Source of the DNA: Micromonospora orduensis
Lineage (GTDB): Bacteria > Actinomycetota > Actinomycetes > Mycobacteriales > Micromonosporaceae
Assembly (NCBI RefSeq): GCF_006228125.1
Contig: NZ_VDFY01000138.1
Span: forward strand, 1-64,000
DNA: 64,000 nt
Direction: 5' to 3'
The translations under genes and the position numbers were made by a program. The notes beneath the pieces are model-generated. The model was not told the DNA's origin, searched no databases, and saw only the letters and a program-made list of their open reading frames with translations. Positions 1 to 64,000 of the stretch are shown piece after piece; the first letter of the stretch is position 1, and every line of letters starts with the position of its first letter.

Positions 1-417
1 GGGTGGGGCGGTGGTGGGTTGGTGGTGCAGGTCGGTGGTGAGTTGTTGCCAGGTGGTGACGTTGGGGTGCAGGGTGGCGAGGCGTTGGGCCTGGGTGTCG
101 TTGTGGGTGACGACGAGGTGGGTGCCGGCCTTGTGCAGCATGTGGCGGAGTCGTTCGTCGGGGTGGGTCGGGTCCAGTGGCAGGTAGGTGCCGCCGGCTT
201 TGAGGATGGCCAGGAGCAGGGTGCTGGTGTTCAGGTCGGCGGGGCCGCACACGCCGACGACGACCTCCGCGGTGACGCCGGCAGCGCGCAGGAGGTGAGC
301 GCAGCGGTTGGCCCTCTCCTGCAACTCGCGGTACGTCAACCGATCCTGTCCCCGCACCAACGCCACCGCATCCGGTCCCTGCGCTGCCCGGTGTTCGAAC
401 CACTCGATTAGTTTCAC
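1..417 (-). CDS. NRPS adenylation domain protein, N-terminal part only (cut by window edge)
   Basis: The reverse strand reads open from a GTG at 417 to the left edge, giving 139 residues of an adenylation domain. Core A1 is visible at residues 27-48 (LTYRELQERANR...) and core A2 at 72-82 (LKAGGTYLPLD). No condensation domain precedes it, so this is a free A domain or the first module of an initiating NRPS. The substrate-binding residues lie beyond the edge, so specificity cannot be read. The ribosome-binding site is weak (GAGGG just upstream). It is divergent from the P450 at 1257 and points away from it. The domain assignment is secure; the rest of the protein is unseen. Confidence 0.85.
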   Translation of the reverse strand, partial: MKLIEWFEHRAAQGPDAVALVRGQDRLTYRELQERANRCAHLLRAAGVTAEVVVGVCGPADLNTSTLLLAILKAGGTYLPLDPTHPDERLRHMLHKAGTHLVVTHNDTQAQRLATLHPNVTTWQQLTTDLHHQPTTAPP

Positions 418-1256
418 AATGCCCTCACTCAATCTGACGTGTGAGTCAGTCAGCGGACGTGCGATTTGCCGGCGTGAACGTACGCAGCCCAATGCTCGTG
501 CATCGGCGACACCAGAGAGCCGTTCGCTGGCCGGCCGTTCACCGATTCACGGTGGTAGCGGTCGCTGACCGTCCCGCCGGCGAGACGCCCAGACGGCATG
601 ATTCCGGTTGCCCGAGCAGCGCGCGACTATCGGTAATGCGGGCCGAAGGTTTGAGCACCGCATCCGTCCTACTCGAATATGACCCAAAATCCGGTGTGGC
701 GGTGGAGGTGCGCACAGGTGCAGTGGGCGGTGGACTGCGCCGCCAAGGCCCCGGCAAAAGTCGATGGCGGCGTCGCACAAGGCTGCCATGACTTGGGATT
801 CAGTGCCGGTGCGGATCTGGAACTGGGTTCTCGTCCCGGACGTGTCCACGACCTTGCCGGGGCGCTCCCGGCGTTCCGTGAGGCGCGCGCGGGATCGACG
901 GTCGAGGACGGCTGAGCGTCGTCATCCCGGCGGGCCGAGCAGGATAGACCGCAGTCATCACCGTCGCTGGATGGGCGGACCCCAGCTGGTCAGGAAGAGG
1001 CTCTCGCCGGGTCAGGTTACCGACCATCCGGGTGACATCATGGACAACCAGACAAGCCGAGCCGACAGTGACCGTTGGACCGCGGAGCAGGAATTGTCTC
1101 TGTGAGCGGCAAGCCGGCCGACTCCTGGCCGATGCGACCCATCAGTTCGGTCGCCGGCCGGCGGGGTCCCGGTGCGACCGACGGGCCCGTCCGCCGCTCC
1201 AGATCGATCCCGCCCCACAGCCGACGCCGCTGTGGCGTCGCCTGAGTGGAGGCCGA
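418..1256. other. Long intergenic region between divergent NRPS and P450 genes
   Basis: These 839 bases separate the leftward A-domain gene from the rightward P450. Open frames here on both strands are Arg/Pro/Gly-rich, have no recognisable domain and overlap each other, so I call none a gene. The stretch presumably carries both promoters. I could not identify a convincing -35/-10 pair, a tRNA, or a long repeat in it. Confidence 0.5.
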
Positions 1257-2474
1257 GTGCTGCACAGCAACTCCGACATGATTGACATCTCGGACCCGGC
1301 GATCTACGGAGCCGGGGACGCGGTCGCCACGTGGGCGCAGCTGCGCGCGACCAGGCCGGTGTTCTGGAACCAACCGGCGGGCGGCGAGGGATTCTGGGCC
1401 ATCATGACCTACGCGCCGGCCCTTCAGGTCTACCGCGATGCCGCCACCTTCACATCCGAAGGTGGCATGCGTGTCGGCGCGGACCGCGCTGCGGTGGAAG
1501 CCGCCGCTGGCCGCATGCTGATCGTCAGCGATCCTCCGCACCACACCAGCCTGCGCCAGGCGTTGAACCCCGCGTTCCGCCCGGCCGCAGTCAGGGCGCT
1601 GGCCACCTCGATGCGGCGTGCGGTCGAGCCGCTGATCGAGGAGAACCTGACCCGGGAGACGGTGGAGTTCGTCAGCGAGGTCGCCGCGATCATTCCGGCC
1701 GCGGTCATCTGCGACTTGATGGGGGTACCCGAATCCGACCGTCCCATGATGATCGCGCTGACCAGTCGCGCGTTCGGCGCCTCCGTCGCCGGCGAGACGA
1801 CCGGCCGTCCGGCCGACATGCTGGATCGGGCGGAGGCGCACGCGGAGATCTTCCTCTACTACGACGACCTGGTCGAAGAGCGCCGGCGCCATCCGGGCGA
1901 CGACCTTGTCAGCACCCTGGTGCACAGCGAGATCGATGGTCGGCGGCTCACCAACGAAGAGGTGCTGCTGAACTGCGACGGCCTCGTCACCGGAGCGAAC
2001 GAGACCACTCGGCACGCCTTCGTCGGAGGGCTGCTCGCCCTTATCGAGAATCCGGACCAGTGGCGGGGCCTGCGTGAGGGGACGCTGGACGTCGACACGG
2101 CGGTCGAAGAGGTCCTTCGATACACCAGTCCGGCAATGCACGTCAAGCGGGTCGTCACCGCAGACGTTGAACTGGGCGGTCAACTCGTAGAGGCGGGGCA
2201 GGCCGTGGCGGTGTGGAACCCGTCGGTCAACCGTGACGAGCAGATCTTCCCTGATCCCGAGCGCTTCGATCTCGCCCGCAGGCCCAACCGACACCTGACC
2301 CTCGGGCACGGTCCACACAACTGCCTGGGCGGCCTCCTGGCCCGCCAGGAGCTGCGGATTCTGCTTGAGGTCCTGCGGGAGCGGGTGACCACGATGGAGT
2401 TGGTCGGACCCGTCCGGCGGCTCTACTCGAACTTCATCTGGGGTTTCGAGCAGCTCCCGGTACGGCTCCGCTAG
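1257..2474 (+). CDS. Cytochrome P450 (first of two)
   Basis: This is a 405-residue bacterial class I P450 that would oxidise a biosynthetic intermediate using electrons from ferredoxin. The I-helix oxygen-binding motif is GANETT near residue 245, the K-helix ExxR lies in EEVLRY near 284, and the heme loop is LGHGPHNCLGG with the ligand Cys at 356. It resembles the second P450 at 24318 in the N-terminal region, in the SDPPxHxxLRQ segment and in the SNFIxG C-terminus. That resemblance fits the group acting on carrier-bound amino acids in NRPS pathways. I chose GTG 1257 because GTGGAGG ends four bases upstream; ATG 1278 is an alternative. Its substrate is not deducible. Confidence 0.9.
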   Translation: MLHSNSDMIDISDPAIYGAGDAVATWAQLRATRPVFWNQPAGGEGFWAIMTYAPALQVYRDAATFTSEGGMRVGADRAAVEAAAGRMLIVSDPPHHTSLRQALNPAFRPAAVRALATSMRRAVEPLIEENLTRETVEFVSEVAAIIPAAVICDLMGVPESDRPMMIALTSRAFGASVAGETTGRPADMLDRAEAHAEIFLYYDDLVEERRRHPGDDLVSTLVHSEIDGRRLTNEEVLLNCDGLVTGANETTRHAFVGGLLALIENPDQWRGLREGTLDVDTAVEEVLRYTSPAMHVKRVVTADVELGGQLVEAGQAVAVWNPSVNRDEQIFPDPERFDLARRPNRHLTLGHGPHNCLGGLLARQELRILLEVLRERVTTMELVGPVRRLYSNFIWGFEQLPVRLR

Positions 2475-2534
2475 GCCGTGTCCCTGGCGGGAGCAAGCCG
2501 GTGCCTTCGCGCCGTCCGCTGCAACCCGCGTGAG

Positions 2535-4007
2535 CTACGGATGACGAGACGGCACCTGGGTCCGATCGCCGTCCGGCGTCGCTTGCTCGTCCTCCCCGAT
2601 CTCCGCCGCGGGCTCACCATCCTGCGGATGCGACCGCTCCTCTCGGGCCTGGTCGGTGTCCCGGAGACCGCCGTCGGGAGGGGTGTCGTCGGTGGCCTGG
2701 TGACCGCCGCCGGCACCCGCAGGGCCGTCCTCGGGGGCGGCCAGGGCGAGGAACACGACGGCCAGGAGGCCCAACGCGATAGTGGCGATCGCGCAACACA
2801 GCAAGGTGCCCCGGGCGCCCAGCAGCGTGACGAGCGGGCCACCCGCGATGGTGCCGAGCGGCACCGCCGGGATGATCAAGGCGGTGTTGGCTGCCAGGAC
2901 GCTCGCCAGCCGTCCCGGCTCAGCACGACGTTGGATGAGCGCGCGGCTCAAAGCCATGTAAGGCGCCCAGATGAAGCCGCCGAGCGCGAACGCGGCGAGC
3001 GACACCGGTACCGGTGCGCCCAGCCCCAGCGGCAGCAGGGTGACTCCGAAGCCGAGGATGATTCCGGTGATGGTGCGCCACAGCGGGAGGCGTCCGGCGT
3101 ACCCGCTTGCCACCGCGCCGATGAGAGAGCCGACCCCAAAGACCGTGTAGTACAGGCCGAGCAGGGCCGCGGACCCACCGATGTCGTTGACGTAGATCGG
3201 GAAGGCCACATAGACCGGCCCGAAGAAGGCGAAGAAGGCGAAGGTGAGCAGCATCAGGACGAGCAGGGTGCGGTCGCCGGCGACGGCACGCAGCCCTGCC
3301 CCGCGGTTCTTCGGCGGGGCCTCGGCGGGCTTGTCGGCGACACCCGCCCGGAGCGCGAACAGGTAGGACACGGCCAGAGCAAGGAAGCTGACGGCGTCGA
3401 GCGCGATCACCAGGGCGGCGCCCTGCCAGCCGATGAGCAGTCCCGCGACCGGGGGACCGGCTATGGTGGCGGCCCCGGCGAAGATGTTGAGCAAGGCATT
3501 GGCGGGTACGTGCTGCCTCTCCGGCAACACCTCGGCGATCAGGGTGAACCGACCGGCGACACCCCAGGAGTGCAGCAGGGAGGACACCGCCAACAGGACG
3601 ACGAAGATCGTCGGGTTGAGCAGACCGGTCAGGTACGCCACGGGTATCAGCGCGAGTGTGACACCGCGCAGGGTCGCATCCCAGTAGACCAGCTGCGCGC
3701 TTCCCCGACCGGCGAGGAAACGGCCGAAGACAGCGGCGCCGACGGTTGCGGGGAGCGAGTACGCGGCGACCGCCAGCGCCACCCAGGCCGCCTCGGAACC
3801 CGCGGGGGCCAGTTCGAGCGCGAACCAGCTGATGGCCACCACCGACATGCCGTCGCCGAACGAGGAGACCGCCATTCCCGGCAGGACCCGGCGCAGCAGC
3901 CGATGGCTGATGACCGGCCAGTAGGGCGAGGAGCGGGGGAACGACTGTCTGGCGCCGAGCTTGCGGGACCCGGACGGCTCGGCGGCATTAGTGGCACTCT
4001 CGTTCAT
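2535..4007 (-). CDS. MFS transporter
   Basis: This is a 490-residue multi-pass membrane protein of the major facilitator superfamily, with repeated hydrophobic helices from about residue 35 to 415. Its organisation resembles the MFS_3/enterobactin-exporter-like drug efflux proteins (GDGMSVVAISWFALE near the first helices, then a central charged loop). A hydrophilic tail of about 70 residues rich in D, P, G and R follows the last helix, which is longer than usual. Start ATG 4007 is supported by AAGGGGAGC just upstream. It follows the terminal NRPS gene at 4135 on the same strand, so export of the finished peptide or self-protection is the natural inference. It ends convergently with the P450. 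Confidence 0.88.
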   Translation of the reverse strand: MNESATNAAEPSGSRKLGARQSFPRSSPYWPVISHRLLRRVLPGMAVSSFGDGMSVVAISWFALELAPAGSEAAWVALAVAAYSLPATVGAAVFGRFLAGRGSAQLVYWDATLRGVTLALIPVAYLTGLLNPTIFVVLLAVSSLLHSWGVAGRFTLIAEVLPERQHVPANALLNIFAGAATIAGPPVAGLLIGWQGAALVIALDAVSFLALAVSYLFALRAGVADKPAEAPPKNRGAGLRAVAGDRTLLVLMLLTFAFFAFFGPVYVAFPIYVNDIGGSAALLGLYYTVFGVGSLIGAVASGYAGRLPLWRTITGIILGFGVTLLPLGLGAPVPVSLAAFALGGFIWAPYMALSRALIQRRAEPGRLASVLAANTALIIPAVPLGTIAGGPLVTLLGARGTLLCCAIATIALGLLAVVFLALAAPEDGPAGAGGGHQATDDTPPDGGLRDTDQAREERSHPQDGEPAAEIGEDEQATPDGDRTQVPSRHP

Positions 4008-4134
4008 TGCTCCCCTTGAGCTACTGGGGCCGCTCGTGAAGGGCCCCACGGGTGGTCCGGGACTCCGTGGCGAAGCGGACGGAAGCACGTAGCACCACGG
4101 CAGGTATTCGTGTCCCTGGCCGCGTGCCCTTCGG

Positions 4135-7100
4135 CTAGTCGTGGCCCGACACCTCTTCGGACGGTACGGCGGCGGCAAGGGCGGCCACATGTGCCGGACC
4201 GAGGATCGAGTAGTGGTCGGCGGGAAGCTTCCGCACCTCCAATCCTCCGGCGGCGACGAGCCGCCAGGCGCTGAGTGTCTCCTCCCGGTTGTCGTCGCGG
4301 TCGCCGCTCAGGACCAGGACCACCCGCCCAGGATAGGGCCTCGGGCGGTATCGGGTCAGTAGCCGCAGATGGGCGCTGAACACCTGGAAACGGCGATCCA
4401 CCCACCGTCGCCCCTCGGCGGCGGCCAGCCGACCCGCCTCGACCAGCGTGGCGTGCAGGGCCGCCAGCGGATCCTCTCCCTCTCCGGCAGCCGGCGGGCG
4501 CAGGCCGGTGCTCCGGCACACGTCCTGCGCGAAGGCGACGGCCAGCGCCTCCTCATCGAGGACGAAGTCGGGCGAGCCCGGTGCGGCGAGCGCCGAGTCT
4601 ATCGCCAGCACCGGCGGATGACGGACGTCGCGCTCGTGTGCCTGCAGGGCCATCTCGAGCGCGATCACGCCGCCCATGGACCACCCGCCGTAGCACGCGG
4701 GCCGGTGCACGCCCTGGGCGCGCAGGCGGGACAGGTAGTCCGCCGCGAGCGACTCCAGGTCGGCGAGGGCCTCCGCATCGCCGTCCAGCAGTGGCGATCG
4801 GATGCCGTGCACGGTGGCCGGGCCGGGTATCGTCCGAGCCAGCGTGGAGTACGGCAGTACCTCGCCGCCCACCGGATGGACCAGCACGATGTGTCCGCCG
4901 TGCCCCTCCCGAAGGCGGACGACGACGGAGTCGGGCCGCCGGTCATGATCGCGGATCTGGGCGGCGAGCCGCTCGACCGTGGCAGTGGGGAACAGGGCCG
5001 ACACCGGCAGCGATACCCCCAGCCGTCGTTCGATGCGGTTCACCAGACGGGCCGCGAGCAGGGAGTGGCCGCCCAGCTTGAAGAAGTCCTCCCGTATGCC
5101 GATCTCGTCCACGCCCAGCAATTCCCGGTACAGCTCCGCCAGCCGGCGTTCCATCTCGTCCCTTGGCGCGAGCCGGACGACCGCTTCTCGTTCCGGATCG
5201 ACCGTCGGCGGGACGTCGAGATCCTCGGCCGGGACAGCGCTGGTGGGAGTCGGACCGGTCTGCCGCACCGGCGGGGCGGGCGGTATTTCGGGCCGCACGA
5301 CCATCAGAGCGCCGTCGGCGCGCCAGCGCGCCAGGTCATTGCTGCGGAACAGCCGCTGCCCCGGCAGCCCGCCGGACGGATTCGCCACGAAGGTCGTCGC
5401 CGTCAGTGCGGGTTGCCCGAGGTAGCCGCGCGGCATGCCGTCACCCGCGATGTACAGCTCGCCCACCTCACCGATGCCGACCGGCTGCCCCGTGCGGCCC
5501 AGTACGTACAACCGGGTGTTGTTCGCCGGGCGGCCGATCGGCACCGAACCGACGGCGGGCCAGGCGTCGGTCACCTCGGCGGCCGCGCAGAAGGTGCCGT
5601 ACTCGGGCGGGTCGTACAGGACGCGCAGTCGAACGCGGTTCCCCACCTCCCGCCGCCAGCGGTGAATCCGATCTGGTGTGACATGCCCGCCGCCGATGCT
5701 GATCCACCGCAGGCGCCCGGCCAATTCGGCCGCCGCCCCGGCGTCGACGAGGTCGCTCCAGTACGACACGGGCAGGCGCAGTGCGGTCGGCCGCAGTTGC
5801 GCGCAGCGCTGGACGAACCGTGCCGGAGGACTGTCGAGCAAATCGCCCCCGACCACCAGCGTCGCGCCGACCGACAGCGATTCGACGAGGTCGCCGAACC
5901 AACCGGTGGAGCCGTGCGGCATGACCTGCAGACACCGGTCCGCCGGCCCGAGTCGAGCGGACCGGGCCGCGTCGGCGAGGTGGCCGGCTATCCCCCGGTG
6001 GGTGACGACCACACCGAGCGGCCGCCCGGACGACGGACCCGGATAGACGAGGCACGCCGCCTCCGCCGCGACATCGCGCCGGTCGACGGCCGTCTCGGGA
6101 AGCTGGACCAGCTCGCCGTGCTGCTCGTCGAGCAGGACCAGGGGCAGGTGACCGACCCGCTCCGCCCATCTGCTGGTCGTCACCACCAGCGCGGTGGCGG
6201 AATCGACAAGCACCGCCCCCAGCCGGGAAGGCGCCTCGCGGGGGTCGAGGCCCAACACGACACCACCCGCCCGGTGTACGGCCAGGGTTGCGGCCACCGC
6301 ATTGATCCCCGGGGCGAGGAGCACCCCGACCACGGTCTCGGACCCTACGCCCCGGGCGCGGAGGTGATGCGCCAGCTGATTGGACCGGCGCGCCAGCTCG
6401 TCGAAGGTCACCCGGGCGCCGTCGTGCTCGACTGCCACCGCGTCCGGCGTCGCGACCGCCACGCTGTCGACCCGCTCGGGCAGCCGTTGGTCAGGCCCTT
6501 TCACTCGCCCGCCATCGCCCCATCGGTCCACGATGTGCGCGATCTCCCGCGCCGGCGCCAGGGACACGGCGAGCATCGGCTGGTCCGGCTCAGCGACCAG
6601 GGACCGCAGAAGCGTCACGTAGTCCCGGGCGAAACGGGCCGCAGTGTCCCGGTCGAACAGATCGGTAGCGTATGCCAGCCAGCCGCGGATCGAGCCGTCC
6701 GGCTGCTCCGCGAGGGAGAGGTGCAGATCCCAACCGCAGGTGTCCTGCTCGGCCGCCAGATACGTACAGGTGACGCCCGGCAGCTCCAGACCGGGCAGCC
6801 GACCGTCGTCCAGCTGGAACAGCGTCTGGAAGACCGGGTGGTGGGACAGCTGGGGATCGAGTCCGAGGTTCTGCACCACCACGTCGAACGGAACGTCCAA
6901 CCGGCTCGTGGCCTCCAGCACCGCCCGTCGGGTGGCCAGCAGCAGCTCCCGGAAGCTCACGTCCTCGGTGAAGTCGGCGCGTAGCGCGACCGTGCCCACG
7001 AAGAAGCCGATCAACTGTTCCAGCGCGACGTCGTCGCGGCCAGCGACTGGAGTGCCCACCACGACCGTGCGGTCGCCGCTGTAGCGGTGCATGAGTGCCT

Positions 7101-7947
7101 GGAACACGGTCAACAGGATCATGAAGGTGGTGACCCTGGGCCTGGAGCCGAACCGCCGCACCTCTGTGGCGAGCGACTCGAGCAGGTGGACTTCCACCTT
7201 GGATCCCCGATGGCTGCTCTCGGCGGGGCGGGTCCGGTCCAGAGGCAGGTTGATCACCCGAGGGGCGCCGTCGAGCTGGCGTCGCCAGTACCTCAACTGC
7301 TCCGCCCAGCTTTCCCCGGTCGCCGTCTCCTGCTGCCGGCGGGCGAAGTCCACGTGTTGCAGGGCCAGCGGCGGTAGCCGGGTCGGTTCACCCAGCGCGG
7401 CTTCGTACAGGCGTTGCAGGTCCCGCAGGAGGATCCCCCAGGACCAGCCGTCGAAGGCGATGTGGTGGCAGGCGACGACGAACAGGTGCCGGGTGGGCGC
7501 CAACCGCACTAGCGCGGCGCGGAAGGGCGGCTCGCGCTCGAGGGCGAACGGGCGCTGGGTCACCGGTGCCAGGAAGCGTCGGACCCGATCGTCGCGGTCC
7601 GGTTCGCGCAGACCGGTGACGTCCTCGATCGGCATCGTGACCAGGTTCGTGGCGGTGACCAGCTGCACCGGGTCGCCCTCAGCGTCCGCGACGATCAGGG
7701 TACGGAGGATCTCGTGCCGTTCGACGACAGCGCGGACCGCTTGGCGCAGCGCCTCGACGTGGAGGTCACCGTCGATCTGGAAGGTAGCGCTCGCCTGGTA
7801 GACCAGCGCCTCTGGTTGAAGCCGATAGAGGAACCAGAGCCGCTGCTGGGCCAGTGACGCGGGGCCGGACCGCACCTGCGACGGCGCCGGCCCGCCGGGA
7901 TCCGTCGGCCCGACCGCCGGCCCCGCCTGCGTCGGCGTGCCCGTCAC
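4135..7947 (-). CDS. Terminal NRPS module C-A-PCP-TE with a degenerate, truncated A domain
   Basis: This 1270-residue NRPS would perform the last condensation and release. Condensation domain: about residues 28-460, with intact HHIAFDG at 161-167. A-like domain: about 490-890. Carrier domain: GGHSLL with Ser962. Thioesterase: about 1015-1265, with GWSMGG and nucleophile Ser1090. The A domain is abnormal. Core A3 reads [12 protein letters not shown] (about 633-645) instead of YTSGSTGRPKG, A5 reads YDPPEYG instead of YGPTE, A7 reads [10 protein letters not shown] instead of YRTGDLARW, and after A7 the sequence passes straight to a proline-rich linker, so A8 and A10 with its catalytic Lys are missing. 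It probably cannot adenylate and its carrier would be loaded in trans. GTG 7947 overlaps the upstream stop as GTGA. Confidence 0.92.
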
Positions 7948-8249
7948 GGGGCCGCCGCCGGGGACACCCGTGGTGCAGTCTGCACCTCGACCACGAGTTC
8001 CGCGACGGTCGGCGCGTCGAAGATGTGGTACAGCTCCAGTTCCGCGCCCAACTCGGCGCGAATTCGGTTCACCAGCCTCAGCCCCAGCAGGGAATGCCCG
8101 CCAAGGTCGAAGAAGTCCTCGTCGACCGCCACGTCCGGAACGCCGAGGACTTCACCGAACAGCCGACGCACGGCCTCCTGCGTCGCCTCGTCGGTCTGAC
8201 CGGTCGTCCGCCCGTGGTGGGCAGCGTTCTGGTTGTCACCGTGGGTCAT
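7944..8249 (-). CDS. Free-standing peptidyl carrier protein
   Basis: This is a 101-residue carrier protein consisting of one PCP domain. [20 protein letters not shown] gives the phosphopantetheine attachment serine in GGHSLL. Start ATG 8249 has a strong GAGGAGGAA site and overlaps the end of the condensation gene by 14 bases. Its stop overlaps the GTG of the terminal NRPS, so the three genes are translationally coupled. The condensation protein upstream plus this carrier together amount to one split NRPS module, but with no A domain in the unit. Loading must come from one of the free A proteins elsewhere in the block. Confidence 0.93.
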
Positions 8250-9729
8250 GTCGTTCCTCCTCGCGCCCGTGGTGGGGTCGGGACTCCGCCAGGACCGTGA
8301 TCGATGTGATCGCCTCGTCGGGTCTCTGGCCGATCACCTCCAGCAGTCGGACGAACCGGGACGCGATCTGATCGACCGTCGATGCCGTCCAGAGGTCGGT
8401 GGTGTACGCGAAGGAGCACGACAGCCGGCCGCCGGATTCCACAAGCCGTACAGAGAGATCCACCCTGGGCCCGCGCAGCCGCACCGGCACCTCCGATACG
8501 CGCATTCCGGCGAAGTCCGGCTGCGCCTGCTGCTGGACGACGTCGAACCAGATGTTGAAGATCGGGTTTCGGCCGCTCCGGCGGCGGGGGCGTATCGCCT
8601 GAACGATGCGTTGGAAGGGCAGTTCCTGGTGCTGGTACGCCGCCAGTGCCATGTCCCGCGTCTTGGCCAGCAACTGCCGGAAGGTGGGGTCCCCCGTCCA
8701 CTGCAGGCGCAGCGCGATCGTGTTGACGAAGACCCCCATGACGTCGTCGAACTCGGGCCGCGCCCGGCCGGCGCTCGGCGAGCCGACGACGAGGTCTGTC
8801 TGCCCTGTGCGCCAGGCGAGAAACGCGTAGAAGGCCGCCAGCAGCGTCATGAACTGTGTCGTGCCCGCCGACTGGGACAGCGACCGCAGCCGGACGAGGG
8901 TCTCGTCCGGTACGTCGACCACCGCGAGGCCCGCCTCCCCGCCGGGGACCTTCGGCCGGTCGCGGTCGGTGACGATGGCGACGTACGGGGGCGCACCGTC
9001 GAGGAACATTCGCCAGAAGGTCACCTGCTCCGCCGCCTCCGGGCCGTCGAGCCACCGGTTCTGCCAGCCGGCGTAGTCGACGTACTGCACCGCCGGTGGC
9101 GGGGGAGGGGGCCGGCCGGACGACAGTGCGGCGTAGGCCGCGGACAGGTCCCTCCAGAACAGCGCGATGGAGGGGCCGTCCACGGCGATGTGGTGGAAGC
9201 AGGCGTGCAGGAGGTGCTCCCCGCAGCGCAGCTGGTAGGCGACGAACCGTACCGGCGGGTCCCGGGCGAGGTCGAACGCCTGTGCCGTGTCGTGCCGCGC
9301 GGCTTCGGCGGCCCGCTCGATGGCGACAGAGGGCGCCAGGCCGGTGAGGTCCACGAGTCCGAGCGGCAACTCGTCGCCTGAGATGGACTGCCGCACCTCG
9401 CCCTCCACCTCGCGGTAGCGGGTGCGCAGAATCTCGTGCCGCCGGCTTACCGCGGCCAGGGCGTCGGCGAGGCGCGTGATGTCCAGCGGGCCACCGGAAA
9501 CGTGCCAGAGGGAGGAGACGTTCGACGCCGCCGGGTCCCGGGCCAGCTCGTGCATCAGCCACACCCGCTGCTGGGCTGACGACGTCTGGGTACGGTCAGC
9601 CGTGACCGCGATCGACGCGCTCGAGGAGCTGTCGGGCCCGCGCGGTGCCCGACCGCGCAGTCGTAGTGCGAGCAGACGACGGTGATCCGCAGGCAGCGCG
9701 CCGGGCGGGTCGGCGGTTTGCCCCGTCAT
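8236..9729 (-). CDS. Free-standing NRPS condensation domain protein
   Basis: This 497-residue protein is essentially one condensation domain, joining carrier-bound acyl or aminoacyl donors and acceptors. The catalytic motif HHIAVDGPS is intact (about residues 177-185), as are the entry motif [13 protein letters not shown] and the later [11 protein letters not shown] and [15 protein letters not shown] segments. Start ATG 9729 overlaps the stop of a short upstream frame as ATGA and has no good ribosome-binding site of its own, which suggests coupling to that frame. It belongs to the unit running C, PCP, C-A-PCP-TE, exporter. Whether it is a normal elongation, starter or non-canonical C domain cannot be settled by eye. 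Confidence 0.92.
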
Positions 9730-9830
9730 TGTCGGCGCACGTCGCGTGGCTCGCCGTCGGCTGTGGACTGGTCGGCCTGCGCCGGCGCATTCCGCGCAAT
9801 GCTCAGGGATTGGCTGTTGCCCCCGGACAT
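9726..9830 (-). CDS. Small 34-residue leader-type ORF ahead of the condensation gene
   Basis: This short frame begins MSGGNSQSLSIARNAP and ends in DVRRQ with its TGA overlapping the ATG of the condensation gene (ATGA). GGAAGG lies four bases upstream of ATG 9830. An in-frame ATG at 9842 would add four residues. It resembles no family I know. The downstream gene has no Shine-Dalgarno site of its own, so this frame may serve mainly for translational coupling. Coding status rests only on the ribosome site and the overlap. Confidence 0.4.
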   Translation of the reverse strand: MSGGNSQSLSIARNAPAQADQSTADGEPRDVRRQ

Positions 9831-10081
9831 AACACCTTCCATGTGTGTCGTCGGGCTCCTGCGCCGCCGACCGAACGCGGCGGTGAAACCGCCCCGACCG
9901 GCAACCGTTCACCCTGCGCGGCTGTGGCCCTCGACTCCACTATGGTCCAGTCCCAGCCTCCCGGAGCTCGTGCGGGTGCGGCGAATTCCGCACTTGATGT
10001 CTCGCCGGCGAGACCGTCGGCGCGGGAATACTGGACCGACGCTGGGCCGAGAATCCGGTGTGGACTGATGAAGGGATCGCC

Positions 10082-10477
10082 ATGCACAGACGCATGCTCG
10101 TCAACACCGGCAGCAGTTTTGAACAACATTTCGGCTATTCGCGCGCGGTGCGCGTCGGCCCCCATGTCTTTGTCGCGGGGACCACCGCGGCCTCCCCTGA
10201 CGGGGCAGTCGGGGGCACCGACGTGCAGGAGCAGACCCGGGAGGTGTTTCGCCGGGTCGAACTCGCCTTGGAGAAGGCGGGAGCTGGGCTAGGGGATGTG
10301 GTAAGGACGCGCGTTTTTGTCACCGACATAAACGACTGGCAGGCCATCGGGCGCATCCACGCGGCGGTCTTCGAGAGTGTCCTGCCGGCCAGCACAATCG
10401 TCGAGGTTTCCGGGCTCGTCATGTCGGACCTCATGGTGGAGATTGAAGTCGATGCGATCGTCGCGGACGAGGCATGA
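10082..10477 (+). CDS. Rid (YjgF/YER057c/UK114) family protein
   Basis: This is a 131-residue protein of the Rid fold, which forms trimers with ligand sites at the interfaces. Classical RidA hydrolyses reactive enamine/imine intermediates made by PLP enzymes. Family features are GPHVFVAGTTA near residue 25, DVVRTRVFVTDINDW in the middle and IEVDAIV at the end. The arginine that holds the substrate carboxylate in RidA (in the context PARS) appears replaced: the segment reads LPASTIVEV. It is therefore probably not a standard imine deaminase. Start ATG 10082 follows GAAGGGA. It heads the rightward biosynthetic run, about 50 bases before the ligase gene, which suggests a pathway role. Confidence 0.88.
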   Translation: MHRRMLVNTGSSFEQHFGYSRAVRVGPHVFVAGTTAASPDGAVGGTDVQEQTREVFRRVELALEKAGAGLGDVVRTRVFVTDINDWQAIGRIHAAVFESVLPASTIVEVSGLVMSDLMVEIEVDAIVADEA

Positions 10478-10526
10478 GGATGGACGCCCGTCGTTGACCC
10501 GCCCGCGGAGCAAGGAGACATCCGTC

Positions 10527-11366
10527 ATGCGGACGATTCCGATCGACGTGGCGATGACACAGAACGGTCTGTGCACGCTGCAACCTGCTGGCCTGTCGAT
10601 ACTGGAGTCCGTTGACGCCAAGGTGCTGGGCTGGGCCGCCCGGATGGGTGCCGCTGAGGTACGGCTCCCGCCCTTGGTTTCGGTCGCGGACCTGGTCAGC
10701 ATCGACTACTTCGACAACTTCCCGCACCTACCCGTGCTGGTCAGCCGAGTGGCTGATCCGGCCAGTCCCGCCGCGGTGAGCGGTACCGCACCGCCCACCG
10801 TCGGTAGGGGGAGGCTGGTCGACGCGGATTATGCGCTGCCCTCATCGGCCTGCTACGGCGTCTACTTCAACCTGCGGTCCACGAGCGGGCTGGGTCCGAC
10901 GAGGATCACGACCCGGTCCCGCTGCTTCCGCAACGAGGCGAGCTACGACGGTCTGCGGCGGCTCTGGTCGTTCGAAATGCGCGAGATCGTGTACCTGGGC
11001 GATGCCGGAGGGGCCGCCGAGCACCTGGCCACCGCCAAGCGGCTGATCTCGGACTGGTGCGCGGAGCTGGGGCTCGACGTTGGCTGGCGCACGGGATCCG
11101 ACCCATTCTTCGACGCCCGGCACCCGCGGGCGATCGCGCAGCGGGTGGCTCCGATCAAGGAGGAGCTCCTCTACAAGGGCGAGCTGGCCATCGCCTCAGT
11201 CAACGCCCACCGTAACTTCTTCGGTGAGCGCTGCGACATCACCGACGAGGCGGGCGCCCCCATACACACCAGTTGTGTCGGCTTCGGCCTGGAACGCTGG
11301 ATCGCGGCGCTGCTCGACAGCGGCCGATCGGCTGAGGAAGCCCTCGCCCTGGTCCGGCAGTCGTGA
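10527..11366 (+). CDS. Amino acid:[carrier protein] ligase, seryl-tRNA-synthetase-like
   Basis: This 279-residue protein matches the catalytic core of class II synthetases related to atypical SerRS but has no tRNA-binding arm. Members of this family activate an amino acid with ATP and load it on the phosphopantetheine of a small carrier protein. Motif 2 is RCFRNE (132-137) and motif 3 is GFGLERW (252-258, Arg257). Likely zinc ligands are Cys109, Glu150 or Glu153, and Cys250, in the order known for archaeal-type SerRS and these ligases. ATG 10527 has AAGGAGA eight bases upstream. The likely partner is the small carrier protein at 12438. The amino acid is unknown; glycine and alanine are used by characterised relatives. 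Confidence 0.87.
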   Translation: MRTIPIDVAMTQNGLCTLQPAGLSILESVDAKVLGWAARMGAAEVRLPPLVSVADLVSIDYFDNFPHLPVLVSRVADPASPAAVSGTAPPTVGRGRLVDADYALPSSACYGVYFNLRSTSGLGPTRITTRSRCFRNEASYDGLRRLWSFEMREIVYLGDAGGAAEHLATAKRLISDWCAELGLDVGWRTGSDPFFDARHPRAIAQRVAPIKEELLYKGELAIASVNAHRNFFGERCDITDEAGAPIHTSCVGFGLERWIAALLDSGRSAEEALALVRQS

Positions 11367-12424
11367 CGAGGACCCGGCTCGACCGCGCCGGCCCGATCGA
11401 CTGGGAGCAGGTGCTGTCGCGGGTCGTCCTGGTCGACGACGCCCGACGAAGGGCGACCGTATCCGCCCGGCGGGCACAGGAGTTCCTGCGGCTGGCACCC
11501 GACGAGCTGGACCGGCTCACCGCGGCGGGGCTGCCGGGCGCGAACGTGGGGGGCGAACTCCGGTACGACTTCCGGGACCTCTACAACGTGGGTCTGTACG
11601 CGGGCTTCGGCACCTCGCAGGCGGAGCAGGCGTTGCAGGTGATGATGCGTTTCGCGTCCCGGCCGGTCGAGCAGCTCTTGACCCCGCGGCGTTGGACGGT
11701 CCAGATCAGGGGGGAATGTGCCGCCTGCCGCGACGGTGGCGCTCCCGAGGGGACGTGGCAGGTCCAGCAGCCGGATCCCTTTCCCGGCGGCGGCCGCCTG
11801 CTCTCCTGGCAGGTGCGCCCGGGACTCGCGCGGCCTGCCCCGTCTGCCGGCGCCACGTCGCCGGCAGGCCATCTCGCCCGGGAACCACGGCCCCCGGACC
11901 TGCTCGTCGAAGGCGTGGTCGAGACGATCGGCGTCCGGCGTCAGATCCGCTCGTCCCGGATCCTGGCCGAGATCGAGCGGTTCTCGGCGCTGAACCTGCG
12001 CTGGCACCTGCTGACCGAGGAGCAGTGGCCCGACATCGAACGGTTCCATCGCCTCGGCGTGACCGACTGTGTGATGGCGAGCCTGTATCTCGCTGAACGA
12101 ATGACCCGGCTGGGCATCGAGGCGCAGACCCGGTGCGGCTGGATGACGGGCATCGTCAACGTCTCGCACGGGTGGCTGGAGGTGCGGGATGAGGACGGAG
12201 CGATCAAGACGGTCGATCTGATCCTGCCGCAGCTCGCCGGCCTACTGGCCCCCGGCAGCGGGGCGTACCGGCAGTTGGCCAGCGGCTCGCTCATCAACCG
12301 GGTGATCAGAGCGGACTGTCCGGCGGACCAGCCGCTGGTGACCCACCGGCACGGCGCCGGGCCGGTTGACGTCGACCTGCTCACCGAGGTGCGTCCGGTA
12401 CTGGACCGCCGTGAACAGTCCTGA
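11363..12424 (+). CDS. Transglutaminase-like (papain-fold) protein
   Basis: This 353-residue protein has a C-terminal transglutaminase-like core. A Cys-His-Asp triad is visible in family-like order and context: Cys236 in GVTDCVMAS, His269 in VSHGWLEV and Asp285 in TVDLILP. The first 150 residues match nothing I recognise and carry one CAAC motif (ECAACRDGG, near 120) that could bind metal. GTG 11363 overlaps the ligase stop as GTGA. Transglutaminase homologues can make amide bonds from carrier-bound thioesters (AdmF in andrimid biosynthesis), so aminoacyl transfer from the carrier loaded by the preceding ligase is a sensible inference, not a demonstration. Confidence 0.7.
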   Translation: MTRTRLDRAGPIDWEQVLSRVVLVDDARRRATVSARRAQEFLRLAPDELDRLTAAGLPGANVGGELRYDFRDLYNVGLYAGFGTSQAEQALQVMMRFASRPVEQLLTPRRWTVQIRGECAACRDGGAPEGTWQVQQPDPFPGGGRLLSWQVRPGLARPAPSAGATSPAGHLAREPRPPDLLVEGVVETIGVRRQIRSSRILAEIERFSALNLRWHLLTEEQWPDIERFHRLGVTDCVMASLYLAERMTRLGIEAQTRCGWMTGIVNVSHGWLEVRDEDGAIKTVDLILPQLAGLLAPGSGAYRQLASGSLINRVIRADCPADQPLVTHRHGAGPVDVDLLTEVRPVLDRREQS

Positions 12425-12437
12425 GAGGGGTCCGATC

Positions 12438-12692
12438 ATGCAAGACGGAATCGACGCCGTCGTCGCCTACCTGCGCCGCCGCAATCCGGAGCTGGGTCCG
12501 CTGGACCCGGCCCAGGATCTGATCGACAGCCGCATCCTCGACTCCCTGGCCATCGTCGAGTTCGTCCTGCTGATCGAGGAGCTGACCGGTGCGGAGATCG
12601 ACATGGACACGGTGACCCGGAACGACCTGCGTACCCTGCAGGCGATCGAGCGGCGGTTCTTTACCGCCGGCACGGGGCAGGCGACGCGATGA
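12438..12692 (+). CDS. Small acyl/aminoacyl carrier protein
   Basis: This 84-residue carrier protein carries DLIDSRILDSLAIVEF, with the phosphopantetheine serine at residue 36 in DSL. The motif is of the ACP-like type found with amino acid:carrier-protein ligases rather than the LGGxSL type of NRPS carriers in this block. Start ATG 12438 has GAGAGGGG seven bases upstream. It lies 13 bases after the transglutaminase-like gene and overlaps the next start by four bases. It is the best candidate acceptor for the ligase at 10527. Confidence 0.92.
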   Translation: MQDGIDAVVAYLRRRNPELGPLDPAQDLIDSRILDSLAIVEFVLLIEELTGAEIDMDTVTRNDLRTLQAIERRFFTAGTGQATR

Positions 12693-13492
12693 CCGACACC
12701 CGCCCCGTGCTGCTCGTCCTGGACTACCCCGGGCGCAGGGAGGAGGCACGGATCGCGGACCTGCGCCTTCAGGAGCGCGGATACGACGTCCGTCACCTGC
12801 TGGTGGCGCCCTTCAGCCGCGAGCTGGATGCCCCGTCCTACGCGCGGGATCTCGTGCGGCGGCACCGGCTTGCCGAGGCGAGCGTCGCGGCGGTGCTGTC
12901 GTACTGCATGTCGGCAGCGATCGCGCAGGAAGTTGCGGCCCTCGTCAACCGGGACCAGGAGCCGGTCCGGGTCGTCCTGTTCGACGCCGAGCCGGTCACC
13001 CCGGCCGCGGTGGCGGGGCAGTACGCGGAGGCGCTCCGACAGATGGCCGAGCAGCTCGACGTCGGTCAGCCGCAACCGTGGTCGGGGCAGATCTTCGACG
13101 AGGACGCGCTCACCCGGCGACCGGACGAGGTCATCCGCCGGATGCGGCAGGAACTCGTCGGGTTCGCCACCAGCGCGCTGACGGCGGGGAGTTACGACGA
13201 GGACGAGGCGGCCGGCACGGCGAGTGCGCTGGCGGAGCTGTACCTTGACTGGCTGGTACATCTCGTCGCTGCGTACCACGCGACCTGGCCGGCGTGGGGC
13301 GGCTCGGTGGTGCACGTTCTGTCCCGCTCACCTGGCTTCACTGGCCCCTGGCCCGGCGCGCGGGAGACCCACCTCGTTCGCACGGCGGCACCGAGGGCGG
13401 ATCTGCTGAGCACGGCCGAGGTCGCAGCGATGGTCGATGCCCATCTTCGCCAGGTGCCCACCTCGGTGACGCGATCCGGGGAGCGGGCATGA
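12689..13492 (+). CDS. Cys-nucleophile alpha/beta-hydrolase-like protein, possible carrier-to-carrier transferase (copy 1)
   Basis: This 267-residue protein begins with LLVLDYPGRREEA and has a nucleophile-elbow-like SYCMSAAIAQ with Cys73 where type II thioesterases have GHSMG. A conserved FDAEPVTP follows, then a helix LDWLVHLVAAYHATWPAWGG with a His. All these segments recur in the paralogue at 21530. Cysteine-nucleophile thioesterase-fold enzymes such as SyrC and CmaE shuttle aminoacyl groups between carrier proteins, and this gene sits between two carrier-protein genes with 4-base overlaps on both sides. Aminoacyl shuttling is therefore my inference. I cannot name the family with certainty; a hydrolytic editing role is the main alternative. 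Confidence 0.6.
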   Translation: MTDTRPVLLVLDYPGRREEARIADLRLQERGYDVRHLLVAPFSRELDAPSYARDLVRRHRLAEASVAAVLSYCMSAAIAQEVAALVNRDQEPVRVVLFDAEPVTPAAVAGQYAEALRQMAEQLDVGQPQPWSGQIFDEDALTRRPDEVIRRMRQELVGFATSALTAGSYDEDEAAGTASALAELYLDWLVHLVAAYHATWPAWGGSVVHVLSRSPGFTGPWPGARETHLVRTAAPRADLLSTAEVAAMVDAHLRQVPTSVTRSGERA

Positions 13493-13836
13493 GCGGGCCA
13501 CGCGATGACGCGACGCCCCCGCCCGAACCCGGCGTGGCCGTAACCGAGGCGTGCGTACGTCGCGAAGATCTGCTGGACACCGAGTACGAGCCGCCGGACA
13601 GCGAGCTGGAGGCCAGGATCGCCGGCGTCGAGGCTGCGGTGCTGGGCATCGATCGGGTCAGCCGCACCGACAGCTTCTTCGAACTCGGCGGTACATCCCT
13701 GCACGCAGTACGGATCTGCGCCCGCATCGAGCGCACCCTTGGCTATCGGGCACTGCCGATGTGGCTGATCGAGTGCGACGTCCTGCAGGCGTTCGCCGCC
13801 CGCATCGCGAGCGAAGGGATGGGGGTTGATGGTTGA
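13489..13836 (+). CDS. Free-standing peptidyl carrier protein
   Basis: This 115-residue protein has an acidic, proline-rich N-terminal stretch of about 40 residues and then a PCP domain with DSFFELGGTSLHAVRI, the phosphopantetheine serine being Ser70. Start ATG 13489 overlaps the preceding stop as ATGA, and the following A-domain gene starts inside its last codons. The free A domain at 13829 is the obvious loading partner. The upstream transferase-like gene would then move the aminoacyl group on or off this carrier. Confidence 0.92.
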   Translation: MSGPRDDATPPPEPGVAVTEACVRREDLLDTEYEPPDSELEARIAGVEAAVLGIDRVSRTDSFFELGGTSLHAVRICARIERTLGYRALPMWLIECDVLQAFAARIASEGMGVDG

Positions 13837-15418
13837 TCCACGTCGTCGTGGAGCGTTGATCCACGAGGCCGTCGCCGACCATGCCGCTCGCCGGCCGGAG
13901 GCGACGGCACTTCTGCACCGCGGCGGGAGCGTCGACTACCGCACGCTGGACGCCGCCGCGGCGTTCCACGCGGTCGAGCTTGCCGCGCGTGGAGTTGGCC
14001 CCGGAGACGTCGTCCCGCTGCTGGTGCCGCGTTCGGCGCAACTGGTGGCATTGCAGCTCGCGGTCCTCAAGTGTGGGGCCGCCTACGCTTGCATCGACCC
14101 GCGCTGGCCGGCGGAGCGGCAGGCGGCCATCCTCGACCAGCTCGCGCCCGTGTTGGTGGCGTCTGAGCCCGGGGTGCACCGCGACCGCTGTGAGAGCTAC
14201 CCGGTCGAGCACGAGCACCTGGACGCGTTGGCCGCACGCGGTTGCCGGTTCGAGGAGGTTGACATCGACCCGTCCGCCGCCGCCATGGTGTTCTTCACCT
14301 CGGGCACGACCGGCCGTCCCAAGGGTGTCGTTTCGCCCCACCGGGCGGTGACTCGTTTGTTCGGCCCGGCGGGCCTGCCCGGGTTCGGCCCCGGGCACGC
14401 CACCCCGCAGGCAGCCCCGGTGCCCTGGGACATGTACGCGTTCGAACTCTGGGGCCAGCTCACCACCGGTGGCACCAGTGTGCTCGTCGAGGGCGAGCAC
14501 CTGCTTCCCGGAGTCTTGCGGGAGTTGGTCCGCGACGTTGGGGTGGACACACTGTGGCTGACCAGTTCGCTGTTCAACCTGTTCGTCGACGAGGATCCGG
14601 ATTGTTTCCGAGGCTTGGGCCAGGTCTTCACCGGCGGTGAGAAGTTGTCGTCGGGGCACGTCCACCGCTTCCTGCTCGCACATCCGACGGTGCCGCTGCA
14701 CAACGGGTACGGCCCGGCCGAGAATTGCATGCTCACCACGACCCGCCTGATCCGGGGAGCGGACTGCGAGGTTCCGGGTGGCATTCCCGTCGGCGAGCCC
14801 GTTCCCGGAACCACCGTGCACGTCCTCGACGAGGCCGGGCAGCGGTGTGGGACGGGACGCCCGGGCGAGATCTGCATCGCAGGGCAGGGCCTCGCCGTGG
14901 GCTATCTCAACGATCCGGGGGAGACGGCGGCGAGGTTCCCCACGGTCATGCTGGACGGGGCTGCCCAGCGCGTCTACCGCACCGGCGACGTGGGACTCTT
15001 CGACGATGCCGGCTGCCTTCACTTTCGTGGCCGCGCGGACCGACAGGTGAAGATTTCTGGCTACCGGGTGGAACTCGCCGAGATCGAGGCCGAAGCGCTG
15101 CGGTTGCCCGGCGTACGCGACTGCACCGCGCTGGCGCTGTCCGACCCGAATGGCCAGGTGACGAACCTGGCGCTGTTCTATGTGGGGGACCCCGGCGAGG
15201 ACGCACCGGCTGGCCCCAGCATGAGCGACCCCCAACATGTGCTCGCGCGGCTACGGGAGGTCCTGCCCGGCTATCTGGTGCCCCGCGTGCTGCGACGCCT
15301 GGATCGCTTCCCGGTCCTGGCCAATGGGAAACGCGACCACATTTCTCTGTTGAGCCTGGCGCGCCGGTCGCCTCGACCTCCACTGACACCCGGCAGCGGT
15401 CGGCCTCCCAGACCGTAG
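13829..15418 (+). CDS. Free-standing NRPS adenylation domain protein
   Basis: This 529-residue protein is a lone A domain that would activate an amino acid and load it on a carrier protein, probably the one just upstream. Cores are intact: A3 FFTSGTTGRPKGV (155-167), A5 NGYGPAEN, A7 YRTGDVG, A8 GRADRQVKISGYRVEL and A10 LANGKRD with the catalytic Lys. Aligned by hand to GrsA-PheA, the specificity positions read D-M-F-L/S-F-G-G-M-L-K; position 278 is uncertain. That string matches no code I remember, so no substrate is assigned. Start ATG 13829 has a run of five G just upstream; TTG 13826 is an alternative. Confidence 0.92.
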   Translation: MVDPRRRGALIHEAVADHAARRPEATALLHRGGSVDYRTLDAAAAFHAVELAARGVGPGDVVPLLVPRSAQLVALQLAVLKCGAAYACIDPRWPAERQAAILDQLAPVLVASEPGVHRDRCESYPVEHEHLDALAARGCRFEEVDIDPSAAAMVFFTSGTTGRPKGVVSPHRAVTRLFGPAGLPGFGPGHATPQAAPVPWDMYAFELWGQLTTGGTSVLVEGEHLLPGVLRELVRDVGVDTLWLTSSLFNLFVDEDPDCFRGLGQVFTGGEKLSSGHVHRFLLAHPTVPLHNGYGPAENCMLTTTRLIRGADCEVPGGIPVGEPVPGTTVHVLDEAGQRCGTGRPGEICIAGQGLAVGYLNDPGETAARFPTVMLDGAAQRVYRTGDVGLFDDAGCLHFRGRADRQVKISGYRVELAEIEAEALRLPGVRDCTALALSDPNGQVTNLALFYVGDPGEDAPAGPSMSDPQHVLARLREVLPGYLVPRVLRRLDRFPVLANGKRDHISLLSLARRSPRPPLTPGSGRPPRP

Positions 15419-16072
15419 CGGGCGGTTCTTCCCATTCTTCACTGGACGCGCGAAACCCGTCGGCAATCGTCGCCGGGGGAGAGGCTGACGTTCCCTGCGT
15501 GCAATACCCGAGAAGCTCGTCCGGTGTTGATCGGAGACGACCTGAGAATCATGAATCGTCATCGGTGCCGGAGGAATGGACGCACCTGGAACCCGTGAAA
15601 TGAGCGCCACGCGGTCCGTCTCTCGCGCGCTCAGGTTCGGCTCTGTCCCGCCAGCGAGACGCCGAATGCGGAAGCATAAAAAGCGGCTCCGCCCGCAATG
15701 TCCACCGACCGAGATATTCAGCGAAAAGGTGGCAGGATGCATATCGCTGCAAGCTCGTCGAATCGGGATGGGCCGTCGAGTCAGGGACGGGGGCGTGCGG
15801 CCGCCGTTGCTACTCGACAGCGCGGCCCTACGCCTGGGGCCTGTGGCGGGCCTCGGCTGCCGGATCTCCGAGGGCGTGGCACCGCACTGGCTGCCTCGAC
15901 GTGACGCGGGGCCGGCGCCCATTCCGGGCTACGGCATCCGGCCGGACGTCGTGCGGTCCCGCGAACCCGGGGCGTCCGTGCCTGCGATGCCGCACCACCG
16001 CGGGCGGCGGACCAGCAGGCGTTCGACGTTGCGGTGTGACCCGTCATGACACCGATCAGGGAGGAGGACCCG
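15419..16072. other. Non-coding gap inside the NRPS block
   Basis: These 654 bases interrupt the otherwise overlapping rightward genes. The middle (about 15670-15740) is noticeably more AT-rich than its surroundings. Frames crossing the region are Arg/Ser/Gly-rich and lack domain features. A new promoter for the 16073-25538 run is likely here, but I see no -35/-10 pair I would defend. Confidence 0.45.
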
Positions 16073-17794
16073 ATGACCGGCAACCGGCAAGGGCCGTCTG
16101 TGGCCACCGTGGGCCGCGGCACGTCCGACCTTGACCTGCTGCCGATCGCCGAGGAGGAGATCGCGGCCGCACGTCGGTTGCGTGCCGCCCGGCATCTGTC
16201 GGTCGATCTCACCGCGACGGTCGTGGGTCGGCTCGTCGAGCGGGCCACGAGCACGCCGGAGCGCGTGGTCGCCGTCGAGAAGGACAAGACCACGACGTAC
16301 CTGCAACTCGCCGTCCGCACAGCGGTGGTGCGACGCGCCCTGGCGGAGCGGGGCTGCGGCGCCGGATCCGTGGTGGCCGCATTCGGCCCACGGTCCGTCG
16401 AAACCATAGCGATCTTCCTGGCCGTCGAGAGTCTGGGTGGCGTCTACCTGCCTCTCGACACCGCCTGGCCGGCGGCTCGGATGGCCGCGGTCCTCGGCAG
16501 GAGCGAGTCGGACTGCGTGGTGGAGTACCTGGGGCAGGGCGGCCCGGGTCGGGCGCGTGACGAGATCGCCCAGGCGTCCGCCATGGCCCAGGTGCCGGTC
16601 GTGTCCACCTCCGGCCCGGCATTCGCCCGACCGGAGCCGGACCCGGCCGACGCGTTGAAGGAGATCGACAGGGAGAGTTGCGCCGGGGCAGACGAACCCC
16701 GTTACCTCTACTTCACCTCTGGGACGACGGGAAGCCCGAAGGGCGCGCTGATCGAGCACCGGGGGATGGTCAACCATCTCTGGGCGAAGATCGTCGACCT
16801 TCGGCTGGACGCCGATGACACGCTCGCGTTCACCGCTCCACTGGTGTTCGACATCGCCATCTGCCAGATGATGATGCCCATCCTGGTGGGCGGCCGGATC
16901 GCTGTGGTTCCCGACGCGGACGTCCGATCACCCCGGCGGCTGGCCACCGAACTCAACCGTCATCGCGTGACCGTGGTCGAGCTCGTCCCGACGCTGATCG
17001 GCTGGCTCGTCACCGGCATCGGCCAGACCGGCGGGGGTGTCCCTCCGCTGCGCTGCGTCATATCAACCGGCGAGGAACTGCGTCCGGCGCTCGCCCGGCA
17101 GGTCATGCGCGCTCTGCCAGCGGCGCGACTGATGAACTCGTTCGGTTTCACCGAATGCTCCGATGACATCGCCCATCACGTCGTCACCGAAGAGGACCTG
17201 CTGGCAGAGCGGCTACCGGTAGGATCGGTGATCATAAATGCCTCTCTCTACGTGCTGGTCGCTGCCGGCTCGTCCTGGCGAGCAGCGACGCGTGGTGAGC
17301 GGGGCGAGTTGTTCGTGGGCGGCGTGCCGGTCGGCCGGGGCTACATCGGCGACGCCGAGGCAACCAGGTCCGCCTTTTTCCGCGATCCCTTCGATTCCTC
17401 GTCCGAGACCGGTCGGCTGTACCGGACCGGGGATCTGGCGGTTCTCCAGGAGAACGGCGTTCTCTACTACCTGGGGCGGATCGGCCGCCAGGTGAAGGTC
17501 TCCGGAATCCGGGTCGAGCCGGACGAGGTCGAGGCGGTGCTGAGCGTCCATCCGGACGTCGAGGCGTGCGCGGTGACCGCTGTGCGGGTGGAGGGCAACA
17601 CCGAGTTGGCGGCATTCGTACAGACAGCCGGCGCGACGCCGCTGGACGAGCCGGGCCTCCGCGGCTATCTGCGCAGCCGGCTGCCACCAGCGATGGTGCC
17701 GGGTCGCTGGTTCCAGTTGGACTCCATGCCGTTGAGCGGCAACGGCAAGATCAACCATGCGGCGCTGAAAGAGAGTTTTGGTTATGTCGATTGA
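16073..17794 (+). CDS. Free-standing adenylation domain protein, unusual specificity pocket
   Basis: This 573-residue A-domain protein starts with a non-standard extension of about 60 residues. Cores are present: A3 YFTSGTTGSPKGA (near 212-224), A5 NSFGFTECSDD replacing NxYGPTE, A7 YRTGDLA, A8 GRIGRQVKVSGIRVEPDEVE and A10 LSGNGKIN with Lys. By alignment to GrsA-PheA the pocket reads about D-I-C-E-I-T-S-D-D-K, with two acidic residues in the 330/331 positions, which would suit a basic or amine-bearing substrate; this is inference and the code is unknown to me. ATG 16073 has GGGAGGAGGA close upstream. It overlaps the next NRPS by 11 bases, suggesting paired function. Confidence 0.9.
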   Translation: MTGNRQGPSVATVGRGTSDLDLLPIAEEEIAAARRLRAARHLSVDLTATVVGRLVERATSTPERVVAVEKDKTTTYLQLAVRTAVVRRALAERGCGAGSVVAAFGPRSVETIAIFLAVESLGGVYLPLDTAWPAARMAAVLGRSESDCVVEYLGQGGPGRARDEIAQASAMAQVPVVSTSGPAFARPEPDPADALKEIDRESCAGADEPRYLYFTSGTTGSPKGALIEHRGMVNHLWAKIVDLRLDADDTLAFTAPLVFDIAICQMMMPILVGGRIAVVPDADVRSPRRLATELNRHRVTVVELVPTLIGWLVTGIGQTGGGVPPLRCVISTGEELRPALARQVMRALPAARLMNSFGFTECSDDIAHHVVTEEDLLAERLPVGSVIINASLYVLVAAGSSWRAATRGERGELFVGGVPVGRGYIGDAEATRSAFFRDPFDSSSETGRLYRTGDLAVLQENGVLYYLGRIGRQVKVSGIRVEPDEVEAVLSVHPDVEACAVTAVRVEGNTELAAFVQTAGATPLDEPGLRGYLRSRLPPAMVPGRWFQLDSMPLSGNGKINHAALKESFGYVD

Positions 17795-20700
17795 TGACGA
17801 TACGGCCACGGCAGGCGCGGTGCGGTTCTCGGACTCCGACCGGGCTCGGTTGCTCAAGCTCAGACTGAGCGGTGGCGGGTCGACCGCGACGCCCGAGCCG
17901 GTCATTTCGCGGCGCCCCAGCGCGGACAGCGATCCGCCGCTCGCCTCGTTCGCCCAGCAGCGAGCCTGGTTCTTCGAGCAGATGGCACCGAACTCCGAAT
18001 CGTCTCGGACCAGCTACCTCTGGCGAATCACTGGTGCGTTCGACGTGGCGGCGTTCGAGCGGGGCGTCGACGAAGTCCGGCGCCGCCACGATGCGTTGCG
18101 TACGACCTTCGCCATGGTCGATGGGCAACCGCGGCAGCTGATCGCCGACTGGCAGCCGGTCGCCATTCCTCTCGTAAACTGGTCGGACCGGACGGTCGAA
18201 CAGGCCGAGGCCGACGCGGCACGGTGGACCGAGCGCGAAGCCGAGGGACCGTACGACCTCACCACAGGGCCGCTCATGCGGATGTGGGTGATCCGGCTGA
18301 GCCCGGACCGGCACCTTCTCGCCATCGTGATGCACCACATCATGTTCGACCGGATGTCCCTGGGGGTCTTCTGGTCCGAACTCTCCGCGATCTACGCGGC
18401 GTTCGCCGCCGGCGAGCCGTCACCGCTGCCGCCCCTGCCGATCCAGTACGCGGACTACGGGGTCTGGCAGGAGTCCTGGATCGACACCCCGGAGGCGGTC
18501 GAGCACCGGGAGTACTGGCGGCGGCAACTCGCGGGTGCCCCTCAGTCGATCGATCTCCCCTTCGACTACGCGCGCCCCAGCCAGCTCAGCGGCGTGGGTC
18601 TGCGCGTCGAGTTCGTCGTGCCGGCGAACGTCGTGGCCAGGCTACGTGCGTTGGCCAGCTCCCGCGACTCCTCGCTGTTCATGGTGCTGTTGACGACCTT
18701 CCACTCCCTGCTGTGGCGCTACAGCGGCAATTCCGACATCGTGACCGCGTCGCCAGCCGCCGGCCGCATCCGGCCCGAGCTCGAAGGGTTGATCGGCCAC
18801 TTCGTCAACCAACTGCCGATCCGGACCCGGATCACCGGCGACCCGACCTTCGTCGAGCTGCTGGCACAGGTGCGCGAGACGGCCCTCGACGCATACGCGC
18901 ACGAGGACGTACCCCTGGAGCGGATCGTTCTCGACATCGCGCCGCCACGCGACACCAGCTTCAATCCGCTCTTCCAGATCGCGTTCGACGGCGGACGGGA
19001 GGACAACCCGCCGAAGCTAGGCGACCTGACACTCGAACTGCTACAGGGCGGCGACAGCGCCACCTCCCTCGACATTCAGGCCGAACTCGGGCTGCGCGGG
19101 GAGGAACTGTTCGGCGCGTTCAGGTACAGCAGGGACCTGTTCCGTCCGGAGACGGCGGACCGGATGGTACGGCACTTCAGCACCCTGCTGGCGGCCGTGG
19201 CGGAGGACCCGCACCGGCCGGTGTCCCAACTGCCGATGATGACCGACGAGGAACGGCACGAGCTGCTGCCCGCCTGGAACGACACCCGTGTCGACTATTC
19301 CGGGCCGGCGACCCTGCACGGCCTGATCGAGCAGCAGGTAGCCCGGACACCGGGCGCGGTTGCACTGACCTTCGAGGACCGGTCGGTGTCGTACGCCGAG
19401 TTGAACGCGATGGCCAACCGGGTGGCCCACCGGCTGCGGGCGCTCGGGGTGGGGCCGGAGACCCTGGTCGGGGTCTGCGCCGAGCGCTCCATCGAGCTGG
19501 TCGTCGGGCTGCTCGGCGTGCTGAAGGCGGGTGGTGCCTACGTTCCGCTTGATCCGGAGTATCCCGCCGACCGGATCGCCTTCATGGTCGCCGACGTGGC
19601 CGCCCCCGTGGTGCTGGTCCAGGAGCACCTACGTGGCCTGGTACCGGCGGCGGACTCCACCGTGCTGTCATTGGACGACGACGCCGAGTGGGCCGGTGAG
19701 CGTGTCGCGAATCCTGCACCCACGGCCGGCCCCGACCATCTGGCCTACGTCATCTACACCTCCGGGTCGACCGGCCGGCCGAAGGGCGTGCCGAACACCC
19801 ACCGCGGCATCTGGAACCGGCTGGAGTGGATGCAGCAGACCTACCGGCTCGGCGCCGATGACGCCGTGCTGCAGAAGACACCGGCGAGCTTCGACGTCTC
19901 GGTCTGGGAGTTCTTCTGGCCGTTGCGGGCCGGTGCCCGGCTGGTGCTGGCCCGGCCGGGAGGGCAGAAGGACGCTGGCTACCTGCGCGACCTGCTCATC
20001 TCGCAGCGCGTGACCACGGCGCACTTCGTGCCGTCCATGCTGGCGGTTTTTCTCGACGAGGCCGGTTTCGAGGACTGCGCGACCCTGCGCCGGGTGATCT
20101 GTAGCGGTGAGGAACTGCCGGCCGCGGTCGCCGCCGAGTTCGTTCGGCGCGCTCCGGGCAGCGAACTGCACAACCTCTACGGCCCGACCGAAGCCGCCGT
20201 CGACGTCAGCGCGTGGCACTGCCGCCCCGAGGCCCTCACCGGCCTGGCGAGCCCGCCCATCGGGGGCCCGATCAGCAACCTGCGTCTCTACGTCCTCGAC
20301 GGGCGGCTCAACCAGGTGCCGATCGGAGTCGGCGGGGAGCTGTACATCGGTGGCGCGGGGGTGGCGAGGGGTTACCACGGCCGACCGGCGCTGACCGCCG
20401 AACGGTTCGTCGCGGACCCGTTCAGCATCGAGTCGGGCGCTCGGCTGTACCGCACGGGCGACCGGGCTCGATGGCGGCTGGAGCCGCACCCCGCCGAGTC
20501 GGACGGACCGGGCCCACGGGGCGTGATCGAGTTCCTTGGCCGAGTCGACCAGCAGGTCAAACTCCGGGGCTTCCGGATCGAGCTGGGCGAGATCGAGGCC
20601 GTTCTGGCGCGGGATCCGGCCGTCGACCGGGCGGCCGTCGCCGTACGCGAGAACGGCGTGGGCGACAAGATGTTGGTGGCGTACGTCGTGCTGGCCGCCG

Positions 20701-21362
20701 GCCGCGAGGTGGACCCCACAGAGTTGCGACAGCGGCTCGGGAATGAACTACCGCAGTACATGCTCCCGGGTGCGGTCGTTGTCCTCGACAGGCTCCCCCT
20801 GACCCCGAACGGGAAACTGGACCGGCTCGCGCTGCCGAATCCCGAGTTCCCACCCACCGAGGGTCGGCCGCCGCGTACGGAGGCAGAGCGCGCCCTGTGC
20901 GCCCTGTTCGCGGAGGTGCTCGGCAGGGACACGGTGACGATCGACGACAACTTCTTCGAGATTGGCGGCCACTCGCTGCTGGGTGTGCGTCTGATCACGA
21001 GAATCCGCACCAGATTGGGCGTCGGTTGTCGCCCGTTCGACCTGTTCCGCAATCCGACCGTGGCAACGCTGGCGGTCGCCCTCCACCGAAGTGGTGGTTG
21101 GCCCGGCGAAGCGGCGTCCTTCTCCGAAACGAGGTTCATCGCCATGACCAACCCCTTCGATGACCCGAACGGCACCTACGTGGTCCTCGTCAACGAGGAG
21201 GGCCAGCACTCGTTGTGGCCCGAGGGCCTTGCCACGCCGGCGGGATGGGAGGTGGTGCACGGACCGGGCGACCGGGCGGCCTGCCTCGACCACGTGGAAC
21301 GCACCTGGACCGACATGCGGCCGTTGAGCCTGGTCCGGCGCCTGACCTCGCCTTCGAACTGA
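17784..21362 (+). CDS. NRPS module C-A-PCP with C-terminal MbtH domain (serine-type A domain)
   Basis: This 1192-residue module has a condensation domain (about 50-480, HHIMFDRMS at 184, where the usual Gly after Asp is Arg), an A domain (about 520-1010), a carrier domain (GGHSLL, Ser1064) and a fused MbtH-like domain at 1121-1192. The latter is recognised by NEEGQHSLWP, PAGW and WTDMRPLSLV. MbtH proteins normally are separate partners that stabilise A domains. By alignment to GrsA-PheA the A pocket reads D-V-W-H-I-S-L-V-D-K, almost the established L-serine code. ATG 21144 at the MbtH junction is preceded by a GAGG, so separate translation of the MbtH part is possible. Start ATG 17784 follows GAAAGAGAG. 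Confidence 0.93.
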   Translation: MSIDDDTATAGAVRFSDSDRARLLKLRLSGGGSTATPEPVISRRPSADSDPPLASFAQQRAWFFEQMAPNSESSRTSYLWRITGAFDVAAFERGVDEVRRRHDALRTTFAMVDGQPRQLIADWQPVAIPLVNWSDRTVEQAEADAARWTEREAEGPYDLTTGPLMRMWVIRLSPDRHLLAIVMHHIMFDRMSLGVFWSELSAIYAAFAAGEPSPLPPLPIQYADYGVWQESWIDTPEAVEHREYWRRQLAGAPQSIDLPFDYARPSQLSGVGLRVEFVVPANVVARLRALASSRDSSLFMVLLTTFHSLLWRYSGNSDIVTASPAAGRIRPELEGLIGHFVNQLPIRTRITGDPTFVELLAQVRETALDAYAHEDVPLERIVLDIAPPRDTSFNPLFQIAFDGGREDNPPKLGDLTLELLQGGDSATSLDIQAELGLRGEELFGAFRYSRDLFRPETADRMVRHFSTLLAAVAEDPHRPVSQLPMMTDEERHELLPAWNDTRVDYSGPATLHGLIEQQVARTPGAVALTFEDRSVSYAELNAMANRVAHRLRALGVGPETLVGVCAERSIELVVGLLGVLKAGGAYVPLDPEYPADRIAFMVADVAAPVVLVQEHLRGLVPAADSTVLSLDDDAEWAGERVANPAPTAGPDHLAYVIYTSGSTGRPKGVPNTHRGIWNRLEWMQQTYRLGADDAVLQKTPASFDVSVWEFFWPLRAGARLVLARPGGQKDAGYLRDLLISQRVTTAHFVPSMLAVFLDEAGFEDCATLRRVICSGEELPAAVAAEFVRRAPGSELHNLYGPTEAAVDVSAWHCRPEALTGLASPPIGGPISNLRLYVLDGRLNQVPIGVGGELYIGGAGVARGYHGRPALTAERFVADPFSIESGARLYRTGDRARWRLEPHPAESDGPGPRGVIEFLGRVDQQVKLRGFRIELGEIEAVLARDPAVDRAAVAVRENGVGDKMLVAYVVLAAGREVDPTELRQRLGNELPQYMLPGAVVVLDRLPLTPNGKLDRLALPNPEFPPTEGRPPRTEAERALCALFAEVLGRDTVTIDDNFFEIGGHSLLGVRLITRIRTRLGVGCRPFDLFRNPTVATLAVALHRSGGWPGEAASFSETRFIAMTNPFDDPNGTYVVLVNEEGQHSLWPEGLATPAGWEVVHGPGDRAACLDHVERTWTDMRPLSLVRRLTSPSN

Positions 21363-21529
21363 CCCGAGGTTCGGCGGCGTGCGCCGTGGCAGCGTACTCA
21401 TCGCCTGAAATGCCGTGGTTTGTCCACGACCCAGGTCGTGCGATGGCACGTGGCCCGGCGGAACGCCCCACCGACGAAAGCGACGTATGTCGGCCATGGT
21501 CCCGGCGATCGACCGCAGTGGAGGATGAG

Positions 21530-22342
21530 GTGCCCGACCAAGCGCAGAACGAGCAGGGTTCGACGGCCGAGGCGCCATCCGTGCTCGTGCTCGACTACAT
21601 CGGACGTCGGGCGGAGGCACCGATCTCCGCCCTGGCCCTGGAGCGTCACGGCTATCGGGTGCGGTACCTGCTCGAGCCGCCGCTGCCCCGGGCGCTGACC
21701 GCGGTCGAGTACGCCGATCGGCTGTGGAGGGAGCACGGGCCGTTCGGATCAGAGGTCCGAGCGGTGCTGGCGTACTGCATGGCGGCGCCCATCGCCCAAC
21801 ACCTCGTGGCGTCCATCGCGGTCGCCACGGGGGTGACGCTGCCGCTTGTGGTGTTCGACGGGGAACCGGCCACACCGCGATCGTTGCGGGATCAGTACCT
21901 GCTCGCGGCGGACAAGCTCGGTGAGCTGCTGGATCTGCCCGAGTCCGAGCGGATCCCGGACGGGAATCTGGACGCCGCTCTGCTCCGCGACGACCCGTCG
22001 GAGGCCGTACGGCGGATGCGGGACGGCCTGCTGGAGCTGGGCATCCGGGCCGCTACGCAGCGGCCGGAGGAGGCCGACGCCATAACGGCCGACGCCCTGG
22101 AGATCAGTGATTTCTACCTCGACTGGCTGATTCACCTGGTGGCCGCGCACAACGCGGAGTGGCCCAGCTGGGGCGGGCCTGCGGTGCAGATCGCCTCCCG
22201 GGACCACCCGTGCGTGCCGGACTGGCCCGGTGCCACCCGCACCGAGACGGTCCGCGTGGACGCCACCCGCAACGGGCTGCTGCACGACGCGCAGGTGGCA
22301 TCGATCGTGTCCGCCATTCTGGAGAAGGGAGCCGAGGCGTGA
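21530..22342 (+). CDS. Cys-nucleophile alpha/beta-hydrolase-like protein (copy 2)
   Basis: This 270-residue protein is a paralogue of the product of 12689. Matching blocks are VLVLDYIGRRAEAP, AYCMAAPIAQ with Cys83, VVFDGEPATP, YLDWLIHLVAAHNAEWPSWGG and the D-W-P-G-ATRTE segment near the end. Start GTG 21530 has GGAGG five bases upstream; a longer reading from ATG codons further up has no such site. Its stop overlaps the next GTG as GTGA, so it is coupled to an MbtH-A-PCP gene, just as copy 1 is coupled to PCP and A genes. The pairing of each copy with its own carrier supports an aminoacyl shuttle or editing role tied to a specific carrier. Confidence 0.65.
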   Translation: MPDQAQNEQGSTAEAPSVLVLDYIGRRAEAPISALALERHGYRVRYLLEPPLPRALTAVEYADRLWREHGPFGSEVRAVLAYCMAAPIAQHLVASIAVATGVTLPLVVFDGEPATPRSLRDQYLLAADKLGELLDLPESERIPDGNLDAALLRDDPSEAVRRMRDGLLELGIRAATQRPEEADAITADALEISDFYLDWLIHLVAAHNAEWPSWGGPAVQIASRDHPCVPDWPGATRTETVRVDATRNGLLHDAQVASIVSAILEKGAEA

Positions 22343-24321
22343 ATTCTGATCTGGGCACGTGGTCCGAGAACGAAACCGGGTTCTCGGTCGTCAGGTCGGT
22401 CGAGGGTCGACTGAGTGTCTGGCCGGTGGCGCGGAGTCTGCCTGCGAACTGGGAACGGCTGGAGGAGCACGGCGACCTCACTCAGTGCCTGGCGGGGGTC
22501 GAGCGGCGCGCCAAGCAGCAGCCGACCGATCGGGACTCCGGATGCGATGCCGTGCCCTGCCCTCACGGTCCCGGCCTGCTCCCGGTGTTCGCCGAGACGC
22601 TACGACAACATGGTGACCGGCCTGCCGTCACAGACCCGGAGCGGTCACTGACGTACCGAGAGGTGGACCGACGGTCCGACAGGATCGCGGCAAGCCTGCG
22701 CGACCGGGGAGTCGGCCGCGAAGATCGGGTGGCGGTGTACCTCCCCCGCGGGGTGGATGTCTTCGTGTCGCTGCTGTCCATATTGAAGGCGGGTGCGGCC
22801 TACGTGCCGGTCGACACCCGGTATCCGGCCGCGCGCCGCGACCTGATGATTCACGCCAGTGGCGCCCGGCTGGTCATCACCGCGGCGTCGATGCTGCCCG
22901 AACTGACCGAAATCGGAGTGGCCGTCGAAACCCCGAACACGTTGGCCGACGACGCCGCCGCGCCGCTCTCCGGCACCGACATCCCGGGCTGCCAGGCCGC
23001 TTGCGTTCTGTTCACCTCGGGATCCTCGGGTACGCCGAAGGCCATCGTCCTCGAACACCGCAACCTCCGGTATTTCGCCACCAACCCGGCGCTGCCCGAG
23101 TTGTCAGAGCGGGACCGGGTGGCGCACGTGTCGAGCCTGTCCTTCGACGCCCTCAACTTCGAGGTCTGGTGCTCGCTGGCGGCCGGGGCCGAGATCGTGG
23201 TGCTCCCCACGATGCCGGACCTGGTGGCCGCGGATCTGCAACGGGAGTTGCGCCGTCACCGCATCACCGCGATGCTCGCGCCCACCATGGCGGTCAACCA
23301 CATCGTGCGTGAGGACCGGGATGCCTTCTCCGGACTGCGGATTCTGCACACGGGGGGTGACGTGGTCCTGCCGGCGAGCTGTCGGGCGCTGCTGGCGGGG
23401 TCGTTCCGGGGCAGCTTGCACAACCTGTACGGTCCGACCGAAGGCACCACCGCCTGTACCGGTCACCACGTCACCGCGGTCGGCGACGAGGACAGCAACG
23501 TGCCCATTGGAACGCCCCTGGCCGGTGCCCACGTCCATCTGCTCGATGAAGGCAGGCGACCGGTGCCCGACGGTGAACCCGGCGAGCTGTTCATCGGCGG
23601 TCAAGGCGTGGCGCGCGGCTACCTCGGTCAGCCGGCGCTCACCGCATCCCGCTTTCTCCCGGACCCCTGCTCGTCGGCCGGGGCGCGGATGTACGCCACG
23701 GGCGACCGCGCGCGGCGGCGGCGCGACGGCGTGCTGGAGTTTCTGGGCCGCATCGACGACCAGGCGAAGGTCCGCGGATACCGGGTCGAGCCTCGCGAGG
23801 TCGAGCGGATCCTCGGGCGCTTCCCCGGGGTGCACGATGTGGCGGTGGTGGTCGGCGGTCAGGGAGACGGGCGGCACCTGATCGCGTTGGTGGTGGCCGA
23901 CGAGGCTCTGCTGATCCGAGAACTGCGGTCCTACGCATCCGAGGTGATGCCCGACTACATGGTGCCGAGCGCCTTCACGACGATCAGCAAGATTCCTGCC
24001 GACGATCACGGCAAGCGTGACGCCCGAGAACTGCTGGAGCTCGCGCAACAGGAGTTGCGTCGTCGATCGGAAGCGGTCAGTCCGCGCGACGATGTCGAGC
24101 GCTACCTGGTCGAGGTGTGGGAGGAACTGCTGGGTGCGGAGAAGGTCGGCGTCCATGACGACTTCTTCGCGCTCGGCGGAAACTCGCTGCTGGCCTTCCG
24201 GTTGCGTCGCAGGATCAGTTCCGACCTGAGTACGACGATCACCGCCCAGGAGGTGTTGACAGTGACAGTGCTCGGCGAACTCGCGGACCTGCTGAAGCAG
24301 CGGCAGGCGGTGTCGTCATGA
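22339..24321 (+). CDS. NRPS loading protein MbtH-like-A-PCP
   Basis: This 660-residue protein activates and holds an amino acid on its own carrier. The first 60 residues look like a divergent MbtH domain (GFSVVRSVEGRLSVWP, then LPANW) but the final WTDMRP signature is absent. The A domain follows, with FTSGSSGTPKA near 225, NLYGPTEGTT, YATGDRAR and GRIDDQAKVRGYRVEP; the last core reads IPADDHGKRD with Lys kept. The carrier has FFALGGNSLL with Ser616. Pocket positions read about D-A-F-M-H-G-L-T-A-K, which I cannot assign. The next gene is a P450 overlapping by four bases; an A-PCP followed by a P450 is the classic arrangement for beta-hydroxylation of a carrier-bound amino acid (as NovH/NovI). 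Confidence 0.92.
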   Translation: MNSDLGTWSENETGFSVVRSVEGRLSVWPVARSLPANWERLEEHGDLTQCLAGVERRAKQQPTDRDSGCDAVPCPHGPGLLPVFAETLRQHGDRPAVTDPERSLTYREVDRRSDRIAASLRDRGVGREDRVAVYLPRGVDVFVSLLSILKAGAAYVPVDTRYPAARRDLMIHASGARLVITAASMLPELTEIGVAVETPNTLADDAAAPLSGTDIPGCQAACVLFTSGSSGTPKAIVLEHRNLRYFATNPALPELSERDRVAHVSSLSFDALNFEVWCSLAAGAEIVVLPTMPDLVAADLQRELRRHRITAMLAPTMAVNHIVREDRDAFSGLRILHTGGDVVLPASCRALLAGSFRGSLHNLYGPTEGTTACTGHHVTAVGDEDSNVPIGTPLAGAHVHLLDEGRRPVPDGEPGELFIGGQGVARGYLGQPALTASRFLPDPCSSAGARMYATGDRARRRRDGVLEFLGRIDDQAKVRGYRVEPREVERILGRFPGVHDVAVVVGGQGDGRHLIALVVADEALLIRELRSYASEVMPDYMVPSAFTTISKIPADDHGKRDARELLELAQQELRRRSEAVSPRDDVERYLVEVWEELLGAEKVGVHDDFFALGGNSLLAFRLRRRISSDLSTTITAQEVLTVTVLGELADLLKQRQAVSS

Positions 24322-25538
24322 TGCCTGCGGTGATCGACCTTACCGACGTGGACGCGTTCGTTCGAGGCGACTACCAGCCGTGGTTCTCCTGGCTGCGGGA
24401 GAACGACCCCGTCCACTGGCAGGAATCGGCCGACGGTTCTGGCTTCTGGGCGCTTACGCGCCATGTCGACGTGTCGTCGGCGTACCTGGATCACGGCACC
24501 TTCCGATCGTTCGGGGGAGCGATGCTCGGTGGCTCGTACCGAAACGAGGCCGACACCGCCGCGGGCCGCATGCTGGTCTCCTCGGACCCGCCCCGGCACC
24601 GGCTGCTCCGGCAGCAGATGCACGGTGCGTTCGTGCCCCAGATGCTTGCAAGCGTCGCGGCCCGGGTATCCGTGCTGGTCGAGGCGGCGATCGCGCGGGC
24701 GGTCCACGACGGGGGCTGTGATTTTGCCACGCAGATCGCTACCGAACTGCCGGCTGGTGCGCTGATGAGCATGCTCGACGTCGGTCATGGCGACGCGCAT
24801 TCCCTGATCGGGATGACCCGACGGATGATCGGCTTCCGGGATTCCTCGTATGTGCAGACGTCCGGTGACGACCGGCTACGTCTCGCGTCGATCCAGAGCG
24901 AAATATTCGACTTCTTCTATGATTTGATCTCGATGCGGCGTAAACGGCCGGGCTCGGATCTGGTCAGTATGCTGCTCACAGCCGAGCTGAACGGGCGCCG
25001 CCTGACCGAAGAAGACATTCTCTACAACTGCATGAACGTGGCCGTCGGCGGCAACGAGACAACATCGCACACCGCCTCGTCGGGCATGGTCGCGCTCGCT
25101 GAGAATCCCGGCCAGTACGCTCGGCTCCTGAAGGACCCGACGCTGCTCGACGTCGCGATCAACGAGATCCTCCGCTGGAGTTCCACAAATGCGTACGTGC
25201 AGCGGGTGGCCGCCCGTGACGTGGAGGTCGCGGGGCGAACGATCCGGCAGGGCGACGCGGTGACCCTCTGGAACGTCTCGGCCAACTACGATCCGGAGCA
25301 GTTCGTCGATCCCCGGTTGTTCGACGTGGGCAGAGCACCGAACCGGCACCTGTCCTACGGCAGCGGCGTGCACCGCTGTATCGGCGCCATGCTCGCGCAC
25401 CTGGAACTGTCCATCCTGTTCAGGAAGCTCACCGCCGACGGGCTGCGATGGGAGGTGAGCGGTTCCGTCAGGCGGGTGCGGTCCAACTTCATCCTCGGTA
25501 TCAGTAGTCTGCCGATCCGCATCACGGCGAGTTCCTGA
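24318..25538 (+). CDS. Cytochrome P450 (second), probable carrier-bound amino acid oxidase
   Basis: This 406-residue P450 has the I-helix motif GGNETTSH, the K-helix EILRW (ExxR) and the heme loop YGSGVHRCIGAML with ligand Cys354. Its ATG overlaps the stop of the MbtH-A-PCP gene as ATGA. This tight coupling suggests that it hydroxylates or otherwise oxidises the aminoacyl group held on that carrier, as for NovI-type P450s; this is inferred from context. It is a paralogue of the P450 at 1257. It is the last gene of the rightward run and ends convergently toward the secreted protein gene at 25663. No ferredoxin gene is in view. Confidence 0.93.
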   Translation: MMPAVIDLTDVDAFVRGDYQPWFSWLRENDPVHWQESADGSGFWALTRHVDVSSAYLDHGTFRSFGGAMLGGSYRNEADTAAGRMLVSSDPPRHRLLRQQMHGAFVPQMLASVAARVSVLVEAAIARAVHDGGCDFATQIATELPAGALMSMLDVGHGDAHSLIGMTRRMIGFRDSSYVQTSGDDRLRLASIQSEIFDFFYDLISMRRKRPGSDLVSMLLTAELNGRRLTEEDILYNCMNVAVGGNETTSHTASSGMVALAENPGQYARLLKDPTLLDVAINEILRWSSTNAYVQRVAARDVEVAGRTIRQGDAVTLWNVSANYDPEQFVDPRLFDVGRAPNRHLSYGSGVHRCIGAMLAHLELSILFRKLTADGLRWEVSGSVRRVRSNFILGISSLPIRITASS

Positions 25539-25662
25539 TCGAATTGGTCTTCGCGTCGCCTCCATCCAGGTGCCGCCCCGGATACGCGGGACGCGCTGCG
25601 CCGAGTTCGCGTTGCGCGAGGACGGTCACCGCGGCCGCGAGGGCCGGGCGTTCCCCCTGGGG

Positions 25663-26217
25663 TCAGCTCAACGTGAAGGTCACGTCGTCGACGTCGAAGG
25701 CGGTGGCGCCGTTGCCGGCCGTCTCGCTGGCGAGGAAGCTGGCCGTCGCGGTGCGTTCGGTCGTCGCCGTCCCGGTCGACATGCTGTACTGCCGCCACTG
25801 CGACCCGCCGTCGAAGGCCAGCGAGAACCTGGTCTTCGGGGGTATCCCGGTGACCGCCAGGCCGACATTCAGGTAGTCGCTGCGGCTGGTCTCCGTGGTG
25901 GTGGTCCGGATCCAGAAGCGGACCGTCAGGTCGCAGTCGGCCGGCACCGTGACGGTGGTGCGCAGCAGGTCGCTGTGCGTCACGTCGAGCCCCGCGAAGC
26001 TCGCGTACGCGCGGCCGGTGTGCGCGGGCCGGGTCTCGTCGCCCACGACGACGATGCGAGGGCCGGCGGTCCAGCCGGTGGTGCCGCGCTCGAACCCGGG
26101 GTTCGGGTGGATCTGCCCGGCGCAGGGCGCGTCGGCCGTGGGCTGGCCGTACGATGCGCCGCCCGTGGTCAGGAGCAGCAGGGCCGTGACAGTGGCGGTG
26201 GTGACGAAGGCATTCAT
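25663..26217 (-). CDS. Secreted carbohydrate-binding-like protein
   Basis: This is a 184-residue exported protein. The N-terminus MNAFVTTATVTALLLLTTGG is a typical signal peptide, with likely cleavage near residue 24. The mature part opens with a G-F-E-R-G-T-T-G-W-T pattern and ends in FDVDDVTFTLS, both typical of beta-sandwich, galactose-binding-like CBM domains; no catalytic domain is present. GGGGAGG lies upstream of ATG 26217. A possible binding role for polysaccharide outside the cell fits the neighbouring GH15 gene. Nothing connects it to the NRPS chemistry. Confidence 0.75.
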   Translation of the reverse strand: MNAFVTTATVTALLLLTTGGASYGQPTADAPCAGQIHPNPGFERGTTGWTAGPRIVVVGDETRPAHTGRAYASFAGLDVTHSDLLRTTVTVPADCDLTVRFWIRTTTTETSRSDYLNVGLAVTGIPPKTRFSLAFDGGSQWRQYSMSTGTATTERTATASFLASETAGNGATAFDVDDVTFTLS

Positions 26218-26248
26218 GTGTCCTCCCCGTGTCAATACATTCGAGATT

Positions 26249-26264
26249 GTCGATGCAAATCGAC
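26249..26264. repeat. Inverted repeat upstream of the secreted protein gene
   Basis: GTCGAT-GCAA-ATCGAC forms a perfect 6-base dyad, 32 to 47 bases upstream of ATG 26217. It lies where an operator or a 5' leader hairpin for the secreted protein gene would be. Chance occurrence in a GC-rich genome cannot be excluded. Confidence 0.3.
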
Positions 26265-26387
26265 GATGCGTGATGGACGTCGGCGCGTCAAGAACTTCCC
26301 GGCGTCGGCTCCGCACAGCCGGGCGGAGGGGGAGCGGACCGGGCCTCGACTCGTCCGGCCACCCGACGGCGAGGGCCACCGCACGCG

Positions 26388-28235
26388 CTACCGGCGGCGG
26401 CGGGAGTCGGCCTCGGTGTCGAGCAGGTCGTTGAGCGTCAGCGCCGAATTGATCAACGACAGGTGGCTGAACGCCTGGGGATAGTTGCCGATCTGCTCCC
26501 CGGTCGCGGCGATCTCCTCGGCGTAGAGGCCGAGGTGGTTGCTGAAGGTGAACATCTTCTCGAACGTGAGCCGGGCGTCGTCGAGGCGGCCGGAACGGGC
26601 CAGCGCCTCGACGTACCAGAACGTGCACATGTTGAAGGTGCCCTCGTGGCCGGGCAGACCGTCGGGGGAGTGGACCGGGTCGTACCTGTGCACCAGGCTG
26701 TCGGAGACCAGTTCGCGTTCGATCGCCTCCAGGGTGGACTGCCACAGGGGATCGCTCGGCGTGACGAAACCGACCGCCGGCATGGCGAGCAACGCCGCGT
26801 CCAGCACGGCCTCGTCGTACGCCTGCACGAAGGTGCCGCGACCCCGGTCGTACCCGCGCTCCATGACCTGGTTGTAGATCCGGTTGCGTTGTTCGGACCA
26901 GCAGGTCAGGTCCCCCGGGCGGCCGGTGCGGGTGGCCAGACGGATGGCCCGATCCAACGCCACCCAGGACATCACCCGCCCGAACGTGTAGTTGCGGGGG
27001 TGGTGCCGGCTCTCCCAGATGCCGGCGTCGCGCTGATCCCAGTTGTGGCAGAGCCAGTCGACCAGCCGGACGGTGCTCTTCCACACCTGGTGTGAGACGC
27101 GGATCCCCTGCTCGTCGGCGAGATGCATGGCGTAGAGCGCCTCGCCGTGGATGTCGAGCTGGAGCTGGTCGGCGGCGCCGTTGCCGATCCGCACCGGCCG
27201 CGAGCCCCGGTAGCCCTCCAGGTGGTCGAGCACCTCCTCGTGCAGGTCGGAGGAGCCGTCCACCCGGTACATGATCTTCAGCGGGTCCTGGTGGTCGCCG
27301 GCCTCGCGGATCCGCTCGTCCAGCCAGTCCATGTACCGGCCGACCTCCTCGGTGAAGCCGAGGCCGAGCAGCGCGTGCACGGAGAACGAGGTGTCGCGCA
27401 CCCAGGTGTAGCGGTAGTCCCAGTTGCGGGTGCCGCCGACCAGTTCGGGGAGCGCGGCGGTGGGCGCGGCGATCATCGCGCCGGTCGGCGCGTACGTCAT
27501 GAGCTTCAGCGTGATGGCGGAGCGCTCGACCATCTCCCGCCAACGACCTGTGTAGCGGGAGCGTTCGAGCCAGCGCCGCCAGTAGTCCCTGGTCCACTCG
27601 AACATGCCCTGGATCTCCTCCGGCGGGAAGATCCGTGGCTCGGTGCCTGCCGTCTCCAGGACCACACCGCCGGTGTCGCCCTCGTTCAGGGTGCCGTACG
27701 CGACGAGGTCGCCGCCCTCGAGGCGGACGTCGCCGCGTTCGGCGAGCAGCCGTCGCACGGGGTCGACCGGGTTGAACGTCATCGTCCCGGACCGGCTGCG
27801 AAAGACGTAGCCGTTGTGGTGCCGCTCCAGCTGATGCTCTTCGCGGGCGTAGTCGAACCGCGGCCGGCACTCCACCCGGAACCGCATGCTCCCCCGGACC
27901 ATGGTGACGATGCGGACCAGGCGGTGCGCGTCGGTGGCCCGTTCGCCGGTGACCGGCATGAAGTCCATCACCTCGGCGACGCCGTCGGCACTGATGAACC
28001 GTGTGATCAGGATCGGCGTGCCGGGCAGGTAGAGCTGCTTGGTCACGTACTTCACGTCGTGCGGCGCGATCCGGAAGTAGCCGCCCTTCTCCTTGTCCAG
28101 CAGTGCGGCGAAGACGCTCGGCGAGTCGAACCGCGGCGCGCAGAACCAGTCGACCGTCCCGTCACACGTGACCAGCGCGGCGGTCTGCAGGTCGCCGATG
28201 AGTCCGTGATCCTCGATCGCCGGATAGCTGTCCAC
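26388..28235 (-). CDS. Glycoside hydrolase family 15 protein (glucoamylase/trehalase-like)
   Basis: This 615-residue protein matches bacterial GH15 enzymes, which hydrolyse alpha-glucosidic bonds such as those of trehalose or oligoglucans. It opens with the family's N-terminal beta-sandwich signature (AIEDHGLIGDLQTAALV, DGTVDWFCAPRFDSPS). It continues with NWDYRYTWVRDTSFS, the segment GIWESRHHPRNYTFGRVMSWVALDRA and GTFNMCTFWYVEAL, which surround the two acidic catalytic residues in this family. Start GTG 28235 has GGGGAGAG just upstream. It has no signal peptide, so it acts in the cytosol. It is probably a general carbon-storage or trehalose gene rather than part of a biosynthetic pathway. 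Confidence 0.92.
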   Translation of the reverse strand: MDSYPAIEDHGLIGDLQTAALVTCDGTVDWFCAPRFDSPSVFAALLDKEKGGYFRIAPHDVKYVTKQLYLPGTPILITRFISADGVAEVMDFMPVTGERATDAHRLVRIVTMVRGSMRFRVECRPRFDYAREEHQLERHHNGYVFRSRSGTMTFNPVDPVRRLLAERGDVRLEGGDLVAYGTLNEGDTGGVVLETAGTEPRIFPPEEIQGMFEWTRDYWRRWLERSRYTGRWREMVERSAITLKLMTYAPTGAMIAAPTAALPELVGGTRNWDYRYTWVRDTSFSVHALLGLGFTEEVGRYMDWLDERIREAGDHQDPLKIMYRVDGSSDLHEEVLDHLEGYRGSRPVRIGNGAADQLQLDIHGEALYAMHLADEQGIRVSHQVWKSTVRLVDWLCHNWDQRDAGIWESRHHPRNYTFGRVMSWVALDRAIRLATRTGRPGDLTCWSEQRNRIYNQVMERGYDRGRGTFVQAYDEAVLDAALLAMPAVGFVTPSDPLWQSTLEAIERELVSDSLVHRYDPVHSPDGLPGHEGTFNMCTFWYVEALARSGRLDDARLTFEKMFTFSNHLGLYAEEIAATGEQIGNYPQAFSHLSLINSALTLNDLLDTEADSRRRR

Positions 28236-28362
28236 GTCTCTCCCCGGTTCGGCTCCGTCCTGCGCATCGAACCTAGGGGGAGGATTGTCGAGTTAGGCGA
28301 GATTCGCGTTCAACCACCCGGTCGCGTACCGGGCTGCTGCGGTCGGTGCCGGGCAGCAAGCG

Positions 28363-29676
28363 TCAGGCTGGTTGGCGGCGTGGCGCCGCCACAGCGGGCA
28401 GGATCAGGCCGGTGACCAGGAACAGGGCGCCGAGGCCCAGCCAGCCGACGGTGGCATGGGGGACGACCAGGGTCGTGAGCAGCACGGGGCCGACGATCGA
28501 CTGAAGGGTCGTGCCGAGGCTGAACACCGAGAGATATTCGCCTCGCCGGTCCGGCGGTGCCAGTTCGAAGGAGATGCCCCAGGAACCCGCCGCCTGCCAC
28601 ATCTCCGCGCCGGTGAGCAGGATGACGGCCGCCACGATGAGGCTGGTGGCCACGATCGATGTCGTGCCGCTGGACAGCCCCAGCAGGAGGCAGCACCCGG
28701 CGAGGGCACCCGCGGCCCAGCGCATCCGACTGCTCGCCACAACGATGTCGTCGCATCCACGGGAGACGCGAACCTGCAGGAGTATGACGAGCACGGTGTT
28801 GACGAGAATGATCACGCCGGTCATCGGTGGCGGAGCCGAGGTGTGCATGATGATCCAGAGCGGGATCCCCACGGAGAGCAGGGTCATGTGCATGACGACG
28901 ATTCCGTTGAGGGCTGTCAGCGTCAGGTATCGGCCGTCGCGCAGTGACGCCAGGCTGTGCCACGGACCGGCCCGCCGGGCACTTGCCGTCGCGTTGAGCA
29001 GGGGGATCCGGGCGAGCAGTATTCCGGCCAGCAGGAACGAGGCCGCATTCGTCAGGATGATGCCGCGGAAGCCGGCGTTGGAGCCGAGCGCCACGAGCGT
29101 GGTGCCGGCCAGCGCACCGAGGGAGAAGCCCACATTGCGCACCACGCGGACCAGCGCCATGGTCCGGACGCGGTCGTTGTCGCCGACGGCGGCGGCGATG
29201 ACCGCCTGGTTGAGCGGCCCCGTCGCCTTCTCCGCCATGGCGAGCATGCAGGCGACGACGAGGAAGAAGGGGAAGCTTCCGGTGTACGCGTAGGCGACGA
29301 ACCACGCCGCGCGCCAGATCTGGAGGGCGACGAGAACTTTACGCGTGCCGATCCGGTCGGCGACGACGCCGATCGGTACGGTCGAGATCAGCCCCACGAT
29401 CCCCGCGGCGGAGAGCCCGAGGCCGATCTGGGCCGCCGTCAAGCCGGCCACCCGGGTGAGGAAGATGACGCTGCCGCTCAGGAAGATGCCGGTGCCGAAG
29501 GAGTCGATGAGCGCGACGAACACCAGCTGGTTTCCCGCCGCCGTCGACGGGAAGACGCGCGTCAACCGGGCGAACCGGGCACCCGCGGAGGCGTCAGGCT
29601 GCGGCCTCCCCTGCGCGCTGACGGCCACGTTCTCGGCATCGTTCGTGGAGTGCGGCGCGGGGCCCGGGGCGGTCAT
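28363..29676 (-). CDS. MFS transporter of the ATP-grasp block
   Basis: This 437-residue membrane protein has about 12 hydrophobic helices and the MFS loop motif GVVADRIGTRKV between helices 2 and 3. The N-terminal 35 residues are hydrophilic. ATG 29676 overlaps the stop of the ATP-grasp gene upstream as ATGA, so the two are co-translated. Export of the ligase product, or self-resistance, is the likely role. It resembles the efflux members of the superfamily rather than sugar uptake systems. Confidence 0.9.
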   Translation of the reverse strand: MTAPGPAPHSTNDAENVAVSAQGRPQPDASAGARFARLTRVFPSTAAGNQLVFVALIDSFGTGIFLSGSVIFLTRVAGLTAAQIGLGLSAAGIVGLISTVPIGVVADRIGTRKVLVALQIWRAAWFVAYAYTGSFPFFLVVACMLAMAEKATGPLNQAVIAAAVGDNDRVRTMALVRVVRNVGFSLGALAGTTLVALGSNAGFRGIILTNAASFLLAGILLARIPLLNATASARRAGPWHSLASLRDGRYLTLTALNGIVVMHMTLLSVGIPLWIIMHTSAPPPMTGVIILVNTVLVILLQVRVSRGCDDIVVASSRMRWAAGALAGCCLLLGLSSGTTSIVATSLIVAAVILLTGAEMWQAAGSWGISFELAPPDRRGEYLSVFSLGTTLQSIVGPVLLTTLVVPHATVGWLGLGALFLVTGLILPAVAAPRRQPA

Positions 29677-31001
29677 TCGCCGTACAGGACGTCGGCGAAC
29701 TCGTCCGTCCCGCTGACCCTGCGGTGCCAGTCGCGCAGTTCGGCGCCGGTCGTCGCGGCGGGAATGACAACGAGTCGCTCATCGAACCACTGCAACACCT
29801 CTGCCCTTCTTCGCTCCAACGACTGAGGGTCGGCGGCGTTGATCATCGCCATGCCGATCCGTGTGGTGGTGGATTCGGCGGCACCAGCCATCCGGTAGCC
29901 GATGGGTAGTTCGATACGGGCGAACGACACGTCGGGAAGGTCGGTGAGCTCCGCGGGAGACGGGCAGGCGGCCAGCGTGCCCGGCCGACTGGTGAAGTAG
30001 ACCGATCCGACGGTGCCGGTTCGAACCCGCACGTCCAGATCGGGCTTCCAGCCCAGTGCGCACTGCACGGCCGCCTCGCCGAGGTCGACGCCGAACTTCG
30101 CCAGGATCTCCTCCTCGGTGAGCGCACCGCCCCGGCGGGCAGCGCATTCACTGAAGACGACCCGACCGCTCAGCGGGTCGTGGAACAGTTCCATGTGGAA
30201 GACGCCATCCGTCAGGCCGAGCGCGTCAAGGGCCGCGCGCACCATGTCGTCAGCCGCCTGGTAGGCCCAGCTCTCCGAGTGCGGGTCGAACTTGCGCATG
30301 CTCAGCGGGGCGTTGTCCTGCAGGGTCGTCAGGCATGGCTGCTCGTAGCGGCCCAGGCCGTAGAACAGCAGTTCGCCATCGGACACGACGCCGTCGGCGG
30401 TCCACTCGTCACCGGTGACGAACTCCTCGAGGACGAAGGTGCGGGCGGAGATGCGCTGTTGCCGGTACCGGCGGGCGGTGGCGAGCAGATCGTCGATCCC
30501 GTCGACGACCGACGTGGTCTGGGTGGCCAGGCCGGTCACCGGCTTCAGGACGCCACGCTCGAACGGCATCGGGAAGTCCGGTTCCAGGGCGAAGATGTCC
30601 TCGATGAGGACGCTGCGCGCCGTGGCCAGGCCGGCGTCGGCGATGCGTTGCTTCTGCAGAAACTTGTCGCGGAACAGCACCGCGGTCGTGGGGCTGAGCA
30701 CCCTGGCGCCCAGGGCACGCCCGAGAACCGAGGCGGTGATCAGCAAGGGCTCGATGGTCGTCTGCACCGCGGTGAACTGGCGATCGCCGAATCCGGCGCG
30801 GTGCAGGGCGGTGAGAACGGCCTCGGGCTTGTGGTGATCCTCACAGAAGACCGGGATGGCGGGGGCGGGTATCTCCTGGAAGGCGAGGTCACGGTGCCGC
30901 GCTCCGTAGACCACGACGTGCGGAACGCCGAGCTTCCGGCAGGCCCGGAGAACGTAGCGATCAGGCGCGAGAATGAGCATCAGCTCCGATTCCGCGGGCA
31001 T
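29673..31001 (-). CDS. ATP-grasp ligase A
   Basis: This 442-residue protein has the ATP-grasp fold used to join a carboxylate to an amine or thiol through an acyl phosphate. Visible parts are an N-terminal Rossmann-like domain, TAVLFRDKFLQKQRIADAGL (about 110-130), the ATP-binding GVLKPVTGLATQT, the adenine-loop FVLEEFVTGDEWTADG and the metal-binding FSECAARRGG. It is similar to ligase B (LLFRDK...K, EEFIDGD, FCEIAARPGG), so both probably descend from one ancestor. GAGGAG lies four bases from the second ATG (31001), which I prefer to ATG 31004. It is co-translated with the MFS gene. The substrates are unknown; peptide-bond formation with an amino acid is usual. Confidence 0.9.
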   Translation of the reverse strand: MPAESELMLILAPDRYVLRACRKLGVPHVVVYGARHRDLAFQEIPAPAIPVFCEDHHKPEAVLTALHRAGFGDRQFTAVQTTIEPLLITASVLGRALGARVLSPTTAVLFRDKFLQKQRIADAGLATARSVLIEDIFALEPDFPMPFERGVLKPVTGLATQTTSVVDGIDDLLATARRYRQQRISARTFVLEEFVTGDEWTADGVVSDGELLFYGLGRYEQPCLTTLQDNAPLSMRKFDPHSESWAYQAADDMVRAALDALGLTDGVFHMELFHDPLSGRVVFSECAARRGGALTEEEILAKFGVDLGEAAVQCALGWKPDLDVRVRTGTVGSVYFTSRPGTLAACPSPAELTDLPDVSFARIELPIGYRMAGAAESTTTRIGMAMINAADPQSLERRRAEVLQWFDERLVVIPAATTGAELRDWHRRVSGTDEFADVLYGE

Positions 31002-31102
31002 CATTCTCCTCTGGTAGGCATTGTCCGTCCTTGACGTGAGGCGGATCCGAACGTTGCACGACCCGACCACAGGGCACATCCACTGTGGCGCACGGTACGA
31101 CT

Positions 31103-31630
31103 CTAGGCGATCTTCGCGGCGTCGTGGGCCCCGAGCGCGGCGGAGCAGCCGTCCGAATCGGACAGTGACTCGTCCAGGTACGTGCGCAGGCGCAAGGCGT
31201 ACGGGGCCTGCTCCTCGATCGACGCGTAACCGCGCCGAGGTGGGGAGGCGTATAGTTTGTCCCGGTCGTAGCGGGGGAAGACATGTTGGTGGAAGTGCCA
31301 CACGTCCTGGTGGCCGTCGGGTTCGTTGTGCTGCCGTGTCGAGGTGCCGGTGCAGCCGGGATACGTTGCCCGGATGGCTCGTGCGATGTGCTGTGAAAGG
31401 TCGAAGACCGCGTGGCCGAGGGACCTGGGAAGGTCGTACAGATTCTCGTGATGCTCGTTGGGCACCACGAGGATGTGGCCGAGGTTCGTAGGCCACATGC
31501 GTGGCGAGACAAAGGCAAACACGGCGGGGGTGCGCCAGACCAGAGTCGCCGGACTGGATAGATCGTTGTAACGCCCCCTCGTCAGGCCACAGAAGGGGCA
31601 GTCGTAACCGGCCGGTTCGTGATTGTACAC
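31103..31630 (-). CDS. HIT family nucleotide hydrolase/transferase
   Basis: This 175-residue protein of the histidine-triad superfamily acts on nucleotide alpha-phosphates by way of a covalent nucleotidyl-histidine. The signature is VWHFHQHVFPRY (H-F-H-Q-H-V-F) near residue 113. A CPFC pair near residue 11 recalls the zinc-binding HIT group. Start GTG 31630 reads into YNHEPAGYDCPFC. It lies about 100 bases upstream of ATP-grasp A on the same strand and is divergent from a phosphoesterase. In this block, full of nucleotide-handling folds, it may release or activate a nucleotidyl intermediate; a housekeeping role is also possible. Confidence 0.9.
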   Translation of the reverse strand: MYNHEPAGYDCPFCGLTRGRYNDLSSPATLVWRTPAVFAFVSPRMWPTNLGHILVVPNEHHENLYDLPRSLGHAVFDLSQHIARAIRATYPGCTGTSTRQHNEPDGHQDVWHFHQHVFPRYDRDKLYASPPRRGYASIEEQAPYALRLRTYLDESLSDSDGCSAALGAHDAAKIA

Positions 31631-31725
31631 CCTTTGATGGTAGCTGCCGAGACGTCAGGGTACCCGCCCCGCCGGTCGTCGGCGGTCCCTTTACGTCGAC
31701 AAGCGACGATGGCAGGATATGCCGG

Positions 31726-32469
31726 GTGACGATCATCGCGCACATAAGCGACACCCACTTCGACGGCGGTGGGCGCGCATTGGCCCGCGCTCGGCAGACT
31801 ATGGCCTTTCTGCGCGGCTGCAACCTTGACGTGATTCTCGTGACAGGCGATCTCGCGGACCACGGCACTGTCGAGGAATATGACGAGGTGAAAGCCGAGC
31901 TGGTGGCTGACATCCCCGTCCTGATGCTGCCCGGCAACCATGACGATCGGTCGGCGTACCGAAAGATATTGCTTGACGGCGATGGCGCGGCACCTATCAA
32001 TCAGCTGAAGCGTGCCGGTGGTCTGCTGTTCGCTCTCTGTGACTCCACCATTCCTGGCGAGGACGAGGGCCTGCTCGCGCCGGAGACCCTCGACTGGCTG
32101 GAAGGGGTTCTCGGCGCCGCCCAGGAGCCGGTCTTCGTCGCCCTCCACCACCATCCAATTCGACTGAACAACCCGCTCCTGGACGGCATCCGGCTCCGTA
32201 ACCCCGAGGATCTGGCCGCGGTGCTCCAGGCATCGTCCACCCCGCGGGCGGTCTTCTGCGGACATGCCCATGCTGCCGCCGCAGGGACTTTCGCAGGGCT
32301 GCCGTTGATCGCGGCACCGGGCATATTCTCGACCACCCGCCTACCCTGGACCACGACCGACGAGCTGGCTTGGGCAAACACTTTCGACCGTGATGATGTG
32401 CCCGGCGTGGTGTTCCACGTCGTTGAGGGCGGTGAATTGACAAGCCATTTTCGTAGCATCGGCAATTGA
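31726..32469 (+). CDS. Calcineurin-like metallophosphoesterase (cyclic-nucleotide phosphodiesterase type)
   Basis: This 247-residue dimetal phosphoesterase shows the full set of family motifs in order: HISDTHFD (D-x-H), VTGDLADHG (GD), GNHDDR (GNHD), ALHHHP and CGHAHAAAAG (GHxH). Its layout resembles the CpdA/GpdQ group, which cleaves cyclic nucleotides or glycerophosphodiesters. GTG 31726 is the only start that precedes VTIIAHISDTH closely. It starts 95 bases from the divergent HIT gene and is followed after about 100 bases by the large fusion gene on the same strand. Its place in the block suggests removal of a phosphate from a pathway intermediate, which is inference. Confidence 0.9.
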   Translation: MTIIAHISDTHFDGGGRALARARQTMAFLRGCNLDVILVTGDLADHGTVEEYDEVKAELVADIPVLMLPGNHDDRSAYRKILLDGDGAAPINQLKRAGGLLFALCDSTIPGEDEGLLAPETLDWLEGVLGAAQEPVFVALHHHPIRLNNPLLDGIRLRNPEDLAAVLQASSTPRAVFCGHAHAAAAGTFAGLPLIAAPGIFSTTRLPWTTTDELAWANTFDRDDVPGVVFHVVEGGELTSHFRSIGN

Positions 32470-32573
32470 CCGCACCGCTGCGACGCGGAGGACACCTGTC
32501 CATTATTCAGTAGCGTGCCGACCACCGCGAATCGTAGGAGTCGCACGTCGCGCTTCACCATGGGGGAACTGTC

Positions 32574-35057
32574 GTGATTCTGACCGGTAGCGAGATCGAG
32601 AAGGAATGGGCCCAGGGTCGTATCACCATCGAGCCGTTCACACCTGAGCAGGTGAATCCAAACAGTTACAACTTCAGGCTGGGCAAGACCTTGCGGGTCT
32701 ACTCTGGCGAGACGCTGAGCCCTCGGACTCCAAATGAGTTCGTCGAAATCGAGATTCCGGACGACGGCTACGTACTCGAGCCGGGCAAGCTCTACCTTGC
32801 CCACACGATCGAGGTCCTCGGCAGCGACCACTACGCACCGACCTTCGCCGCCAGGTCATCCGTGGCGCGGCTCGGGATGTTCATCAACCTGTCCGCGAGC
32901 CTCGGCGACATCGGATACAAGGGGCAATGGACCCTGCAGCTCTACACGTTGAACCGGGTCCGTGTCTATACCGGCCTCAACATCGGCCAGATGATGTGGT
33001 GGAAGCCCCAGGGGGACGTCGATCTCTACGAAGGAAAATATCAGGGCGCGACCGGGCCGCGGTCCAGCGACATCCACGTCGACTACGACAAACAATTCGC
33101 GAGACAGCGTTTCCCGGGCCTGGGGGCGAGCGTATCCGTCGCCGACGTCGGTCCGAAGTTCGCCGCACTCGCGGCGAGCAGCCGTGAATTCTCCGTACCG
33201 CCAGCGTTCTGTATCGGCGCAGGCGAGTTCGCCGGCGCCCTCTCCGCCGAGCAGACCGCCGAGCTGACCGACGCGTTCGCCGACCTGCGCGCGACCGTCG
33301 GCGCGTTCTACACCGAATCGCTGGAGCGAATCCAGAGCATCGGCGCGCAGATTCGCTTCCCGCAGTCGGCGCACTCCCTGCTTCGGGCGCGACTGAAGGA
33401 GATCTTCGGCGATCGGACTGACCTCCGCTTCGCCGTCAGATCGTCTGGACTGGACGAGGACGCGGACGCGAGCAGCCTCGCCGGCGTGCATCACAGCGTG
33501 CTGAATGTGTGCTCCTTCGCCGGGATCGTCGCGGCCATCGAGCGGTGCTGGGCGTCCTACTACGACGCGCCGGCTGTCGCCGCGCGTCTGCGTGCGGACA
33601 ACTATGACGTCACACCGAGGCTCGCCGTGATCGTTCAGTCCATGGTGCAGCCGGTCATCGCCGGTGTCGCGTTCACCGGACTGGAGGCGGCCGATCCGGA
33701 GCGGGTGGTCATCGAACACGTCGAGGGCCTCGCCGATCAGCTTGTCGCGGGCGTCGTCGCGCCGGTCCGAACCACGTCGGACGCGGTCGCGGCCACCCCC
33801 GACTCCCGGTTGGCAGAGGTGGTGGCGCTCGCACGAGCGTTGCGGGACAGGCGTGGCCACCACGTCGACGTCGAGTGGGCGGCCGACGACAGCGGCGTTC
33901 ATCTGATCCAGGTGCGCCCGCTCACCGCGACCATCGATCGGCCGCGCGCCGCGGCCGAACCGGTGGGGCAGGCCGTCCCGATGTACGTCGAGGAGGTGCC
34001 GCCGACGTTCCATCTCGGTGACGTCGCGCGGGTGTACGCCAACTACGTCGCCAAGCGCAGCTCCGCCTACCGCCTGGCCGCCGCGAATGGCGCCGGCACC
34101 GGAGCGGCCTGGGTGATCCAGTTCAACGGGCGGGGCCTGCATGACGAGGCGACCGTCGCCGGGCTGCGGGACGTACTCCGAACGGGTGCCGCCCCCGAAT
34201 GCGTGCTGGACCTCGGCGACCAACTCCGGCAGATCGTGCTGCCGAAGGAGGACGTGCTCGCGCGCCTGGCCGAACTGGCCGGGGCCCGGGCCAGCGACAC
34301 CGAGTTGCGTGCGGTCATCATTCGCGACTATCTGCGGGGTGAGCTGGGGATGATCTCCCGCAACTCCGGTGCCGGCATCGTGGTGGAGTTCACCGCCGAT
34401 GGGCTCATGGCCCTCAACCGCGGCACCGCGGGTGGCGAGACGATCGTCGTCGCCGACCTGGAGCGGCCGTTCGACGATCCGGGCAACCTGAACGCCGCTC
34501 CTGGAGCCGAACCGCTGCTTCCGCACCTGCACACCCTGGCGCGTCTGACCGGTGCGATGTCCGCCAAGCACGGCCCGGTCACGTTGGAGTGGGTTCTCAG
34601 CGCGGGGGAACCCTATTTCGTCGACTACTCCGTACGCGGTGCCGACGAGCTCGTGATGTCCTCGGAGGGCGCGGTGCTGATCTCGCCCGGCACCGCGCAC
34701 GGCACGCTGCTCCGACTGGAGGAGGATGAGCTGCTCAGCAGGATGTCGATCGGCCCCGCGATCAGCATCGAGGCCTCCACCAGCGAGGCGGCCCGGGATG
34801 GCATGGCCATGATCCTGGACAAGGTTCTGTCGCTACCAGAGCGCCCGATCATTCACGCGGCGCTACCGTACGCCGCCCTGTCGGTCCTCATCGGACACGT
34901 GGCCGGATTCGTCTTCGAGAAGGGATCCACTCTGGGTCACCTCCCCATCCTGCTGCGAGAGTCCGGTGTTCCCGCTGTCGCCGTACCCGGCTTCACCGCC
35001 GATGGTGAGGTCATCATCAGCGACGCCAGCGTGGTCACTGTCCAGCGGCTGCCCTGA
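32574..35057 (+). CDS. Fusion of dCTP-deaminase-fold domain to PEP-synthase/PPDK-like domains
   Basis: This 827-residue protein joins unrelated enzymes. Residues 1-170 form a dCTP-deaminase/dUTPase-fold domain (MILTGSEIEKEW, PNSYNFRLG, ARSSVARLG). The glutamate that acts as general base in dCTP deaminases (context L-E-F or L-E-I) is Gln here (TLQLY, about residue 123), so deamination is doubtful. Residues about 200-470 form the ATP-binding half of PEP synthase/PPDK-like enzymes (FAVRSSGLDEDADASSLAG, VVIEHVEGLADQLVAG, HLIQVRPLT). The C-terminus is the swivelling phosphohistidine domain (GHVAGFVFEKGSTLGHLPILL, then RESGVPAVAV) with a His in the expected place. That machinery transfers a phosphate from ATP via His, as in rifampicin phosphotransferase. 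GTG 32574 has GGGGG seven bases upstream. The tail overlaps ATP-grasp B convergently. Confidence 0.85.
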   Translation: MILTGSEIEKEWAQGRITIEPFTPEQVNPNSYNFRLGKTLRVYSGETLSPRTPNEFVEIEIPDDGYVLEPGKLYLAHTIEVLGSDHYAPTFAARSSVARLGMFINLSASLGDIGYKGQWTLQLYTLNRVRVYTGLNIGQMMWWKPQGDVDLYEGKYQGATGPRSSDIHVDYDKQFARQRFPGLGASVSVADVGPKFAALAASSREFSVPPAFCIGAGEFAGALSAEQTAELTDAFADLRATVGAFYTESLERIQSIGAQIRFPQSAHSLLRARLKEIFGDRTDLRFAVRSSGLDEDADASSLAGVHHSVLNVCSFAGIVAAIERCWASYYDAPAVAARLRADNYDVTPRLAVIVQSMVQPVIAGVAFTGLEAADPERVVIEHVEGLADQLVAGVVAPVRTTSDAVAATPDSRLAEVVALARALRDRRGHHVDVEWAADDSGVHLIQVRPLTATIDRPRAAAEPVGQAVPMYVEEVPPTFHLGDVARVYANYVAKRSSAYRLAAANGAGTGAAWVIQFNGRGLHDEATVAGLRDVLRTGAAPECVLDLGDQLRQIVLPKEDVLARLAELAGARASDTELRAVIIRDYLRGELGMISRNSGAGIVVEFTADGLMALNRGTAGGETIVVADLERPFDDPGNLNAAPGAEPLLPHLHTLARLTGAMSAKHGPVTLEWVLSAGEPYFVDYSVRGADELVMSSEGAVLISPGTAHGTLLRLEEDELLSRMSIGPAISIEASTSEAARDGMAMILDKVLSLPERPIIHAALPYAALSVLIGHVAGFVFEKGSTLGHLPILLRESGVPAVAVPGFTADGEVIISDASVVTVQRLP

Positions 35058-36234
35058 GGCGCTCGACTCTGGCCATGAAATCAGCCGGGCTGCCGCCACT
35101 CAGGATGAATCGGTGCGCGTAGTCCGTGCTGTGCAGGGGAAGGTGGTGGTTGCCGCCGGCAGCCGGGCGGTACTCGTACTCCGCGACGCCGAGCTCGCCA
35201 CACTCCTGCGCGGTGAACTCGGTCGGCACGCGCCCATCGGGATAGATGCCGACCCGGCCCCACACCGTCTGGTCGCCCGCTGACGTCGGCGGGCGGGCGA
35301 CCGTCGGTGGCAGGTCGGCCTCGATCCGAATCGCCGCCTCCCGGAGGTGCACACCGTACCGGCGCAGGACCATGCGATCGATGCCGCCCCCACCGGGGCG
35401 CGCTGCGATCTCGCAGAACACCAGCCTGCCCTGCGGAGTGTGGAAGACCTCGAGATGGGTTACCCCCGACCCGAGCCCGAGGGCACCCACGACCCGTTCG
35501 TGCATGTCGGCGATCCGCTGGGTCAGGTCCCCGTTCGGCAGTAGATAGCTGCCCGCCATCGCTCCGGGAGCGACGTTGCCCGGACGGGCATGGTATTGCC
35601 CGACACTTGTGTGAAGTACGCGCCCGTCCCGGACGATCCCATCGCAGTGGAGCATGTCTCCGTCGATGAACTCCTCGATCTCGTACTCGCCGGCCCGCGC
35701 GCCGATCCGACGCCAGACCTCGCGCGCCGTTGGCAGCGAGTCGACGACATGTGTCTGGTTCGACCCGACTCCGCAGCGCGGCTTGATGACATGGCGGCCC
35801 CGGCTCCAGTCCACTGCCGCCAGGTCGCCGTCGTCGTCGAGAGCACGAAACTCCGGGACGGTCACACCATGAGCGTGAACCGCCCTCTTCATCCGGACCT
35901 TGTCCCGGAACAGCAGCGCGGTGTCCAGTTGAAGGCCGGGCAGCCCGTGGGCGGTCCGTAGCCGGGCGGCCATGATGACCATCTTCTCGTGCAACGCGAC
36001 GATGCCCCGAATCCCGTTCGCCCCGACGATCCAGTCGCAGGTCCGCTCCACCAGGTCGTCGTTGATGAAGTCGCACACGGTGGTATGGCGGAAGTCGCGG
36101 GAATTCACGCCCTCCACCAGCCATGGATTGGTCACCAGATGTGGCTCGATGTCGGCAAGTGGCAGCAGGCATCGTGCGCTGTCGAAGAGGGCGCGGTGAG
36201 GGTCCCGACTGATGATCAACAGCGGTTTCCTCAC
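35035..36234 (-). CDS. ATP-grasp ligase B
   Basis: This 399-residue ATP-grasp protein has TALLFRDKVRMKRAVHAHGV (about 105-125), the ATP-binding HVIKPRCGVGSNQTHVV, the adenine loop EIEEFIDGDMLHCDG and the metal-binding VFCEIAARPGGGG. It is the closest relative of ligase A in the window and would likewise activate a carboxylate as an acyl phosphate and join it to a nucleophile. GTG 36234 overlaps the stop of ligase C as GTGA, so the two ligases are made together. Its 3' end overlaps the end of the convergent fusion gene by 23 bases. Confidence 0.9.
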   Translation of the reverse strand: MRKPLLIISRDPHRALFDSARCLLPLADIEPHLVTNPWLVEGVNSRDFRHTTVCDFINDDLVERTCDWIVGANGIRGIVALHEKMVIMAARLRTAHGLPGLQLDTALLFRDKVRMKRAVHAHGVTVPEFRALDDDGDLAAVDWSRGRHVIKPRCGVGSNQTHVVDSLPTAREVWRRIGARAGEYEIEEFIDGDMLHCDGIVRDGRVLHTSVGQYHARPGNVAPGAMAGSYLLPNGDLTQRIADMHERVVGALGLGSGVTHLEVFHTPQGRLVFCEIAARPGGGGIDRMVLRRYGVHLREAAIRIEADLPPTVARPPTSAGDQTVWGRVGIYPDGRVPTEFTAQECGELGVAEYEYRPAAGGNHHLPLHSTDYAHRFILSGGSPADFMARVERLRAAAGQ

Positions 36235-37448
36235 CCTCGGGCTCCGGTCGGCCGGCAGACCACGTCGATGCCCGCAGCCAGCCTGCGCGCGGCCGCGAGG
36301 ACCCGCGAAGGATCGGCTCCGGAAACACTCCCACTGCCCACGCGTGCGGACGAGCTCGTCAGTACGGCGACCTCATCGCCCGGTCTGACGAACGACCGCA
36401 CGTCCTCAACCGTCGCGTCCGCGAACTCCAGCCTCGGAAGTGCGACCGACTGCACCACACCCTCCGGCGCGGTGGCGAAGGCGATCGCGGCGGCAGCCGC
36501 GGCCGGACGATCCTGAGGACCGGGCCCGCCAAGACCGAGCGGCCACCCCATGCTCCAGCGCTGAAGGTCCGTCCCGGTCACGAGGCGAACGAGGTGCGGG
36601 ATCCCGTCGCCGCCGATCCGGTTGTGTGACTCGATGACGCGGATCCCGCCGTCGATCAGCTTGAACTCGGTGTGAGCCGGCCCATCGACCAGCCCCACGA
36701 CGTCAAGGAACTCGGTCAGCTGGTCCTGAATGACCGGTACCGCCGAGACGTCCAGCGAGGGTGCGGGCACCACGTGCGCCAGCTCGACGAACGACGGGCC
36801 GGTGTGCTTTTCGACGAGCGCGACAATGCGGTGTACGCCGCCGACACTGAAGCTCTCGGCACTGTACTCCTGGCCCGGGAGATACTCCTCCAGCACCTGG
36901 CCGGAGGGATCGCCCTGCGCCAGCAGATCGGCGACGCTCTCGACGAGCACGACGCCCCGGCTGCCGGAACTCGCGCGGGGCTTGAGAATCGCCGGCCGTC
37001 CGCCCCAGCTGAGAAAGGTGTCGACAGCGTCCTCAAGGCTCGCCGGGACGGACGCCCGGACCGTGAGATGTGGGGCCTTGCTCTCCAGTAACGCTCTCAT
37101 CTTCGCCTTGTCCCGCAGCGTCTCCACCACCTCCAGCGGGGTGCCGGCGAGGCCGAGGCGCGCATTGGCGAGGGCCGCCGGGCCGAGTCCGTCCTCGCGT
37201 ACGCTGACGACGGCGTCGGGCGCCAGCGGCCGGAGAACCTGCTCCAGGAAGCTCGGAAAGGATTCCGCGGTGTAGTCGACCGTGTAGTAGGTCGACCGTA
37301 CGGAGCCCGGCTCGATGAACTGCTCGAGTGGACTCCCTGGTTTCTGGACGTGGATGAGTCGGCAGCCGAGGCGCCTCGCGACGGCGGCGATCTGCCCGCT
37401 GGCGCCGAGTACGACAAGTTGCCGGTCCTCAGAAGGAGGCTGCGACAT
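36231..37448 (-). CDS. ATP-grasp ligase C
   Basis: This 405-residue ATP-grasp protein is of a different subgroup from A and B. It has VVLGASGQIAAVARRLG at the start, TLRDKAKMRALL, the ATP-binding AILKPRASSGSRGVVLV, VLEEYLPGQEYSAESFSVGG and the metal-binding VIESHNRIGGDGIPHLV (E-x-N), close to the carbamoyl-phosphate/biotin-carboxylase-like amino acid ligases such as BacD. I chose ATG 37448 because GGGAG lies eight bases upstream; ATG 37463 lacks such a site. It is the second gene of a leftward operon: diiron oxygenase, ligase C, ligase B. Amino acid ligation is expected, partner unknown. Confidence 0.9.
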   Translation of the reverse strand: MSQPPSEDRQLVVLGASGQIAAVARRLGCRLIHVQKPGSPLEQFIEPGSVRSTYYTVDYTAESFPSFLEQVLRPLAPDAVVSVREDGLGPAALANARLGLAGTPLEVVETLRDKAKMRALLESKAPHLTVRASVPASLEDAVDTFLSWGGRPAILKPRASSGSRGVVLVESVADLLAQGDPSGQVLEEYLPGQEYSAESFSVGGVHRIVALVEKHTGPSFVELAHVVPAPSLDVSAVPVIQDQLTEFLDVVGLVDGPAHTEFKLIDGGIRVIESHNRIGGDGIPHLVRLVTGTDLQRWSMGWPLGLGGPGPQDRPAAAAAAIAFATAPEGVVQSVALPRLEFADATVEDVRSFVRPGDEVAVLTSSSARVGSGSVSGADPSRVLAAARRLAAGIDVVCRPTGARG

Positions 37449-37500
37449 ACGACGGGCTCCCATCGCGTACGGGTGGTCGACTGGCGTTGCTGGTGGGAGA

Positions 37501-38442
37501 TCAGAAATCCAGCAGCCCCGACTCCGCGAAGCCTTCCCGGGCTCCCGGCTGATCCAGCACCCCGTAGTCCTCGAGAATCCCGATGGTCCGCTCGGCCGCG
37601 GACCGGATGCCGGCTGTCACCGACTCCTGGTCGTACGACTCGGCAATGATCGACCGCGCGGCGGCCGGCGAGAACCCGATTTCCCTGAGTGCCGACGAGG
37701 CGGATCTCGTCGCCGGCTGCAACGACCTGATGATGAGGTCGGGCAGGAGGGCCGCGACCACCTGTCTGTCGCCGGGTTCGAGTTGGCCCCACAGGCGGCC
37801 GAAGAAGTCGGCGAAGTAGACGTGGTGCCGCCCCTCGTCGATCGCGTGATCGCGGGCAATCTGCCGGACCAGTGACACGACGTTCGGATCCTTCGGGATA
37901 TCGACGAGCAGCCCGGTTATGAGCGTCTCGAAGACAAAGACCTGGACCAGCTGGACAAGCCGCCGATGCCGCGGATGGTCTGCGCCGATCCGGTCGAGGT
38001 TGTCGAGGAAGGGCTGGAAATCATACGGCAGGGCCTCAATGCCGGAGCGTGTCTGGATCTGCTCGACGGCGTCAACGCTGTAGAGAGCGTGGTAGCTCTC
38101 GTCGACCAGAATCTTGTAGGCGTCCATGCGCACGCGGCTCGGCACCTCGATGCCGCAGTCCTGCTCGGCGATCAGTTTGGTTGCCCGGCAGACGACCCCG
38201 ACCTCGAACGCCTTCGTGAAGTTCAGCCATTGGTACAGGTGCTGGGCAAGGAGATATCGTTTGATCACTTCATCGGTCTCGGCAACGGCCGGGTGCGCCA
38301 GGTGGGTCACCAGGTGCCGGGGAAAGAAGTCCTTGAGGATGTCGTCGTCGGTAGAAACAACTCGACGCGGGCTTCCACGTACTCCCGACTTCTCATACCA
38401 GGATTCGAGAACTCTAGGATTGGCTTGACGCCATTCGATCAT
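37501..38442 (-). CDS. AurF-like diiron N-oxygenase
   Basis: This 313-residue helical protein shows the carboxylate and histidine ligands of the AurF-type diiron oxygenases: an early Glu in FTKAFEVG, DESYHALYS (E-x-x-H), FETLITG, and DHAIDEGRHHVYF (D-x-x-x-D-E-x-x-H). Relatives oxidise amines to hydroxylamine, nitroso or nitro groups; others carry out different oxygenations. ATG 38442 opens MIEWRQANPR. It heads the leftward operon with ligases C and B, so an amino group is probably N-oxygenated before or after ligation. The family assignment is good, the reaction is inferred. Confidence 0.82.
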   Translation of the reverse strand: MIEWRQANPRVLESWYEKSGVRGSPRRVVSTDDDILKDFFPRHLVTHLAHPAVAETDEVIKRYLLAQHLYQWLNFTKAFEVGVVCRATKLIAEQDCGIEVPSRVRMDAYKILVDESYHALYSVDAVEQIQTRSGIEALPYDFQPFLDNLDRIGADHPRHRRLVQLVQVFVFETLITGLLVDIPKDPNVVSLVRQIARDHAIDEGRHHVYFADFFGRLWGQLEPGDRQVVAALLPDLIIRSLQPATRSASSALREIGFSPAAARSIIAESYDQESVTAGIRSAAERTIGILEDYGVLDQPGAREGFAESGLLDF

Positions 38443-38696
38443 GATGAACGACCCCCGTCGATGACGATCGATCATGACACTCGGCGCCGTGCCATGTCAA
38501 CCGACCACCGGGAAGCGGAACACACTGTGGACCTTCGGCGCCGAAAAGTGCCCCTGTCGAAAACGCCGCCGAGCAGGGATGATGCAAGATCGAGTTCACC
38601 CGTGAACCATCCGGGTCGGTGTGCGGGACCTTGCTCGGGACACACTCCACCGTGGTCGGTGTGTAGGCTGGCCCGCAGTTTGCGTCGGCGAGCACC

Positions 38697-39983
38697 GTGA
38701 CCGGTCTTGCTGCACCACGGGGGGATGCGTTGAGTCAGGAAACAGCTGCGGCGAAGCCCGCTCAGGTGCGCCGGATCCTTGTCCTGGGCGACCCGGCTCT
38801 CCAATATTCACTGGTGCCGCGCAAGCGGCTTCCTATTGTCACGATCGATCTTCCGGCGGACCCGGATGGTGGCGACCGGGCTGTCGAATATCTGCGGCCG
38901 ATCGACACGGCGTCCGTCTCGATCCGTCTTCTTCCGCAGGATTCGGCTCCGGTCGAGGTGCCCGTCGAGGTGGCGCGACCCACCTGGTCTGGCTGCGCGC
39001 TCTCGGAATCGATGCGGACACACCTACGGTCGGTGTGGCCGGGCGCCGCGGCCACCGAGAGCATTGAATTCCTGTCGCCGGTCATGGTGCTGCGGCTCCA
39101 TGAGTCGCAGGAGCGGACGAGGGTGGAAGTGCTCGCCTGCACACGTCTGCGCGAAGTCGGGGCGGTGTTCGCGCGAGTCGCGGAATGCGAGTTCCCGTCC
39201 ACGGCGACGGCTGACGACGTGGTCCCGGTTGCGCTGAAGTCGGCGGGAAACCTGCGCGAGCATGTGGCCGTCGAGAATCACGTTTTCCGCAATCTTGTAC
39301 CCGGCGTTGAGATCGAGAACAAGATCACCCTTCGTGGCGACGTGTCGATCTGGCGGTTGACCTCGGAGATGGCTTCTCAGGTCGGTAGTGCCTCCTTTCC
39401 TGGCTTCATCCCGGATGTCGGCAACGAAGTGCAACGCTGGGAGGTCTTCCAGCACACGTTCGAGGTGCTGAATCCGGCCGCGGAGCGCGGCTACATCGCC
39501 TTCCAGGAGCAGCCGTCCGGGGCCTTCATGCTCAAGCACAAGATTTTCGCCGAGGACACGCTCCGGCGCGTCGAGACCTTCCGGCACAACCTCGCCGTGC
39601 CCGGCAGAGACTTCGCCGCCTTCCTTGACCTCGAGTATCCGCACCTCACCTTCCGGGCCCTGCGCACCTTCAGCCGTACGCGTTTCGACGTCAACCTGGA
39701 GTCCAGCGCGACCGGTCACTTCTTCGGCATCGAGATCGACGAGGTGCGTACGGCCGGGGATGAGCACGTCCTTCGGCAGGCCGAGATCGCCTACCACCGG
39801 TCGCGGATACACGACGGGCTCGACGTCGCCACCGTCGAACCCGAACTTGAACGCCTGACCAACCTCGTCGACAGCTACCTGGCCCGCAACGGCGTGGACC
39901 GAGAGCGGACGTTCTATTCGAAGCTCTCGTTCCTGCGCGACATCGAGAGCCCGAGCGGGGCCACGTCACCCACGAGGTGCTGA
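38697..39983 (+). CDS. CYTH-like triphosphate-binding protein with extra N-terminal domain
   Basis: This 428-residue protein has a C-terminal half that looks like a CYTH (triphosphate tunnel) domain. It has the entry motif E-x-E-x-K at 205-209 (GVEIENKITL), then basic residues in FMLKHKIF, RALRTFSRTRF and an acidic strand FFGIEIDEV. CYTH proteins hydrolyse or bind inorganic triphosphate, thiamine triphosphate or nucleoside triphosphates. The first 190 residues match nothing I know. GTG 38697 is the longest start; TTG 38730 has a run of six G five bases upstream and may be the true one. It leads a rightward trio with a P-loop kinase and a dCTP-deaminase-like gene. Confidence 0.65.
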   Translation: MTGLAAPRGDALSQETAAAKPAQVRRILVLGDPALQYSLVPRKRLPIVTIDLPADPDGGDRAVEYLRPIDTASVSIRLLPQDSAPVEVPVEVARPTWSGCALSESMRTHLRSVWPGAAATESIEFLSPVMVLRLHESQERTRVEVLACTRLREVGAVFARVAECEFPSTATADDVVPVALKSAGNLREHVAVENHVFRNLVPGVEIENKITLRGDVSIWRLTSEMASQVGSASFPGFIPDVGNEVQRWEVFQHTFEVLNPAAERGYIAFQEQPSGAFMLKHKIFAEDTLRRVETFRHNLAVPGRDFAAFLDLEYPHLTFRALRTFSRTRFDVNLESSATGHFFGIEIDEVRTAGDEHVLRQAEIAYHRSRIHDGLDVATVEPELERLTNLVDSYLARNGVDRERTFYSKLSFLRDIESPSGATSPTRC

Positions 39984-40016
39984 TCGCCAACAAACATCTG
40001 GGGGAGGTGCGAATCC

Positions 40017-40553
40017 GTGCGTATTTCGATCATCGGGTTGGCGGGTTGTGGCAAGTCGACCTCTGCCGGGCTGATTGAGGAGTTCGCGCAGGAGCTCGGC
40101 CGGACGTACGCCACCGTCAAGCTCGCCAAACCGTTGTACGACCTGCAGGCCCAGGTCTATCGGGCGGCGCGGGTCAAGGTTCCCGCTGGGGCACAGGACC
40201 AGATCCTGATGGAGTCCCTGGCCGACTCCATGCGTCGCATCAGGCCAGAGTCCCTGGTCGACGACTTCCTGACCCGGTTGGCCTCGACAGACGCCGACAT
40301 CGTGGTCAACGACGACCTGCGTGACCCGTTCGTCGATGCCGTGGCCCTGCGTGCCCACGGGTTCCGGGTGCTGCGAGTCACGGCTGCGCCGGAGGTGCGG
40401 GAAAAGAGGTTGGCCGGGCGCGGCGACACCAGCAGAGCGGACCAGTCGACGAGCGATCTCGACTTGATCGAGCCGGACGCCGTCCTGGACAACAGTGGTG
40501 ACCTCATGGCGCACCGCGACGCTGTGCGTAGGATTGTGCGGAGCTGGATGTGA
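40017..40553 (+). CDS. Small P-loop kinase (nucleotide kinase-like)
   Basis: This 178-residue protein begins with a Walker A loop, ISIIGLAGCGKSTSAG at residues 3-18. It continues with LAKPLYDLQAQV, a Walker-B-like DADIVVNDDLRDP and an LxVTAAPEVREKRLAGR segment resembling the lid region of deoxynucleoside monophosphate and dephospho-CoA kinases. It would phosphorylate a small acceptor with ATP. GTG 40017 has GGGGGAGG upstream. It overlaps the following dCTP-deaminase-like gene by four bases. A nucleotide or nucleotide-like acceptor fits both the fold and the neighbours, but is not shown. Confidence 0.8.
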   Translation: MRISIIGLAGCGKSTSAGLIEEFAQELGRTYATVKLAKPLYDLQAQVYRAARVKVPAGAQDQILMESLADSMRRIRPESLVDDFLTRLASTDADIVVNDDLRDPFVDAVALRAHGFRVLRVTAAPEVREKRLAGRGDTSRADQSTSDLDLIEPDAVLDNSGDLMAHRDAVRRIVRSWM

Positions 40554-41092
40554 TACTCACTGGCCGTGAAATTCACCGCGAGGTCCTTGCGGGCCGCATC
40601 CACATCGACGACTTCGAAGCGGAGCGTCTGGAGCCCAACAGCTACGGCTTCCGGCTGGCCCGCGAGATCATCTCCTACGAGACGGACGTGATCGATGCTC
40701 GGTCACCGATCGCGTCCCGAACGACCATCATGGACGATGGCGGGATGGTGCTCACGCCGGGGCGGTTCTACCTCGGTGGGACCATGGAAGCGATGGGCAG
40801 CCCGCACTACGCTGCCACCCTCTACGCCTGCCGCTCCGTGTCGACACTCGGCATCTGGATCCAGTTTTCGGCACCGCTCGGTCACAGCGGTGCCATCTTC
40901 CCGTGGACGTTGGAGATGGCCGTGGCCGCGCCGGTCCGCCTGTTTCCCGGCATGGTCATCGGGAAGTTGGCGTTCTGGGCGATGCAGGGCTGCTCGGTGG
41001 GCTATGCCGGGAAATACAGCGGTTCAGCCTCGGCTGTTCCGTCGCGACTGAGCCTGGACGCCGTGCCGCCCACGAATCGGGCTCTGCCGTAG
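40550..41092 (+). CDS. Free-standing dCTP-deaminase-fold protein
   Basis: This 180-residue protein belongs to the dCTP deaminase/dUTPase superfamily, whose trimers bind pyrimidine nucleotides between subunits. It shares with the fusion protein at 32574 the opening MILTGxEI, the RI-x-I-x-x-F segment and PNSYxFRL. Here the catalytic-type Glu is kept (PWTLEMAV), but the phosphate-binding R-S-S is R-S-V (CRSVSTLG) and the usual acidic residue before the Glu strand is not evident (LGHSGAIF). It is thus also atypical. GTG 40550 overlaps the kinase stop as GTGA. Placement within a biosynthetic operon argues for a specialised substrate or a non-catalytic nucleotide-binding role. Confidence 0.85.
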   Translation: MILTGREIHREVLAGRIHIDDFEAERLEPNSYGFRLAREIISYETDVIDARSPIASRTTIMDDGGMVLTPGRFYLGGTMEAMGSPHYAATLYACRSVSTLGIWIQFSAPLGHSGAIFPWTLEMAVAAPVRLFPGMVIGKLAFWAMQGCSVGYAGKYSGSASAVPSRLSLDAVPPTNRALP

Positions 41093-41794
41093 GGGTGTGA
41101 ATCCCGGCGAGAAGAGGCTCATGGTGGGGTTGCGCGATCTGTGTAGGCAGGTGGGCGATCCCTGTGGCAGCGGCGGCCGGGACGTTGACCCGGACCAGCG
41201 TTCCAAGGGCACCATCCCCGTCGGTGCGGCGCGCTCCTCGACCGGCCGGAGCCTGCGGCTCTTCCACCTTCATCTCTCTTGTGTCGATCGGGCCCGAATG
41301 TCGCGTCCGCTTGTCGATGACTAGCGGAACCGTTTCCAATTCTGGTGGGCGATCCCAAGGGGCTCTGGGCTTCTGGGCAGGGCAAGATAGAGGAATGACC
41401 TATCCGGGTGAATCGTATAGGCGGGCATAACTTCCAGACGGCAGGGCAACTGCGGCCTACTGGCGATCATCCGAATGTCCAGGATGGAGCGCCAAAGGGG
41501 TGTGCCCGCGGGTACGATCTCCATCCCCGTGCAGGCTGTGTGGCGACCTTGGCCTGGTTGTGCCGTGCCTTGGCGCGGTGGAGGCTGGGTGATTTATCGC
41601 GTTTCAGGGATATCGATCCGACATTTTGGTGACCGCCCCTTCTGCGGACTGTGGTGCGAAGTCGAGAAGGATCTGTGCCCTACTCGGCTGTCGAAAGGAG
41701 AGCTTGTCGCGTCGGCGCGTTCGTTATTCGACGGTGCTTGGGTATAGTGCGACCAATCTCCTCGGACCGTTCCGGAAAGCGTCTGATCTGCGTG
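41093..41794. other. Intergenic region before the RiPP regulator
   Basis: These 702 bases separate the nucleotide/ATP-grasp block from the RiPP block. Frames crossing it have no domain features. An A/T-richer part near 41690-41760 includes AAAGGAGAG (41694-41702) with no well-placed start and TATAGT at 41743-41748, a fair -10 box for the regulator. I see no tRNA, transposase or attachment-site-like repeat that would explain the boundary. Confidence 0.45.
41743..41748 (+). promoter_or_regulatory. Possible -10 box for the LuxR regulator gene
   Basis: TATAGT lies 47 bases before the ATG at 41795. The sequence 17 bases upstream (TTCGTT, 41720-41725) is only a weak -35. The AT content is locally higher than around it. 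Confidence 0.3.
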
Positions 41795-44662
41795 ATGACA
41801 CCTGGGCTGGAAAATGCGTCAACAGGCCCGCACTTCGTCGGGCGGCGACCACAGTTGGCGCGTATCGGGAGAGCCCAGGCCGCCGTGCTGAGCCGTGGCC
41901 GGCAGGTGGTCTGCGAGGTGGTCGGCGAGCCGGGCGTCGGCAAGACCCGGTTCGTCCGCGAGGCCCTGGAGCGGTGCGTCCATACCGTCCCGTGGGCCGT
42001 CGGGACCTGCGTGCCGGATGAGCGGGGCGTTCCGTTCCACGTGTTCCGCCACGCCTTCACCACCGGGCAGCCGCTCCGACGAGGGCTGCGCGCCGGGCGG
42101 TCCACCGGGGAGACCTGGGCGGAGTCCGCCGCCGCGGTGCCACCGGCGCGGGCGTCGGACGCCCGGCGGTTCCGGACGTACCAGCTGGCGCGCCGGCTGA
42201 TCGCCCTGGCGGCCCAGGACGGTCTGGTGCTGGTCCTCGACGACCTGCACTGGGCGGACGACTCCTCCGCCGGTCTGATCGCCCACCTGCTGCGGTATCC
42301 GGTGCCCGCCCCGCTGCTGCTCGTGCTCGTCTACCGTCCGCGGCAGATGGCGACCCCGATGCCGTTCGGCCCGCCGGATCCCGACGAACACGCCGAGGGG
42401 GAGTCGACGACGCATGACCGCATCGAGCTGACCCCTCTCGGGCTCGCCGAGGTCGCGCACCTGCACCCGCACGTCGACCAGGCGGAGCTCCGCGACCGGT
42501 ACGACCTGACCGGCGGCAATCCCGGTTACCTGGCGGCGCTCCCGGGCGGCCCCGCGTCGAACGACGCCGACCCGATCCGGGAGACGCAGGGCGGGCTGTC
42601 CGACGCGGCGGTGGCCGTGCTGCGCCGCGAATGGACGGATCTGCCGTCGGTCGAGCTGGCCTGCCTGCGGGCCGGGGCGATCGTCGACGCGCCCTTCGGG
42701 GCGGACCTGCTGGCCGAGGTCGCTCAGGTCCCGACGGCCCTGGCGGTCGAGGCCGGCTGGCGTTTGGCCCGGCGTGACCTGATCCGCCGCGTCCCCGGCA
42801 CGGGACGGTTCGCCTTCCGGCACCCGGTGCTGCGGATGGCGGTCGCCCAGGACACCGATCCGGCGTGGCGGGTGGAGGCCTCCGCGCGGGCACTCACCGC
42901 GCTTGTCGAGCTGGGCGCGCCACCCGCGGACCGGGCCCGCTACGCCGAGCGTCTGCTCGCCCAGCCGAACGGTCGCTGGGCCGAACGCTGCGTCGACGTG
43001 CTCTGCCGTGCCGCGCACGAGATCCGGCGGGAGGCACCGGACCTGGCGATCCGCTGGCTGCGGCTCGCACTGCGGGCACTACGGCCCACGGCCGGTACGA
43101 CGCAGCGTCGCCGAGACGTGTCACTCGCGTTGGCCCAGGTCACCGGGGAGGCGGGCAACCTGGCCGAGAGCCGGGCCCTGCTTCAGGAGATCGTGCCACT
43201 GTTCCCCGCCGACCGGCAGGGACGACGGGCCGAGGCGGTGGCTCTCTGGGCGCGCGTGGAACGCCTGCTCGGCAACTACGCGGAGGCGGCGGCGATCAGC
43301 CGTCGCGAGCTGGCCGCCCTGCCGGAGGGCGCCGGACCCACCGGCGGCTATCGACTCGCCACCGAGATCGGCGTCGCAGGCATCCTCGCCGGCCGGCCGG
43401 TGGCCGCACTGCCCGACGCGCTCGGCGAAGACGGCGGCTCCGGCGCGGACCGGGCCGGCCTCCTGGCCGTGCGCAGCCTGGCCGCCGCGCACGACGGCGT
43501 CCTCGACGACGCCCGCGGCCTGCTCGACGCCGGCGCCCGGATCGTCGACTCGTTGCCGGACCGGGACGTGCGGGACCATCCCGACTGCCTCACCGCGCTC
43601 GGCCTGACCGAGTTGTACCTCGAACGGCAGGCCGACGCGGTACGACACCTCGACCGGGGCCTGACGCTCGTGCGCGCCTCGCACCGCGACGACGGGTTGT
43701 GCCAGCTGCTGCTCGGTCGCGGTCAGGTGGCCTACCACGGCGGTCAGCTGACCGCCGCGATCGGACTGGCCACCGAGGCGGGCATCGTCGCCCGGCGCAT
43801 CGGCAGCCGCCACCTGCTGAGCTTCGCCCTGGCGTTCGAGGCGGAGGCGACCGCCTGGCGTGGTGGGCCACGGGACGAGGACCGGGCGGTGGCGCTGGCC
43901 CGCAGCGCGCTCGGAATCGCCACCGACCCCGCCACCTGGTGTGGCCGTACCGCCGCGATGGCGTTGGCGACCGCGGCGCTGCTGTCCGGGGATCCGGCGA
44001 CCTGCGCCGAACTGGTGCGCTCGGCCGGCGGCGACAGCCGGCTGAGCCGCCTGCAGACCACCCTCCGGCCGATGTGGTACGAGCTGCTCTGCGCCGCGGC
44101 GCTCGCCGCCGGCGAGCTGGCCGACGCCGAGCGTCTGGCGCGGCGGGCGATGACCGAGGCGGATCGGGTCGGCCTTCCCGGGCAGCGGGGCTTCGCGGAG
44201 TCGGCGTACGGCGAGGTGCTGCTCGCCCGCGGCGACGTCGCGGCGGCGATGCCGCACCTGGAGACCGCCGCCGACCTGTTCCGCGCCGGCGGGATGGCGC
44301 TACGGCGCAGCCTCGCGCTGGCCTCCCTGGCCCGAGCGGCCGAGGCGGCGGACGAGACCGGCCCGGCGGCGCGGGCCCGCCGCCGGGCCCTGGAACTGGC
44401 CAGGTGGTGCGGGACGGAGCGGGTCGGCCTGCGACTGGCCCGCCCGGTCGGCCCACGCGAGGTCGCCGCCCTGACCGACAGGGAATGGCACATCGCTCGG
44501 CTGGCGGCGACCGGGGCCACCAGCCGACTGATCGGGCGGCAGTTGAACATCAGCCCACGCACCGTCGAGGCGCACCTGACCCGGATCTACCGCAAGGCGG
44601 GCGTCGCCTCCCGGTCGGCTCTGGTCGCCTGGGTCGCCCGGCTCGATGACACCGATCGGTGA
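41795..44662 (+). CDS. LuxR-family (LAL-type) ATP-binding transcriptional regulator
   Basis: This is a 955-residue large ATP-binding LuxR regulator. An AAA-type NTPase region is at the start (Walker A GEPGVGKTR near residue 46, Walker B LVLVLDDLHWADD near 145). A long TPR-like helical middle follows, and a C-terminal LuxR helix-turn-helix (LTDREWHIARLAATGATSRLIGRQLNISPRTVEAHLTRIYRKA) ends it. Such proteins act as pathway-specific activators. The frame is open upstream to 41651, but the sequence before ATG 41795 does not look like the usual N-terminus, and neither start has a good ribosome site. It precedes the RiPP genes on the same strand, so activation of that block is the natural inference. 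Confidence 0.9.
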   Translation: MTPGLENASTGPHFVGRRPQLARIGRAQAAVLSRGRQVVCEVVGEPGVGKTRFVREALERCVHTVPWAVGTCVPDERGVPFHVFRHAFTTGQPLRRGLRAGRSTGETWAESAAAVPPARASDARRFRTYQLARRLIALAAQDGLVLVLDDLHWADDSSAGLIAHLLRYPVPAPLLLVLVYRPRQMATPMPFGPPDPDEHAEGESTTHDRIELTPLGLAEVAHLHPHVDQAELRDRYDLTGGNPGYLAALPGGPASNDADPIRETQGGLSDAAVAVLRREWTDLPSVELACLRAGAIVDAPFGADLLAEVAQVPTALAVEAGWRLARRDLIRRVPGTGRFAFRHPVLRMAVAQDTDPAWRVEASARALTALVELGAPPADRARYAERLLAQPNGRWAERCVDVLCRAAHEIRREAPDLAIRWLRLALRALRPTAGTTQRRRDVSLALAQVTGEAGNLAESRALLQEIVPLFPADRQGRRAEAVALWARVERLLGNYAEAAAISRRELAALPEGAGPTGGYRLATEIGVAGILAGRPVAALPDALGEDGGSGADRAGLLAVRSLAAAHDGVLDDARGLLDAGARIVDSLPDRDVRDHPDCLTALGLTELYLERQADAVRHLDRGLTLVRASHRDDGLCQLLLGRGQVAYHGGQLTAAIGLATEAGIVARRIGSRHLLSFALAFEAEATAWRGGPRDEDRAVALARSALGIATDPATWCGRTAAMALATAALLSGDPATCAELVRSAGGDSRLSRLQTTLRPMWYELLCAAALAAGELADAERLARRAMTEADRVGLPGQRGFAESAYGEVLLARGDVAAAMPHLETAADLFRAGGMALRRSLALASLARAAEAADETGPAARARRRALELARWCGTERVGLRLARPVGPREVAALTDREWHIARLAATGATSRLIGRQLNISPRTVEAHLTRIYRKAGVASRSALVAWVARLDDTDR

Positions 44663-44813
44663 CCGCGATCCGGGCCGGATGACGTCGATCGGTGCAACGC
44701 CCACCGGCCGGGCAGCACGAGGCCGCGCCGGCACCGGTCACGCCCGACAGTCGCTCACATACTCGACTGCATCGGGCGCGATTCCCGTCGGCCGGTGGTG
44801 GATGGAGGACGAG

Positions 44814-45833
44814 ATGCTGGGCAGAAGATCCGTCAGGAGCCCGCGTACCCTCGCCGCGCCGGTGCCGGCGTTCGCCGCCGCCGCGGTGACGCTGCTCGTG
44901 CTCACGGGCTGTGGGGGTGAGCCGGTGGACGCGGCAGCCCCGGCGCCCCAGGGCCCGGCCACCTTCGGTCGGGAGCGGGCCGCGCTGGTGCTCACCGCCT
45001 TCGACCAGGCCGACTCGGCCGCCTCGGTCGCCGGTGACGTGGAGGCGCTGCGGACCCAGGAGGTACCACCCTCACTGGACCTCAGCATCGCCGCGGTCCG
45101 CCGGGCCGCCTACAACCAGCGCCCGCAACCGTCGTTCCAGCACATCAACCCGGCCTTCGCGGTGCCGCCCGGCGACCCGGCCTGCTTCCTCACCACGGCC
45201 ACCCTCAGGCTCGCCGGATCGGAGCTGGCACCCACCGACACCAGCCAGTTCGTGCTGGGCGCCGACGGCCAGTGGAAGCTCAGCCACAACGTCCAGATCA
45301 CCCAACCGTCGCTGGTGGTGGCCCGGAGCATCGACGGCCGCCCCGCCACCGAGGGCGGCACGGCCCTGGACGAGACCAGCCGCCGGGCCCTCGCCGCCGA
45401 AGTGTTCGCCCGCAGCATCGGATCCACGACGAGCAACCGGTCCCTCGTCGCGTCCAGCCCGCTGCTCGACGGCCAGTTCGCCGGCGGGTGGGAGGTCTAC
45501 GGCCAGCAGCTCGCCGGTGCCGGCGCGACGGTGCAGCGGACCATGGACAAGGCGGAGTGGTCGGACTGCGCGGTCGCCGTGCCGGCCGGCACGCTGGCGT
45601 TCCTGACCGTCCACGCCACCGACACCCTGCGCCCGGCGCCCGGCGGTCCCACCACCGTCCGGATGGTGCCGCAGAGCCCGGACCTGATCGCCACCGGCCA
45701 CCGCACGGCGGTGAGCGGAAAGTCGATCCGGGTCACCCGGGTGGAGACCTTCCTGCTGCTCGTACCGACGCAGATCACCGGCACCTCGGTGCTCGGGCTC
45801 AACGACACCGCGCTGACCGTCACCGCCGGCTGA
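44814..45833 (+). CDS. Predicted lipoprotein of unknown function
   Basis: This 339-residue exported protein has a basic N-terminus, a hydrophobic stretch and the lipobox LVLTGC with Cys33 as the lipidated residue, then an Ala/Pro-rich linker. The rest is soluble and rich in beta-type segments, with no family I recognise. ATG 44814 has GGAGG five bases upstream, preferred over ATG 44802. It sits between the regulator and the cyclodehydratase gene. It could be an immunity or envelope-sensing partner of the exported RiPP; this is only positional inference. Confidence 0.75.
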   Translation: MLGRRSVRSPRTLAAPVPAFAAAAVTLLVLTGCGGEPVDAAAPAPQGPATFGRERAALVLTAFDQADSAASVAGDVEALRTQEVPPSLDLSIAAVRRAAYNQRPQPSFQHINPAFAVPPGDPACFLTTATLRLAGSELAPTDTSQFVLGADGQWKLSHNVQITQPSLVVARSIDGRPATEGGTALDETSRRALAAEVFARSIGSTTSNRSLVASSPLLDGQFAGGWEVYGQQLAGAGATVQRTMDKAEWSDCAVAVPAGTLAFLTVHATDTLRPAPGGPTTVRMVPQSPDLIATGHRTAVSGKSIRVTRVETFLLLVPTQITGTSVLGLNDTALTVTAG

Positions 45834-45958
45834 CCCGCCCGCCGCCGACGGCAGAAACCGGTGGCATCACTCGGGATCGGACGACCCGGACCGCGACGAT
45901 GGCAGCAGCCGTGATCGCCGGCGGGGCCACGGTCCGGCCACCAGGCTCGGGAGGAAGC

Positions 45959-48235
45959 ATGTGGCGTCCGCGTTTCCGATCGGACTACATACCGGTGCGG
46001 CTGCCCGACGGTCCGCTCGTGGTGCTGGGGGAGACCCGCAGCCTGCTCGTCGACGATCCGGTCGCCGCCGACCTGGCCGACGAGCTCGACGGCGCCGCGC
46101 CGCTGGCCGACGTGGTGGCCCGGCTGGCCACCCGGCACCCGGTCGCCGCCGTCGCCACCGCCCTGGCTCGACTGCGCGACCACGGACTGCTGGTGTCCGG
46201 TCCGGCGCACACCTCGCCGGCCGAGGCCGCCGGCTGGGACGCCCGGGGTGTCCCGCCCGAGGCCGGGCGGCGCTGGATGGCCGGAGGTCCGGTGACCATC
46301 GTGGACCTCGGGGCGCCCCGGCTCGACGAAACCGCCGACGCGCTGCGCGCACTCGGCCTCGACGTCACGGTCGTCGGGCCGGACAGGCCCCACCCCGACC
46401 CGGACACCGCCCAGGTGCTGGTGTTGCCGTCGTCGATGCTCGACCCCCGGCTGGCCCTGATCAACGAGCGGCACCTGGCCGCCGGCCGCGCGTGGACGCT
46501 GGCCCGGCCGCACGGCAACGTCGTCTTCCTCGGGCCGCACCTGGTGCCGGGCCGCACCGGCTGCTGGGCCTGCCTACGGCAACGCTGGCAGGAGAACGAG
46601 CAGGTGAACGCCTACCTCGGCGGGCAGGACCTGGCCGGTCCACCGCCGCAGCCCGGCCGGGCCGTCCTGCCCGGACTGGCCACCACGGCCGCCGGGCTGC
46701 TCGCCGCCGAACTCGCCGTGCTCGCCGTACGGGGCACCTCGCCCCGCCTCACCGGCCGGATGGTCGCCCTGGACACCCGGGACCTGAGCACGGAGAGCCA
46801 CCAGCTGGTACGCCAGCCGCAGTGCCCCGCCTGCGGCGACCCGGACCTCGTCCGCAAGGCCGAACCACGGATCGACCTGCCTCCCAGCGGCGCCGAGCCC
46901 AGCCGGGCCGGCGACTCCCGGACCCGGGAACCCGCCGAGACGTACGCCGCGCTCGCCCACCACGTCAGCCGGTACCTGGGCGTGGTGAGCCGCCTGACCC
47001 CGCTGGAGGCGACCGACAACGGCGTCACCCACACCTACTCGGCCGGGCACAACTTCGCCCAGCCCCGCCAGCTCGCCGCCCTGCGCCGCAACCTGCGCGG
47101 GCAGAGCGGCGGCAAGGGCCGCACCGACCTGCAGGCCCGGATGAGCGCGATCGGGGAGGCGGTGGAGCGCTACTGCGGGGTGTGGCGCGGCGACCGTCCG
47201 GTGCACCGGGCGACCTACCGGCAGCTCGGCCCGGACCGCGCGGTGCACCTGGGGGAGCTGCTGCTGTTCTCCGATCGCCAGTACGCCGACCGGGACCGGC
47301 TCAACCGCGATCTCGGCCACCTGCACCGCGTTCCCCGACCGCTGCCGGACGAGGTGGAGCTGGACTGGACCACGGGCTGGTCGCTGACCCGGCAGGCGCC
47401 GCGCGAGCTGCCCGCCGCGCACTGCTGGTACGGGCATCCGGAGCTGGCCGGGCTCGGGGTGTGCTCGGCCGACTCGAACGGCTGCGCGGCCGGCGGCACC
47501 CTGTCCGAGGCGATCGTGCAGGGCTTCTGCGAACTCGTCGAACGCGACAGCGTGGCGCTGTGGTGGTACCACCGCTCCCGGATGCCCGGGGTGGACCTCG
47601 ACTCGTTCGGCGACCCGTGGACCGCCGCCTGCGTCGATCACCACGCCACCGCCCTGGGCCGTGAGCTGTGGGCCCTCGACCTGACCGCCGACCTCGGCGT
47701 ACCCGCGTTCGCGGCGGTGTCCCGACGGGCCGACGGTGGGCCGGAGGACGTCCTTGTCGGCTTCGGCGCGCACCTGGACGCGCGGGTCGCGCTGACCCGG
47801 GCGCTCACCGAGGTGAACCAGTTCCTGCCCGCGGTTCCCGGGCCGACCTCCGCGCGCAACAGGTACGGCGTCGACGACCCGGACACCGCGCGCTGGTTCG
47901 GCACCGTGCGGGTGGCCGACGAGCCCTGGCTGTCTCCCGACCCGGCCCGGCCGCCGCGCACCGCCGCCGACCACCCGGCGCTGACCACCGGCGACGTCGG
48001 GGACGACGTGCGGCACTGCGTACGCCGGGCGGAGCGGGCCGGCCTCGAGGTGATCGTCGTCGACCAGTCCCGTCCGGATGTCGACCTGGCGGTGGTGAAG
48101 GTCGTCGTGCCGGGTCTGCGGCACTTCTGGCGCCGTCTCGGCCCCGGCCGGCTGTGGGACGTGCCGGCCCGCCTCGGCCGGAGCCCGGTGGCCGCCGACG
48201 AGGCGTCGGCCAATCCGCTGAACGTCTTCTTCTAG
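45959..48235 (+). CDS. Fused ThiF-like/YcaO cyclodehydratase (azoline-forming)
   Basis: This 758-residue protein fuses the two halves of a TOMM cyclodehydratase. Residues 1-300 form the leader-binding, E1/ThiF-like part with zinc cysteines (GCWACL near 204 and CPACGD near 285). Residues about 340-758 form the YcaO part, which uses ATP to cyclise Cys/Ser/Thr onto the preceding carbonyl. ATP-binding acidic motifs are visible (MSAIGEAVERYCG, EAIVQGFCELVERD). It ends NPLNVFF rather than in the common PxPxP tail. ATG 45959 follows GGGAGGAA. The Cys-rich precursor at 56911 is the matching substrate. Confidence 0.92.
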   Translation: MWRPRFRSDYIPVRLPDGPLVVLGETRSLLVDDPVAADLADELDGAAPLADVVARLATRHPVAAVATALARLRDHGLLVSGPAHTSPAEAAGWDARGVPPEAGRRWMAGGPVTIVDLGAPRLDETADALRALGLDVTVVGPDRPHPDPDTAQVLVLPSSMLDPRLALINERHLAAGRAWTLARPHGNVVFLGPHLVPGRTGCWACLRQRWQENEQVNAYLGGQDLAGPPPQPGRAVLPGLATTAAGLLAAELAVLAVRGTSPRLTGRMVALDTRDLSTESHQLVRQPQCPACGDPDLVRKAEPRIDLPPSGAEPSRAGDSRTREPAETYAALAHHVSRYLGVVSRLTPLEATDNGVTHTYSAGHNFAQPRQLAALRRNLRGQSGGKGRTDLQARMSAIGEAVERYCGVWRGDRPVHRATYRQLGPDRAVHLGELLLFSDRQYADRDRLNRDLGHLHRVPRPLPDEVELDWTTGWSLTRQAPRELPAAHCWYGHPELAGLGVCSADSNGCAAGGTLSEAIVQGFCELVERDSVALWWYHRSRMPGVDLDSFGDPWTAACVDHHATALGRELWALDLTADLGVPAFAAVSRRADGGPEDVLVGFGAHLDARVALTRALTEVNQFLPAVPGPTSARNRYGVDDPDTARWFGTVRVADEPWLSPDPARPPRTAADHPALTTGDVGDDVRHCVRRAERAGLEVIVVDQSRPDVDLAVVKVVVPGLRHFWRRLGPGRLWDVPARLGRSPVAADEASANPLNVFF

Positions 48236-48288
48236 TGAGGGGATGCGCAGATGACCAGCAGGGTGGACCCGGTCGGCCGGTGGCCGTC

Positions 48289-49740
48289 GTGAGCGGCGCC
48301 GTCGGCGGTCCGCCGATCCAGGATTCGTACCGGCTGCGCCGCGACGCGGAGCTGCGGGTCGGTGAGGACGGCTCGCTGACCCTGCGGCAGACCCGCTTCC
48401 AGCTCACCCTTGAGCATCCGGGGATGGGCCGGCGGGCGCTGCTGCTGCGGCTCGCCGCCGACTGGGTCGGCGACGTCGAGGTGGGCCGACTGATCAGCGG
48501 CCTGGAGGGGGAGAGCCGGGTGCTGCCGGCGCAGTTGCTGCTGCGGCGGCTGCTCGCCCACTCCTGGCTGGAGCGTCGCGTCCAGGTCGACGACCGGGCG
48601 CTGCTCGACCTGGTGCCCACCGGCCTGGGACGGGGCAGCCTCCCGGAGAGCCGCCCGCACACCCCGGGGGCCCGCTACCGGCTCTCCCGCTTCGCCACCC
48701 TCCAGCACGAACGGGGCATGCTGGTGGCCGCGTCGTCGCTGAGCACCCTCACCGTCGGCTGCGCCGACGCCACACTCGGCGCGGTGCTGGCCGCCGCCGT
48801 GCCGGGCGTCCGGCCCGACACGGTGGCCCGCACGCTCGGCGTACCCGCCGAGGCCGCCGGCCGGGTGCTGGACGAGTTGGCCACCGCCCGGATCCTGGTC
48901 ACCGACACCGAGTTCGAGGCGGAGCGCGACGACGCGCCGCTGGCCTACTGGTCGCCGGAGGAGCTGCGGCTGCACCAACGCTCCCGGGCCGGCGGCCACG
49001 CGCTGCCGGTGGGCGGCACCTACCGGATGCGGGAGCGCTTCGCCCCGCAACCGCTGCGCCGCCCGTACGACGGGGGCCGGGCGGTCGAGCTGCCGTTGCC
49101 GGACCTGGCGACGATCGCCAAGGCGGACCCGGCGTTCAGTCAGGTCGTCGCGGACCGGCGCACCGTGCGCGACCACGACGGGGCGCCGCTGCCCCTGGAG
49201 CGGCTGGCGGAATTCCTGTACCGGTCGCAGCACACCACAGCTGTCGGCGAGGCCGGCGGACAGGAGGTCGGCCACCGGCCCTACCCGGGCGGCGGCGGGG
49301 TCTACGAGCTGGAGATCTATCCGCTGGTCGCCCGCTGCGCCGGGCTCGACCCGGGGCTCTACCACTACGACGCGGTCGGGCACCGGCTGGAGCCGGTCGC
49401 CGTCTGGGGAGCGGCAGCCGACCGGCTGCTGGCGTACGCCCGGGCGGCCGGCGCCATGCCCCGGCCGCCGCAGACGGTCCTGGTGGTCACCGCCCGGGTC
49501 CAGCGGCTCATGTGGAAGTACGAAGGGATGAGCTACGCCATGATTCTCAAGGACGCGGGTGTGCTGACCCAGCAGATGTATCTCGTCGCCACCGCCATGG
49601 GGCTGGCGCCGTGCGCCCTGGGCGCCGGGGACTCCCAGGCCTTCGCCGAGTTGTCCGGCCTCGATCCGCTTGTCGAGCCGAGCGTCGCCGACTTCCTGCT
49701 CGGCTCGCGCCGCGCCGCCGACGGAGGGGGCCGGCCGTGA
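48289..49740 (+). CDS. SagB-type FMN-dependent azoline dehydrogenase
   Basis: This 483-residue protein has a C-terminal nitroreductase-fold domain of the SagB type (RTVRDHDGAPLPLERLAEFLYRSQHT, RPYPGGGGVYELEIYPLV, MILKDAGVLTQQMYLVATAMGLAPCALG), which oxidises azolines to azoles with FMN. The first 280 residues resemble the N-terminal part usual in actinobacterial SagB proteins. Start is uncertain: GTG 48289 or GTG 48280. A 13-codon frame from ATG 48251 ends in TGA overlapping the GTG at 48289. It follows the cyclodehydratase by about 50 bases and overlaps the exporter gene by four. Confidence 0.9.
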   Translation: MSGAVGGPPIQDSYRLRRDAELRVGEDGSLTLRQTRFQLTLEHPGMGRRALLLRLAADWVGDVEVGRLISGLEGESRVLPAQLLLRRLLAHSWLERRVQVDDRALLDLVPTGLGRGSLPESRPHTPGARYRLSRFATLQHERGMLVAASSLSTLTVGCADATLGAVLAAAVPGVRPDTVARTLGVPAEAAGRVLDELATARILVTDTEFEAERDDAPLAYWSPEELRLHQRSRAGGHALPVGGTYRMRERFAPQPLRRPYDGGRAVELPLPDLATIAKADPAFSQVVADRRTVRDHDGAPLPLERLAEFLYRSQHTTAVGEAGGQEVGHRPYPGGGGVYELEIYPLVARCAGLDPGLYHYDAVGHRLEPVAVWGAAADRLLAYARAAGAMPRPPQTVLVVTARVQRLMWKYEGMSYAMILKDAGVLTQQMYLVATAMGLAPCALGAGDSQAFAELSGLDPLVEPSVADFLLGSRRAADGGGRP

Positions 49741-50546
49741 AGTTCCGGCGGCAGGCGCTGCGCCAACTGGAGGCGCCCGAGCAGCTGGACCGGGCGGTCC
49801 GGCTGACCACAGTGCCGAACTGGCTGGCCACCACCGCGCTGGTCATCGTCGTGGTCGCCGCCGGCGTCTGGTCGGTGCGCACGGTGGTGCCCCGGACCGT
49901 CGAGGCGGCCGGGGTGCTCATCCACTCCAACGGGATCTCCGCCCTCGACGCGCTCGACAGCGGTCAGGTCACCAAGGTGTGGGCGTCACCGCACCAGCGG
50001 GTGACCAAGGGCACGCCCCTGTACAGCCTGCGCGGTATGGACGGCAAGGTGCGGGTGGAGAACGCGCCGGGTGACGCGTACGTCGTGGCCTGGCTCGTCT
50101 CGGAGGGCGAGCTCGTCACCCCGGGTACGCACCTGGCCGACCTGGAACGGCTCGACACCGCCGGGGACGAGTTGCAGGCCGTCGTCTACGCCCCGGCCGT
50201 CGCCGCGCCGCTGCTGCAACCCGGCGTACCCGTCGAGGTGGCCGCCGCGGCGGCGCCCCGCAACGTGTTCGGCACCCTGGCCGGCCGGGTGACCACCGTC
50301 GGCGCGTTTCCGGAGACCGAGGCCTCGCTGCGCGCCTTCCTGGGCACCGGGCCGGACGTCCGGCGGCTGCTCGCCGACGGCAGCGTGGTCCGGGTGACCG
50401 TCACCCTGGAACCCGACCCGGCCGCCCCGGGTGGCCTGCGCTGGACCAAGTCCCCGCCGCCGTTCCAGCTCAACTCGGCAAGCGAGGTCACCGCCTGGTT
50501 CACCGTGGACAGGGAACACCCCATCGACTGGTTGCTGCGGCGATGA
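49737..50546 (+). CDS. NHLM-type secretion fusion protein (HlyD-like)
   Basis: This 269-residue membrane-anchored adaptor has one transmembrane helix (about residues 28-48) and a periplasm-side-type beta-barrel/lipoyl-like region (VTKVWASPHQRVTKGTPLYSL, VVYAPAVAAPLLQPGVPVEV). This is the layout of the HlyD-like protein in NHLM (nitrile-hydratase-leader microcin) exporters. GTG 49737 overlaps the SagB stop as GTGA, and its own stop overlaps the next ATG. It would work with the two ABC transporters that follow to export the leader-cleaved peptides. Confidence 0.85.
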   Translation: MKFRRQALRQLEAPEQLDRAVRLTTVPNWLATTALVIVVVAAGVWSVRTVVPRTVEAAGVLIHSNGISALDALDSGQVTKVWASPHQRVTKGTPLYSLRGMDGKVRVENAPGDAYVVAWLVSEGELVTPGTHLADLERLDTAGDELQAVVYAPAVAAPLLQPGVPVEVAAAAAPRNVFGTLAGRVTTVGAFPETEASLRAFLGTGPDVRRLLADGSVVRVTVTLEPDPAAPGGLRWTKSPPPFQLNSASEVTAWFTVDREHPIDWLLRR

Positions 50547-52726
50547 GCGCCCCGCCGATCGCGGCCACCGGCGCGCCGGAGCTGCCCAGGATCCGCCGCC
50601 GACGCGTCCGTACGCCCACCCTGATCCAGATGGAGGCGGTGGAGTGCGGCGCCGCCGCGCTCGGGATCCTGCTCGCCCACCACGGTCGGCACGTACCCCT
50701 GGAGGAGTTGCGCCGGGTGTGCGGGGTGAGCCGGGACGGCTCCACCGCGGCCACAGTGCTCAAGGGCGCCCGCCGGTACGGGATGGTGGCCAAGGGTTTC
50801 CAGATGGACCTGGCGGGCCTGGCCACCGTGGCGCTGCCCGCGGTGCTGTTCTGGCGGTTCGAGCACTTCGTGGTGCTGGAGGGGCTCGGCCGCAAGGTCT
50901 TCATCAACGATCCGGCCACCGGCCCCCGGGCGGTGAGCTGGGAGGAGTTCGACGGCGCCTTCACCGGCATCGTGCTCACCATGGAGCCCGGCCCGGAGTT
51001 CCGGCCGGGCGGCACCCGCTACCGGCTGCTCCGGGCGCTGGCGCAGCGGTGGCGTGGACCGGGCTCGGCGATCGCGCAGATGCTGCTGCTGGGCCTGCTG
51101 ATCGCCGTGGTCGGTCTGACCATCCCGGTGATGGCCAAGGTCTTCGTCGACCGGGTGCTGCTCCAGGAGGATCGGGCCGCGTTCGCCGGCCTGGTGGCGG
51201 CGGTGGCGGTGGCCACCGGGCTGACCTTCCTGGCCAGCCTGCTCCAGCAACGCCTGACCGTACGCGCGGAGACGGCGCTCGCCCTGGGCAGCGCCGCCCG
51301 GTTCTTCCGACATCTGCTGCGGCTGCCGCCGACGTTCTTCGACCAACGGCAGGCCGCCGACCTCAGCCAGCGGGTCCGCGGCAACGAGGTGGTCGCCGAG
51401 GTGCTCACCCGCCGGGCGGCCACCACAGTGGTGGACACCGGCCTGGTGCTGGCGTACGGGGCGTTGCTCTGCCAGTACGACCTGCTGCTCGGACTGTGCG
51501 CGATGGTCCTCGCCGGGCTGAACGTCAGCGTGCTGCGCTACGTCGCCTCGACCCGGTCGACAGCCGTCGCCGGGCTCCAGGCGGACCGCAGCAAACTGGT
51601 GACCACCGTGTACACCACCGTCCAGATGATCGAGACGGTGAAGGCCGGCGGCGAGGAGGAACGCGCCGTGGCCCGGTTCGCGGCGCGCCACGCCACCGTC
51701 GCCAGCCGCCAGCAGCGGCTCGGGGTGCCCACCGCGGTGCTCTCGGTCCTGCCGGCGTTCCTCGCCTCGGGAACGACGGCGGTGCTGCTGGGACTGGGGA
51801 GCCGGCAGGTGGTGGCGGAGGCGATGAGCGTCGGCGTGCTGGTCGGCATGCAGAGCCTGGCCGCCGCGATGAACCGGCCGTTGGGCAACCTGACCGCGCT
51901 GGGCTCGCGGCTGCAGGACATGAGCGCCGACCTGAACCGGCTGCGTGACGTGGAGCAGTACCCGCTGCCGTCGGCCGGGGACCGTCCGGCCCCACCGTTG
52001 ACGCCGATGGAGGGGCATCTGCGCATCGAGGACGTCACCTTCGGCTACAACCCGCTGGGCCGTCCACTGCTGGAGAACTTCACCCTGGACCTGCCGCCGG
52101 GCGCCCGGGTGGCGCTCGTCGGGCGATCCGGCAGCGGCAAGTCGACGGTGGGCCGGCTGGTCGCCGGGCTCTACCGCCCGTGGACCGGCCGGGTCACCGT
52201 GGACGGACTCGAACGCTCGGACGCCGACGACGGACTCTGGGCGGCCACCGTCGCCATCGTGGACCAGGACCAGCGGCTGTTCGAGGGGACGGTCCGCGAC
52301 AACGTCACGATGTGGGACCTCACGGTCGCGGACGAGGACGTGGTGACCGCGCTTACCGACGCGTGCCTGTACGACGAGGTCGCCGCCCGCCCGGGTGGCC
52401 TGGCCAGCCCGGTGCGGGAGAACGCCCGCAACTTCTCCGGCGGGCAGCGGCAGCGGCTCGAGATCGCCCGCGCGCTCGTCCGCGATCCCCGGGTGCTGGT
52501 GCTCGACGAGGCCACCAGCGCGTTGGACGCCGAGACCGAACGCCGTATCGACATGCACCTGCGCCGGCGGGGCGCGACCTGCCTGATCGTGGCCCACCGC
52601 CTGTCCACGGTCCGCGACTGCGACCTGATCGTCGTGCTGGACGGCGGTCGCGAGGTGGAACGCGGCACCCACGAGCAACTGGTCGCCCGGGACGGGACGT
52701 ACGCGCGCCTGGTCCGGGACCAGTGA
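50543..52726 (+). CDS. Peptidase-containing ABC transporter (C39, NHLM type)
   Basis: This 727-residue protein cleaves the leader at a double-glycine-type site and exports the core. The C39 peptidase domain has Cys35 in VECGAA, His108 in RFEHFVVLEG and Asp123 in INDPATG, the complete catalytic set. Six-helix membrane domain: about 160-440. ATPase domain: Walker A GRSGSGKST, signature NFSGGQRQRLEIARAL, Walker B VLVLDEATSALD. ATG 50543 overlaps the fusion-protein stop as ATGA. Its substrates should be the two precursors at 56911 and 57422, with cleavage motifs AG and GG respectively. Confidence 0.95.
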   Translation: MSAPPIAATGAPELPRIRRRRVRTPTLIQMEAVECGAAALGILLAHHGRHVPLEELRRVCGVSRDGSTAATVLKGARRYGMVAKGFQMDLAGLATVALPAVLFWRFEHFVVLEGLGRKVFINDPATGPRAVSWEEFDGAFTGIVLTMEPGPEFRPGGTRYRLLRALAQRWRGPGSAIAQMLLLGLLIAVVGLTIPVMAKVFVDRVLLQEDRAAFAGLVAAVAVATGLTFLASLLQQRLTVRAETALALGSAARFFRHLLRLPPTFFDQRQAADLSQRVRGNEVVAEVLTRRAATTVVDTGLVLAYGALLCQYDLLLGLCAMVLAGLNVSVLRYVASTRSTAVAGLQADRSKLVTTVYTTVQMIETVKAGGEEERAVARFAARHATVASRQQRLGVPTAVLSVLPAFLASGTTAVLLGLGSRQVVAEAMSVGVLVGMQSLAAAMNRPLGNLTALGSRLQDMSADLNRLRDVEQYPLPSAGDRPAPPLTPMEGHLRIEDVTFGYNPLGRPLLENFTLDLPPGARVALVGRSGSGKSTVGRLVAGLYRPWTGRVTVDGLERSDADDGLWAATVAIVDQDQRLFEGTVRDNVTMWDLTVADEDVVTALTDACLYDEVAARPGGLASPVRENARNFSGGQRQRLEIARALVRDPRVLVLDEATSALDAETERRIDMHLRRRGATCLIVAHRLSTVRDCDLIVVLDGGREVERGTHEQLVARDGTYARLVRDQ

Positions 52727-52751
52727 CCACGACGATCCGAGGGAGACGCTG

Positions 52752-55700
52752 ATGAGCGGCGCGGTGCAGGAGCCCCCGGCCGGCCACCTGATCGGCTTCT
52801 GCGCCGACGGCGTACGCCAGGTCTGCCGTCTGGACGACCCGGTGGCCGGCTGGCTGGTGACCGGTGGCGAGGCCGACCTGTTCGCGGTGCGCCGGGCCGG
52901 GCTGAGCCCGTCGCGCCGGCACCACGTGGCCCGGCTGCCCGCGGGGGGCCTCGTGCCGACGTCCACCGCGATCGGCGCGTGGCAGTTGATCCTGGTGCCG
53001 CTGCCCGGCACGGAGCTGCGCGCTCTGCCCCAACCTCACCTGTCCCTGCTGGAGCGGCACGTCCGGCTCGGTCGCCCGGCGGACGGGGGGCGGTCGTCGC
53101 GGGCGCGGGCCGCCGCGACGGAGCTGGTCGAGGCGGTGGACCTGGTGCTGGTCACCATCGCCGACGCCCTGCGTCGCGGGCAGGCGCCCCGGGAGGCGTC
53201 CACCCTCAGCGGCCGCGAGATCGTCTCGCTGGCGCAGGGGAGCGCCCTCACCTCCACCGGGGGCGCCTGGTGGCTGCGCAGCGCCGGCGGACTGCTGCGC
53301 CGCAACGACGGTGGCCCGGTGGAGATGTCGGGGGATCGGGAGCTGCTGCTGGTTGTCGAGCGGGACTGGGTGGTGGCCGAGTCGCCGTGCGCGGTGGAGA
53401 GCCACGGCAGCTGGGACCTGCTGGTCACCGGTCAGCTCCGCACGGCCGTCGACCAGCACGTGGTCCGACTGCTGCGGATGGTGGAGACCCGGATCGAGGA
53501 GGCCGACGCGGCCGTGCTGAACGCCGTACGGCGGCGCCGGCAGGTCGACGCCGCGGTGCTCGCCGCCGCGGCCCGCCGGTCGATCGGGGTGATCGGCGCC
53601 GGCGGCGCCGCTCCGGTTCCGGACACCGAGCAGGGCTTCGACAGGTACGGGCGGGCGGCCTCGGTGGTCCGGGTGGTCACCGAGGGGATGGGCAGCCCGG
53701 TCAACGAGCCGGCCGACCGCAGCCGCGCGCCACTTGACGACCGGGCGGCGGTGCGGGCGGTGTCCCGGGCGTCCAGCCTGTTCCTGCGCGAGTTGCACCT
53801 GCCGCAGCGGTGGTGGCGGCGGGACCTCGGGCCGCTGGTGGGGTGGCGCACCGGCGACGACCCGGAGCGCGCCGTCGCGGTGCCGCTGGTGTTCCGCCGG
53901 GGCCGCTACCACCACGTCGACCCGGACACCCGGGCGTACGGGCCGGTCGACGCGACGGTGGCCGCGACGTTCGCCGCCGAGGCGACACAGGTGCAGGCGC
54001 CGCTGCCGCCGACCGCCCGGATGCGCCACCTGGTGCGGGCCGGGCTCGTCGGCGCGTCCCGTGACGTACGGGGCCTGCTGGTCGCCGCCGCCTGCGTGGC
54101 GCTGCTGGGCCTGGGCGTGCCGCTGGCCACCGGCGAGGTGCTCGGGCAGTTGGCCCGCCAGGGCGAGGTGAACGGCCTGTTCGGCTTCCTCGCGCTGATG
54201 CTCAGCGCCGCGGTGGTCGCGGGGCTGGTCGGGGTGGTGCAGAACCTGCGGCTGCTGCGGTTGGACGGGCGGTTGCAGTCCGGGGCGCAGCTGGCGATCT
54301 GGGACCGGCTCATGCGCCTGCCGGCCCGGTTCTTCACCAGTCGCAGCAGCGGTGAGATCGCCAACTCGATGTTGGGGATCTCGTTTGTCGGTGAGGCGTT
54401 GAGCGCACTGCTGCCGCAGCTCGTCTCGGCGGGCGCGACAGTCGCGGTGACCCTCGGCATGCTCCTGGTGGTCGAGCCGGTGCTCGGCCTGTGGGGGGCG
54501 GGCATCGTCGCCGTCACCCTGCTGACCTTCGGCGCGTTCGCCGTCCTGATCGTGCGTCAGCAGCGGTCCGCGCTGCCGGCCGAGCACCGGGCGGCGGCGA
54601 TGACCAACCAGCTGCTCGGCGGCATCGTCAAGATCAAGCTGGCGTCCGCCGAGGCCCGCGCCCACGCCCGCTGGTCGGAGGTGGCCGCGGCGGCCCGGGC
54701 GACGCTGCAACGGGTCCGGCAGAGCCAGGCGGGCCTGGTCGCCTTCGCCACCGTGCTCCCGATCGCCGGTCAACTGGTCCTGTTCGCCGTGCTGATGGGG
54801 CCGCTGGCAGGTCGGGTCCCGCCGGGCGACTTCTTCGTCCTCAACGTCGGCTTCGCGATGCTGCTCGGCGCGCTGCTGGTGCTGACGTCGGCCGGGGTCG
54901 AGGTGATCGCGGCGGTGCCCCGGCTGGGCAGCCTGCGCGAGATCCTGCGCGCCGACCCCGAGGCGCGCCCGGACCTGGTCGACCCGGGCGAGCTGCGCGG
55001 CGAGGTCGCGCTGCACCGGGTCACCTTCGCCTACCAGCCGGACGAGCCGCCGGTGCTCGTCGACATCGACCTGCACGTGCGCCCGGGTGAGTTCGTCGCC
55101 GTCGTCGGACCGAGCGGCTGCGGAAAGTCCACACTGCTGCGGCTGCTGCTCGGGTTCGAACGCCAGCAGCAGGGCGCGGTGCTCTACGACGGCCAGGACC
55201 TCTGCGAACTCGACGTGCACGCGGTCCGCCGCCAGTGCGGGGTGGTCCTGCAGGACGGGCAGCTCTTCGCCGGCTCGGTACGGGACAACATCTGCGGCGC
55301 CGGCAGCTACCCCCTGGACCAGGTCTGGGAGGCGGCGCGGATGGCCGGCCTCGCCGACGACCTGGAGGCGCTGCCGATGGGGATGAGCACCATGGTGCCG
55401 TTCGGCGGGGGGACGCTCTCGGTCGGGCAGCGCCAGCGGGTGCTGATCGCCCGCGCGCTGGCTCCCCGGCCCCGGATCATCTTCCTCGACGAGGCGACGA
55501 GCGCCCTGGACAACCGGACCCAGGAGGTGGTCACCCGCAGCACCGCGGCCCTGGCCGCGACGCGGGTGGTCATCGCCCACCGGGTGTCCACGGTCCGGGC
55601 GGCGGACACCATCGTGGTCCTCGACGAGGGGCGGATCGTGCAGCGGGGCAGCTACGACGAGTTGATGGAGCAGCCCGACGGGCTGTTCCACCGGTTGGCG

Positions 55701-55787
55701 CGGCGGCAACTGCTCACCGAGCCGCGACGGCCGGACGCGGTGGTCGAGCAGAGCCGGCAGCCGGACGGGCAGCCCGCGACGAGCTGA
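52752..55787 (+). CDS. Second NHLM-type ABC transporter, ATP-binding and permease
   Basis: This 1011-residue protein carries a long N-terminal domain without peptidase residues (about 1-400), then membrane helices (about 425-700) and an ATPase domain: Walker A GPSGCGKSTLL and Walker B IIFLDEATSALDN. The signature reads LSVGQRQR rather than LSGGQ, a small deviation. This architecture is the companion of the C39 transporter in NHLM loci. ATG 52752 starts 25 bases after the preceding gene. It ends next to the convergent MerR gene. Confidence 0.92.
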   Translation: MSGAVQEPPAGHLIGFCADGVRQVCRLDDPVAGWLVTGGEADLFAVRRAGLSPSRRHHVARLPAGGLVPTSTAIGAWQLILVPLPGTELRALPQPHLSLLERHVRLGRPADGGRSSRARAAATELVEAVDLVLVTIADALRRGQAPREASTLSGREIVSLAQGSALTSTGGAWWLRSAGGLLRRNDGGPVEMSGDRELLLVVERDWVVAESPCAVESHGSWDLLVTGQLRTAVDQHVVRLLRMVETRIEEADAAVLNAVRRRRQVDAAVLAAAARRSIGVIGAGGAAPVPDTEQGFDRYGRAASVVRVVTEGMGSPVNEPADRSRAPLDDRAAVRAVSRASSLFLRELHLPQRWWRRDLGPLVGWRTGDDPERAVAVPLVFRRGRYHHVDPDTRAYGPVDATVAATFAAEATQVQAPLPPTARMRHLVRAGLVGASRDVRGLLVAAACVALLGLGVPLATGEVLGQLARQGEVNGLFGFLALMLSAAVVAGLVGVVQNLRLLRLDGRLQSGAQLAIWDRLMRLPARFFTSRSSGEIANSMLGISFVGEALSALLPQLVSAGATVAVTLGMLLVVEPVLGLWGAGIVAVTLLTFGAFAVLIVRQQRSALPAEHRAAAMTNQLLGGIVKIKLASAEARAHARWSEVAAAARATLQRVRQSQAGLVAFATVLPIAGQLVLFAVLMGPLAGRVPPGDFFVLNVGFAMLLGALLVLTSAGVEVIAAVPRLGSLREILRADPEARPDLVDPGELRGEVALHRVTFAYQPDEPPVLVDIDLHVRPGEFVAVVGPSGCGKSTLLRLLLGFERQQQGAVLYDGQDLCELDVHAVRRQCGVVLQDGQLFAGSVRDNICGAGSYPLDQVWEAARMAGLADDLEALPMGMSTMVPFGGGTLSVGQRQRVLIARALAPRPRIIFLDEATSALDNRTQEVVTRSTAALAATRVVIAHRVSTVRAADTIVVLDEGRIVQRGSYDELMEQPDGLFHRLARRQLLTEPRRPDAVVEQSRQPDGQPATS

Positions 55788-55797
55788 CGGGAGCCGG

Positions 55798-56544
55798 TCA
55801 GCCGTTGTCGATGGCGATGCCGTCCTCCAGGCACACGTCCGCGTCGAGGTGGTTCTCCAGCAGCTCCGCGACGTGCGTCTCGGCCTGGTTCTCCACGGCG
55901 AGCCGGAACGCCTCGGTGAGCACGCTGACCACACCCTGGGTCAGCAGCAGGGTCTCCCGGTCGAGGTCGGCGAAGGACGAGCGGGCGTCACTGCGTACCA
56001 GCTCCGGGGCGAGGGCGAGCAGCCGGGCGGTGACGGCGGCGACCAGCTCGTCGGCCATCGGCCGGAGGCTGTCCAGCACCTCGCTGAGGGTCTGCAACGC
56101 CGGCACCGTGCCCACCCGTACCCGGTGCAGGTCCAGGGCGGCGCGCAGCGGACGGGGCCGGACGGTGCGCACGGTGCCGTCGGCGGCGCGCCCGATCACG
56201 CCGTGCCGGGTCAGCGCGTGGGCCAGCGCGGGACGGTCGGCGGTCAGGCGTTGCAGCAGCGCGGTCAGCCCGTCGGGCGCCTCGTCACCGGCCCGGACCC
56301 CGAGCATCGCCTCGATGGAGACCAGGTTGAAGCCCTGCCGTTGCAGGGCGAGGATCGCGTCCAGCCGGCGGACGTGGGAGTCGTCGTAGAGCGCCGCCCG
56401 GCCACGCCGCACCGGCGGGGGCAGCAGCCGCCGGGCCTGGTGGGCGCGGATGTTGCGCGGCGACATCCCGACCTTGCGGGCGAGTTCCTCCACGCTGTAC
56501 CCGACCGGGCCGCCGGGCGTCGTCGTCACCTCGTCGATGGTCAC
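55798..56544 (-). CDS. MerR-family transcriptional regulator
   Basis: This 248-residue regulator has an N-terminal winged helix of the MerR type (YSVEELARKVGMSPRNIRAHQARRLLPPPVRRGRAALYDDSHVRRLDAILALQ) and a long helical C-terminal part with no metal-binding cysteine pattern. I chose GTG 56544, with GGAGG five bases upstream; longer readings run into low-quality sequence. It faces away from the first precursor gene, and the space between them contains a good promoter with dyads in the spacer and at the -10. It is therefore the best candidate for direct control of precursor expression, possibly with the peptide or a related small molecule as ligand. Confidence 0.88.
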   Translation of the reverse strand: MTIDEVTTTPGGPVGYSVEELARKVGMSPRNIRAHQARRLLPPPVRRGRAALYDDSHVRRLDAILALQRQGFNLVSIEAMLGVRAGDEAPDGLTALLQRLTADRPALAHALTRHGVIGRAADGTVRTVRPRPLRAALDLHRVRVGTVPALQTLSEVLDSLRPMADELVAAVTARLLALAPELVRSDARSSFADLDRETLLLTQGVVSVLTEAFRLAVENQAETHVAELLENHLDADVCLEDGIAIDNG

Positions 56545-56667
56545 GGTGGCCTCCGGCAGCACTCGGTGACGGAACCTGGTACCCCGTCGAACCGCTGTCA
56601 CGGTGGGCGGTCCGACGATCGCAGCGTATGTGCGGGCACCGGCGTATGACAGGCGAGGAATTACTAC

Positions 56668-56696
56668 TTGTCCACAGTGGCCACCATCATTAGAAT
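56668..56696 (+). promoter_or_regulatory. Likely promoter of the first precursor gene, with a spacer dyad
   Basis: TTGTCC (56668-56673) and TAGAAT (56691-56696) are separated by exactly 17 bases. The spacer begins with a dyad, CCAC-A-GTGG at 56672-56680 (outer TG/CA also pair), the place where MerR-type regulators bind. It points toward the precursor start at 56911 and leaves a long 5' leader of about 200 bases. Confidence 0.55.
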
Positions 56697-56704
56697 CGCG
56701 ATTC
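56693..56704. promoter_or_regulatory. 12-base perfect palindrome at the precursor promoter
   Basis: GAATCGCGATTC is a perfect palindrome overlapping the -10 box of the candidate precursor promoter. A regulator bound here would block or remodel that promoter. The divergent MerR gene product is the obvious candidate, though the dyad in the spacer is a more usual MerR position. Confidence 0.45.
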
Positions 56705-56910
56705 GCCGTACGCCGCTGATTCCCAATTACCCGGCTTTCGCCGCAGCGCGACCTTTTCGCGGCCACATTCGATGAAATTCCCGCTCGACGGTCGGGCCGG
56801 GTCGGCCGGTGGCCCACGATGAAGCCGAACCGGTGGCCCGGAACCTCCCGCGCTGCCTGTCGCCCGCCCCGGCGTCGCCGCCGGCGGCCGATCATCGAAG
56901 GGAGCAGGGG

Positions 56911-57273
56911 ATGACACCTGTCGATCGCGCGGTCTTCGTGGCCGCGTACAGCCGGCTGGTCGCCGACGTCTGGGCCGACCCGGTCAAGGAGCGGGCGCTC
57001 GAGGAGGATCCGCGCGCGTTCCTGGCCGGCTACGGACTTCACCTTCCCGAGGACGTGCAGGTGAGGGTGGTCCGGGACGTCGCCGACGCCGACCCCGACC
57101 TTGAGGTGCAGGTCGAGTCGTGGGAGCGGGCGGAAAGCGCCGGCGCCTTCGCGCTCTTCGTGCCGTCGCTGCTGCCGGTGGCCCAGGCGGAGCTGGCCGA
57201 GGACGAACTGGACAGCGTCGTCGCCGGCCTGGACTCCAGCTGCGCCTGCTGCTGCCCGTGCTGCTGCACGTGA
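56911..57273 (+). CDS. RiPP precursor 1: nitrile-hydratase-like leader, Cys-rich core
   Basis: This 120-residue precursor has a leader resembling the nitrile hydratase alpha subunit (VWADPVKERALEEDPRAFLA, then LPEDVQVRVV near 45-54). Its end ELDSVVAG (99-106) fits the NHLP cleavage region. Cleavage after AG106 would give the core LDSSCACCCPCCCT, with seven Cys, two Ser and one Thr in 14 residues, ideal for azole formation by the ThiF-YcaO/SagB pair. The usual GG is AG here, a small deviation for C39 recognition. GAAGGGAGCAGGGG precedes ATG 56911. The product should be a polythiazole; no dehydratase of the LanB type is present, so thiopeptide macrocycle formation is not expected. Confidence 0.9.
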   Translation: MTPVDRAVFVAAYSRLVADVWADPVKERALEEDPRAFLAGYGLHLPEDVQVRVVRDVADADPDLEVQVESWERAESAGAFALFVPSLLPVAQAELAEDELDSVVAGLDSSCACCCPCCCT

Positions 57274-57281
57274 CACCGATG

Positions 57282-57309
57282 TCTGCCGCCCGCCGGCCCG
57301 TACGGCAGA
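57282..57309 (+). repeat. Hairpin between the two precursor genes
   Basis: TCTGCCG (57282-57288) and CGGCAGA (57303-57309) form a perfect 7-base stem with a 14-base loop, nine bases after the first precursor stop. No T-run follows directly, so it is not a classical terminator. It could stabilise the precursor 1 message or set the ratio of the two precursors. Confidence 0.45.
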
Positions 57310-57421
57310 TTCTGATGGCAGTCAGAGGAAATCCTTGATTGTCGAACCTCGATCTTTTTACGTTCTCCCCACAGAAATCGACCCGCCCGTCCCGCAGTGA
57401 TCCCGAGGAAAGGACCGAACG

Positions 57422-57796
57422 ATGAGCAACGACGACCAGGAATATGGCGCGAGGTTCGTGACCAAGTACTCGGAACTCGTCACCGCCGTGTGGCGCAGCG
57501 ACGAGGAACTCCAGCGCCTCCTCGCCGACCCGACCGGTTACGCGACGGCTGCCGGTCTGCCGGTCGCCCCCGGCGCCACGGTCGAGGTCGACCGCGCGCA
57601 GCCCGCCACGCTCTACACCAAGGAGCAGATCGTCTCCGACTGGGCCGGCACGCCCGGCCGGCACGTGCTGCACGTGCCCGAGGTGCCGCTGGTCGACCTC
57701 AACGAGCTGACCGAGGCCGAGCTGGAGACGGTCGCCGGTGGCGTGGCCGCGGCGGCCGACAACAACGTCAACATCATCGCCGTCCTCATCGTCTGA
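57422..57796 (+). CDS. RiPP precursor 2: nitrile-hydratase-like leader, core without Cys, Ser or Thr
   Basis: This 124-residue precursor has the same type of leader as precursor 1 (TAVWRSDEELQRLLADPTGYA, LPVAPGATVEVDRAQ) ending in ELETVAGG (100-107), a perfect NHLP double-glycine site. The core is VAAAADNNVNIIAVLIV (108-124). It contains no residue that a cyclodehydratase or lanthionine enzyme could use. The next genes are YcaO and TfuA, the pair that installs backbone thioamides, and a B12-type radical SAM enzyme. An alanine run followed by hydrophobic residues recalls the thioviridamide core. GAGGAAAGGA precedes ATG 57422. A thioamidated linear peptide is my inference. Confidence 0.9.
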   Translation: MSNDDQEYGARFVTKYSELVTAVWRSDEELQRLLADPTGYATAAGLPVAPGATVEVDRAQPATLYTKEQIVSDWAGTPGRHVLHVPEVPLVDLNELTEAELETVAGGVAAAADNNVNIIAVLIV

Positions 57797-57822
57797 GTTC
57801 CCCACCCCCGCCGGGAGCCTCG

Positions 57823-58989
57823 ATGACTGACACGACCGAGACCATCGCGTTCCGATCCGGCACCTACCGGACGGCCACCGTGGAGCAGACCTGGGAACGG
57901 GTCGGCGGCATGCTCGACCGGTTCCGGATCACCCGGGTCGCCGACATCACCCGCCTCGACGAGATCGGCCTACCGGTGCACGTCGCCTACCGGCCGGTCG
58001 GAGCCACCATGGCGGTGAGCGTCGGCACCGGCGCCACGGCGACGCAGTCCCGGGTCAGCGCCGTGATGGAGAGCATCGAGTCCTGGCACGCCGAGAACCT
58101 CCGGCCGGGGACCGTCACCCGGTCCCCGGCCGAGGCGCTCGACCTGCCGTACGACGTCCGGTGGCTGCACCTGGCGGAACGCTCGCCCCTGACCTCCGCC
58201 GTCGAGCTCGACTGGGTGGCCGGTCGTGGGCTGGTGACCGGTGCGCCGTGCCTGGTGCCCCGCGCCACAATCGAACTCGACTTCACCGTTCGGCGGGGCT
58301 GGGACCGCGCCCTGTTCACCGCCAGCAGCAACGGGCTGGCCACCGGAAACACCTTCGCCGAGGCCAGCCTGCACGCCCTGCTGGAGGTCGTCGAACGGGA
58401 CTGCATCGCGCCGTACTGCACCTCGGCGTTGGCCGAGCGCACCTACACCGACCCGGGCACCGCCACCAACGCGATGACCCGCACCATCCACGACGCGCTG
58501 GTGCGGGCCGGCTGCTGGGTGGAGGTCTGCGACATCACCAACGCGGTGGGCGTGCCCTGCTACGCCGCCTCGATCTGGTCCCCGGACCTGCCGGTCACCT
58601 TCGGCGGCTTCGGCTGCCACGTGGACCCGCAGATCGCCGTCGGACGGGCCATGTCGGAGGCCGCCCAGTCGCGGCTGGTCATGGTCTCCGGCGCCCGGGA
58701 CGACATCGACGCCACCGCCTACCACGACGTCGGCGCGCCGCCGGTGCCGCCGCCCACCGTCGACCGGCCCCTGGAGCCGGTCCGCCGGGACCCGCCACCG
58801 GAGGGGGACGTGACCCAGGTGCTGCGTGAGCTGGCGTCGCGGGTGCAGCGGATCACCGGCGTCGAGCCGTTCAGCGTCGATCTGACGCACGACGACATCG
58901 GCATCGCGGTGAGCAAGGTGTTCGCCCCCGGCCTGCGGATGTTCGACGAGCGGGCCCTGAGTACCCGACCAGGAGTGCCCCGTGACTGA
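57823..58989 (+). CDS. YcaO protein of the TfuA-associated (thioamide-forming) type
   Basis: This 388-residue protein is a stand-alone YcaO enzyme with no ThiF-like part. ATP/Mg motifs are visible: SRVSAVMESIESWHAENL (E-x-x-E) and EASLHALLEVVERDC. Relatives with a TfuA partner replace a backbone amide oxygen by sulfur (thioviridamide; methyl-coenzyme M reductase). ATG 57823 has GGGAG upstream, about 25 bases after precursor 2, and its stop overlaps the TfuA start. It lacks a C-terminal PxPxP. Its substrate is most likely precursor 2, whose core offers only backbone amides. Confidence 0.9.
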   Translation: MTDTTETIAFRSGTYRTATVEQTWERVGGMLDRFRITRVADITRLDEIGLPVHVAYRPVGATMAVSVGTGATATQSRVSAVMESIESWHAENLRPGTVTRSPAEALDLPYDVRWLHLAERSPLTSAVELDWVAGRGLVTGAPCLVPRATIELDFTVRRGWDRALFTASSNGLATGNTFAEASLHALLEVVERDCIAPYCTSALAERTYTDPGTATNAMTRTIHDALVRAGCWVEVCDITNAVGVPCYAASIWSPDLPVTFGGFGCHVDPQIAVGRAMSEAAQSRLVMVSGARDDIDATAYHDVGAPPVPPPTVDRPLEPVRRDPPPEGDVTQVLRELASRVQRITGVEPFSVDLTHDDIGIAVSKVFAPGLRMFDERALSTRPGVPRD

Positions 58990-60379
58990 CGTCGTCTTCA
59001 TCGGTCCGAGCCTGCCGGCCGACGAGGTCGGTCGGCTGCTCCCCGACGCGGTGGTGCTGCCACCCGTCGCGCACGGCGACCTGCTCCGCCTCGACGTCGC
59101 CCCCGGCGACCGGGTCCTCGTCATCGACGGGTTCTTCCTGCAACGCCCGCCGGTCCGCCACCGGGAGATCCTCGACCTGCTCGACCGTGGGGTGACAGTG
59201 GCCGGCGCCGCCAGCATGGGCGCGCTGCGCGCCGCCGAGCTGTGGCCGTTCGGGATGCGCGGTGTGGGTGAGGTGTTCCAGCTCTACCGCGACGGCGTCG
59301 TCACCGGCGACGACGAGGTGGCGGTGGTGCACGGACCCGCCGAGGCGGGCCACCGCACGTTGAGCGAGCCGCTGGTGAACGTCCGGGTCGCGCTGCGCCG
59401 CGCCGTCGCCGCCGGCGTGCTCGACGACGCCGAGGCCGCGCTGCTGCTGGAGATCGGCCGGGACCTGCCCTTCAGGCAGCGGTCGTACCGCGCGCTGGAA
59501 CGGACCGCGCCACCCGGGGCGGCGGACGCGGTCGACCGGTTCCTGACCTGGCACCGGCGGAACCCGTGGGACGCCAAGGGCGCCGACGCGCGGCTGCTGC
59601 TGTCGATGGCGGCCGGGAACGCGCCCGAGCTGTGCCCCGCGCACGACGGCGACCAGCCGATCGACAACCTGCACACCCGCTTCCTGGACAGTTGGCGGTC
59701 GCGGTTCGCCGGCGAGTCGGTCGGCGGGCACCGGGTCAGCGACCGGGAGGCCGCCGCGGTGCTGATGCTGCTGCACCCCGAGTCGGTGGCCTGGCACCGG
59801 CGGGCAGTGCTGGCCGGGCTGGCCGGGGACGACATCGCCGACCCGGCGGTCGAGGAGCGCGCCCACGAGGTGGCCCACGGACGTGGGCTGACCGGGGCGC
59901 CGCCGAGCGGGTGGGACTGGCTGACCGACCGGGAACGAGGGCTCGACGACCGCGAGGCGGTGCTGCGGATGCTGGTGCGGGCCTTCGGCACCACGCCGTA
60001 CCGCAGCCTGGCGCTGTGGATGGTCGCGGCGCCGCTGCGTACCCCCGCTCTGCTCGACGCGGCGCGGCAGGTCGCGGCGACCGCGGCGTCGCTGAACGAC
60101 ACAGTCGTCCCGCGCACGACGGGGCACCGCCGCCCGGGGGGTCGGCTCCACTTCCGCACCGAGGTCGTCGACGCGTGCTTCGCCCGGCTCTGGGGCTGCG
60201 ACGCCGGCGCTCTGGAGGCGGCGGCGTGGGACCGCGGCTTCGTCGACCTGGCGGCGTTCCGGTACGCCGCCGAACCGCTTGTGGCATATGTCAAGGCGTT
60301 CGGCGCCCCGCGCCTGCCGGCGGTGGCACAGCGCGCGCAGGAGGACACCCTGGCCGGTTCCGCGGCCCGGGTCGGCTGA
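58982..60379 (+). CDS. TfuA-like protein
   Basis: This 465-residue protein has the TfuA core at its N-terminus: VVFIGPSLPADEV, VLVIDGFFLQRPPVRHREIL, GAASMGALRAAEL and VGEVFQLYRDGVVTGDDEVAVVHGPA (about 1-130). TfuA proteins accompany YcaO enzymes in thioamide formation and are thought to help deliver the sulfur or bind the peptide. The rest (about 150-465) is long for a TfuA and has no family I recognise; it ends in an Ala/Arg-rich helical region. GTG 58982 overlaps the YcaO stop by eight bases, so the two are coupled. Confidence 0.9.
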   Translation: MTDVVFIGPSLPADEVGRLLPDAVVLPPVAHGDLLRLDVAPGDRVLVIDGFFLQRPPVRHREILDLLDRGVTVAGAASMGALRAAELWPFGMRGVGEVFQLYRDGVVTGDDEVAVVHGPAEAGHRTLSEPLVNVRVALRRAVAAGVLDDAEAALLLEIGRDLPFRQRSYRALERTAPPGAADAVDRFLTWHRRNPWDAKGADARLLLSMAAGNAPELCPAHDGDQPIDNLHTRFLDSWRSRFAGESVGGHRVSDREAAAVLMLLHPESVAWHRRAVLAGLAGDDIADPAVEERAHEVAHGRGLTGAPPSGWDWLTDRERGLDDREAVLRMLVRAFGTTPYRSLALWMVAAPLRTPALLDAARQVAATAASLNDTVVPRTTGHRRPGGRLHFRTEVVDACFARLWGCDAGALEAAAWDRGFVDLAAFRYAAEPLVAYVKAFGAPRLPAVAQRAQEDTLAGSAARVG

Positions 60380-60389
60380 GGAGGCGACG

Positions 60390-62525
60390 ATGAGCGGCAC
60401 CGTCAAGGCGACACTGATCTACCCTCCGCTTACCGATCCCACCTCGGGATACCACTCCCTGAACTACCTCGACTCGTACGCGCGGGCGCAGGGGCACCGA
60501 CCGGCGGAGATCATCGACGCCAACATCGAGGCGTTCCACCACTCCCACACCCCGTCGGCGTACGAGTGGCTGCGGCGGGAGCTGTCCCGGCTCTCGATCG
60601 ACGACCTCAACGGCCCGGACGCGCTGATGGCCCGGGCGAACCGGCTCGGCCTGCCCGAGCCCGATCCGGATCGGCTGCGCCGGTCGATCGGGGTGTTGCA
60701 GGATCCGACCCTGTTCTACGACTACCGGCACTACCAGGACGCCGTCGAGGGCGTGATCTCCTGGATGGACGCGCTCGGCACGGTCGGGTTCCCCGGGCAG
60801 TTCCGCGCCGGCTTCCGGCTGCATCCGCCGCCGATGGTCTCGATCGGCTCGGTGGCCGCGCTGACCGACGAGGCGGTGCTCGGCCGGCTCAACCGGCCCT
60901 TCCAGCCGTACTACGAGGATGTGCTGATCCCGCGGCTTGCCGCCGGCGGGAACCAGGTGATCGGCATCAGCGCGACCTACCAGTGGCAGCTTCCGTTCGC
61001 GCTCTGGATCGCCCGACTCGTCCGGCGGGCCTGCCCGGACGTCTTCCTCGTGGCGGGTGGCACGGAGATCTCCGACGTCTGGAAGTGCGCCAGCAGACCC
61101 GAGTACGTCTTCCAGGTGCTTGCCGACTTCGACGCGATAGTGGTCGGGGAGGGGGAGAGCGCGTACACGGAGATCCTGGACGCGGTGGAGGACGGCACCC
61201 TGCCGGCCGGGCACCCCAACGTCCGCCTGCATCCGAAGTACGGCCGCCAGCGCCACCTGCCGCTGCGCTACGAGCGCCTGGCGCAGGTGCCGGTGCCGGA
61301 CTTCTCCGGCCTGCCCTGGGACCTCTACCTCAGCCCGGAGCGCTTCGTCTACTACTCGCCGACCCGGGGCTGCTACTGGAACAAGTGCACGTTCTGCGAC
61401 TACGGTCTGAACACCGACGGTCCCACCAGCCCCTGGCGGCAGGACACGGTGGACACGATGATCGCGGACGTCACCGAGCTGTCGAAGTTCGCCAAGTTCA
61501 TCTACTTCTCGGTGGACGTGCTCGCTCCCGCGACCATCCTTCGCTTCGCCGAGCGGGCCGTCGAGCAGGGCCTCGACTTCCGCTGGGGCGCGGAGATCCG
61601 GCTGGAGAAGTACTGGTCGGACGAGCGCTGCGAGCTGCTGCGGCGCAGCGGCTGCGTGGCCATCTCGGTCGGCTTCGAGTCCGGCAACCAGCGCATCCTC
61701 GACCTGATCGACAAGGGCACCAAGCCGGAGCAGGTACGGCGCACCATGACCGCGATGACCAAGGCCAACATCGGTGTGCAGATGATGGGCTTCACCGGTT
61801 TCCCCACCGAGACCCGCGAGGAGGCGCTGGACAGCATCACCTTCCTGCGGGACAACCCGGATCTGTGGACCCTCGGTGGGCTCGGCGACTTCATGCTGAC
61901 CCCGGGCGCCATCGTCGCCAAGGAGCCGGAGCGGTTCGGCATCACAAACGTGCGGCCGGTGGAGGGTTCGGACATCGTCCGGATGCTCCGGTACGACGAG
62001 CCGGTGACCGAGGGGGCGCAGGCCGAGGTCGCCCAGGCCAAGGCCGACCTCAACCCGGGGCACTTCCATCGTCCGTGGCTGGGCAGCACCGACACCCCGC
62101 ACACGTTCTTCTACCACGACCGCTACGGCACGGCGGTGCGCGGCGTACTCGCCCACGACCGGGTCCGGCAGGACACCGACGACGCGACCGAGTTCCTCGC
62201 CAACGGCTCCTTCGTGGACCGCGACGACGAGCAGGTGTGGGACGCGTACCGGCGGATCCGGTCGGACGAGCAGGACGGCGCCCCCGGCGACCTGCCGGCC
62301 GATCGGCACCTGTTCCGCCGCTCCGACGGTCAGGTCTACGCGCTCAACCGCAGCAGCCGGCTGTTCCTGGATCTCTTCACCGCGCCGCTCACCCTCGCCG
62401 AGGCGCAGCGTCGGCTCTGGATCGTCGAACCGGCGGTGGCCGAGCGGGTCTGGCGGACCTTCATCGCGCAGCGGCTGATCCGCCGGCATCGGCTCTCGGC
62501 CCCGGCCGCGCCGGTGGTGACGTGA
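60390..62525 (+). CDS. B12-binding-type radical SAM enzyme
   Basis: This 711-residue protein has an N-terminal cobalamin-binding-like Rossmann part (ATLIYPPLTDPTSGYHSLNYL; VIGISATYQWQLPFALWIARLVRR; FLVAGGTEISD) and a radical SAM barrel. The cluster cysteines are Cys328, Cys333 and Cys336 in RGCYWNKCTFCDYG, a C-x4-C-x2-C spacing rather than the usual C-x3-C-x2-C. GFESGN and a C-terminal region of about 150 residues follow. Such enzymes typically methylate unactivated carbons or phosphinates in RiPPs and other products. GAGGAGG precedes ATG 60390. Ten bases separate it from TfuA, so precursor 2 is the likely substrate. Other B12-radical chemistry cannot be excluded. Confidence 0.9.
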   Translation: MSGTVKATLIYPPLTDPTSGYHSLNYLDSYARAQGHRPAEIIDANIEAFHHSHTPSAYEWLRRELSRLSIDDLNGPDALMARANRLGLPEPDPDRLRRSIGVLQDPTLFYDYRHYQDAVEGVISWMDALGTVGFPGQFRAGFRLHPPPMVSIGSVAALTDEAVLGRLNRPFQPYYEDVLIPRLAAGGNQVIGISATYQWQLPFALWIARLVRRACPDVFLVAGGTEISDVWKCASRPEYVFQVLADFDAIVVGEGESAYTEILDAVEDGTLPAGHPNVRLHPKYGRQRHLPLRYERLAQVPVPDFSGLPWDLYLSPERFVYYSPTRGCYWNKCTFCDYGLNTDGPTSPWRQDTVDTMIADVTELSKFAKFIYFSVDVLAPATILRFAERAVEQGLDFRWGAEIRLEKYWSDERCELLRRSGCVAISVGFESGNQRILDLIDKGTKPEQVRRTMTAMTKANIGVQMMGFTGFPTETREEALDSITFLRDNPDLWTLGGLGDFMLTPGAIVAKEPERFGITNVRPVEGSDIVRMLRYDEPVTEGAQAEVAQAKADLNPGHFHRPWLGSTDTPHTFFYHDRYGTAVRGVLAHDRVRQDTDDATEFLANGSFVDRDDEQVWDAYRRIRSDEQDGAPGDLPADRHLFRRSDGQVYALNRSSRLFLDLFTAPLTLAEAQRRLWIVEPAVAERVWRTFIAQRLIRRHRLSAPAAPVVT

Positions 62526-62584
62526 GCGTCGGGCGCGGCACCAGGTGCCGCGCGGGCCGGTGCTGCGCGCAATAGGCTTCAGCC

Positions 62585-63763
62585 ATGAGTGGTGTGCTCA
62601 GCGGTGCCCGAGACGCGATCAATCCCCTTCGCCAGCTCACGCTCGACCAGCTCCGTCAACGGACGAGCCTCAAGTGGCGGGAGTACCCCGACGACGTGCT
62701 GCCGCTCTGGGTGGCGGAGATGGACGTGCCGCTGGCCGAGCCGGTCGCCCGCGCGATCACCGACGCCGTCGCGCGCGGCGACACCGGCTACACCGCCGGT
62801 ACGGCGTACCCGCGGGCGCTTGCGGAGTTCGCCCGGCGGCGGTGGGGGTGGGACGGGCTGGCCGTGGAGCGCACCGCGCTGGTGCCCGACGTGATGCACG
62901 GCGTCGTCGAGGCGCTGCGGCTGGTCACGGGGCCGGGCGACGCGGTGGTCGTCAACTGCCCGGTCTACCCGCCGTTCTACGAGTTCGTGGCGCACGCCGG
63001 CCGTCGGATCGTGGAGGCGCCGCTCGGCGAGGACCTGCGGATCGACCTGGACGCACTGGAGGAGGTTTTCCGGCGGGCGCGCACGGGTGGCCGCCCCGCG
63101 GCGTACCTGCTGTGCAGCCCGCACAACCCGACAGGTGTCATCCACACCGCCGACGAGTTGGCGGCCGTCGCCGATCTGGCCGGGCGGCACGGGGTGCGGG
63201 TGGTCGCCGACGAGATCCACGCTCCGGTGGTGGCCGGGGGAGCGCGCTTCACGCCGTACCTCTCGGTGCCCGGCGCGGAGAACGGCCTGTCGCTGATGTC
63301 CGCCTCCAAGGGATGGAACCTGGCAGGCCTGCGCGGTGGGCTCCTCATCGCCGGCCCGGCCGCGGCCGGGGATCTCGCCCGCGTTCCGTTCGAGGCCAGT
63401 GTGAGCACCAGCCATCTCGGCGTCATCGCCCACACGGCGGCCTTTTGCGACGGCGGAGAGTGGCTCGACGCCGTGTTGACCGGCCTGGACGACAACCGTC
63501 GGCTGCTGGCCGCGCTGCTCGCCGAGCACCTGCCGGCCGTCGGGTACCACCCCGGCCAGGCCACCTATCTGGCCTGGCTCGACTGCCGCGCCCTGGGCCT
63601 CGGCGACGATCCCGCCGCCGTGTTCCTCGACCGTGGCCGGGTGGCGCTCAACTCTGGTTCGGCCTTCGGCACCGGCGGTGACGGTCACGTCCGGCTGAAT
63701 CTGGCCACCGCGCCGGAGTTGATCACCGAGGCGGTACGCCGGATGGCCGCCGCCGTCGTCTGA
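62585..63763 (+). CDS. MalY/PatB-type PLP-dependent aminotransferase or C-S lyase
   Basis: This 392-residue fold-type I PLP enzyme has [19 protein letters not shown] at the start (a MalY/PatB hallmark), [18 protein letters not shown] and the PLP lysine in [13 protein letters not shown], ending with an Arg-bearing [12 protein letters not shown]. MalY/PatB proteins cleave C-S bonds of cystathionine-like substrates or act as aminotransferases. ATG 62585 lies 59 bases after the radical SAM gene. A sulfur donor for thioamide formation would be an attractive role, but such enzymes are common housekeeping genes and the gap suggests a separate unit. Confidence 0.9.
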
Positions 63764-63824
63764 GCTGGCGGACGACCTCCCACCACCCTTGACATCGATG
63801 GACGCCAGCCGCCACACTTCCTCA

Positions 63825-63840
63825 GCTAATTCGATTTAGC
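63825..63840. repeat. Imperfect palindrome before the last gene
   Basis: GCTAA-TTCGAT-TTAGC is an AT-rich imperfect 16-base palindrome in an otherwise GC-rich gap, 117 bases ahead of the last start codon. TTGACA occurs at 63789-63794, but I find no convincing -10 box with it. It may be an operator. Confidence 0.3.
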
Positions 63841-63956
63841 ACCCTGGTGGCCCTTCGGGTCGGACGTGCGGAGGTTCCCCCGTCTCCGGTGTCCATACAC
63901 GACCACGAACTCCGAACGAAGCCACAAGGAAAGAGACCGCAGAGGAGCGTGCTCGG

Positions 63957-64000
63957 ATGAGGAAAACGATCGCAGGACGCCGACTCGGGCGTGTGATCTC
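63957..64000 (+). CDS. Start of a further gene (cut by window edge)
   Basis: ATG 63957 has GAGGAG nine bases upstream and opens a frame MRKTIAGRRLGRVI that runs off the window. A short basic N-terminus of this kind is common in actinobacterial XRE-type regulators (family with DUF5753), but 14 residues are too few to decide. Confidence 0.35.
   Translation, partial: MRKTIAGRRLGRVI

Follow-up and report, generated by a model that had tools for sequence, protein, structure and literature searches.

Eleven adjacent genes in Micromonospora orduensis probably form a self-contained biosynthetic cluster. Its product would be a small molecule that is exported, most likely an antimetabolite of peptide or peptide-nucleotide type with a phosphorus-nitrogen (P-N) bond. 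The cluster would have a core in common with the Pht (argK-tox) cluster of Pseudomonas syringae, which makes the plant toxin phaseolotoxin. Directly observed are the set of genes, with its recurrence in relatives, a conserved core, a complementary pair of dCTP deaminase-like (DCD) chains and the folds. A search of the open-licence PMC literature (titles and the beginnings of abstracts) retrieved no paper that describes the cassette in actinobacteria or anywhere else beyond Pseudomonas. If the core is common to both clusters, the question of the phaseolotoxin P-N bonds turns comparative, with dozens of natural variants, many of them in cultured actinomycetes. The division of Gln and Glu between the two DCD chains would then be a sharp, testable enzyme hypothesis, and the core would offer a way to mine genomes for rare antimetabolites with P-N bonds.

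The gene block and its close relatives

The window analyzed here comprises 64,000 nucleotides of contig NZ_VDFY01000138.1. Gene calls and family matches bore out the original prediction of eleven adjacent genes with an exporter at the left (28363-41092). The first three lie on the minus strand: an MFS exporter (28363-29676; PF07690, E 2.4e-27), the LAL_C2-like ATP-grasp ligase A (29673-31004; PF13535 at 28.6 bits, cut-off 27; PF18603 at 24.1 bits, under its cut-off) and a HIT/HINT-type protein (31103-31630; PF01230 at 47.9 bits, cut-off 21.5) with a CxxC motif and the family's HxHxHxx triad in the form HFHQHVF. They are followed on the plus strand by an Rv0805-like metallophosphoesterase (31726-32469; PF00149, E 9.9e-18; top PDB match Rv0805, 2hy1, E 1.8e-23), which had not been named in the original prediction, and by a fusion of a Gln-type DCD domain with a PPDK-like domain (32574-35057; PF22769 and PF01326, with PF00391 under its cut-off). 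Back on the minus strand are ATP-grasp ligase B (35035-36234), whose PF13535 match of 23.7 bits is under the cut-off of 27 and whose NCBIfam ATP-grasp matches are weak, ligase C of the LAL_C2 type (36231-37463; PF13535 at 41.5 and PF18603 at 39.5 bits, both above cut-off) and an AurF-like di-iron oxygenase (37501-38475, alternative start 38442; PF11583 at 72.2 bits, cut-off 29.6). The plus strand ends the block with a CYTH/triphosphate-tunnel protein bearing an N-terminal extension (38697-39983), a P-loop nucleotide-kinase-like protein (40017-40553; PF13238 at 26.9 bits, under the cut-off of 29.4) and a second DCD protein, DCD2 (40550-41092; PF22769 at 84.8 bits).

The expected four-base overlaps were present in three pairs (MFS/ligase A, ligase B/ligase C and kinase/DCD2), and the fusion and ligase B, which are convergent, share 23 bases at their 3' ends. 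The right-hand gap, predicted at about 700 bases, measured 558 bases to the longest LuxR-type open reading frame (41651) or about 790 to a composition-based start. Two further frames, 31997-32503 (minus) and 37966-38697 (plus), had no family match and were dropped as genes.

The PDB relatives of the HIT protein are HIT/HINT proteins, including adenosine 5'-monophosphoramidase (6iq1, E 9e-5); HINT proteins are described as hydrolysing P-N bonds (PMC6429109). The kinase gave a profile match to the AdkA-like 3lw7 (E 1.8e-8). Sequence searches against Pfam, NCBIfam and PDB gave no match for the CYTH protein, which was assigned by its EXEXK, KxK and RxR motifs, invariant in 26 aligned proteins (the window's and 25 of 46 among the matches listed), and by its predicted fold (pLDDT 84.9; best Foldseek matches AtTTM3 and YgiF). 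It combines the EXEXK motif with a modelled tunnel fold, as in triphosphate tunnel metalloenzymes. The oxygenase shares PF11583 with the p-aminobenzoate N-oxygenase AurF and, aligned to 3chh, keeps the seven positions that we take to be the Glu/His iron ligands, although similarity is low (PDB sequence match E 3e-4). The predicted biosynthetic block, with ATP-grasp ligation and nucleotide or phosphoryl enzymes, is supported.

The block is more than a chance adjacency, because its genes recur at high identity and in other orders in two relatives. Nine of them (all except ligase A and the MFS gene) are 73-90% identical in Micromonospora veneta (L021/L110); in Nonomuraea cypriaca (L020) eight have counterparts of 86-93% identity. 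The gene order is rearranged in both. Ligase B is 73-87% identical in these relatives, and the HIT protein 73% in L110. For ligase A, neither L020 nor L110 has a clear counterpart, and the M. veneta cluster has an MFS gene that is only 42% identical to that of the window; judged by sequence, these two genes are not clearly conserved. The argument from the core is unaffected, since it does not rest on them.

Complementary DCD chains and the core around them

Both DCD domains of the window share fold family and length with dCTP deaminase, but neither carries the RSSxxR motif and the catalytic Glu in the same chain. In the fusion, the RSSxAR motif is present and the catalytic Glu is replaced by Gln (residue 122, at the position of E. 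coli DCD Glu138 in the alignment to solved DCDs). The Glu is kept in DCD2 only, where RSSxAR is missing: the motif region reads CRSVST, and the equivalents of Ser111 and Arg115 are lost. Among 24 aligned proteins (chosen from the 120 matches listed), Q122 is invariant, as are R289-S290-S291, S301, A303 and G304 and the retained PEP-utiliser His789.

The pattern extends across the family: 60 of 64 loci have one DCD of each type, Glu and Gln. A Glu copy is in view in 48 PPDK-bearing loci (46 of the scan, the window and the Pseudomonas cluster G611); in these it never has the motif Arg (0/48), and the Gln copy reads RSS[VI]AR throughout. Plasmid locus L077 has an additional Glu copy, some 11 kb away from the PPDK piece, in which RSSIGR is kept. 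From these residues, the DCD domains of the window appear complementary and not autonomous, a split of motif and Glu that is new here. Composite sites belong to the geometry of DCD/dUTPase trimers. The fusion is predicted to fold as RPH/PEPS/PPDK plus DCD, the model being weak in the DCD part (pTM 0.52).

A scan of genomes for the fusion gave 57 loci, 48 of them with the PPDK part present, and neighbors were counted in the 37 PPDK-bearing loci that had 7 kb or more of sequence on each side. All 37 have a second DCD and the kinase near the fusion and 36 have CYTH, while ATP-grasp ligase genes occurred in 14 and AurF in none. By these counts the fusion, DCD2, kinase and CYTH genes form the core, and the ligases and AurF are add-ons. 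The original proposal that ligases, oxygenase and CYTH travel with the fusion therefore stood for CYTH and, within the subclade of the window (window, L020 and L021), for ligases B and C and AurF, but failed family-wide for the ligases and AurF. Hosts of the family include Actinomycetota, Pseudomonas, Variovorax, Burkholderia, Paenibacillus and others. Of the 10 CYTH-bearing genomes in a family sample, 6 showed no PPDK in the stretch fetched, and in genome G180 CYTH, kinase and PPDK stand without a DCD match within 16 kb. PPDK-type matches were also seen in G075 and G136. A phage or plasmid origin was rejected: there was no match in the phage collection searched, and matches on plasmids spanned no more than 32% of the fusion.

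Accessory genes were counted with profiles built from the same loci that they count. HAD, DUF6001, DUF6031 and AP-type phosphodiesterase genes are each found in 27 to 33 of the 37 relatives, and desaturase and aminotransferase genes in 15; a profile search of window positions 20001-56000 detected none of these classes. A search of the genome of the window, run without a positive control, gave no match for an HprK-like protein or DUF6001. Without these accessory genes of its relatives, the block may make something else. As a control on the profiles, six DCD-only loci (L070, L071, L073, L074, L075 and L081) match no other profile, and plasmid locus L079, with one DCD in view, was left out of the locus counts. 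Aminotransferase, desaturase or transporter genes were also observed at other core loci.

The phaseolotoxin cluster as a comparison

The original statement that no characterized cluster is known with this gene set calls for correction in view of the published Pht cluster, which has DCD-DCD-PPDK together with ATP-grasp ligases (PMC3927611, PMC4530439). Its gene table lists phtJ (dcd), phtK (dcd) and phtL (PPDK) consecutively, and also phtF (argD aminotransferase), desI (desaturase) and phtP (HAD) (PMC3927611); the ATP-grasp genes are phtQ and phtU (PMC3927611, PMC4530439). Deletion of phtL abolishes the toxin, PhtQ links PSOrn with Ala-hArg, and formation of the three P-N bonds is called poorly understood (PMC4530439). 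Phaseolotoxin itself is described as a P-N peptide without a nucleotide (PMC4530439, PMC11278893).

DCD, DCD and PPDK-like genes stand together in the window as well (fusion and DCD2), a likeness to PhtJ/K/L that rests on published annotation and gene order, and the window has three ATP-grasp peptide ligases of the PhtQ, PhtU type, ligase B being under the Pfam cut-off. The differences are that one DCD is fused to PPDK and that three ligases, AurF, HIT and phosphoesterase are found on the window side. For the desaturase-type hydroxylase and the argD-type aminotransferase of the Pht cluster, window positions 20001-56000 gave no FAdesat or AT3 match; no domain like the amidinotransferase amtA or the resistant OTCase argK occurs among the eleven genes, and the HAD gene is absent from the block. 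No sulfation gene was recognized among the eleven, the P-loop kinase having no APS-kinase family match (PhtS is an adenylylsulfate kinase). Four Pseudomonas loci (L057, L058, L062 and L076) carry aminotransferase, START-like, reductase, desaturase, DCD-Glu, DCD-Gln and PPDK genes in this order (the L057 desaturase seen by profile only), which is near that of phtF-phtL, except that phtH is annotated as a second desaturase and the Pseudomonas loci have a reductase. Within the G611 cluster lies an additional copy of the CTP synthase gene, with 60% identity to the other one in that genome. Mangotoxin was set aside on titles, the beginnings of abstracts and a passage on the mgo genes (PMC3927611).

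With several folds that bind nucleotides or triphosphates, the block could also encode a peptidyl or aminoacyl nucleotide pathway, as originally predicted, in which DCD, kinase and CYTH would build a modified pyrimidine nucleotide, the ligases would add amino acids, AurF would N-oxygenate, and PPDK would activate or phosphorylate oxygen with no P-N bond formed. Plasmid loci L080 and L082, with a DCD pair and kinase but without PPDK, near glycosyltransferase and methyltransferase genes, fit this reading. We nevertheless regard it as unlikely: order and content are like those of the Pht P-N cluster, the product of which is described as lacking a nucleotide (PMC3927611, PMC4530439, PMC11278893), and no nucleoside-forming enzyme was recognized in the block.

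The PPDK-like domain and a candidate pathway

The PPDK domain matches the PigC/RedH, PEP synthase and rifampin phosphotransferase families, and could therefore phosphorylate oxygen or be a PigC-type ligase. The fusion has the ATP-grasp PPDK_N and phosphohistidine domains in common with PEP synthase and rifampin phosphotransferase, but the sequence matches span the ATP-binding part and the neighbors differ. For the PPDK_N region, the best NCBIfam matches are PigC (E 8e-31) and RedH (E 5e-30), both far under the cut-offs. An ATP-dependent ligase of this type, in which a phosphorylated small-molecule acid or alcohol drives condensation and DCD is a mere scaffold, seems improbable to us, as the best stretch of these matches spans the ATP-binding region only and the conserved pairing with DCD2 and kinase would be left unexplained. 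It is highly improbable that the core serves nucleotide signalling or phage defence and that ligases and AurF adjoin it by chance: dCTP deaminases do participate in phage defence and some DCD pairs are on plasmids, but in the relatives of the window the core is again accompanied by ligases B and C, AurF and the phosphoesterase, and in M. veneta also by HIT, and other core loci have aminotransferase, desaturase or transporter genes.

The P-N pathway that we prefer has a parallel in the Campylobacter O-methyl phosphoramidate pathway, which proceeds through a cytidine diphosphoramidate (PMC6429109, PMC10971088). Its enzyme Cj1418, formerly annotated as PEP synthase/PPDK, is an L-glutamine kinase forming a P-N bond (PMC10971088). 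PPDK_N and a phosphohistidine domain with the catalytic His, as in L-glutamine kinase, are found in the fusion. Both proteins are described as PPDK/PEP-synthase-like, whereas the window protein bears a DCD domain and no capsule genes were recognized in the block. We infer that the PPDK-like domain would transfer phosphate from ATP onto His789 and then to an amide or amine nitrogen, a nitrogen phosphorylation modelled on Cj1418 and also postulated for PhtL. The two DCD chains would assemble into a heteromer whose composite site takes RSSxAR from the fusion and Glu from DCD2. This site may hold or transform a pyrimidine nucleotide bearing the phosphorus group, and the kinase and CYTH protein may adjust the phosphorylation of this nucleotide. 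The ATP-grasp ligases would couple the warhead amino acid to others, AurF would oxidize nitrogen, HIT and phosphoesterase might release or detoxify nucleotide phosphoramidates, and the MFS protein would export the product. A nucleotide-like scaffold and an N-oxygenated group in the product are possible.

More tentatively, the core might represent a widespread, unrecognized bacterial P-N cassette, in which two degenerate DCD chains with complementary half-sites form a heteromer that has given up deamination and, supplied by a glutamine-kinase-like domain that is often fused, moves nitrogen- or phosphorus-containing groups on a cytidine-type nucleotide. The version in the window, with AurF and HIT, might then make phosphoramidate peptides or nucleotides of a new, N-oxygenated class, with bonding akin to that of EM2487 and 1100-50, which are described as hydroxylamine phosphoramidate nucleotides of Streptomyces (PMC6429109).

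The eleven-gene block and its relatives

The original prediction of an eleven-gene block at positions 28363-41092 was upheld: all eleven genes were found in the window sequence (contig C299, in a genome of 6.9 Mb), and most are conserved in relatives (nine in Micromonospora veneta, L021/L110; eight in Nonomuraea cypriaca, L020). Its neighbors are a GH15 hydrolase gene on the left (26388-28235) and a LuxR-type regulator gene on the right (from 41651). Left of the block, a P450 gene and NRPS genes that include MbtH parts (17778-25538) apparently form a separate cluster, and a YcaO cyclodehydratase gene (45272-48235) right of the regulator is probably part of a separate RiPP cluster. No counterpart of GH15, LuxR or P450 was seen on the short contigs of L020 and L021.

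The nine genes kept in M. veneta (HIT, phosphoesterase, DCD-PPDK fusion, ligB, ligC, AurF, CYTH, kinase and DCD2) show 73-90% identity. The MFS protein there has 42% identity to that of the window, and the third ATP-grasp protein of that locus lies no nearer ligase A (26%) than ligase C (30%). The eight N. cypriaca genes show 86-93% identity; ligase A and MFS were not seen in this locus, and HIT is absent or beyond the contig end. Gene order in L020 retains fusion-ligB-ligC-AurF with DCD2-kinase-CYTH inverted, while L021 has the ligases, AurF and MFS beyond the DCD2-kinase-CYTH piece.

A protein search with the fusion (32574-35057, + strand; 7996 candidates scored) yielded 219 relatives at E <= 0.001, the nearest outside the window genome being from Micromonospora orduensis (97% identity). 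Scanning one genome per species gave 57 loci. In a sample of 300 genomes of the family, window genome included, 13 matched at E 1e-40; in three, the match spans almost the whole fusion.

Core and accessory genes

ORFs called in the loci were clustered, profiles were built from the clusters and each locus was scored. The PPDK part was present in 48 of the 57 scan loci, together with CYTH in 45, kinase in 44, ATP-grasp in 17 and AurF in two (L020 and L021). Of the 48, 26 have DCD fused to PPDK (25 by script, plus L037 with a variant motif that the script missed) and 22 have them separate. Within the 37 well-flanked PPDK loci (at least 7 kb on either side of the PPDK part), DCD2 and kinase were always found, followed by AP-type phosphodiesterase (33), HprK-like (31), HAD (28), DUF6001 and DUF6031 (27 each), START-like (25), desaturase and class III aminotransferase (15 each) and Rv0805-like phosphoesterase (12). 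The check proposed originally was whether ligases, AurF and CYTH travel with the fusion; this was borne out for CYTH (36/37) but not for ATP-grasp (14/37) or AurF (0/37).

CYTH occurred in one and kinase in three of the nine loci lacking PPDK. Two observations count against a core of fusion, DCD2, kinase and CYTH: in six of the 10 CYTH-bearing genomes among the 300, the 6 to 15 kb fetched contained no PPDK, and genome G180 has CYTH, kinase and PPDK, yet no DCD match. In L104 and L109, CYTH homologs adjoin ATP-grasp genes, and the fetched stretch contains neither PPDK nor DCD. DUF6001 and DUF6031 were found in 31 of all 48 PPDK loci (for example L062:4474-6095 and L024:14521-17307); DUF6001 has faint nucleotidyltransferase-like matches and is fused to an AP-superfamily phosphodiesterase in the Streptomyces locus L024.

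The complementary DCD pair

In proteins of the dUTPase/DCD fold, a single site draws its RSSxxR motif from one subunit and its catalytic residue from another. Alignment with E. coli dCTP deaminase shows that the fusion retains Ser111 and Arg115 within this motif, with Gln122 at the position of Glu138; this Gln is invariant in 24 aligned fusion proteins picked from 120 listed. DCD2 (40550-41092, + strand), which follows the kinase gene (40017-40553, + strand), retains the Glu and reads CRSVST at the motif. Of 64 loci (57 scan, five plasmid, window and the Pseudomonas cluster of genome G611), 60 carry a single Glu copy and a single Gln copy; L032 and L061 show the Gln copy only, L077 has an extra copy and L081 has Met in place of Gln. 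The motif Arg was present in none of the Glu copies of the 48 PPDK-bearing loci with this copy in view (46 scan, window and G611), where the Gln copy reads RSS[VI]AR. It was kept in 10 Glu copies among 13 loci without PPDK (nine scan, four plasmid). L077, where PPDK matches in part, carries one Glu copy with the Arg and one without it; the latter is the copy close to the PPDK piece. Because the two halves of one site, which sit on different subunits, are split across the copies here, the pair looks like an obligate heteromer, judging from sequence. For the M. jannaschii enzyme, E145Q and E145A mutants are available in the PDB, changed at what is probably the equivalent position.

A second, uncharacterized DCD-pair cassette (kinase, Glu-DCD and Gln-DCD, PPDK absent) was seen in L065, L068, L080 and L082; in the latter two, both plasmids, a methyltransferase and a glycosyltransferase are annotated beside the pair.

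Phaseolotoxin and proposed P-N chemistry

The Pht annotation in PMC3927611 lists phtF (argD), phtH and desI (desaturases), phtJ and phtK (dCTP deaminases), phtL (pyruvate phosphate dikinase), phtP (HAD), amtA, phtS (adenylylsulfate kinase) and phtU (L-amino acid ligase). According to PMC4530439, PhtQ and PhtU are ATP-grasp proteins, phtL or phtQ deletions gave no toxin, phtQ mutants still produced PSOrn, and how the N-P bond arises is little understood; PhtL has been postulated to make this bond, as cited in PMC11278893. Models in PMC5453526 are CYTH-like for PhtB (54% confidence) and P-loop for PhtA. Four Pseudomonas loci (L057, L058, L062 and L076) carry DCD-Glu, DCD-Gln and PPDK after aminotransferase, START-like, reductase and desaturase genes, the desaturase being seen by profile only in L057. 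The desaturase is a remote relative of the guanitoxin arginine hydroxylase, and the reductase stands where the Pht annotation has the phtH desaturase. No amidinotransferase was seen in the partial Pfam annotation of L062. By published annotation and gene order, the window block appears to share a phaseolotoxin-type core with Pht, but differs in its own ligases, AurF and HIT. We conclude that it is real and conserved, and read it, more sharply than the original prediction could, as a probable new actinomycete variant of this core; it is not counted as a Pht member because several Pht features are absent.

According to PMC10971088, Campylobacter Cj1418 works as an L-glutamine kinase despite its former annotation as PEP synthase or PPDK, and direct phosphorylation of an amide nitrogen was first found in this enzyme. 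PMC6429109 gives cytidine diphosphoramidate as an intermediate of the Cj1418 pathway and describes HINT proteins that act as phosphoramidases, besides two hydroxylamine phosphoramidate pyrimidine nucleotides from Streptomyces. The PPDK part of the fusion has a fold like RPH, PEP synthase and PPDK, and retains the ATP-binding motifs and His789. The DCD-DCD-PPDK cluster of G611 contains a second CTP synthase gene (L089:8354-10015; G611:C4:51354-53015), with 60% identity to the other CTP synthase of that genome. From the PPDK part, the pyrimidine-nucleotide fold of DCD and this second CTP synthase, we infer that the block would carry out P-N chemistry on a cytidine-type nucleotide, both the P-N bond formation and the product being putative. 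By analogy with argK for phaseolotoxin, the second CTP synthase may be a resistant target, or it may supply precursor.
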